Shown here: positions 1 through 28,998 of the stretch, piece after piece | Layout of the letters: each line of letters opens with the position of its first letter | Numbering within the stretch: position 1 is the stretch's first letter | DNA from: a virus | Direction: 5' to 3' (one strand) | Virus record (IMG/VR): IMGVR_UViG_3300038696_000644 | Span: 1 to 28,998 of that record | DNA: 28,998 bases | The notes under the pieces: generated by a model | What the model was told of the DNA's origin: nothing | What the model saw: only the letters and a program-made list of their open reading frames with translations | The model's database searches: none | Made by a program: the position numbers and the translations under genes

Positions 1-258
1 TCAATCGCGCATCCAGCGGTAAGCCCGAACGTCAAGATCAGCGCGATCAGCGTTGCGAATCTCATGGCGGGTCTCCTTGGCAGTCTGCATTGCCCGGATA
101 CGGGCATCCGCCTTCCGTATTGCCAGATCGGCCTCGGCTTGATGGCGACCGTGTCGGATCAGGGCCCAGATCGCAAAACCGATTGCGGCAGCCAACGCGC
201 CCCAGAAAGCCGCGCGTCGACCAAGCCCCGAGAGCGCCATTGTGATGAACACACCCAT
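1..258 (-). CDS. Small spanin-like (Rz-like) membrane protein of the lysis module
   Basis: This 85-residue protein has an N-terminal hydrophobic segment at about residues 13-33, followed by a charged helical region rich in Arg, Lys, Asp and Glu that could form a coiled coil. That layout, and its position just after the endolysin gene, fits an inner-membrane spanin (Rz type), which helps disrupt the outer membrane at the end of lysis. The ATG at 258 shares a base with the endolysin stop codon (TGATG), which supports translational coupling; a GTG three bases upstream is also possible. The stop codon is the first three bases of the window, so the gene is complete. I found no embedded Rz1-like lipoprotein frame, so the spanin role is inferred from topology and context only. 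Confidence 0.6.
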   Translation of the reverse strand: MGVFITMALSGLGRRAAFWGALAAAIGFAIWALIRHGRHQAEADLAIRKADARIRAMQTAKETRHEIRNADRADLDVRAYRWMRD

Positions 259-1190
259 CACGGCGTTTTCCCGATGCGGTGGTCTTCAATCCGGGCGCTG
301 CGCGCCTTCATGGCATAGATGATGACCCCGACGAACACGGCCACACCGACCCACGGCAAGGTTGCCGAAAGCCAGCCCTCCAGCCCAAGGATGCCAAACA
401 CCCGATCCGCCAGCGCCCGGGCCCCTTCTGCCTCAGTCACAGCCGGAGCGATCTGCGCACCGACGGTGCCGATCGCCCCAAGCGTTCCGAGCCCGATCTG
501 GGCGTTGGCGGCCGTGACGATCCGGCTCTCGGCCGGGACCCCTGCCCCACGTTCGGGCGCAACCTGCCTCGGCGAGGCCGACGCAAGCGCCTCGGTGAGC
601 GCTACATCGATGATCGGCACCAGCGGCAGGCTGCTATCATCCCTGAAGGCAAGGATTGCGCTACGCGTGCGCGGCCCCATGATGCCGTCGGCGAGGCCCA
701 CCTCATGATAGCCCAGTCTGCGCAGGCGCGCTTGCACCTCGCGAACGGACAGGGTGACGGCCGGGGCCACGTTGCCCGCCCGACGCACGCCGAGCAGCTT
801 GGAGACCGGATAGCGCTTGATGTTCACGGCATCCGACTGGTTGCCACCAAGCCCCCAGACCCAGGCGCCCTCGATGCGGTCAATGAAGAACACATGGCCC
901 TGCCAGCTGGATGTGCCCCGCGGGATCACGCCAATGTCGCCCGGCTGGGCCTCGGCCACCTCCACCGGCACGCCCCAATTCAGATAGGACCGCGCGGTCA
1001 GCTTCCGCGTCGATCGGATCCCCGCGCGCTCCAAGCAATGCCCCACAAAGGCTGCGCACCAGGCAACGCTATCATGCTCGACCCAGTCATGGCCGACAGA
1101 GGCGTACATTTCCATGACGACCGGGTTGTTCTCGGGTCCCGGGGCCTCAACGGTGCCGATATAGGTCTTGGCGATATCAAAAGGGGTCAT
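258..1190 (-). CDS. Membrane-anchored peptidoglycan hydrolase (endolysin) with peptidoglycan-binding domain
   Basis: The 310-residue product has an N-terminal cysteine peptidase/amidase domain of the TIGR02594 (NlpC/P60-CHAP-like) kind. Its likely catalytic residues are Cys45 in AWCAAFV and His99 in GHVFFI, followed by a GGNQSD motif around Asn117. Residues 146-200 resemble the peptidoglycan-binding domain 1 fold (EVQARLRRLGY, DGIMGPRTRSAI). A single hydrophobic helix at about 278-294, followed by a basic tail, should anchor the protein in the inner membrane. The start at 1190 was chosen because GGAGA lies six bases upstream; in-frame ATGs at 1202 and 1241 have poorer ribosome sites. The role is cell-wall cleavage at lysis. 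The C-terminal anchor is unusual for a soluble phage endolysin. Confidence 0.85.
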   Translation of the reverse strand: MTPFDIAKTYIGTVEAPGPENNPVVMEMYASVGHDWVEHDSVAWCAAFVGHCLERAGIRSTRKLTARSYLNWGVPVEVAEAQPGDIGVIPRGTSSWQGHVFFIDRIEGAWVWGLGGNQSDAVNIKRYPVSKLLGVRRAGNVAPAVTLSVREVQARLRRLGYHEVGLADGIMGPRTRSAILAFRDDSSLPLVPIIDVALTEALASASPRQVAPERGAGVPAESRIVTAANAQIGLGTLGAIGTVGAQIAPAVTEAEGARALADRVFGILGLEGWLSATLPWVGVAVFVGVIIYAMKARSARIEDHRIGKTP

Positions 1191-1212
1191 AGCGATCTCC
1201 ATGCGCAAAGCC

Positions 1213-1256
1213 GCCCGCAGATGCGGGGCGGGATGCAACATTCAGGGTTTCAGGGG
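1213..1256 (-). promoter_or_regulatory. Repeated motif plus GC-rich hairpin upstream of the endolysin gene
   Basis: The gap upstream of the endolysin holds TTCAGGGTTTCAGGGG (plus strand 1241-1256). Next to it, on the gene side, is a short GC hairpin (CCCGC/GCGGG with an ATCT loop, extended by three more pairs past a bulge). The same motif in nearly the same form, again followed by a hairpin, occurs before the sheath gene at 8866-8923. It may be a regulatory or RNA-processing element of the late operon, but the function is inferred. Confidence 0.35.
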
Positions 1257-1287
1257 ATGTAGTGGGCGTGGGGCGGTCAGCGCCGCG

Positions 1288-1632
1288 TCAGGCCAGCATG
1301 AGCCAGGAGGCCAGCAGGCCGATGATCGACGAGACGGTTCCCGCGATCGCGAACCCGGCCAGGACGATCTTGCGCATGGCCTCGGTTGCATCTTGATGAG
1401 CCTGGTGCCGGGCCTCCTGCGCGATGTTGTAGACCTCGTTCTGGTGCACCTGCTTTGGCAGGCCGCTCAGGGCAGCGCCGCCGGTTTCCAGACGCACCAG
1501 CCGCGTGATGAAGTCCTGCACCAGCGCCGACGTCTCCTTGCGATGCTCTTTGGCGTCGGTCAGCTCGGCTTCGATATGGCGCAACGTGCTGCGTATCGCT
1601 GCGATTTCAGATCGCAGATCGTTATCTGTCAT
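1288..1632 (-). CDS. Small protein with C-terminal membrane helix, possible holin or XhlA-like
   Basis: This 114-residue protein begins with a long charged helical, probably coiled-coil, region (residues 1-85) and ends with one hydrophobic helix (about 90-112, containing IVLAGFAIAGTVSSIIGLLA). That topology resembles XhlA-type phage lysis accessory proteins, and it lies between the tail hub gene and the endolysin gene, where a holin would be expected. The ATG at 1632 is preferred because AAGAAGG lies just upstream; the in-frame ATG at 1653 has no clear ribosome site. The family is not recognised with certainty, so the lysis role rests on topology and position. Confidence 0.55.
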   Translation of the reverse strand: MTDNDLRSEIAAIRSTLRHIEAELTDAKEHRKETSALVQDFITRLVRLETGGAALSGLPKQVHQNEVYNIAQEARHQAHQDATEAMRKIVLAGFAIAGTVSSIIGLLASWLMLA

Positions 1633-1681
1633 GGGCTTGCGCCTTCTTGTCATATGTATGTTTCGCGAGGTCGGCGCGGCG

Positions 1682-2695
1682 CTAGCGGTCGTCAGAGCCA
1701 GCCCCGTCCTGCGGCTGCTTGAGGTCCAGCGTCGTCACAAATCCGCCCGCGCGGGTGTAGCTGTGGGTTACCGTTTCGATGCGATACGCACCGTCGATTC
1801 CGGGCCGGGTGCCAGCGACGATGCACAGCCCGTCCGGGATGGCCCCTGTGTTACCCTCGATGCTGACTGTGCCCTCACCCTGATCCCGCTCACTGGTCGC
1901 CTTGTCGCTGTCGGTCTGCTGATCAGTCTCGAAGTCCCAAGGCTTCGCAAATCGAAAAGCATGGAGCGCGCTCACATCGAGGTCGATCGCTCGATCCGCC
2001 AAGTTCCACGCCGCACCGATCATGTCATACCAGCGCCCGCGCGTGACGTTGAATTGGGGCCTTCCAAGCTGCGGCGCGATATCCCAATGGTGAAGGTTCT
2101 CGCCCCAAACCGCCCTGATAAACGCCGTGTAATTGCCATTCCGCTTTGACAGGATCGCGGTGTCGCCCACGATGCGGAAGTTGCCCCCGACCTCGCGGGC
2201 GATCCGCTCGCCCATGTGAATGAAGCTCTCGTCACGCATCTCAAAATAAGCGCGCGACAGTCCAGCGAGCGCAGGGTCCACGTCAACGTTCGGGATACCC
2301 GCGTAAGCGGCGGCATCGGACAGGATCGCCGATATTGTCGTGACGTCCCAATGCCGCTGCTGCCCCTCTTTCGGCTTGCGTGTGGTATCCATCCCCTTCG
2401 CCGTGATCGTGAGCCTGCGGCCGCCACCCCGGCTGCCCGTGGATTTGACCTCATCAACCGTGCCGGTAAATATGTTGCGGAGCCCGTCTTCCTCCCAGCC
2501 GAGCGCGACCGTCACCTTGGCCCCCTTCCTGGGCAGGATGATGCGCGCCTCGGTATCATCGACCTCAAGATCAACGCTGTCTGTGTGCGTCCCTACCTTG
2601 TCCGAAACGCGGATGCCGATCAGGACCGGCTCCAGCTGCGGGGTGATGTTGGTCCCGCCAACCGTCACTTCAAATAGCGCGCGCTTATACGACAT
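1682..2695 (-). CDS. D: Late control gene D-type protein (baseplate hub, P2 gpD-like)
   Basis: The 337-residue protein matches the phage late control D/VgrG-like hub family in length, order and content, with an N-terminal FEVTVGGTNITPQLEPVLIGI-type beta domain and repeated beta-rich segments such as KGAKVTVALGWEEDG. In contractile tails this hub sits under the tube and carries the spike. It follows the U and X genes exactly as in P2-like tail operons. Gene X ends seven bases before its start. The C-terminal end is polar and rich in Gln and Asp. The name refers to the P2 gene; regulation of late transcription is not implied. Confidence 0.88.
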   Translation of the reverse strand: MSYKRALFEVTVGGTNITPQLEPVLIGIRVSDKVGTHTDSVDLEVDDTEARIILPRKGAKVTVALGWEEDGLRNIFTGTVDEVKSTGSRGGGRRLTITAKGMDTTRKPKEGQQRHWDVTTISAILSDAAAYAGIPNVDVDPALAGLSRAYFEMRDESFIHMGERIAREVGGNFRIVGDTAILSKRNGNYTAFIRAVWGENLHHWDIAPQLGRPQFNVTRGRWYDMIGAAWNLADRAIDLDVSALHAFRFAKPWDFETDQQTDSDKATSERDQGEGTVSIEGNTGAIPDGLCIVAGTRPGIDGAYRIETVTHSYTRAGGFVTTLDLKQPQDGAGSDDR

Positions 2696-2701
2696 GCCTC
2701 G

Positions 2702-2929
2702 TCACCACAGCTTGATTGGGTCTTGCCACACGCGCGGGCGTGGCTGCGGTATCGGCAGGCTGAACACAGTGCCGATGGGAAGAAACTGGCCTAAATCGGC
2801 CAGCCCCGGGTTTTCGTCATAAACGCGCTCAACCAGCCCGGGCATGGGCCGCCGAAACCGACGCCAGACGATCAGCGAGAGGGTCAGATCATCACCCTCC
2901 ACAGTCACTTTCTCGATCACGGCTTTCAT
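2702..2929 (-). CDS. X: Tail protein X (LysM-like, P2 gpX-like)
   Basis: This 75-residue protein has the size and pattern of the phage tail X family: a charged N-terminus, DLTLSLIVWRRF, then VYDENPGLADLGQFLPIGTVFSLP, which resembles the NPxLAxxGxxLPxGxxIxLP signature of these LysM-like proteins. It probably acts in baseplate or hub assembly. Its ATG overlaps the gpU stop codon as ATGA, so the two genes are likely translationally coupled, and the hub gene D follows at once. Confidence 0.88.
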   Translation of the reverse strand: MKAVIEKVTVEGDDLTLSLIVWRRFRRPMPGLVERVYDENPGLADLGQFLPIGTVFSLPIPQPRPRVWQDPIKLW

Positions 2930-3348
2930 ATGAACAGGTCCACCAGTGATGCAAAATACTGACCCGCCGACGGCTTGTCAGTGCGCTTTACCTTGATATC
3001 AAACTCGATGACCTTCCCGACGCCATCCTTGTCGAGATAAGTTGAATTTTCCGACACGCTCAGGATCACCACCCAGCCCATCAGAACGCCGTCGCCGCGC
3101 ATCAGGTATTGTGGCCGCCCGGACAATCGCGCGTCATAGAGCAATTTAAGCTCGTCCATCCCCCCGAATTTCCCCGGGTATATTTTGCCCTTGATCGTCC
3201 AGCTTTCCGGCCCTTCGCCGACATACTCAAGCGGAGGCCGCACCCCGAGGACTGGCTTCTCTGCGAAGCCCGCCTCATGGCCGTGGCCGTATGCGTGGGT
3301 GTTGAACGGGATCACCTGAAACTGCACTGGCCCGAGAACCATTATCAT
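2926..3348 (-). CDS. U: Tail protein U (P2 gpU-like)
   Basis: The 140-residue protein resembles the GpU family of P2-like and Mu-like contractile tails: an N-terminal MVLGPVQF strand, the region RPPLEYVGEGPESWTIKGKIYPGKFGG, and LLYDARLSGRPQYLMRGDG. In P2, gpU takes part in tail completion and tube termination. The ribosome site TAGGAGG overlaps the stop codon of the tape measure gene and lies about eight bases before the ATG at 3348; a second ATG at 3342 is possible. It is coupled to X by an ATGA overlap. Confidence 0.88.
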   Translation of the reverse strand: MIMVLGPVQFQVIPFNTHAYGHGHEAGFAEKPVLGVRPPLEYVGEGPESWTIKGKIYPGKFGGMDELKLLYDARLSGRPQYLMRGDGVLMGWVVILSVSENSTYLDKDGVGKVIEFDIKVKRTDKPSAGQYFASLVDLFI

Positions 3349-3360
3349 TTAGGCATCCTC

Positions 3361-6270
3361 CTACGCGAAGCGCATCGACGTGTCCGCAAAGACGCCCCGG
3401 AACAATTCTCTCACTTCACTACGCATGACGTCGCGCATCTGCGAAGCAATCTCCCCCGCATCCTCGGCCCGTGTATTGTGGAATTGGAACTGCGGCGCGA
3501 AGTGGATCGTCGCCCCGGTCAATGCCGGGGCCAAGCCGTTCGCGTGGACGTATCCATCTCTCTGCGCCGTGATCAACTCCGGCCCGTCCTCGCCCACCAG
3601 ATAGTTGCTCCCGCGAGAGATGGGGCCGCCACTGGCCCGTGCGCCATCAATTTGCGGCACCGATGGCGGCGCAGATGCCACCGCGCCGCCCTCGACCGCA
3701 GCCATTTCAGCGCGGAGTGTCCGCACGCGGTCGAGTGCTCGGTCGATGGAGGTGGTGTCGATCTCGGGTGTGGTGTCCGTTTCCCCGAGAATCCGCAGCG
3801 CCTCTGTCACTTCGTCCGCACGTTCACGCCCAGCCTGCAGATCGCCTTCGACCGCGACCAGCTCATCCTGCAGCCGCCTCAGGTCTGCCTGCAAGGGTGC
3901 GGCCAAGCTGCCCCCCATCGGCCCGTTCTGATCGATCTGATCAATCTGCGCCTGCACGCCAGCCATTTCACCGCGCAAGAGTGCGGCATAGTCTGACAAC
4001 TCGTTGAGGTATTCCGACGTGGGCAGGTCGCCAGCCTGCCGGGCAGACAAAAGGGTTTCGGCAGCCGCACGCTGATCTGTGGGTAATGCGTCGATTGCCT
4101 GCTGGCTTGGCGGCGCTGGCATGGACGGAGGCGTCACCTCCTCTTCCCCCATCATCCAGCGCAGCCAACGCGGCGGCTCGCCAAAGCTGATCATGCTGGA
4201 CAGATCAATGCTGCCGATCGCGTCGATGATCCTTCCGGGGATGCCTGTGAGCCAAGCCACGAACTCGTCAAACTTCGCAACCGCGCCGTCCCAGATGGAC
4301 TGGATCATGCCGCGACCAGCCTCGAGCAGATCGCCCGCCATCTCGCCCAGCCGGGCAGGCATGCCGGTGAACCAGCCAATGATATTCTCGGTGACTTCCC
4401 GCGCCCGTTCGGTGATCTGGGCGATGTCTTCCTCGGACAGAGTCTCGCGGGTGAACAGCCCCGACAGCAACGCGCCAAGCCCCGACAGCTTGTCCCGCAC
4501 CCAACCCCAGGCTGCACCGAACCCATCGACCAGAGGCGTCAGAAAGGACAGCTTTTCACCGACCCAATCGAGACCTGGTTGCAGCGCTGCGCTAATCGCC
4601 TGACCCACGCCGGTGAAGATCGCGCTGATCCGGTCCCAATACCGCCAGATGGCAATGCCAGCCGCAGCCACAGCAGCAGCGACCAGTGCGAACGTGCCCC
4701 AGACCGGGGCCGAAATCGTGGCCACGGCCGCGCCGATAGCGGCAATGCCCGACGACAATGCACCGACGCCCGGAATGGCCAGTGCGATCCCGGTGAGCCC
4801 GGCACGCAATGTGCCAAGCGTGCCGAGGGGCTGGCCAGACATGGCCGCCAGCGCAGATTGCAATCCGATCATGGAACTTGACGCTGCGCGCGCGCCAATT
4901 GCGGCGCGCCCGATGGAATTATAACCGGCCGCAATCAGCGAAAGAGCACCACCACGGCCCAATAGCCCCGCGAACCGCAGCGCCGCCATGGCCCCCTTGA
5001 ACGCGATCACCGCCGCGGTCGCTCCGACGACGGCCAGCGTCACGTCTGGATATGCATTTGCCAGATCGGCCAGACGGGTGATCAGGGGCCCGACCGCATC
5101 CACCAGTTGTGAGATCGCGGGCATCAGCGCGTTGCCGATGCTGATCTGCAGCTCGGTCAGGACGTTCTGGAAGCGCTGCATGTTGGCTTGGAACGTGGTG
5201 TTCCGCGCCTCAAACTCAGCAAAGGCAGACCCCGCATAGGTTGCGCGATCCCCGACCATGCCGAGCGTTTCCTCGACCAGCCCGAGATTGGTCAGCAGCG
5301 GGCCAAGGGCGCGCGCCTCATTGCCAAAGAGCTGCGACGAGATCGCCGCGCGCTGTTCCGCTGGAAGCTGGCCGATGCGCCGCAGCACGTCGATCGTGGT
5401 CTCGACCGCGTTTTCCTGCATGGACCGCGCGGTTTCTTCCGCGTCGAGCCCCAACTCCTTGAACGCACTGCGCTGGGATTTGGTGGCCGCTGCGCCCTTG
5501 GTCAGCGCCGCGCCCATGTTGCGGAACGACGTGGCGGCCACTTCGCTGCGCGCGCCCGCGGCAAGCATCGCGGAGGCAAAGGCCGAGGTTTGCTCGGCCG
5601 TGAAGCCGAACATGGTCGCCTGTGCGCCGACCCGCTGGACCACGTCCAGAATATCGGCCGCGCTCGAGGCCTGGCTGTTGGAGAGGTGGTTCATCGCATC
5701 TGCCAGCGACACCGTCTCGTCGATGGTGAGCCCAAGCGCCGTCATCAGGTTGGCCATCGAGCCACCCGCCTGCTCGGCGCTGATATCAAACGCCACGCCG
5801 ATCCGGGCGGCAGCATCGGTGAAGCGGATCAGGTCCTGCCCGGCAATCCCGGCCTGACCCGCCGCCGCGGCAATGTCCGCCAGACCGTTCACCGCAATGG
5901 GAATGTCGCGCGACAGGGCGAACAGGTCCTGCTGGAACTGCGTGAAGGCTTCCGGCGTGGGGAAGTCGACCACCTTGGCCACATCGGCCATCGCGCTCTC
6001 GAAATCGGCGGCCGCCTGGATCGGGGCACCGATCGCTTGGCGCAGCGCATAAAAGCTGGCGACAGCATCCACGATCCCGCCGCGCGCAGTTGCCAGCGCC
6101 CGATCGTTTCGGGTGATCGCGGCGTTGAGCCTGTCCCCGAAGGTGATGGGCTGCCCATTGCTCTCCCGGACCGTGTTGGAAATGCCCGCCAGCGCATTGG
6201 TCGCGCGGCGGGCAGGCCCGGTTACCCGGTCGAGAAGCTCGATGACCAACTGGGACGTAAGTGTGGACAT
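3361..6270 (-). CDS. T: Tail tape measure protein
   Basis: At 969 residues this is the longest gene in the window. It has the TP901-type tape measure core around residues 80-340 (ADFESAMADVAKVV, then alternating helical Ala/Gly-rich segments), a long hydrophobic stretch at about 405-545 that would insert in or contact the host membrane during DNA entry, and a C-terminal helical and polar region. A GRASGGPISRGSNYLVGEDGPE-like segment near the end (split here as SGGPISRG and GEDGPEL) is typical of tape measure C-termini. The protein sets tail length and occupies the tube lumen. It follows the E/E' chaperone frame with only a three-base gap. Confidence 0.92.
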   Translation of the reverse strand: MSTLTSQLVIELLDRVTGPARRATNALAGISNTVRESNGQPITFGDRLNAAITRNDRALATARGGIVDAVASFYALRQAIGAPIQAAADFESAMADVAKVVDFPTPEAFTQFQQDLFALSRDIPIAVNGLADIAAAAGQAGIAGQDLIRFTDAAARIGVAFDISAEQAGGSMANLMTALGLTIDETVSLADAMNHLSNSQASSAADILDVVQRVGAQATMFGFTAEQTSAFASAMLAAGARSEVAATSFRNMGAALTKGAAATKSQRSAFKELGLDAEETARSMQENAVETTIDVLRRIGQLPAEQRAAISSQLFGNEARALGPLLTNLGLVEETLGMVGDRATYAGSAFAEFEARNTTFQANMQRFQNVLTELQISIGNALMPAISQLVDAVGPLITRLADLANAYPDVTLAVVGATAAVIAFKGAMAALRFAGLLGRGGALSLIAAGYNSIGRAAIGARAASSSMIGLQSALAAMSGQPLGTLGTLRAGLTGIALAIPGVGALSSGIAAIGAAVATISAPVWGTFALVAAAVAAAGIAIWRYWDRISAIFTGVGQAISAALQPGLDWVGEKLSFLTPLVDGFGAAWGWVRDKLSGLGALLSGLFTRETLSEEDIAQITERAREVTENIIGWFTGMPARLGEMAGDLLEAGRGMIQSIWDGAVAKFDEFVAWLTGIPGRIIDAIGSIDLSSMISFGEPPRWLRWMMGEEEVTPPSMPAPPSQQAIDALPTDQRAAAETLLSARQAGDLPTSEYLNELSDYAALLRGEMAGVQAQIDQIDQNGPMGGSLAAPLQADLRRLQDELVAVEGDLQAGRERADEVTEALRILGETDTTPEIDTTSIDRALDRVRTLRAEMAAVEGGAVASAPPSVPQIDGARASGGPISRGSNYLVGEDGPELITAQRDGYVHANGLAPALTGATIHFAPQFQFHNTRAEDAGEIASQMRDVMRSEVRELFRGVFADTSMRFA

Positions 6271-6273
6271 GGG

Positions 6274-6689
6274 TCACCTCATCTTGGTGGCGAGCGCAAT
6301 ACGCTGCGCTTGCGCGTGCCAAAGCACCACCTCGGACCACTCCATCTCCTCAAAGGCGGTCAGGGGTGTGTTCAGCCAGTGGGCAGTTTCGGCAACGACC
6401 GACCGCCAGGAGCCGAAGCCGTGCCCTTTGGGAAAAAATCAGCGATCACCTCGGAGATCGCCGTGAAGTCGTCGGTGTCGAGCTCCTCGATCACATCGAC
6501 CGGATAGCCCGTCAGCGTCGAGGCCATGACGATGCCCTGATCCAGACGATCGGTGACGCCGTCGAGTGCCGCAGTCATCCGCTTGAGGTCTTTGACCTTT
6601 GGCTTGGAAATGCGGACTTCAGCAATCTCCCTGCCCTCGAATGTCACTGGCACAGAAAGCTGGACTGTTTTCGTCCTGGAATCAGACAT
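6274..6689 (-). CDS. E': Tail assembly chaperone E+E' made by programmed -1 frameshift
   Basis: Shifting one base back at 6426-6438 opens a frame that runs past the E stop codon to a TGA at 6274-6276, giving a product of about 138 residues. The new C-terminal part includes LNTPLTAFEEMEWSEVVLWHAQ, split here as LNTPLTAFEEMEW and SEVVLWHAQAQRIALATKMR. It resembles the GpE' tails of P2-like phages, with a Trp-rich short helix before the tape measure gene. The E' part has no good ATG and ribosome site of its own near the slip site, which supports frameshifting. The fusion is known in lambda, P2 and Mu to bind the tape measure and guide tail assembly. Confidence 0.8.
6372..6689 (-). CDS. E: Tail assembly chaperone E (unshifted product)
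   Basis: The 105-residue product resembles the gpE/Mu gp41 tail assembly family (TVQLSVPVTFEGREIAEVRI, then KVKDLKRMTAALDG). It lies between the tube and tape measure genes, where contractile and lambda-like phages encode a pair of assembly chaperones made by frameshifting. Residues after about 88 (TASAPGGRSLPKLPTG) are low in structure, as expected for a short readthrough tail made when no frameshift occurs. The ribosome site is weak (GGTGA next to the ATG). The longer form is listed separately. Confidence 0.88.
   Translation of the reverse strand: MSDSRTKTVQLSVPVTFEGREIAEVRISKPKVKDLKRMTAALDGVTDRLDQGIVMASTLTGYPVDVIEELDTDDFTAISEVIADFFPKGTASAPGGRSLPKLPTG
6426..6438 (-). promoter_or_regulatory. 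Tandem -1 frameshift slippery sites in gene E
   Basis: Read on the minus strand the site is TTTTTTCCCAAAG. In the E frame (GAT TTT TTC CCA AAG) it holds two overlapping X XXY YYZ heptamers, T TTT TTC at 6432-6438 and C CCA AAG at 6426-6432. Slipping back one base at either heptamer enters the E' frame. A GC-rich stretch follows, which could stall the ribosome. Confidence 0.8.
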
Positions 6690-6697
6690 GGGTCACC

Positions 6698-7234
6698 TCA
6701 AAAGCCATTGGGAATGCGCAGGATTTGCCGCTCATCCGCGTTTTGCGACACGCCGTCCACACGCCAGTCGGACGTGAAGAAATCCCAATAGTATTTCTCG
6801 CCGCCATCATAGTGCAGCTCGTAGTGCAGGATTTCCTGAATGGCATAGTCGTAGCCCATCAGGTCGCCGCGCTGGAAGGCGTCTGGCGTGACCTTGCCGA
6901 GACGGCCCTCAAAGACCGCCTTCGCCTCAAGCAGGGTGCCTTCGCGCTTGTCGCGGATCGAGCCATATGCGGTAAACTTCCGCCGCGCCCGCGCCCCAAG
7001 GCCAAACTTGGACATGACGTCCGCGTCCCACCCTGCCAGCTTGAAGCCCGCCTCAAGCTTCTGGATGCCGAGAGAAACCTCGACCTGCAGCAGAGACCCG
7101 CCCGGATGATGGTCCTGGGTGATTTCCTGCAGGTTGGGCATCTGCAGTTCGCTCAGCGTCAGGTGCTTGCTCTTCGTCGGGTCCTCGTCGCCGACAAAGA
7201 GGTTCGCACCCTCCATGATGAAGATATTGCTCAT
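6698..7234 (-). CDS. FII: Major tail tube protein (P2 FII-like)
   Basis: The 178-residue protein has the length and pattern of the P2 FII tube family (172 residues in P2): an N-terminal MEGANLFVGDEDP, the LPNLQEITQDH-type segment (here LQMPNLQEITQDHHPGG), and a C-terminal YYELH-like strand. It polymerises into the inner tube of the contractile tail and is the partner of the sheath encoded just upstream. The ribosome site AGAAAGAGA lies close to the ATG at 7234, and 30 bases separate it from the sheath stop codon. Confidence 0.93.
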   Translation of the reverse strand: MSNIFIMEGANLFVGDEDPTKSKHLTLSELQMPNLQEITQDHHPGGSLLQVEVSLGIQKLEAGFKLAGWDADVMSKFGLGARARRKFTAYGSIRDKREGTLLEAKAVFEGRLGKVTPDAFQRGDLMGYDYAIQEILHYELHYDGGEKYYWDFFTSDWRVDGVSQNADERQILRIPNGF

Positions 7235-7264
7235 GTCTCTTTCTCCGAGGTTGAGTGGGGGTGT

Positions 7265-8851
7265 TTAGCCGGTGATCGTGCCGATCTGCGCGAGCAGATC
7301 ATCGAGCAGGGTATCCAGCGCCGGTCGATAGCGCGCCGACTGAATGCCGAGGTAGCGAAGCACGGGCGCTTCCTCTGCCGCGAAGTTGACGGTGAAGCGG
7401 CCCTGACGCAGTTCCTCCGGGCTGTTCTGATCACGCGTGAACTTGATCTCGAAGCCCAGAATATCGCCGTCCGCCTTCAAGCTGCGCATCCCGCTGTCCA
7501 TCGTATTGAGAACCGCCTGGATCGTCTGACCCGTGATGTTGAACCGGCCCAGATAGAACCGCAGGGTGCGCAGCAGCATCAGGTGGATATAGTCCCGCCC
7601 GCGGGTGACGTTGTAGAAGCGCCACAGATCATCTTCGCCCGCGTTGTCGGTCCCGACATAGACATACCCGCCCGACGCGATGGCGCTCTCCACGCCCATT
7701 TCGCCGCGCAGGATCACGCCCACATTGGCCGCCAGCAGGCGCTGGCCTTCGGTCGCGCCGTCGGTCAATGAAAATCCAATCGAGCGCGATGGCCCGAGGA
7801 TGCCTTGGATCGGCTGGTTCGCCCATGAATGGAACGGGCGGCCCTGCTTTTCGTGGTCCCGGCGCACGCCGATGCCAATGATCGCCGGAGAGGCAGGCTG
7901 GACAACGATCATGCCATCATCCAGCACCTTCACCGCCGGATCGACCGGGATCAGGCGATCACTGCTGATCGTCTCGCGCCAGTCAATCGCCGCCTGCTCG
8001 GTTGTCGCCGGGCCGTCCACGACCGCGTGGGCGAGCAACTTCTCGCAGATCGCCGGAAGCGCCGCGCAGACCGGGTTCGCGAATTGCGGCGTCGATTGCT
8101 GCGACGTATAGCCCGGGGCCATCAGGAGGCGGGGGATCACGCCCAGATCGGTCCCTGCTGTCAAGAAGGCCGAGAGGCCGGTGTTGATCTGATTGCCCAC
8201 GATATTGGCAATCGTCGCGTCCGCATCGACGCCTTCGGCCACCCGCACCACGACGACCTTGGCCGCAACCTGGAACTCGCCAAGCTGGTTGTTGACCAGC
8301 TGCAAAGCGTCAAGCAGCGTGCCCTCTTCGCCGAGATAGCCCAGCTTCATCGCGTCGTCCGAATACATGAACACCGGAGTATTCAGCGGGAACGGCTCGT
8401 CCAGCCCCCCGGTCAGCTTGGTCGCGGCCTTGGCTGCCATGACTTCGCTGCCGTCACCGCCGGAGGCATAGCCGACCGCCACGATAACATCGGCGCCCGC
8501 GTCGCCCTCAATCGCATCGAGTACGTCTGTTGCGGTAGAGGTGATCTCGCCGCCCGCATCCGTCGCGAGCGATACCACAATCGCGTAGTTGGTCACCGTG
8601 ACGGCGATGGCCTCAGAGTTCGCCGCCGGGTTGACTAGCGCGAGGCTGATGTTGTTGCCCGCCGCGCCCTCCGTCTGAGCGGCCACAGTCAGGCCGCTGT
8701 TGCCGATGCCGAAGGTGCCGCTGGCAGCAATCGCCGCCTGGGCTTGCGGTACCGTGCCAATCAGGCCAACCACCGACATATCGGACCAGACCGGGGGGCG
8801 TGGCTCATTGTCAATCCGCGTAATGCTGATACCGAAGGTAGGGTCAGACAT
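7265..8851 (-). CDS. FI: Contractile tail sheath protein
   Basis: The 528-residue protein has the features of phage tail sheath proteins: an N-terminal GISITRIDNEPRPPVWSDMSVVGLIGT, a long insertion domain, the conserved MAPGYTSQ region in the middle, and a C-terminal FRFYNVTRGRDYIHLMLL-like part (RGRDYIHLMLLRTLRFYLGRFN). It forms the outer sheath that contracts on adsorption. GGAGAA lies seven bases before the ATG at 8851. A strong hairpin resembling an intrinsic terminator lies just upstream, so the sheath and tube genes may be controlled separately from the fibre genes. Confidence 0.95.
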   Translation of the reverse strand: MSDPTFGISITRIDNEPRPPVWSDMSVVGLIGTVPQAQAAIAASGTFGIGNSGLTVAAQTEGAAGNNISLALVNPAANSEAIAVTVTNYAIVVSLATDAGGEITSTATDVLDAIEGDAGADVIVAVGYASGGDGSEVMAAKAATKLTGGLDEPFPLNTPVFMYSDDAMKLGYLGEEGTLLDALQLVNNQLGEFQVAAKVVVVRVAEGVDADATIANIVGNQINTGLSAFLTAGTDLGVIPRLLMAPGYTSQQSTPQFANPVCAALPAICEKLLAHAVVDGPATTEQAAIDWRETISSDRLIPVDPAVKVLDDGMIVVQPASPAIIGIGVRRDHEKQGRPFHSWANQPIQGILGPSRSIGFSLTDGATEGQRLLAANVGVILRGEMGVESAIASGGYVYVGTDNAGEDDLWRFYNVTRGRDYIHLMLLRTLRFYLGRFNITGQTIQAVLNTMDSGMRSLKADGDILGFEIKFTRDQNSPEELRQGRFTVNFAAEEAPVLRYLGIQSARYRPALDTLLDDLLAQIGTITG

Positions 8852-8865
8852 GTCTCATTTCTCCA

Positions 8866-8899
8866 TAAAAGAAGCCGCCGACAATACGTCGAGCGGCTT
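8866..8899 (-). terminator. Terminator-like hairpin before the sheath gene
   Basis: On the minus strand AAGCCG and CGGCTT pair, the stem continues inward with one bulged base to CGAC/GTCG, and the loop is GTATT. The stem is followed by CTTTTAT. This has the form of a Rho-independent terminator, but it lies only about 15 bases from the sheath start and spares the ribosome site. It could instead be an RNA-processing or mRNA-stabilising hairpin. Confidence 0.55.
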
Positions 8900-8907
8900 G
8901 GGGGATT

Positions 8908-8923
8908 TTCAGGGTTTAGGGGG
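8908..8923 (-). repeat. Second copy of the TTCAGGGTTT-AGGGG motif
   Basis: The plus strand reads TTCAGGGTTTAGGGGG here and TTCAGGGTTTCAGGGG at 1241-1256. In both places a hairpin follows within about ten bases toward the downstream gene. The shared layout suggests a common regulatory role, though chance similarity cannot be excluded. Confidence 0.4.
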
Positions 8924-8932
8924 AGGGTAGAG

Positions 8933-9160
8933 CTAGAACGACAACTCAGGGGTCGTTATGTCCAGATCGGATTTCGTGTCGCTCGAAAGCAGCACTTCAA
9001 AAACAAGCGCGGGGGCGCTTTCGGTGACCGGCTCACCAAAGAACTTCACGCTCCTGACATAGCCGCCCGCACCATCGGACACCGCGTCGGAAACCTGCAC
9101 GTCCCGCACCAGATCGAGCGTGATCTTCTGTGAGACGATGTTGAAATTTGAGTTCGTCAT
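8933..9160 (-). CDS. Small hypothetical protein of the tail fibre cluster
   Basis: This 75-residue protein is not recognised. It is rich in beta-forming segments (ITLDLVRDVQV, ALVFEVLLSS), has no signal peptide or membrane helix, and ends in an acidic, Ser- and Thr-rich tail. It lies between a 163-residue fibre-cluster protein and the sheath gene. AGGCCAGG lies upstream of the ATG at 9160. A small structural or fibre-associated role is possible, but nothing in the sequence proves it. Confidence 0.6.
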   Translation of the reverse strand: MTNSNFNIVSQKITLDLVRDVQVSDAVSDGAGGYVRSVKFFGEPVTESAPALVFEVLLSSDTKSDLDITTPELSF

Positions 9161-9181
9161 CCTGGCCTCCGATTTAGTTCG

Positions 9182-9673
9182 TTACTCGTTCTGCGCGGCG
9201 AGCCGCGCTACCCGTTGCGGCTGTAGCTTGCCGTCGCCCGGAGAGAAGCCGCGCTCCTTTTGCAGCCGCTCTATCAGGCGGGCGCGCACCACGCGCGCGC
9301 CCGCCTCGCCACCCGGAACCTTTGGATCGACCAGCGCAAAGAGATCAACAATCAGCCCCCACAACAGGCCGCTGCCTGCCGCGCCGAGTATCGCGCCATC
9401 AACTTCGTCCGCAATGTCCGACGCGATCTCCTCATCTGTCTTTTTGACCACGCGCCATTGATGCTCCCAAACGCGCTTCTCAACTTCAGTAGGGTGCGCG
9501 TCCTGCACCACCTTCTCTCGGAATGTGGTCTCCGGGATTGCAGCCGGGCGCAGTATATCAAGGCTAGCGCCCAGCACCTTCAACTCGGCCTGCGCGGTGG
9601 CCGCGTCCGGGAACGCTCGCTTGGTTTTCGGGTCATAGATCATGATCCGTCGCTCGCTTCTCAGGTCGGTCAT
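9182..9673 (-). CDS. Hypothetical protein, possible tail fibre assembly protein
   Basis: The 163-residue protein has an N-terminal segment (MIYDPKTKRAFPDAATAQAELKVL) suggesting a short beta region followed by helix. A central acidic helical part follows, then a Gly/Ala/Leu-rich hydrophobic stretch (AILGAAGSGLLWGLIVDLFAL, about residues 93-113) that might be a membrane helix. The start at 9673 overlaps the previous stop codon as ATGA and has GAGG upstream, so it is preferred to the ATG at 9643. P2-like phages encode a fibre assembly protein (gpG) after the fibre gene, and this gene has that position, but no family signature is visible. Confidence 0.6.
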   Translation of the reverse strand: MTDLRSERRIMIYDPKTKRAFPDAATAQAELKVLGASLDILRPAAIPETTFREKVVQDAHPTEVEKRVWEHQWRVVKKTDEEIASDIADEVDGAILGAAGSGLLWGLIVDLFALVDPKVPGGEAGARVVRARLIERLQKERGFSPGDGKLQPQRVARLAAQNE

Positions 9674-10140
9674 TTTACTGCCTCGATTGTCAGGACCGCC
9701 GATCCGCCAATTTTCCTGATGTGGAAAAGGAACGTCTCGCCCGGCCCGGTGGTGTAGGGATCGCCGTTCACTTTGTCGAAGCGTGAAACGTCGATCTGGC
9801 GCACCCTCTTGCCATTGATCACCTCAATGACGATCTCGCAACTCCCCGGCGCAGTGGGCGGGTCAATACGGATGCGCCCCTCGACGATCATGGTTTTCGT
9901 GTTGGCCTCCCCCTTATCACTCGCCTCCGGGGTAATGACGCCCTCAGACACTAGGCCGAGGTCTTGGTCCTTCGTCCGGTATCCCGCCGTAAGGACCGCA
10001 GAAACATTCCGCTTCAAGATACGTGGGTCCGCTGGCTCCCCGCCGAGGGCTGCGAGCGCCTTTGGCGCGTCTCTGACGTCTGACAAGTTATGCTTTGCCA
10101 ACAGAGCGCCGGGGGGAAAGAGGTTGTCGGATAGTCTCAT
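9670..10140 (-). CDS. Hypothetical tail fibre-associated protein
   Basis: This 156-residue product starts with LLAKHNLSDVRDAPKALAALGG, a pattern like the NLSDLxDxxxARxNLG segments found in many phage tail fibres near trimer-forming parts. The rest looks beta-rich (MIVEGRIRIDPP, ETFLFHIRKIGGSAVLTIEAV). It overlaps both neighbours by ATGA, so it is made in step with the glycine-rich adhesin before it and the 163-residue protein after it. It is probably a distal fibre or receptor-binding component, but this is inferred from the short motif and context. Confidence 0.6.
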   Translation of the reverse strand: MRLSDNLFPPGALLAKHNLSDVRDAPKALAALGGEPADPRILKRNVSAVLTAGYRTKDQDLGLVSEGVITPEASDKGEANTKTMIVEGRIRIDPPTAPGSCEIVIEVINGKRVRQIDVSRFDKVNGDPYTTGPGETFLFHIRKIGGSAVLTIEAVK

Positions 10141-11561
10141 GGTAAACTCTCCACATAAAGATGCACCGAAAGCGTCGTGTCGGCTCCGGTAATATCTCGG
10201 CCCTCGCGGAATTGCAGGTCGCTGGGGTCTCCTGAGAGCGTCCTGATCGGCCCCCGAAGCCAGAACACGTCCCCATTCTGCACGGGCGAAGACGTCTCGG
10301 TGTAGACCACGTCACCCCCCGAGAATGGGCTTAACCCACCAGTGCCGCCGCTAGGCGTAGGCCCGTTGTCCTGGCACCAATATCCATCTGTATTCGCCGA
10401 TTGAATGTTGAACCACGACGGCACCTCGTCATAGTCCAGTCCGACCGCCGCTTCGCCTGTTTGCCAGCCGGTCGTGCTGCCAAAGTTCCAGACGACGTCG
10501 TCAAAAGCGACCGCATCAATCTGAACGTCGTTCAGGTAAACCGTCCCCGTCGTGCCGATCTCAACCCGGAAAACCGGCCTGGCCGTGACGCCCGCAAAGG
10601 CCGCCATATCAACAGACTGAACGGTCCATTCATCGCTCGGCCCGGTCAACGTCAGAAGCGAGGGAGACAGGCCAAGGCCGAGCGGCGGTGCCTCTGGCTC
10701 AGGCAGGGGCGGTGGAGACGGCCAGATAAAACCATCCCCCCAAAGGATCGTCATGCCGCCCTGTCCGCCATTGCCTCCCCTGGAATTACTCATCTCTCCA
10801 TCCATGTTCTGGCCGCCGCCGCCGCCACCGCCAAATGCGCCGCCGCCGCCGCCGTCTTCGCGATTAAAACCGCTGCCGTCGGAGCCACCAGAGCCGCCGA
10901 GGCCGGGAACATTTTCGAAGTCCGCCTCGGCAGCAGCGCCGTTAGCGCCTAGCCCTACAAGGCCGACACCGCCGCCACCTGCGCCGCCGTCCGACGCCCA
11001 AGACCCCGAAGACGCGCTAGTAGGGGAGCCGGTGTTCTCGGTTCTTTCGCCGCCCGTGTATCCGGCGGCGGCACCACCGCCTGCCCCTGCGCCGCCGCCC
11101 TGCCCCCGTCCGCCATCCGCCCCAGGAATTTTAACGTCCCCAACGGCGGAAGACGTCTGGTTTCCTTCGCCGCCACCGTGAATATTCTCGCCACCCCTGC
11201 CTCCGACAGCCCTCAACAGATAAGTGCCGCCGCGTTTAAGCCATGTGTCTCCCCCAGGAGCGCCGTCGTCGCCAGCGCCCCCGCCGCCCCCTTCGCCGAC
11301 ATAAACGCCAAGACTTTCGCCCGGCGTAACGGGGATATTGTTTCTGTATGACAACGCGCCGCCCTGCCCGCCGCCAGCCCCAGAAAAATTGCCGGTATTC
11401 ACGCCCCCGCCGCCAGCGCCTCCACCGGCCACGCCCAGAACGCTGATGCTACGTACGCCCTCGGGGACCACAAACGTGCCCGTCCCCACGCTGGTCAGGG
11501 TGGCTGCCCCTATAGGAGGCTCGCTGCCGCCTTGAAGCAAAAGCTGGAGAATACCGCTCAT
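10137..11561 (-). CDS. Glycine-rich tail adhesin
   Basis: The 474-residue protein has a short N-terminal beta region (TSVGTGTFVVPEGVRSISVLGV), then about 240 residues dominated by runs of Gly interrupted by short polar segments, roughly residues 30-275. A non-repetitive C-terminal half follows, with Trp-rich beta segments (DEWTVQSVDMAAF, WNFGSTTGWQTGE) suggesting a sugar-binding sandwich. Glycine-rich stretches of this kind form polyglycine-II bundles in the adhesins of some T4-like phages. The start at 11561 overlaps the preceding fibre gene stop (TAATG). A receptor-binding tail-tip role is inferred. Confidence 0.75.
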   Translation of the reverse strand: MSGILQLLLQGGSEPPIGAATLTSVGTGTFVVPEGVRSISVLGVAGGGAGGGGVNTGNFSGAGGGQGGALSYRNNIPVTPGESLGVYVGEGGGGGAGDDGAPGGDTWLKRGGTYLLRAVGGRGGENIHGGGEGNQTSSAVGDVKIPGADGGRGQGGGAGAGGGAAAGYTGGERTENTGSPTSASSGSWASDGGAGGGGVGLVGLGANGAAAEADFENVPGLGGSGGSDGSGFNREDGGGGGAFGGGGGGGQNMDGEMSNSRGGNGGQGGMTILWGDGFIWPSPPPLPEPEAPPLGLGLSPSLLTLTGPSDEWTVQSVDMAAFAGVTARPVFRVEIGTTGTVYLNDVQIDAVAFDDVVWNFGSTTGWQTGEAAVGLDYDEVPSWFNIQSANTDGYWCQDNGPTPSGGTGGLSPFSGGDVVYTETSSPVQNGDVFWLRGPIRTLSGDPSDLQFREGRDITGADTTLSVHLYVESLP

Positions 11562-13177
11562 TATGAAACATTCCCTTGCGCCGTGCAGACCGCGCCGCCG
11601 CCGAACAGGATCGTCGCGATCCCGCGCGGGGCGAGCGTAATCGTCGCCTTGTCCTCGTCTGTCCCGGCCACATAGGCCGCCGTGATCGTGCAGGTAATCG
11701 TCACGTCGTCGCCGGTATTATTGATGAGCGAGACGGCATCGCCCGCCGCGAACACCCCGTTTGGAACCTCAATGCTGCCGCCGGTCCCGACCGGAACGCA
11801 CTTGCCTTTATGCGCCGCCGTCAGAACCGTTGCCGACGTCACCTGCGCGACAAACGGAATGCCCAGAAACCCGGGCGCGTTCGTCCCGTCAACCGTGACC
11901 GTGTTCTGCGCGAAGTTGACCGTCTTGTTCGTCAGCGCCTCCGCGCCATCCGCAGTCACCGCCGCGCCGCCTGCCGCACCCGCCGCGATATAGGCCCGCC
12001 ATGTGTCGCCCGTAAAAAAGAGCCACACCAGAGCGCCGCCACTGTCGGCAATCAGGTCTCCCGCCGCCCCTTGGATCGTCTCGCCGTTGCGCGCGATTGT
12101 GACCGGGTTCGTGCCCCATGAGCCGTCATAGTCCGCGATCACAATCGAGGCCCCAACCGCCGGTGTCGCGGGCAGCGTCAGAACAAACGCGCCGCCAGAG
12201 GTATCAGCGAGAATGACGTCGCCGCCCTTCGCCGTATATGCCGCATCCTTGACTGCGCCGACGGCGGTGCCCGCCGCGTCCAGCGCAGCTTGCAGGCCGT
12301 TAATCGTACCGATTTCGTGGCCGTGCCCGGTGGCCGCCTTACCATTGAGCGCGCCCTGTAGGGCCGTGATCTGATCTATGCCGTGGACATGGCCGCTTGC
12401 CGCCTTTCCGGCCAGCGCATTTACCAGACCAGACACCTCGTTGATTTCGTGGCCGTGATTGCCCGCTGCCTTTGCCGCAAGGGCGCTGACGAGGTTCGGA
12501 ATGTCGCTCATTCCAAGAGCCACAACGCCAGTCCTGCCATTGACCGATGAAACGGGCCCCGTCGCGATTACGTCCTCCGCCGCTGCGGCCGCAGCCTGCG
12601 CGGCCTGCGCCGCGTCCTGCGCGTCCGAGATGGCGACCTGCGCCGCTGCCGCGTTTTCCATGATGGTCTTGGCGAGGCCCGCCGAGGCAGACACCACCCA
12701 ATCGTCATAGGCCGCCGCATCGACTGCCCCGCTGATCGCGGTTACTTCGCCAGCCAGTCCGCCATTCTCGCGGACGTAGGTGTCGACCTTGAACAGCGCC
12801 CAATCATCAACCGCGCCATTCGCCCGCGATATCAGGACGTATGGGGTGGGCTGGAACAGATCGCGCTGCCATCCCCCCGTGATCTCAAGGGTCGTCTCCA
12901 GCCCGACCGTAAGCTTCACAGACGTCGCGCTTTCGGCGACGAGAAAGCCCTCCTGTGAGGCCGCCTGCACCTTGGCGAGCAGCGGCCCCAGAACCTCATT
13001 CACGCGGACAAGCCCGAGCGAGACTAGGTTGTCGCTATCGGAAGCGATGCCGCCGATTTCCTCTGAAAGCGCCGTGATTGCCCCCGCAAGGAGGCGGTAG
13101 CGCTTGTTGAAGAAGTCGCGGTCAATCTTTTGATTGTCCCGCGCGCGCAGGTCTTCGAAGCGCAGATTGACCGCCAT
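11561..13177 (-). CDS. Tail fibre protein with HxH repeats
   Basis: The 538-residue protein starts with a conserved-looking attachment region (VNLRFEDLRARDNQKIDRDFF). An Ala-rich helical part around 175-205 leads into SSVNGRTGVVAL, a motif common in phage fibres. Three HxH motifs follow at residues 241, 263 and 285, exactly 22 residues apart, in a GHxHEI...GLxxAL pattern that in other fibres binds metal ions along a trimeric needle. The C-terminal half is beta-rich, with a TADGAEALTNKTV motif. It probably forms the shaft and tip of a host-binding fibre. The gene opens just after a 57-codon gene. Confidence 0.82.
   Translation of the reverse strand: MAVNLRFEDLRARDNQKIDRDFFNKRYRLLAGAITALSEEIGGIASDSDNLVSLGLVRVNEVLGPLLAKVQAASQEGFLVAESATSVKLTVGLETTLEITGGWQRDLFQPTPYVLISRANGAVDDWALFKVDTYVRENGGLAGEVTAISGAVDAAAYDDWVVSASAGLAKTIMENAAAAQVAISDAQDAAQAAQAAAAAAEDVIATGPVSSVNGRTGVVALGMSDIPNLVSALAAKAAGNHGHEINEVSGLVNALAGKAASGHVHGIDQITALQGALNGKAATGHGHEIGTINGLQAALDAAGTAVGAVKDAAYTAKGGDVILADTSGGAFVLTLPATPAVGASIVIADYDGSWGTNPVTIARNGETIQGAAGDLIADSGGALVWLFFTGDTWRAYIAAGAAGGAAVTADGAEALTNKTVNFAQNTVTVDGTNAPGFLGIPFVAQVTSATVLTAAHKGKCVPVGTGGSIEVPNGVFAAGDAVSLINNTGDDVTITCTITAAYVAGTDEDKATITLAPRGIATILFGGGAVCTAQGNVS
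12317..12457 (-). repeat. Three-copy 66-bp HxH repeat in the fibre gene
   Basis: The repeat encodes HGHEI, HVHGI and HGHEI, followed each time by a GLxxAL or ALxGAL segment and a Lys-Ala pair. The exact 22-residue spacing shows tandem duplication. Copy number may vary between relatives and would change fibre length. Confidence 0.75.
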
Positions 13178-13183
13178 TGAGAG

Positions 13184-13357
13184 TTACCCCTTCTTGATCG
13201 GATTGGCGCTTGCAATCACCTCGGGCATTTCGGCGACGATCTGATCGTAGATGCTTGCCTTGACCGTGTAGCGCGCGCCCGGGCGGAACCGGGCGCGGAC
13301 AAATTCAAAAGGCCGATTGACCCTGATCTCGTAGTGGGTCGCTGCGTTTTCAGGCAT
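13184..13357 (-). CDS. Small hypothetical protein (57 residues) between fibre genes
   Basis: Reading the minus strand from an ATG at 13357 gives a 57-residue protein ending at a TAA at 13184. It includes THYEIRVNRPFEFVRARFRPG and YTVKASIYDQIVAEMPEV. AAGGACCC lies upstream, overlapping the end of the preceding large fibre gene, and the next gene begins seven bases after the stop codon, so the frame fills an otherwise empty gap in a tight operon. The protein is basic with no membrane segment. No function is recognised; a small fibre or baseplate accessory role is possible. Confidence 0.7.
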   Translation of the reverse strand: MPENAATHYEIRVNRPFEFVRARFRPGARYTVKASIYDQIVAEMPEVIASANPIKKG

Positions 13358-13368
13358 TGCTTGGGTCC

Positions 13369-15681
13369 TTATGTTTGCGCAAATTCGATCAGTTCAGACA
13401 CGAGGAACGTGTTGGCCGCAGAGACCGTGCTGCCGACGACCTTCACCGCGTAATCCGACACCGCCGTCACGTTGAAGGTGCTGGTTCGCCGGGTTGTCCC
13501 GTCAGGCAGGATCGCGTCCTCGACAACGTCCGCCTCCTCGACCCCATCGAGTGCAACGCCGGTCATAAGCGACGTCGTGCAGCCGTGATCGGTTTCATCA
13601 TACCCTTGTAGATCAGTGACCACCTTGATCGACGTGGTGGGCGAGCCGAGAACGCGCCCATCGCTGACCCATGTGAACGCCGTCTTGGGGCGCGACACGA
13701 TTGTGCGCGATCCGCTCGAGACATGCCCAGGCATCAGGTCCGTCGTCCCGGTCAGGACATAGCGCATCGGAACCAACGCAGGCAGGCCGCTCAGATCAGG
13801 CCCCTTCGGGTGGACGTCCATTGCCACCCAGGCACCATTGATCTGCAACTCCACGTCCGTCCGACACGCCGGGGGCGTGACGCCGCCGTTCAGCAGGTCC
13901 ACATCCAGGATACCCCCGGCGAGGCCGAGCGGGCTCATTTCGATGGCGACGCGCGGGCGCTCAAACTTCGCAAAGTAGAGCCGCATCTTCATGTCATCGA
14001 CCAGATTGCCCGCGAAGAACGCGCCATCGGTCGAGACGAAGAACGTGCCCTGCACGGTCCCGTTGTCGGTGTCCGTCATCGCGACGTAGTGATCGCCGGT
14101 CGTGACCAGCACGATGGCATAGCGCCGCCCGGCCTTGAGATAGGTCGGGTCGATGGACAGTCTTGTTTCCACAAGCGACGGCAGGCCCGCCCCGGTATTG
14201 ACCGCGCCGATCTTGATGTCGGCGACGGGCAGCGTCGTGTTGGAAATGACGCGATCCAGACGCGGCATCCCGTAGCGTGTCTCGCAGACCAGAACGCTGA
14301 CATCACCGGCGTCAGCCTTGCGGCTGAAGAACAGACCAAACTGCGTGAGCCAGCCGTCCTGGCTGTTCAGGAATGTTTGCGCGACCTGCTGACCATTGAT
14401 GGTGCTGTTGGTTGTGACCCGCTCCCAATACGGCTCCTCGTAGGTATCAATCCAGAACTGGCGCACCCTGATCCAGTGGACGTTGCCGTTGGGCACGTCC
14501 TGCCCGTCGGGCATCTGATCGGGAACGCCGTTTGTGACCTCCCATGTTTCATCGCCGTTGCGAAAGACGTTTGTCGCCAGATCGTAGGTCCCTTGCTTCC
14601 ACCAGCGCGCGTTGGTGCAGACCTTCTTCTCCGGTCCGAAGCGGCGGCGCTCGCGCGAGCGCATGAGCTGCCTGACATTCGTTGTCTCAAAGGTGTATTG
14701 CGCCGTCCGGGTCTCGCCCGAATACCCGGTCAGATCCATGCGCAGGTTGTGATTGAATGCCGGAATGATCAGGCCGCCGCCGACGTTCCTCTGGACGAAT
14801 ACATTGTTCGGATCGAGCAGCGACAGGGTGCTTTCTGCCGACGCCGCACGGGGGAAACGGATGCCTTCGTTCACATCCGCGTCAAAATCAGGATGGTCAG
14901 TCTGCGACCCTGCCGCGTCCAGGAAGTGATTGGTGCCGAACCAGACATAAGCGCCCGGCGCATAGACCTCCTCGCGCAGTTCCTCCAATTGCTCGGTCAG
15001 CGAGACAATGTCGGATTTGAGCGCGTACCCTGTCATGCTGTCCGCAAGCGCGGACAGATCGGTGCGCAGCGTGTCAACCTGCCCGCTGATCTGGCCGCGC
15101 CAGTTTTCCAGCGCGCCGGTGCGATTGCTGAGATCGCGCAGGTTCGGAAGTTGCGTGGGCTTCCACTGCTCAATGGAAATCACGCCGTTGGTGTCGAGCA
15201 GGATATAGGCGATCACCGTCATCCCCGCGGCCACCGCCGGGTAGGCCGGGTCCGGGCTTTCGGTCCCGGCCACGGAGCTGATTTCTGCACGGCGCAGGTT
15301 TTCCATCGCCACGGACTGCGGCTCGGTTGTTCCCGTCTGCGCGTCGATCAGGAAGTCGCGCGGCTGCACGTCCGTCTCCACCTCCTGCCCGTAACAGACA
15401 ATCGCGACCCGCTTCCTTGTGACCAGCGGCAGCGTATTGAACAGATCGACAACCACGTCCTCCGGCCGGGCGAATACAGCACCTGCCGCGTAGAGGCGGC
15501 CCGAAGTCAGCGTGACCTCCGTCGCCGCCGTCTTGGTGGCGGCAAAGCCGGTATAGGCTTTCCCCGGATCAATCGCGTCCTTGACGACGTGATCCATGCT
15601 TTCGCGCGCAAAGTCCTGCGCGTTGTTCATATCGGCGGACTGCAACTCCTGCCGGTCGCGATAGATGACAATGCTTTCCAT
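13369..15681 (-). CDS. Large tail fibre or baseplate-attached fibre protein
   Basis: The product is about 770 residues if it begins at MESIVIYRDRQELQSADMNN (ATG at 15681). That start has GGAG nine bases upstream inside the end of gene I and leaves no overlap; the open frame continues upstream but that part is basic and not protein-like. Its N-terminal 200 residues are ordered and beta-rich (SGRLYAAGAVFA, AYILLDTNGVISIEQW), the middle has a coiled-coil-like helix (GQVDTLRTDLSALADSMTGY), and the rest is beta-rich. It takes the place of the P2 fibre gene H after gene I. It may belong to a DUF4815-type fibre family, which I could not verify. Confidence 0.75.
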   Translation of the reverse strand: MESIVIYRDRQELQSADMNNAQDFARESMDHVVKDAIDPGKAYTGFAATKTAATEVTLTSGRLYAAGAVFARPEDVVVDLFNTLPLVTRKRVAIVCYGQEVETDVQPRDFLIDAQTGTTEPQSVAMENLRRAEISSVAGTESPDPAYPAVAAGMTVIAYILLDTNGVISIEQWKPTQLPNLRDLSNRTGALENWRGQISGQVDTLRTDLSALADSMTGYALKSDIVSLTEQLEELREEVYAPGAYVWFGTNHFLDAAGSQTDHPDFDADVNEGIRFPRAASAESTLSLLDPNNVFVQRNVGGGLIIPAFNHNLRMDLTGYSGETRTAQYTFETTNVRQLMRSRERRRFGPEKKVCTNARWWKQGTYDLATNVFRNGDETWEVTNGVPDQMPDGQDVPNGNVHWIRVRQFWIDTYEEPYWERVTTNSTINGQQVAQTFLNSQDGWLTQFGLFFSRKADAGDVSVLVCETRYGMPRLDRVISNTTLPVADIKIGAVNTGAGLPSLVETRLSIDPTYLKAGRRYAIVLVTTGDHYVAMTDTDNGTVQGTFFVSTDGAFFAGNLVDDMKMRLYFAKFERPRVAIEMSPLGLAGGILDVDLLNGGVTPPACRTDVELQINGAWVAMDVHPKGPDLSGLPALVPMRYVLTGTTDLMPGHVSSGSRTIVSRPKTAFTWVSDGRVLGSPTTSIKVVTDLQGYDETDHGCTTSLMTGVALDGVEEADVVEDAILPDGTTRRTSTFNVTAVSDYAVKVVGSTVSAANTFLVSELIEFAQT

Positions 15682-15682
15682 T

Positions 15683-16960
15683 TCAGGCTCCGATGAATTC
15701 GCCAAGATTGATGCTGCCGTATGGCAGCCTGTCTCCGACCTGCGGCCAGCGATACGTTTTTGTGTCGATCCAGACTTTGTCCCGCAGTGAGCGCGCCACG
15801 TTGACCGCCTGCCGCGCATCCTCGATCTTGCTCTGGTCGGCTTTGACGAAGTAGCCGCCGACAAAAGTGCTTGTCGTCCGGGGCCACTGCCGCCCCTTGA
15901 TGCGAACCCGGGCCTCCGCGTGATACGGGGGCATTCCGAGCCGCGTGTATCCAAGGTGCGTTGATCGCACCCTGTCCGCGATGATCCGGTCCGGATCGTG
16001 GATATGCCATCGCTCGTAAAGATACCGCCACGCGATTGACGGCGGCAAATGCGCGCCGATGATGCGCGCTGTATTCTCGGCCTCCTCGTGGCGCTGCCCG
16101 GGAAACAGGCTGGATACCTGTGCCGGGTGCGTCTGCGCGATATAATTCGGGCGCACGTCGATCAGATCGCCATCCGGGTAGTAGGTCGTGTATTCCTCCC
16201 GACCGAGCCGATACTGATACTCCACATCGCGCGACACACGCACCACGCGACGCCGCACCGAGAAGTCGTCGATCAGGTAGAGTGCCGCCTTCGGGGGCGC
16301 GTCCAGATGGATGGCAGCCGTTGGCTTGGCCCCGAGGACAACCTCATCGAATTGCTTTGCGCCAAAGTCGCCCACGCTTTCCGGCGTGACCGTGCGGAAG
16401 GTCAGGGTTGTTTCCTCGCCCTTGTCCCAGAGCGTTGCCGTCCGGGTCCATTCCGTCCCGTCCAGATTGACCGGATTGACCGGCCCCGCGACGATCTCGC
16501 CGAGGCCCCGGTTGTGCCCGAGGAAGGCCGCGCCCTCCCAGCCTATGCCGCGCGCCACAAACGGATAGATGCGAAGCTGCGCGAAGCGGTTCAGGAACCG
16601 TTCCCGCTCGCCCGGCGTAAGCGCGTTCATCATGTAGGTCGTTGCGGGCGGGACAATGAACCGGCGCGGCTCAATGTCCATGATCCGCAGGGCCTCTTCG
16701 ATTGCCGTCTGCGTGCCCTTGATCGCGTGAAACCGCAGCGACCGCGCCGTGACGACGCGCTTCTGTTCAACCGGCCACTCCCGCTTCCACAGATCGACGG
16801 ACAGGCCCCATGAGAGCCACGCCAGGTTGGCCTCGGGGATGTTATACGGCTGCTTTAATAGCCGGATATCGACCGGCAGTTCGCCGATCTGTGCGCCCGT
16901 CAAATCGGCGGCCTCTTCAAAGGCCGTCCGATTGAGCGGCAGTAATGTCTCCCGTGTCAT
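15683..16960 (-). CDS. I: Tail protein I (baseplate, P2 gpI-like) with long C-terminal extension
   Basis: The first part (LLPLNRTAFEEAADLTGAQI, then NIPEANLAWLSWGLSVDLWKREWPVEQKR and AIKGTQTAIEEALRIM) is a good match to the P2 gpI baseplate family, which connects the baseplate to the fibre. P2 gpI is about 176 residues, but this protein is 425, so about 250 extra residues follow. The extension includes aromatic and basic segments (YLIDDFSVRRRVVRVSRDVE, YRLGREEYTTYYPDGD) and may serve as a fibre-attachment domain. It starts nine bases after gene J and ends just before the large fibre gene. Confidence 0.85.
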   Translation of the reverse strand: MTRETLLPLNRTAFEEAADLTGAQIGELPVDIRLLKQPYNIPEANLAWLSWGLSVDLWKREWPVEQKRVVTARSLRFHAIKGTQTAIEEALRIMDIEPRRFIVPPATTYMMNALTPGERERFLNRFAQLRIYPFVARGIGWEGAAFLGHNRGLGEIVAGPVNPVNLDGTEWTRTATLWDKGEETTLTFRTVTPESVGDFGAKQFDEVVLGAKPTAAIHLDAPPKAALYLIDDFSVRRRVVRVSRDVEYQYRLGREEYTTYYPDGDLIDVRPNYIAQTHPAQVSSLFPGQRHEEAENTARIIGAHLPPSIAWRYLYERWHIHDPDRIIADRVRSTHLGYTRLGMPPYHAEARVRIKGRQWPRTTSTFVGGYFVKADQSKIEDARQAVNVARSLRDKVWIDTKTYRWPQVGDRLPYGSINLGEFIGA

Positions 16961-16969
16961 CGAACGCCC

Positions 16970-17857
16970 CTATTCGTCGCGGTTGTAAGCCAGCTTCAAC
17001 ACGACCTCCTTGATCGCGTAGACGCCCGTCTCACCCAGGACCAAGTCCTCTGCCGGCTCGATCAGATCGACGCTGTGAACGCCCTCGACGTGCAGCCGGG
17101 AGTAGATCGCGGACCGGCGCAGGTTCATGCCCAGCATCCGGTTCGCCTCCAGCCAGTCCGTCAGTGACGTCTGCGCCGCCGCGAGAACCGTGTTCTGATC
17201 CGGCCCGGGATAGAGCGTGATCGTCGCCTTGATCCGGGCCTCAAACACATTCGGGGCAAGAACCTCGACCATATCCGTCAATGGCCGCACGTCGTTATCG
17301 ACGAGCGCCATCCTGATCACCTCCAGTTCGTCAGGTGTGGGCCGGGGCTGATCCCCTGACCGCAGGATAGACACGCGGACGCGGCCCGGCTTGGTCATGA
17401 TCGCCGATGCGTCACGCGCCCAATCCGCCCGGGTCAGCGCGTGATAGACATAGGCCCCTTTCGGCCCGGCAACGCTGAACGCATCCGGCGCAAGCTGAAC
17501 GCGGCGGCGCAGGCGCGTGTCGCTCTCATTGACCAGATCGCCAGCCGCATCCTCGACCCTCATGCGCGACACCGAGAACAGGGCCGCCAGATGATCAAGG
17601 TCATTGCCGGTCGCGCTTGCGACCATGACCGCGCGGGCCGCGTCATTAATCCGCGCCCGCAGGAGCATCTCGCGATACGCAAATGCCTCAAGCAGCTTGC
17701 GCGCCGGTTCGCTTTCTAGGTCAATCACACCTTCGATCAGGGGAAAGCGCGCGACCAGATCATCGCACATGTCTGTCAGGATCGCCTCGAAGGCAAGTTC
17801 CTCGACAATATCCGGCGGGGTCATTTCTGACAGGTTGATCGCAGTAAACCGGCTCAT
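16970..17857 (-). CDS. J: Baseplate assembly protein J (P2 gpJ-like)
   Basis: This 295-residue protein is close in length to P2 gpJ (302). It has the expected N-terminal helical region (IVEELAFEAILTDMCDDLVAR), the family-typical ARINDAARAVMVASATGNDLDHLAALF, and a central ADWARDASAIMTKPGRVRVSILRS that matches the conserved beta domain of baseplate wedge J proteins. It forms part of the baseplate wedge with gpW and gpI. The start overlaps the gpW stop (ATGA-type overlap at 17854-17857), and gene I follows nine bases after. Confidence 0.92.
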   Translation of the reverse strand: MSRFTAINLSEMTPPDIVEELAFEAILTDMCDDLVARFPLIEGVIDLESEPARKLLEAFAYREMLLRARINDAARAVMVASATGNDLDHLAALFSVSRMRVEDAAGDLVNESDTRLRRRVQLAPDAFSVAGPKGAYVYHALTRADWARDASAIMTKPGRVRVSILRSGDQPRPTPDELEVIRMALVDNDVRPLTDMVEVLAPNVFEARIKATITLYPGPDQNTVLAAAQTSLTDWLEANRMLGMNLRRSAIYSRLHVEGVHSVDLIEPAEDLVLGETGVYAIKEVVLKLAYNRDE

Positions 17858-18288
17858 TGCGCGCGCATCCTCTGCTCGATGAATACACCGTCAGGATTGG
17901 CATAGGCGCTGATCCTGCGCGCGCCCTCCACAGAGAAATCGCCATACATCGCCCGGGGGCGATACTCGCCCTCCAGGAAAAAATGCAACTGGCCGTCGCG
18001 GGTTGCGCGCTGCACATCAATCCGCGTGATCCGGTATCTCGGCTCCCACTGCTCGATTGCGGACGTGACCGCAGAGAACCACGGCGTCACCTCGTTGGGC
18101 GTGATGATCCGCCCGAGCAAGTTTGGCACGAAAGAGCCATACCATTCCCGCATAACGCGGGTGCCGAATTGCGTGGTGAAAATATCTTGCAGGCTCTGGA
18201 CGACATGCGGCCATCCGGTGCGGATAGACCCGGTTGTCGCGTTGAAGCCGACGCTCGGGTTGCTCAGATCAACGATTTCCTCGGCCAT
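17854..18288 (-). CDS. W: Baseplate assembly protein W (gp25-like)
   Basis: The 144-residue protein has the GPW/gp25 fold signature: a middle LQDIFTTQFGTRVMREWYGS segment (the typical LxxILxTxxGxRxMRxxFG pattern), NEVTPWFSAVTSAIEQWEPRYRITRIDV, then a terminal strand. It is part of the baseplate wedge and is also related to type VI secretion TssE. The ribosome site GGAGG lies eight bases upstream. It is the first phage gene after the 3.4-kb insert, which now separates it from gpV and the head genes. Confidence 0.92.
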   Translation of the reverse strand: MAEEIVDLSNPSVGFNATTGSIRTGWPHVVQSLQDIFTTQFGTRVMREWYGSFVPNLLGRIITPNEVTPWFSAVTSAIEQWEPRYRITRIDVQRATRDGQLHFFLEGEYRPRAMYGDFSVEGARRISAYANPDGVFIEQRMRAQ

Positions 18289-18375
18289 ACCCTGCCTCCT
18301 GCGTGAAATGGCCGCCTCGCGCCTGGGGACGGCGCAGCGCGGGCATCACCTGCCTCTAGGTCGCGCGCGCCCTAG

Positions 18376-18395
18376 TGTTCTGCATCTGACGCAAG
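18376..18395 (+). repeat. Left terminal inverted repeat
   Basis: Sequence TGTTCTGCATCTGACGCAAG, preceded by CTAG at 18372-18375. The reverse complement of 21778-21797 is TGTTCTGCACCTGACACAAG, with two differences. Confidence 0.65.
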
Positions 18396-18512
18396 CTTCC
18401 CAGTCTGCTTCTGGCACGCCTCCAACGTTCATACGGAGGTCCGAGCGGCAGCTATGCGCAGATAGAGAACTTTGCAAAGTTTGACCCGTTTCCCGACAGC
18501 GGATGAGGTGGA

Positions 18513-18522
18513 TGGCTCCTGC
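18513..18522 (+). repeat. Left subterminal inverted repeat of the IS110 element
   Basis: TGGCTCCTGC pairs with GCAGGAGCCA at 19835-19844. A second TGGCTCCT complement (AGGAGCCACCCA) at 18573-18584 overlaps the transposase ribosome site, so the left end could fold back over it and affect translation. Confidence 0.65.
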
Positions 18523-18584
18523 TCCCCCAGCATCAAATGTGCCAGAATGCAGTTGTCATCAACTGCTAAGAAAGGAGCCACCCA

Positions 18585-19601
18585 ATGTCAGTAAAGACAG
18601 TCGGCCTCGATTTGGCCAAGGATGTTTTTCAAGTTCACGGTATTTCCGAGAACGGCCGCGTGATCTTCAATAAGGCAATCAAACGCGCGAAGCTGCTTGC
18701 GTTCTTCGAGACTTTGCCCCCTTGCGTAATTGGCATGGAAGCCTGCGGGTCGTCTCATCACTGTGCGCGCACTTTGCGCAAGCTCGGCCACGATGTAAGG
18801 CTGATGCCTGCGAACTACGTGAAGCCCTATGTCAAACGCGGCAAGACAGATGCGGTTGATGCGGAGGCAATTTGCGAAGCTGTCAGATGGCCAACAATGC
18901 GGTTTGTCAAAATCAAAACGGACCAGCAGGCCGTTCTCTCGATCCATCGCACCCGCGACCTCACCGTTCGACAGCGCACGCAGATGGCCAATATGATCTG
19001 TAGTTTGCTGCGCGAATTCGGTCACATTTTGCCCTTGGGTGTTGAAGCAGTAACAGCTTTTGCAAAGCGCCATCTCGATGGTGATCAACCAGACATACCC
19101 GACATCGCCAACGGCATGCTGGGAATGCAGTGCTATCAGTTCATTGGACTGAGTGAACGCATCACAGGCTATACCAAGATGATTGAACAACACGCTTTGC
19201 TCAGCACAGATGCACGTCGGTTGATGGGCATGCCGGGCATCGGCCCGATCACGGCGTCTGCGATTGTCGCGACCATTGGCGATGCCCATCAGTTCCGAAC
19301 AGGCCGTGACCTGGCGGCTTGGCTCGGACTAACCCCGCTCAATAAATCCAGCGGAGGAAAGGAACGACTTGGGAAAATCACCAAGAAAGGGGATCGGTAC
19401 ATTCGCAAATTGTTGGTAGTCGGCATGACGTCGCGCGCTGTCATGGCCAAGCGTTCGCCGGAAAAGGTTGATCTTTGGACAGCCAAAATCATTGCCGAAA
19501 AACCATTCCGATTGGCAACAACGGCAATGGCAAACAAGGCGGCTCGTGCCATTTGGGCCATGCTCACAAAGAAACAAGAATACCGGCAGCCAGCGTTCTA
19601 A
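18585..19601 (+). CDS. IS110-family transposase (DEDD)
   Basis: The 338-residue protein has an N-terminal RuvC-like DEDD domain with Asp9 (VGLDLAKD), Glu52 (GMEACGSSHH), Asp89 and Asp92 (KTDAVDAEAI). It also has a C-terminal Transposase_20 domain around residues 205-300 (LMGMPGIGPITASAIVATIGD, then the conserved SSGGKERLGKITKKGD, with Ser255/256 as the likely nucleophile). IS110 enzymes recombine DNA guided by a bridge RNA made by the element. The frame is intact from ATG to TAA, with AAAGGAG upstream. It reads against the phage late operon. Confidence 0.95.
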   Translation: MSVKTVGLDLAKDVFQVHGISENGRVIFNKAIKRAKLLAFFETLPPCVIGMEACGSSHHCARTLRKLGHDVRLMPANYVKPYVKRGKTDAVDAEAICEAVRWPTMRFVKIKTDQQAVLSIHRTRDLTVRQRTQMANMICSLLREFGHILPLGVEAVTAFAKRHLDGDQPDIPDIANGMLGMQCYQFIGLSERITGYTKMIEQHALLSTDARRLMGMPGIGPITASAIVATIGDAHQFRTGRDLAAWLGLTPLNKSSGGKERLGKITKKGDRYIRKLLVVGMTSRAVMAKRSPEKVDLWTAKIIAEKPFRLATTAMANKAARAIWAMLTKKQEYRQPAF

Positions 19602-19834
19602 CCGCGCTGACTGCCAAGAGATGCAAGACGTTGAAGTGATGATGCGGAATTAAGTCAACCAAGAGCAAGGACACTCCGGGAAGGTCCGCGGCCCTCTGAG
19701 GTCGATAAGCCGAATGGAACCTCGCTCGCGGAACTCATCAGGGCCAGTGACGACAATGCCGTCACATAAACAGGCCGGACACACGACTGTACTGACTAAA
19801 AAGACCGCAAATATCACCAGAAAACCCTTGCAAT
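19602..19834 (+). ncRNA. Candidate IS1111-type bridge (seek) RNA region
   Basis: The 3' noncoding end of the IS, between the transposase stop codon and the right subterminal repeat, is where IS1111-group elements encode their guide RNA. It contains a clear hairpin, GTGACG/CGTCAC with a seven-base loop, at 19747-19765, and other short pairings nearby. Exact RNA ends, loops and target-pairing segments cannot be fixed from sequence alone. A 109-codon frame that begins inside it is probably not a gene. Confidence 0.5.
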
Positions 19835-19850
19835 GCAGGAGCCACCCACA

Positions 19851-20050
19851 CAGGACCTTCGTGCAGACTGCGGCGAACGACGGCAGCGAGCCCGTTTTTG
19901 TTACTCTTCTAAGCGAGACTTTTGATATCCGATCTGCTGGTGCGCAAGACCCAGCACCTCATCGAAAGCTGAATAAAGAGTTCACCTTCCTACATCTCGG
20001 TCATATGATGCCAGCACCGATCTGGCGTTCCAAACAGGGTTGAAGGATAG
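19851..20050. other. Noncoding stretch between the IS110 element and the GlmU-like gene
   Basis: No convincing gene is seen. This part belongs to the larger insert and was probably joined to 18396-18506 before the IS110 element landed. AAGGA at 20043-20047 is a plausible ribosome site for the GlmU-like gene, although its spacing to the ATG is short. Confidence 0.5.
19898..19926 (+). promoter_or_regulatory. Weak candidate promoter of the GlmU-like gene
   Basis: TTGTTA and TTTGAT are separated by 17 bases, each matching four of six consensus positions, about 125 bases before the ATG. It is the best sigma70-like match I found upstream, but it is weak. Confidence 0.25.
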
Positions 20051-21424
20051 ATGTCGAACACTGAGCAGGCAGTTATTTTGCTAACAGCAGGTCACGGAAC
20101 CCGGATGCAATCGCGGACGGCCAAAGCACTTCATAGAATAGGCGGCGCTCCGCTGCTCCATCATGCTATGAATTCAGCACAAGCTCTAAAGCCCTCCAAA
20201 GTTATAGTCGTTGTCGGCTCCGGAGATGGCGCCAACAACATAGCTCGGTCAGCGACCCAGTTTGATCCCACCACAATCATTTCAGTACAAGATGAGCAAT
20301 TGGGCACGGGCCATGCTGTGATGTCCGCGGCCGACGCTTTATCCGGCTTCGGAGGTGTCGTGACTGTCCATTACGCAGACGCTCCTTTGATTACGGGAAT
20401 AACACTCCAGAGGCTTGCCTCTGCGGCGGAACGCAACGACATGGCGTTGCTTTCCTTTCACGCCAAAGAGCCAGGGCGTCATTCCCGAGTGATTATCGAC
20501 GAATCGAAGCGTGTTTCGAAGGTTATTTCATTCAAGGATGCAAGTAGCACAGAACTCGATAGCAGCTTGTGCTTTTCCGGGTTATTATCTGGCCAATGGG
20601 AAACTTTGTCTAAAGCTCTACAACAAATCAATAATAATAACGCGGCGGGCGAATACTTCCTAAGCGATGTGATAGATATCGCCTTACGTACAGAGGGAAA
20701 TATCTCATGTGTAACGTGTGAAGAAGAGGAAGCGTTCGATGTAAACGACAGAGTGTCTCAGGCCAATGTAGAAGCCCTATGGCAAAAACGGGAGCGCATG
20801 AGTGCTATGCAAAGCGGTGTCACGCTGGTCAGCCCCGAAACTACCTATATGGCTTTTGGTGCCACATTCGGTCGCGATGTTGTTGTAGACCCGTACTCGA
20901 GCCTGGAAGCCGGACGCGCCTATCCAGACGGATCGCATATTCGTCCAACTTCAACAATTTCAGCAAGCTCTATTCAGGAGGCGCTTAAAGGGCGCCTGAT
21001 AGATATCCATTTTGGATTGGGGGCTATTGCTGAATTGATCGCACATGAACGCGAAAGAGTCAGAGGTCGGAATGTCGAAAGTGAGGTCGATGTAAATGAG
21101 AGAGATCAACAACTTGAGCTATTCGATAAAGTGTTAATTAGGGTCGACCAACTTTCGGCAAGAGTCCCGGGCGAAGAGGCAGAAATTACAGACGAAAAGG
21201 TGGAGGATTTGGTCCGTATCCTCCGTAGTTTTAAGCAGGAGGTGGTTCAGTGGTGTGAGGAGAACATGACGGAGGTAGTTGATGGCGGCAACAGGTTGAT
21301 CCTGATAGGGTCCACGTCAGCCATATTCAGTCTTTTTAGTGCTCCGCTGATCGGTATAGGTGTAGGAAGCGTGCTCTTCGGAGGAAAGAAAGCAGCCGAG
21401 TTGGCTAAGGCGCTCAGGGGATAG
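20051..21424 (+). CDS. GlmU-derived nucleotidyltransferase fused to a helical membrane-anchored C-terminus
   Basis: The 457-residue protein is a chimera. Residues 1-255 match the uridyltransferase half of GlmU: LTAGHGTRM (11-19), Lys25, QLGTGHAV (83-90), YAD with Asp110, NNNNAAGEYFLSDV, and Asn232 in DVNDR. Aligned by eye with E. coli GlmU, the metal and catalytic residues Lys25, Asp105 and Asn227 are kept. Sugar-pocket positions differ: GYGR reads RHSR, the Glu before HKDA is Ser, and the Asn of NTG is Phe. The left-handed beta-helix acetyltransferase domain stops after one or two turns near residue 305. Residues 310-410 are helical and charged, and 415-445 form a hydrophobic segment, probably a membrane helix or hairpin. 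The housekeeping enzyme is about 450 residues but has no such C-terminus, so sugar specificity, if any, is unknown. Confidence 0.8.
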   Translation: MSNTEQAVILLTAGHGTRMQSRTAKALHRIGGAPLLHHAMNSAQALKPSKVIVVVGSGDGANNIARSATQFDPTTIISVQDEQLGTGHAVMSAADALSGFGGVVTVHYADAPLITGITLQRLASAAERNDMALLSFHAKEPGRHSRVIIDESKRVSKVISFKDASSTELDSSLCFSGLLSGQWETLSKALQQINNNNAAGEYFLSDVIDIALRTEGNISCVTCEEEEAFDVNDRVSQANVEALWQKRERMSAMQSGVTLVSPETTYMAFGATFGRDVVVDPYSSLEAGRAYPDGSHIRPTSTISASSIQEALKGRLIDIHFGLGAIAELIAHERERVRGRNVESEVDVNERDQQLELFDKVLIRVDQLSARVPGEEAEITDEKVEDLVRILRSFKQEVVQWCEENMTEVVDGGNRLILIGSTSAIFSLFSAPLIGIGVGSVLFGGKKAAELAKALRG

Positions 21425-21777
21425 GCTAAACCCCACCTCATTGAGACTTTTATTTCTGGTTAAATGTTCCACGCAACGTCGATCCAGAAAGTAAATATTG
21501 GGAAACGGAATCGCAACAAACGCGCCACGCTGGCTCAGAGACGCGGTCAAAACCCACCGTTTTCGACACTGCGGGTTTCGTAAGAGCCAATGTTGGCGCT
21601 CATGCAGCGAATTGGTGCTCCGTCCGCAGTGTGCCAGTTCGCGTGCGGCGCGGTGAAGGTCCGCTATCGCAAACTCGCGTCTAAGACCGTGGGTCCGCTC
21701 TGGGCTGACAACCGTCATCCGAGATTTTCGCTAGGGATACTTGCCTCCTGACCTCACGTTTGATTCCAGACGGGCAT
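21425..21777. other. Noncoding right flank of the insert
   Basis: This 353-base stretch lies between the GlmU-like stop codon and the right terminal repeat. A minus-strand frame of 133 codons crosses it and runs back into the 3' end of the GlmU-like gene; it has no ribosome site and no recognisable domain. No terminator, RNA gene or transposase remnant was found. It may be debris from the element's history. Confidence 0.4.
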
Positions 21778-21797
21778 CTTGTGTCAGGTGCAGAACA
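21778..21797 (-). repeat. Right terminal inverted repeat
   Basis: The plus strand reads CTTGTGTCAGGTGCAGAACA, followed by CTAG at 21798-21801. It pairs with 18376-18395. The flanking CTAG contains the TAG stop codon of the next minus-strand gene. Confidence 0.65.
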
Positions 21798-22037
21798 CTA
21801 GCTTGACGCCTTCTTCGCGGCATCAGCGGGCGCTGATGCCGCCTTATCGGATTTGTCGGCCTTGGCCGCGCTCGGTCGCTTGATCGTTTTGGCCTGATCT
21901 TCGAGGTCCACCAGCGCCCCGTTGCGCAGGTCGTGCTTCGCCTCCTTGTCGGCGAGCGTCAAAATGGTGCCGACGCCCGTGTTGTTGCGGCCCGCCACCA
22001 TCGGGCCAGCCTTCTCCGTGATCGCGTATCGCTTCAT
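21798..22037 (-). CDS. Small hypothetical protein after gpV, Lys/Ala-rich tail
   Basis: The 79-residue protein has an ordered N-terminal half (MKRYAITEKAGPMVAGRNNTG, then VGTILTLADKEAKHDLRNGALV) and a low-complexity tail of Lys, Ala, Ser and Asp. A ribosome site (GGAAGAA) lies upstream, and the gene follows gpV after 16 bases. Its TAG stop codon lies in the CTAG that borders the insert, and removing the insert with one CTAG would leave the same stop, so the protein is probably unchanged by the insertion. The family is not recognised; a baseplate or tail accessory role is likely from position. Confidence 0.65.
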   Translation of the reverse strand: MKRYAITEKAGPMVAGRNNTGVGTILTLADKEAKHDLRNGALVDLEDQAKTIKRPSAAKADKSDKAASAPADAAKKASS

Positions 22038-22053
22038 GGTTTCTTCCTTTCAC

Positions 22054-22653
22054 TCATGTTCCCGGCACTCTGCCGGGGACTTTTGGTGACCCGGTGGGTT
22101 GCGGGCCGGGTTGGATGGGCGCAGACGCCGGAGCCGGAGGCCAGACTGACGCACCCGAGACAATTGGCTGATTGGCGAAGATCGCCTTGTCCACGCTAAG
22201 GCCCGCGTTCCAAACCCGGACCCCGCCCTCGCTTATGACAAGGCCAGTCTCCCCGACCTTGATCACGACCTGTTCTTCTTTGATCTCGATGCGCACCTTT
22301 CCAAACGTCAGGACGTTTTCAGACGTCCAGTTTGACGGCGTCGGGTTCGGCTGCGACCAATGCAGCGGCACAGCCACCGCTTGCTGAAAGTCGCCGGTCG
22401 GGCTGACCATTGTAAATTGTTGGCCTATGACTGGCGGCGTGTGAACCTTGAGCGCCCCGGCGAATTGCGCATACGGCACCCAAGGCGAAAGGAAGCGGCC
22501 CGACCCGCCATGCGCAGGCCCGAGATCAAGGCGCACGCGCAGCATGTCCATATCGACTTCGGCCACCGTGCCGTGCCGCATCATGCCGGTGACACGGCGC
22601 TCCAGATCGGTGACCCGCGCAACAAGCTCGACAAGTTCCTTAAGCGCCATCAT
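22054..22653 (-). CDS. V: Baseplate assembly protein V (tail spike, P2 gpV-like)
   Basis: The 199-residue protein is close to P2 gpV in length (211). It starts with a helical segment (LVELVARVTDLERRVTGMM), then an OB-fold-like domain (GTVAEVDMDMLRVRLDLG, WVPYAQFAGALKVHTPPVIGQQ), and a beta-helical region (VRIEIKEEQVVIKVGETGLVIS). These trimeric spikes pierce the host envelope. The C-terminus is Pro-rich and lacks a clear HxH iron-binding tip. Two ATGs follow GGAGG, at 22653 and 22650; the second has better spacing. It overlaps the end of the preceding gene by 14 bases. Confidence 0.9.
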   Translation of the reverse strand: MMALKELVELVARVTDLERRVTGMMRHGTVAEVDMDMLRVRLDLGPAHGGSGRFLSPWVPYAQFAGALKVHTPPVIGQQFTMVSPTGDFQQAVAVPLHWSQPNPTPSNWTSENVLTFGKVRIEIKEEQVVIKVGETGLVISEGGVRVWNAGLSVDKAIFANQPIVSGASVWPPAPASAPIQPGPQPTGSPKVPGRVPGT

Positions 22654-23449
22654 CTTCCTCCGCGAGGATCATGTCGCCGCCCACCCTCGCGTCGTCTACA
22701 AAGACCGCTGTCGCCACCTGCGGATCAAGGCCCCGAAGGTCCATGACCGGACCGATGCCAATCTGGTCGGCCACCTCAAGCGGGATACCAAGCGCCTCGG
22801 CCGCGCGGCGCCAATCCGCGAGCGGTGTACCCTCAGTCTCGGCGCGCAGGAGACCTGCGATGCTGGCCAGATCAGGGTCTGCCTCCATCAGAGACAGGAC
22901 TTCGCCCCAGGCGCTGTTTGGCGCGATGGTGCCACCGGCCACCGGCGTGTCCACCAGATCACAGGTCAGCACCAGCTGCCGCGCGGCAAAGCGCACGCCG
23001 TTTTCGGCCGATGCGCCGCGCCGGGAAAGGCTGCGCGTGATCCGGGGGACCAGCATCATCCAGACGCGCGACCACGCATTGTCGTCGCGGTTCAGAGCGC
23101 GCGCCACCTGATGCTCCATGATGTCGAGCGTCAGCTCCATCCCTTCGTCCGTGTGCGGGATCGCGATCGTAATCTGGCCGCCCTCATCGTCCGTGGCAGG
23201 CACCTCCACCCGGGATGCAATGGCAATCTCGATCACCAGATCACACCGATGGGCACCACTGTTGAGGTCCCGACCGGTGACGTCCAGGGCGTGTTCATCC
23301 GTGGTCACCACGATCAAGGGCTGGCGGGTTTCGGCGATGGTCTGGTCGATCGGGTCCACCGCGCTGTCAAACACCCGTGGCCCGGCTAGCGTCCGGTCGA
23401 GCAGCGCGCGCGCAGCAGCCAGCCGCATGACAAGACGGGTCAGGCTCAT
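22640..23449 (-). CDS. Hypothetical protein, probable tail completion or head-tail protein
   Basis: The 269-residue protein lies between the head-tail joining gene and gpV, where P2-like phages encode the tail completion proteins R and S. It includes LARxLLDRTLAG-like helix (LAAARALLDRTLAG), DEGMELTLDIMEHQVARALN, and RRGASAENGVRFAARQLVLTCDLVD, which suggest a mixed alpha/beta fold like tail terminators. No catalytic motif or membrane helix is seen. The start overlaps the previous gene's stop codon (ATGA). The function is inferred from position. Confidence 0.65.
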   Translation of the reverse strand: MSLTRLVMRLAAARALLDRTLAGPRVFDSAVDPIDQTIAETRQPLIVVTTDEHALDVTGRDLNSGAHRCDLVIEIAIASRVEVPATDDEGGQITIAIPHTDEGMELTLDIMEHQVARALNRDDNAWSRVWMMLVPRITRSLSRRGASAENGVRFAARQLVLTCDLVDTPVAGGTIAPNSAWGEVLSLMEADPDLASIAGLLRAETEGTPLADWRRAAEALGIPLEVADQIGIGPVMDLRGLDPQVATAVFVDDARVGGDMILAEEDDGA

Positions 23450-23868
23450 GGTGCGTCGTCCTCCCGGACAAGGATGAGGGTGAGATCGCCGAGGTCCGTG
23501 TGATGGACCGCGCCGATCGCATAGACCGGTGGGCCTTCGCGGCTGATCAGCGTGATCGCATCGCCCTTGGTGGGCAGCGCTGTCAGCGCGGCGACCTGCG
23601 CCTTGGCGATCCAGAACTCAGCAGCGGTTGAGCCAAACTTGGTTGTGCCCGACATCTGACTACCCCGTGCCTGGCCGCGCAGGTCGTCTTTCACAGGGCC
23701 CGCCGAGAAAACACCGTGAACCGTGACCTCGGTGCGGTCCGGGTCCACTGCGCGCTCAGCATATTGCGTGGATCGGCGTGGGCGCAGAAGGACGGGCTCT
23801 GCAAACACCTCGGACATGACCGTCGATATGGCATCGTCGAGGGCCCTAAAAACACTCATTGCTGTCAT
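23446..23868 (-). CDS. Head-tail joining protein (lambda FII-like, probable)
   Basis: This 140-residue protein has a helical N-terminus (MSVFRALDDAISTVMSEVFAEP) and a beta-rich body (VTVHGVFSAGP, DAITLISREGPPVYAIGAVHHTDLGDLTLILV), which fits the small beta-barrel joining proteins placed at the head-tail junction. It lies just after the major capsid gene and before the tail genes. GGAGAA lies upstream of the ATG at 23868; the ATG at 23859 is an alternative start. It overlaps the next gene by ATGA. The family assignment is from size, fold pattern and order. Confidence 0.7.
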   Translation of the reverse strand: MTAMSVFRALDDAISTVMSEVFAEPVLLRPRRSTQYAERAVDPDRTEVTVHGVFSAGPVKDDLRGQARGSQMSGTTKFGSTAAEFWIAKAQVAALTALPTKGDAITLISREGPPVYAIGAVHHTDLGDLTLILVREDDAP

Positions 23869-24002
23869 CTTGTTTCTCCAAGGAGAGGCGTGTCAGCGAC
23901 CGGCTGCCACGGTCTGTGCCAGGGCAAGACCCAATGCATCCCCAGAATCTGTGGACAACTCTGTGGAGAAAGCGCAGAATTTGCCTCTAACGTAGCGATA
24001 TC

Positions 24003-24030
24003 TTGACTGTCTTATCGATACGCCTAAAAT
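24003..24030 (+). promoter_or_regulatory. Candidate plus-strand sigma70-type promoter
   Basis: TTGACT and TAAAAT are separated by 16 bases, each matching five of six consensus positions. It faces away from the late operon, toward the capsid gene in antisense, and its -10 region overlaps the left palindrome. No plus-strand gene follows that I can support. Confidence 0.35.
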
Positions 24031-24050
24031 CTAGGCGTATCTTAAGATAC
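24017..24050. promoter_or_regulatory. Two overlapping palindromes, possible operator or RNA hairpin
   Basis: GATACGCCTA (24017-24026) and TAGGCGTATC (24032-24041) form a perfect ten-base inverted repeat with a five-base gap. GTATCTTAAGATAC (24037-24050) is a perfect 14-base palindrome that shares its first bases with the right arm. This could be an operator for a dimeric regulator or a hairpin ending the capsid transcript, although no T-run follows. Confidence 0.5.
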
Positions 24051-24190
24051 TGTTTTGTAACATATTTTCTTCAAGGTGAGAAGAACACGCGATCTGGGCC
24101 GGAGATTTGTAACAAGCCCATGTCAAGGTTTAATAAGTCAAACGCGACAAGAGCTTGCTGCGGGTCAGCATGTTTCTGCAGGCGCTTACC

Positions 24191-25222
24191 TTATGTTCGC
24201 TTGCCGGGGATCAGCACGCGCGGTCGCGTGCAGTATTGCAGGGCGTTCATCTGGAACTCGAGGTTCACACCCTTGCCGTTCTGCATTTCCCACTGCTTGC
24301 CATAGAGGCGCTGGCCCGGCGTGTTCACCGTTTCGATGTAATCAGCCGGAGCATAGACCGTGCGGAAGAGACCGGGCACGCCCATGGGCACGAGATGGCA
24401 CTTGTCGGTCTCAATGCCGACATTCTGACCACCGCGGTAGTTCATCCAGGTGATGCCGCCAAATTCGAAGGCGCCGTAGATGCCGGAATTGCCCGAATTG
24501 ATGTAGGCGTTGCGCAGCGAGGCGGCGTCGGCATAGCCCTTGTAGGTATCGCGGACTTCCTTGTGGCCGATCAGGTCGTCGAAGAACGCGTCGCCACACA
24601 GCGCGATCACGCTCGTGTAGGGCAGACCGTCGAGGATGCCCGCCATCTGACGGATGACACCGGCGCATTTCTTGCGCAGAGCCCCGTCAGTGGCGCTGGC
24701 ATTGTCGAGGTCAAAGTCGACCACGGCCTGCTGGCTTTCACCAAACTCGGTGAAATAGTCGAAGAGGACCGAGCCGTCAGCGTCCAGAAGCTGGCCGGTC
24801 TTCAGGATGTTGAGCCGGTGATATTCCTCGGTCAGAGCGAAGAACTGGCTGGCCTCCGCTGCGCGGTCCGCAATCTTCTGCTGTAACCGTTCGACAGCCA
24901 CTTCCTGACCAAAGGCCCGGACCTGCTGTACCTCGTCGGCATAGATCGCATCGTCCACCTGGAAGTGGGGCACCTTGAGCATCCGCATGGCGCGTTTCGA
25001 TTTGTCGAAGGTCTGGCCGGGACCGCCACGCGGGCTGGCGGAGACCAGCATGCGGTTCTGCTCCTTGTCCTTCTCGATCGCGATATCGAGCGTGTCGATG
25101 CTGGTGGTCTGGAACAGCCCCATCTGACCGATGCGGGAGGGCGTGTATTTTATCTCACGAAGCGCATCCGTGAGGCGCATGACGCTGAAAGCGTCCTGAC
25201 TGAAGATGTTGAGGATCGACAT
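24191..25222 (-). CDS. E: Major capsid protein E (lambda gpE-like)
   Basis: The 343-residue protein matches the lambda-type major capsid family (phage major capsid E) in length (lambda E is 341) and pattern: an N-terminal MSILNIFSQDAFSVMRLTDAL, KYTPSRIGQMGLF, PRGGPGQTFDKSKRAMRMLKV, a helical spine around 100-150, and a C-terminal GVPGLFRTVYAPADYIETVNTPGQ. It forms the shell of the head with the decoration protein encoded just upstream. The ATG at 25222, with AAAGGA nine bases upstream, was preferred to the in-frame ATG at 25282. Confidence 0.95.
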   Translation of the reverse strand: MSILNIFSQDAFSVMRLTDALREIKYTPSRIGQMGLFQTTSIDTLDIAIEKDKEQNRMLVSASPRGGPGQTFDKSKRAMRMLKVPHFQVDDAIYADEVQQVRAFGQEVAVERLQQKIADRAAEASQFFALTEEYHRLNILKTGQLLDADGSVLFDYFTEFGESQQAVVDFDLDNASATDGALRKKCAGVIRQMAGILDGLPYTSVIALCGDAFFDDLIGHKEVRDTYKGYADAASLRNAYINSGNSGIYGAFEFGGITWMNYRGGQNVGIETDKCHLVPMGVPGLFRTVYAPADYIETVNTPGQRLYGKQWEMQNGKGVNLEFQMNALQYCTRPRVLIPGKRT

Positions 25223-25347
25223 GGGGTGTCCTTTTTGCGTCGGCGCGCCAGCGACTGGCCACGCGGGATCGGCCCACAGCACGAGGGCGAGAGGGATCAG
25301 ATTTGAAATGTGAGAGATTCGGGGCTGGCGTTAGCGCACTGCGAAAG

Positions 25348-25368
25348 TCGTGCGCAATCAGCGCACGA
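25348..25368 (-). promoter_or_regulatory. Hairpin at the end of the decoration gene
   Basis: TCGTGCGC and GCGCACGA pair perfectly around a five-base loop. The structure covers the stop codon of the decoration gene and precedes the 126-base leader of the capsid gene. It lacks a T-run, so it may balance or stabilise D and E mRNA rather than terminate it. Confidence 0.4.
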
Positions 25369-25729
25369 TAATGCCTACACCCGCGAGATCAGCTCGGGCA
25401 GCGACCTGTTCGGCGACCTGGTCGCGGTCGGGATGGTAGGTCAGGATCTTGCCATTCACCTCGGCGTCCCGAGTGATGCCGGCAACCGCAACATCACTTG
25501 CCGTGGCATCACAGCCGTAGAACGCGATTGCCACGGCGGTCTGGCTGCCATCCGTAGCCCCCACGGCACTGGCCAGATATTTGCCGCTGGCGGTGATTTT
25601 GCCCAGCACGGTGCCCGGCGCGATGATGCCCGCGCCATCGGCGATGGTGATATTTTCCCGCGAGCGCTGGCCATTGGCCTCGGTCATCAGGAATTCGCCG
25701 GGATGGCGGCCTTCTGTGAGAACAGTCAT
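25358..25729 (-). CDS. D: Head decoration protein D (lambda gpD-like)
   Basis: This 123-residue protein resembles the lambda head decoration family: MTVLTEGRHPGEFLMTEANG, then SRENITIADGAGIIAPGTVLGKI, beta-rich throughout. Lambda gpD is about 110 residues and stabilises the expanded head as trimers. The ATG at 25729 has AGGAG nine bases upstream; the in-frame ATG at 25873 lies inside the protease gene, and its extra part looks unstructured. It sits between the protease/scaffold gene and the capsid gene, exactly as in lambda. Confidence 0.9.
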   Translation of the reverse strand: MTVLTEGRHPGEFLMTEANGQRSRENITIADGAGIIAPGTVLGKITASGKYLASAVGATDGSQTAVAIAFYGCDATASDVAVAGITRDAEVNGKILTYHPDRDQVAEQVAARADLAGVGIIVR

Positions 25730-25745
25730 GGTCTCGGTCTCCTCT

Positions 25746-26183
25746 TCAGCCGAAGCGCGCATTGGCGTGGGTGATGGCTTTTGACCACCCCGCCACACTG
25801 CGCTCGGCGCGGTTGCGTTGATCGGCCGGGGTTTCGGCCCCGAGCTCGGTCTCGTGTGCGGCCCGGTCGGCAATCGTCGTGGGGACCGATGCCTTGGGGG
25901 ACGCCGTCATAACTTTCGCCGCGTCCACAGCCGTCATCTCCGTCTCGAGCGCCAGAACCAGCGCTTGCGCCTCGCGCCCTTCGGCCTCGGGCGCTGTCAG
26001 GATGGACTTGATGCGGGACGTGGCCTCGGCTTTGCCAGCGGTGACACCGGCGGTATGCGCCTCGGTGCGGGCGGCATCGACAGCGGCTTGCAGGTCGGCC
26101 GGACTGATACCGGGAACCGATGCGGCTGAAGCCACCGCAGTATCGGCCTCCATAGGTGTCTGGCATTTCGTCGAATTGGTCAT
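25746..26183 (-). CDS. Nu3: Nested scaffold protein from internal start (Nu3-like)
   Basis: Within the protease gene an in-frame ATG at 26183 is preceded by GGGAGGA three bases away, a strong ribosome site where none is needed for the longer protein. Starting there gives 145 residues, mostly helical and Ala/Glu-rich (SPADLQAAVDAARTEAHTAG, then EGREAQALVLALETEMTAV). In lambda the scaffold Nu3 is made the same way from the 3' part of gene C. The product would guide capsid assembly and then be degraded by the protease. The spacing is a little short, and no experimental support exists here. Confidence 0.7.
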   Translation of the reverse strand: MTNSTKCQTPMEADTAVASAASVPGISPADLQAAVDAARTEAHTAGVTAGKAEATSRIKSILTAPEAEGREAQALVLALETEMTAVDAAKVMTASPKASVPTTIADRAAHETELGAETPADQRNRAERSVAGWSKAITHANARFG

Positions 26184-27119
26184 GGGTCCTCCCTTTCTCT
26201 GGGGAATTGCCCCGGAGGGCGGTTGCGAGAGCGCGGCGATCACCTCGTCGAGGCCCGCCATGCGATCGGCGAGACCTTGAGCAATGGCATCCGCGCCAAG
26301 ATAGGTCCGGGCTTCTGTGGCTCGGATTGCCTGTTCGGTCATGCGACCAGCGCGGCCCTCAGCCACAATCCCCACGAACTGGTCGTAGATTTTGAGGACC
26401 TCGGCCTGCAGGTCAGCGCGCACGGCGTCCGACAGGGGCCCGAACGGGTTGCCATCAACCTTGTGCGCACCGGCATGGATCAACGTCGGCTTCACGCCGC
26501 GATCTTCCAGTTCGCCCGAGCGGTCGAGATGGGTCAGTACGACGCCGATCGATCCGACCATCGAGGTGGGCGACACGATGATTTCGCGCGCAGCACTGGC
26601 GATGCCATAGGCAGCCGAGGCGGCCACATCATTGACGAAGGCCACAACCGGCTTCACCTCGTTCACAGCGCGAACGAGGTTGGCTGTCGCAAACATGCCC
26701 GTGGCCTCACCGCCCGGACTGTCGATATCCAAGAGGATTGCTTGAACCTCCGGATCGGCTTGCGCCTCGCGCAGTTGCGCGGCAATCCCCTCATAGGAGA
26801 CGAGCCCCGAATTGGCCCCGATCCAGGCACCCCGGTTCACAAGGCTGCCGACGATCGGCAAGATGGCAACGCCGTTTGCAACGCGCATTGAGCTTACGCT
26901 GCCATTGTCGCGGCGGTGACTGCCGACAAATCGGTTGGCCTCGGGCCCCGGCAGGCTCATAGGCTCGATCCCAATCCGGCCCTGCAGCACATGCAGGATC
27001 AGATCGGCCTTGTCCGGGTGTAGCAACAGTGGGCGGTTCAGTACCCGCCCCGCGATCTGCGCCAGCGTTGGACGCGCATTCGCCACTGCAGAGTGTTCAA
27101 CATCTGGCGGCTCTGTCAT
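25746..27119 (-). CDS. C: S49 prohead protease with C-terminal scaffold region (lambda C-like)
   Basis: The 457-residue protein has a SppA/S49 serine protease domain at about residues 70-300. Visible motifs are AILLDIDSPGG (128-137), the nucleophile Ser168 in NDVAASAAYG, and Lys220 in IHAGAHKVDGNPFG, the expected Ser-Lys pair. Residues 312-457 are a helical, Ala/Glu-rich scaffold-like region. The enzyme matures the prohead by cleaving scaffold and itself. The ATG at 27119 overlaps the preceding stop codon (ATGA) with AGGAGG just upstream; the ATG at 27179 is less likely. A nested scaffold product is listed separately. Confidence 0.93.
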   Translation of the reverse strand: MTEPPDVEHSAVANARPTLAQIAGRVLNRPLLLHPDKADLILHVLQGRIGIEPMSLPGPEANRFVGSHRRDNGSVSSMRVANGVAILPIVGSLVNRGAWIGANSGLVSYEGIAAQLREAQADPEVQAILLDIDSPGGEATGMFATANLVRAVNEVKPVVAFVNDVAASAAYGIASAAREIIVSPTSMVGSIGVVLTHLDRSGELEDRGVKPTLIHAGAHKVDGNPFGPLSDAVRADLQAEVLKIYDQFVGIVAEGRAGRMTEQAIRATEARTYLGADAIAQGLADRMAGLDEVIAALSQPPSGAIPQRKGGPMTNSTKCQTPMEADTAVASAASVPGISPADLQAAVDAARTEAHTAGVTAGKAEATSRIKSILTAPEAEGREAQALVLALETEMTAVDAAKVMTASPKASVPTTIADRAAHETELGAETPADQRNRAERSVAGWSKAITHANARFG

Positions 27120-27376
27120 CTCACCCCTCCTGTTCCGAGCGCAAAGCGCCGAGGGCCACGGCCCTGCTGTTGTGCACATTGCTCTTCAAAGCGGCGAATG
27201 ACGGCCAAGAGCCGGTCGGGATGCGCACGATGATAGGTCACCGACCGCTCCACCCCGTTCGATCCCGCCCGGAACCGTACCTCCATGGCACCTTCTCCCG
27301 CGACGAGCCGGACATAGACCTGCCGCAGGCTGGCGGCCGCCGCGCAGGGATCGGCCTCGTCAATACTGATGGTCAT
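27116..27376 (-). CDS. Small head protein, gpW-like (probable)
   Basis: The 86-residue protein has a helical N-terminus (CAAAASLRQVYVRLVAG), a beta hairpin (AMEVRFRAGSNGVERSVTYHR), then a helix (PDRLLAVIRRFEEQCAQQQG) and an Arg-rich tail. This helix-hairpin-helix order resembles lambda gpW, a head-tail joining protein of 68 residues. Here, however, the gene follows the portal gene rather than preceding it. Both ends overlap neighbours by ATGA, so it is coupled to portal and protease. The assignment rests on size and pattern only. Confidence 0.65.
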   Translation of the reverse strand: MTISIDEADPCAAAASLRQVYVRLVAGEGAMEVRFRAGSNGVERSVTYHRAHPDRLLAVIRRFEEQCAQQQGRGPRRFALGTGGVR

Positions 27377-28998
27377 GCCTCGTCCCCGTCGCCCATACTG
27401 TCATTTTCATCTGCGTCAGCCGCACTCAGCCCACCGCCCTGCGCCCCCATCATCTGCGGCTCGGGCAGCCCGTATTCAGCTCGCAGCGCCTGTTCCTGCG
27501 CCAGTTGCTGGTAGACATCGTCCACATCCGCCCCGAGATCGGTGCAGATCATCGCATCCGACATCACACCAAGGCGCCTCCAGACCTCGTGGGCCTTGGC
27601 TTTTTTCAGATCATCGGCCTGCGGACGCGGGTCACCCCGCCAGTCCGCCCGGCACGCAGCCGTGCGATTGGCCATAAAACCGGCAATCCCGCCCGGAAAC
27701 GGCAGGCTCCCCGCCTCGATCTCTTCCTCAAGCCAGGCCTCAAAGATCGGCTGGCAGAACGGCGCCATGATGTTGCGTCGCCGGGCTTTCGTGATGGCAA
27801 AGATCTCCGTGGTCGCCGCCTGCAGCGAGGAATAGGTCGCGCCGACATTATCGCCGGTCGCACTTTCATAGGTCAGCCCGAGACAGCGCGCGAGTTCGCG
27901 CAGCAGATGCATCGCAAAGGCCGCGTAATCTGAAGACGGGTGGTTGCTGGTATGGAACTTCAGCTCCTGACCCGGAAACAGATGCGCCAGCCGCCCATTG
28001 ATCCCGACATCCAGCGTGCTGCCGTCGTAATAGCCTGCAACCATTTCGATATACGCCTCCATCGGCGAGATACCCTGCGCCAGCATCTGCGCCTGCTCCT
28101 GTGGCGTCAGCAAGCCTTGGAGTACCTGTTCCGTCGGCTCGTCGGACGTGATCGTCACCGCAAACAGCGTCTGCACAATCGCGGCCATCAGCGTGGCATC
28201 CGCCAGCTGGTCAAACTGCCGCGCCACCTGCAGCGCCGGAACCAGAGGCGAGATGCCCCGATGTGTACCAGGCGCGCCCTCGAAGATGTGGATCACCCGG
28301 GGTCGACCCGCCCGGTCGCGGGCGCGCACATCATATTCCTCTTCATGCCCAAACAGGTCCTTGCGGATCGCGCGGTAGCCCACCGGCATGCCGTCGGCAT
28401 CGGTGTAGACCCCGTTGATCAGCCGCTTCATGCTTTCCGTCTTGCGCGAGAGCCGCTGCGGCGGCAGCAGCCGCACCTTGGTGCCGTAGCGGTTCCAGGG
28501 CCGCTTGCGCCAGGGCAGCTCCGCGAGGATTTCGCCCGTCACAAGCCAGGAGCGAAACGCCGCCGCCTGCATCTGACCAAAGGTGCGCAGGCCCTGAATG
28601 TCGCATTCCTGCGCGCTCCGCGCCCAAAGTTCGAACCGACGCTCGACCGTCTTCGCCCAGTCAGATGCTTGGGCTGGCGTCATCCCAAAAGTCTCGTTCT
28701 CCGGCAACACCTTCAGCTGCAGACCCGTGCCCACGGTATTGGCGACGCATTGCTCCATGGCCCCGGCCAACCAACCGCTGTTGTGCAACAGGTCACCCAC
28801 CCGCGCGGCCGCATCGTCCCAGGCCTCGCCAATATCATCTTGGGCCTCCCGCAGCGCCGGTTTCCACCCCGCAAAGGTGACACCCCGCCCGCCGCGCATG
28901 TATTTGCCTGAGGGTTTGGGGAGGGTCATCCCCTCAGGCCCTGCCGGTTGAGGCAGCGCCTCCGCCAGCAGAGTCTTCAGCTTTGACATCACGGACAT
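27373..28998 (-). CDS. B: Portal protein (lambda gpB-like)
   Basis: The open frame gives 541 residues from an ATG at the window edge. It matches the lambda portal family (about 533 residues in lambda): RGGRGVTFAGWKPALREAQ near the start, then DLLHNSGWLAGAMEQCVANTVGTGLQL, RSWLVTGEILAELPWRK, and RPRVIHIFEGAPGTHRGISPLVPAL, with a helical clip and crown region later. It forms the 12-fold DNA entry ring. The true start may be the edge ATG, the ATG at 28989, or an upstream codon outside the window, so the N-terminus is uncertain. The large terminase gene would be expected further upstream. Confidence 0.93.
   Translation of the reverse strand: MSVMSKLKTLLAEALPQPAGPEGMTLPKPSGKYMRGGRGVTFAGWKPALREAQDDIGEAWDDAAARVGDLLHNSGWLAGAMEQCVANTVGTGLQLKVLPENETFGMTPAQASDWAKTVERRFELWARSAQECDIQGLRTFGQMQAAAFRSWLVTGEILAELPWRKRPWNRYGTKVRLLPPQRLSRKTESMKRLINGVYTDADGMPVGYRAIRKDLFGHEEEYDVRARDRAGRPRVIHIFEGAPGTHRGISPLVPALQVARQFDQLADATLMAAIVQTLFAVTITSDEPTEQVLQGLLTPQEQAQMLAQGISPMEAYIEMVAGYYDGSTLDVGINGRLAHLFPGQELKFHTSNHPSSDYAAFAMHLLRELARCLGLTYESATGDNVGATYSSLQAATTEIFAITKARRRNIMAPFCQPIFEAWLEEEIEAGSLPFPGGIAGFMANRTAACRADWRGDPRPQADDLKKAKAHEVWRRLGVMSDAMICTDLGADVDDVYQQLAQEQALRAEYGLPEPQMMGAQGGGLSAADADENDSMGDGDEA

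Follow-up and report, generated by a model that had tools for sequence, protein, structure and literature searches.

The window, that is, the whole stretch of 28,998 bases of a virus record that was analysed, carries a gene that joins the uridyltransferase domain of a Rhodobacteraceae-type GlmU to a C-terminal module recurring in Rhodobacteraceae proteins, and sequence comparison shows this gene to be a true chimera, located on an IS630-type cassette in a phage (Table 1). The original prediction had described a GlmU chimera with a changed sugar pocket and a new membrane C-terminus. The chimera itself, the remodelled acceptor side and the probable membrane module have stood, whereas the C-terminus is not new and the gene proves to be cargo of an IS630-type mobile insertion cassette sitting in the phage. 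On its sequence, the product is best read as a membrane-tethered nucleotidyltransferase-like protein, for which nucleotide binding or an altered specificity seems likelier than a role as GlmU. If this anatomy holds functionally, an essential cell-wall enzyme has been truncated, given a rebuilt pocket and connected to a membrane module, and a cargo-carrying family of IS630 cassettes carries genes of this kind back and forth between hosts and phages. For Rhodobacteraceae proteins that are absent from the family databases searched, the un-named module, found behind several unrelated front ends, offers a testable handle.

Table 1. Features of the window, followed by related cassettes at other loci (positions of the latter are those of the locus named)
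Feature	Position	Strand	Remarks
Baseplate proteins	16970-17857, 17854-18288	-	Phage late genes, left of cassette
Non-autonomous IS630-type cassette with fusion gene	18372-21801		3.43 kb, between late phage tail genes
Left terminal inverted repeat, CTAGTGTTCTGCATCTGACGCAAGCTTCCC	18372-18401	+	30 nt
IS110-family insertion sequence within cassette	18508-19849	+	Ends approximate, from sub-terminal inverted repeat 18508-18522/19835-19849
IS110-family transposase, 338 aa	18585-19601	+	NF033542, 319 bits (cut-off 140); PF02371, PF01548
AAGGA, ribosome-binding-site-like	20043-20047	+	Read from sequence, ahead of ATG
Fusion gene, 457 aa	20051-21424	+	No internal stop; GC1/2/3 = 58/43/50, coding-type
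GlmU uridyltransferase domain, aa 7-252	20069-20806	+	Nucleotide/Mg side kept, acceptor side altered
Left-handed beta-helix stub, aa 253-310	20807-20980	+	Short strands; no acetyltransferase active site
C-terminal module, aa 322-454	21014-21412	+	Helical stalk and glycine-rich hydrophobic segment, common to Rhodobacteraceae proteins
Hydrophobic segment(s), aa 416-445	21296-21385	+	Kyte-Doolittle 19-residue mean up to 2.0
Right terminal inverted repeat	21772-21801	-	30 nt; CTAG overlaps TAG stop of phage gene 21798-22037 (-)
Baseplate assembly protein	22054-22653	-	Phage late gene, right of cassette
Major head protein	24191-25282	-	Phage gene
Head maturation protease	25746-27179	-	Phage gene
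L007 cassette	1586-2904		Cargo: HNH nuclease with mREase_IV-type N-terminus, resembling a type IV restriction enzyme
L008 cassette	2351-4845		Cargo: AAA ATPase
L012 cassette	5373-6154		Cargo: small protein without known identity
L014 cassette	5287-6385		Cargo: small protein without known identity
L023 cassette	1309-3537		Cargo: O-methyltransferase and cyclase
L027 cassette	1036-2416		Cargo: HNH protein
L011, L018			MITE-sized copies with the cassette repeats
L028	before 1775		One-ended copy; DUF5677 protein inside

The Cassette and Its Phage Setting

The cassette is flanked by phage tail and head genes on the minus strand, and its own genes lie on the plus strand, opposite to the phage operon. 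Its terminal inverted repeats are 87% complementary over their 30 nt, and the GC content of its interior is 49-55%, whereas that of either flank is 63%. The sole transposase detected within it is of the IS110 type; two other open reading frames of the cassette that were checked have no transposase match, and the cargo consists of one gene, the fusion gene. Because an inverted-repeat cassette of another GC content surrounds the fusion gene, the latter is not an ordinary phage gene, and a phage-encoded metabolic gene in the usual sense is ruled out. The phage carrying the cassette is one of marine bacteria and presumably has its host among the Rhodobacteraceae.

It should be noted that the CTAG at 21798-21801 holds the TAG stop of a 79-aa late phage gene, which is left intact, and that in a different phage (L005, 216-219) the cassette repeat likewise lies exactly on a CTAG with the stop of a terminase-like late gene, again left intact.

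Within the genome collection, the repeat core GTCAGRTGCAGAACACTAG was found at 31 places, nearly all of them in Rhodobacteraceae, and the repeats of the window cassette match autonomous IS630 elements of this family. At one locus (L010), the same terminal inverted repeats enclose an element of 1,176 bp whose main gene, of 363 aa, is read as an IS630-type transposase; at another (L021), a remnant of a DDE_3 transposase (87 bits) starts about 50 nt from the repeat and has long stretches in common with the 363-aa protein of L010. At other loci, the same repeats bound cassettes with varied cargos and without an IS630-type transposase (Table 1), and this Rhodobacteraceae family of IS630-type cassettes looks like a general gene-capture system.

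Mobile insertion cassettes (MICs), for example MIC231, are cited in PMC6542083, and transporter ISs (tISs) in PMC9330008. In the window cassette, too, a passenger gene lies between terminal inverted repeats that belong to a known IS family, and no IS630-family transposase of its own lies inside. Since the same repeats elsewhere bound both transposase-less cargo cassettes and an IS630-type element, we classify the window element, by its sequence, as a mobile insertion cassette or transporter-IS-like element with an IS110 inside, which is presumably mobilised in trans by transposases of the IS630 family. What it has in common with MICs (MIC231 being taken as it is reportedly built) and tISs is the arrangement of IS-type inverted repeats around a passenger gene without a transposase of their own family; unlike them, it has IS630-type repeats, a CTAG target, a Rhodobacteraceae background, a chimera as passenger and a second IS (IS110) inside.

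The left phage flank of the window recurs, with 1 difference in 3,318 bases, in a second assembly (L002), which also carries the same cassette; its copy of the cassette differs from that of the window only within the IS110 gene. Beyond the repeat, its right flank differs from that of the window, which hints at another copy of the cassette or at an assembly through the repeat. Within the IS110 gene, several positions at 18764-19077 of the window differ from the L002 copy, including a 3-base deletion, and this suggests that several IS110 copies were mixed in the source community or in the assembly.

A GlmU-Derived Domain with an Altered Acceptor Side

The fusion gene is intact and lies exactly where it had been predicted. 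Residues 7-310 of its product match GlmU with 277 bits in NF010933 (cut-off 505) and 228 bits in TIGR01173 (cut-off 366.85). A resemblance by chance is excluded at 277 bits, and the cut-offs of the curated GlmU families are not reached. The Pfam matches (PF12804, PF00483) are to a Rossmann-like nucleotidyltransferase (NTase) fold, sugar nucleotidyltransferase-like. The homology ends at about residue 310; the acetyltransferase part is absent and the beta-helix domain is incomplete, in agreement with the shortening that had been claimed. An AlphaFold2 model, built from seven sequences of which none spans the C-terminus, has a mean pLDDT of 69, with values of about 80-90 over most of the NTase domain and of 26-42 at the hydrophobic end; it contains short repeated strands at 257-298, at low to moderate confidence, and helices at 316-338, 345-371, and 381-405. 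GlmU structures rank first in a Foldseek search with this model, 1fxj/1fwy being among the matches, so that the structure prediction and alignment proposed with the original prediction yielded an NTase fold closest to the GlmU structures.

An alignment of the protein with 56 GlmUs covered Rhodobacteraceae, other Alphaproteobacteria, Klebsiella, and Bacillus. Among the 59 near-invariant columns (conserved in at least 54 of the 56 GlmUs, and counted up to residue 300), 43 are kept and 16 are changed in the fusion protein. In E. coli numbers, Gly14, Arg18, Lys25, Gln76, Gln79, Gly81, Thr82, Asp105, and Asn227 are kept, and these residues we take, from the E. coli GlmU complexes, to form the nucleotide/Mg side. 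The uridyltransferase signature LxAGxGTRM is present together with Lys25, Asp105, and Asn227, its sole deviation being Ala12 to Thr; the retention of Lys25, Asp110 (E. coli Asp105), and Asn232 (E. coli Asn227) had been seen correctly from the DNA. The changes on the acceptor side are Gly140 to Ser, Glu154 to Ser, Asn169 to Phe, and Tyr197 to Phe, of which the first three had been predicted (the GYGR glycine is Ser145 of the fusion protein, Glu154 is Ser160, and Asn169 is Phe175); the alignment adds Tyr139 to His, Gly104 to Ala, and Gly225 to Asp, as well as the changes of Tyr197 and Ala12. It is worth stressing that Gly140, Glu154, Asn169, and Tyr197, presumably the sugar (GlcNAc-1-P) side, going by the E. 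coli GlmU structures and complexes, are invariant in 56/56 GlmUs and are all replaced here. With the sides assigned in this way, 4/4 invariants are changed on the sugar side vs 1/12, namely Ala12, on the nucleotide/Mg side (Fisher p 0.0027). A search of the open literature for a list of the sugar contacts of GlmU found none.

A maximum-likelihood tree places the domain inside the Rhodobacteraceae GlmU clade (support 97/95), although its exact place is unsure because of the length of its branch (3.4 changes per column, against a median of 0.37). Its identity to Rhodobacteraceae GlmU is up to 42-44%, with 42% for the best among the 56 aligned; the median identity of Rhodobacteraceae GlmUs among themselves is 65%. 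In summary of the comparison, the fusion protein and the GlmUs of this clade have in common the uridyltransferase fold, the nucleotide and Mg residues, and the first turns of the beta-helix, whereas the fusion protein has lost the acceptor-side invariants, carries a helical/membrane module in place of the acetyltransferase domain, and scores below the family cut-offs.

The exact fusion was found only in the window element, in its two assemblies: scans of viral sequences and genomes returned L002 as the only second copy, and tblastn against plasmids and phages returned housekeeping-type GlmU alone, at about 40% or less. Among the matches listed for 395 Rhodobacteraceae genomes there was only housekeeping-type GlmU as well (37-44%), and no second independent or diverged lineage of the exact fusion was found in the genomes, plasmids, and phages searched. 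A search for the same fusion in other mobile elements, as proposed with the original prediction, thus returned only this second assembly of the same element.

Two other kinds of GlmU-like protein may be mentioned. Three viral contigs (L169, 3001-3738; L170, 2974-3741; L171, 2917-3732), one of them of 168 kb, encode GlmU-like proteins of 245-271 aa that consist of the uridyltransferase part alone and lack a beta-helix. On a plasmid of Paracoccus seriniphilus, a GlmU-like ORF of 382 aa that carries no annotation (L003, 5875-7023) has a shortened beta-helix; glmS follows it directly, and wecB/wecC are close by.

A C-Terminal Module Recurring in Rhodobacteraceae

The charged helical region and the hydrophobic segment that had been noticed at the C-terminus are real (modelled helices within 316-405, and the segment at 416-445). 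Residues 311-457 match no named domain above cut-off in Pfam, NCBIfam, or PADLOC, nor in solved structures, and they are not the end of a known GlmU variant. The novelty claimed for this C-terminus did not hold, in that residues 322-454 form a module present in other Rhodobacteraceae proteins. Because of this homology, a frameshifted glmU pseudogene, the alternative named with the original prediction, is ruled out.

In a sample of about 395 genomes of the larger family Rhodobacteraceae, the C-terminal residues match the C-termini of other proteins in 15 genomes (E <= 0.01; best single-sequence match, 8e-18), and a module profile at E <= 1e-4 has matches in 27 of the 395; about 20 of these are convincing, and the weakest include carboxyltransferases, apparently by chance. 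A leave-one-out profile gave the window protein 105.7 bits (E 1e-29) over residues 322-454, a value slightly biased by the removal of the window row after the joint alignment, and 500 shuffles gave at most 4.2 bits. Across 385 genomes sampled from the Alphaproteobacteria, the module is present in one, which was itself already in the family set, and a scan of viral contigs with one module relative gave no match. By these sequence searches, the module is a conserved one, un-named (outside Pfam and NCBIfam) and apparently restricted to Rhodobacteraceae among the sampled Alphaproteobacteria.

The N-termini of the module relatives belong to at least four other architectures. The largest group is helical with an FWxxWY motif; pentapeptide repeats precede the module in L118 and L120 (and, more weakly, in L095, of the same type), and L112 and L119 are singletons. 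A resemblance of L119 to AbiJ_NTD, suspected by eye, was not confirmed. Relatives such as L058, L059, L118, and L119 align over nearly the whole of residues 322-454 and share with the fusion protein the Asn that follows the first stalk helix and a hydrophobic end of FGGKK type, rich in glycine; a hydrophobic segment lies near the end in most of them. Unlike the fusion protein, they are found in cellular genomes and have an N-terminus of the FWxxWY type, of pentapeptide repeats, or of another kind, never GlmU. The hydrophobic segment of the fusion protein is probably a membrane segment, judging from its hydropathy; since the model has low confidence there and the stretch is a single one of about 30 residues, it could instead be a peripheral or buried helix.

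Possible Functions of the Chimera

The sequence shows that, by domain shuffling, the uridyltransferase half of a Rhodobacteraceae GlmU was joined to a membrane-type module in place of the acetyltransferase beta-helix. The module would anchor the protein at the inner membrane, and the GlmU-derived domain would bind a uridine (or other) nucleotide and Mg2+ and no longer handle GlcNAc-1-phosphate; we infer both the tethering and this loss from the sequence. The stub of the beta-helix may still assemble three copies, and such trimerisation is possible. The result would be either a pseudoenzyme sensor that controls the membrane module in a ligand-gated manner, or a nucleotidyltransferase acting on another acceptor. 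To this tentative reading, in which a shuffled, membrane-anchored chimera travels as cassette cargo, binds nucleotide and Mg2+ without handling GlcNAc-1-phosphate, and acts as a sensor or as an enzyme for another acceptor, we give a probability of about 0.45. Between its two versions, we slightly prefer the sensor or binding protein. There is a precedent in GMPPA, a paralogue of GDP-mannose pyrophosphorylase that is not catalytic but binds a nucleotide sugar and has a regulatory role (PMC11228364). The likeness, an analogy only, is that of a sugar nucleotidyltransferase fold that has passed from catalysis to the binding of a ligand and to regulation. GMPPA differs in that it is eukaryotic, has GMPPB as its partner and is not known to have a membrane module; no sign of a partner is seen for the fusion protein.

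Alternatively, the fusion protein might be an active, membrane-anchored nucleotidyltransferase that serves surface or lipid modification and whose new acceptor is, for instance, a non-sugar or less polar phosphate. The catalytic R18, K25, D105, and N227 are kept, and the replacement of both Asn169 and Tyr197 by Phe has made the pocket more hydrophobic; GlmU cut off behind the uridyltransferase domain is known to fold (1fxj/1fwy, among the fold matches). Such an enzyme has nevertheless lost both Glu154 and Gly140, each of them invariant in the GlmUs aligned, and no sugar or lipid gene adjoins it in a cassette of one cargo gene, so that we regard this as possible, but rather doubtful. A decaying, non-functional fusion, in which the cassette captured a glmU fragment beside another gene and the chimera has been drifting, would fit the very long tree branch, the occurrence of the exact fusion in one lineage only, and the IS110 inserted upstream. 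At 0.1 neutral substitutions per site, however, about 5 stops are expected in 457 codons and none is present (P about 0.006), and an intact ORF of this length despite the divergence of the N-terminal domain therefore argues for selection. A drifting relic is unlikely for this reason; moreover, the 43 near-invariant positions are kept in a pattern that follows function, the C-terminal module is intact and a ribosome-site-like motif is present, and we consider decay the least probable of these explanations.

A shared C-terminal membrane-like module with varied N-termini is an architecture common in conflict systems. In a single-gene system for defence or superinfection exclusion, the GlmU-like domain would sense a change in nucleotides or cell-wall precursors during infection (or act as a decoy), and the module would permeabilise or depolarise the membrane. 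One such module behind several unrelated N-termini, with a sporadic distribution, the mREase_IV/HNH gene of a sister cassette (L007), and the mobile location in a phage all speak for it, and by analogy a role in defence or exclusion is possible. Against it, PADLOC models have no match to the fusion protein, and the only ones among its relatives are two marginal matches of L064 to GajA; no module relative was seen in a known defence locus, and the relatives stand singly among housekeeping genes rather than in defence islands (identities by eye). We therefore find this particular mechanism unlikely, and the roles in surface modification, superinfection exclusion, or defence that the original prediction offered are guesses. 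A wider idea, improbable to much the same degree, is that the module defines a family, not described before, of one-gene membrane proteins with exchangeable N-terminal sensors: the GlmU pseudoenzyme would here sense uridine nucleotides or UDP-sugars and gate a membrane effector, amounting to a portable stress or anti-phage switch that travels on IS630 cassettes and in phages.

As to the neighbourhoods of the module relatives, with gene identities assigned by eye, three of them (L101, L105, and L109) lie in an apparent cell-wall/division cluster upstream of a murB-like gene, a murG-like gene being located upstream of the relative in L101 and L109, and those of L118 and L120 adjoin a prfC-like gene.
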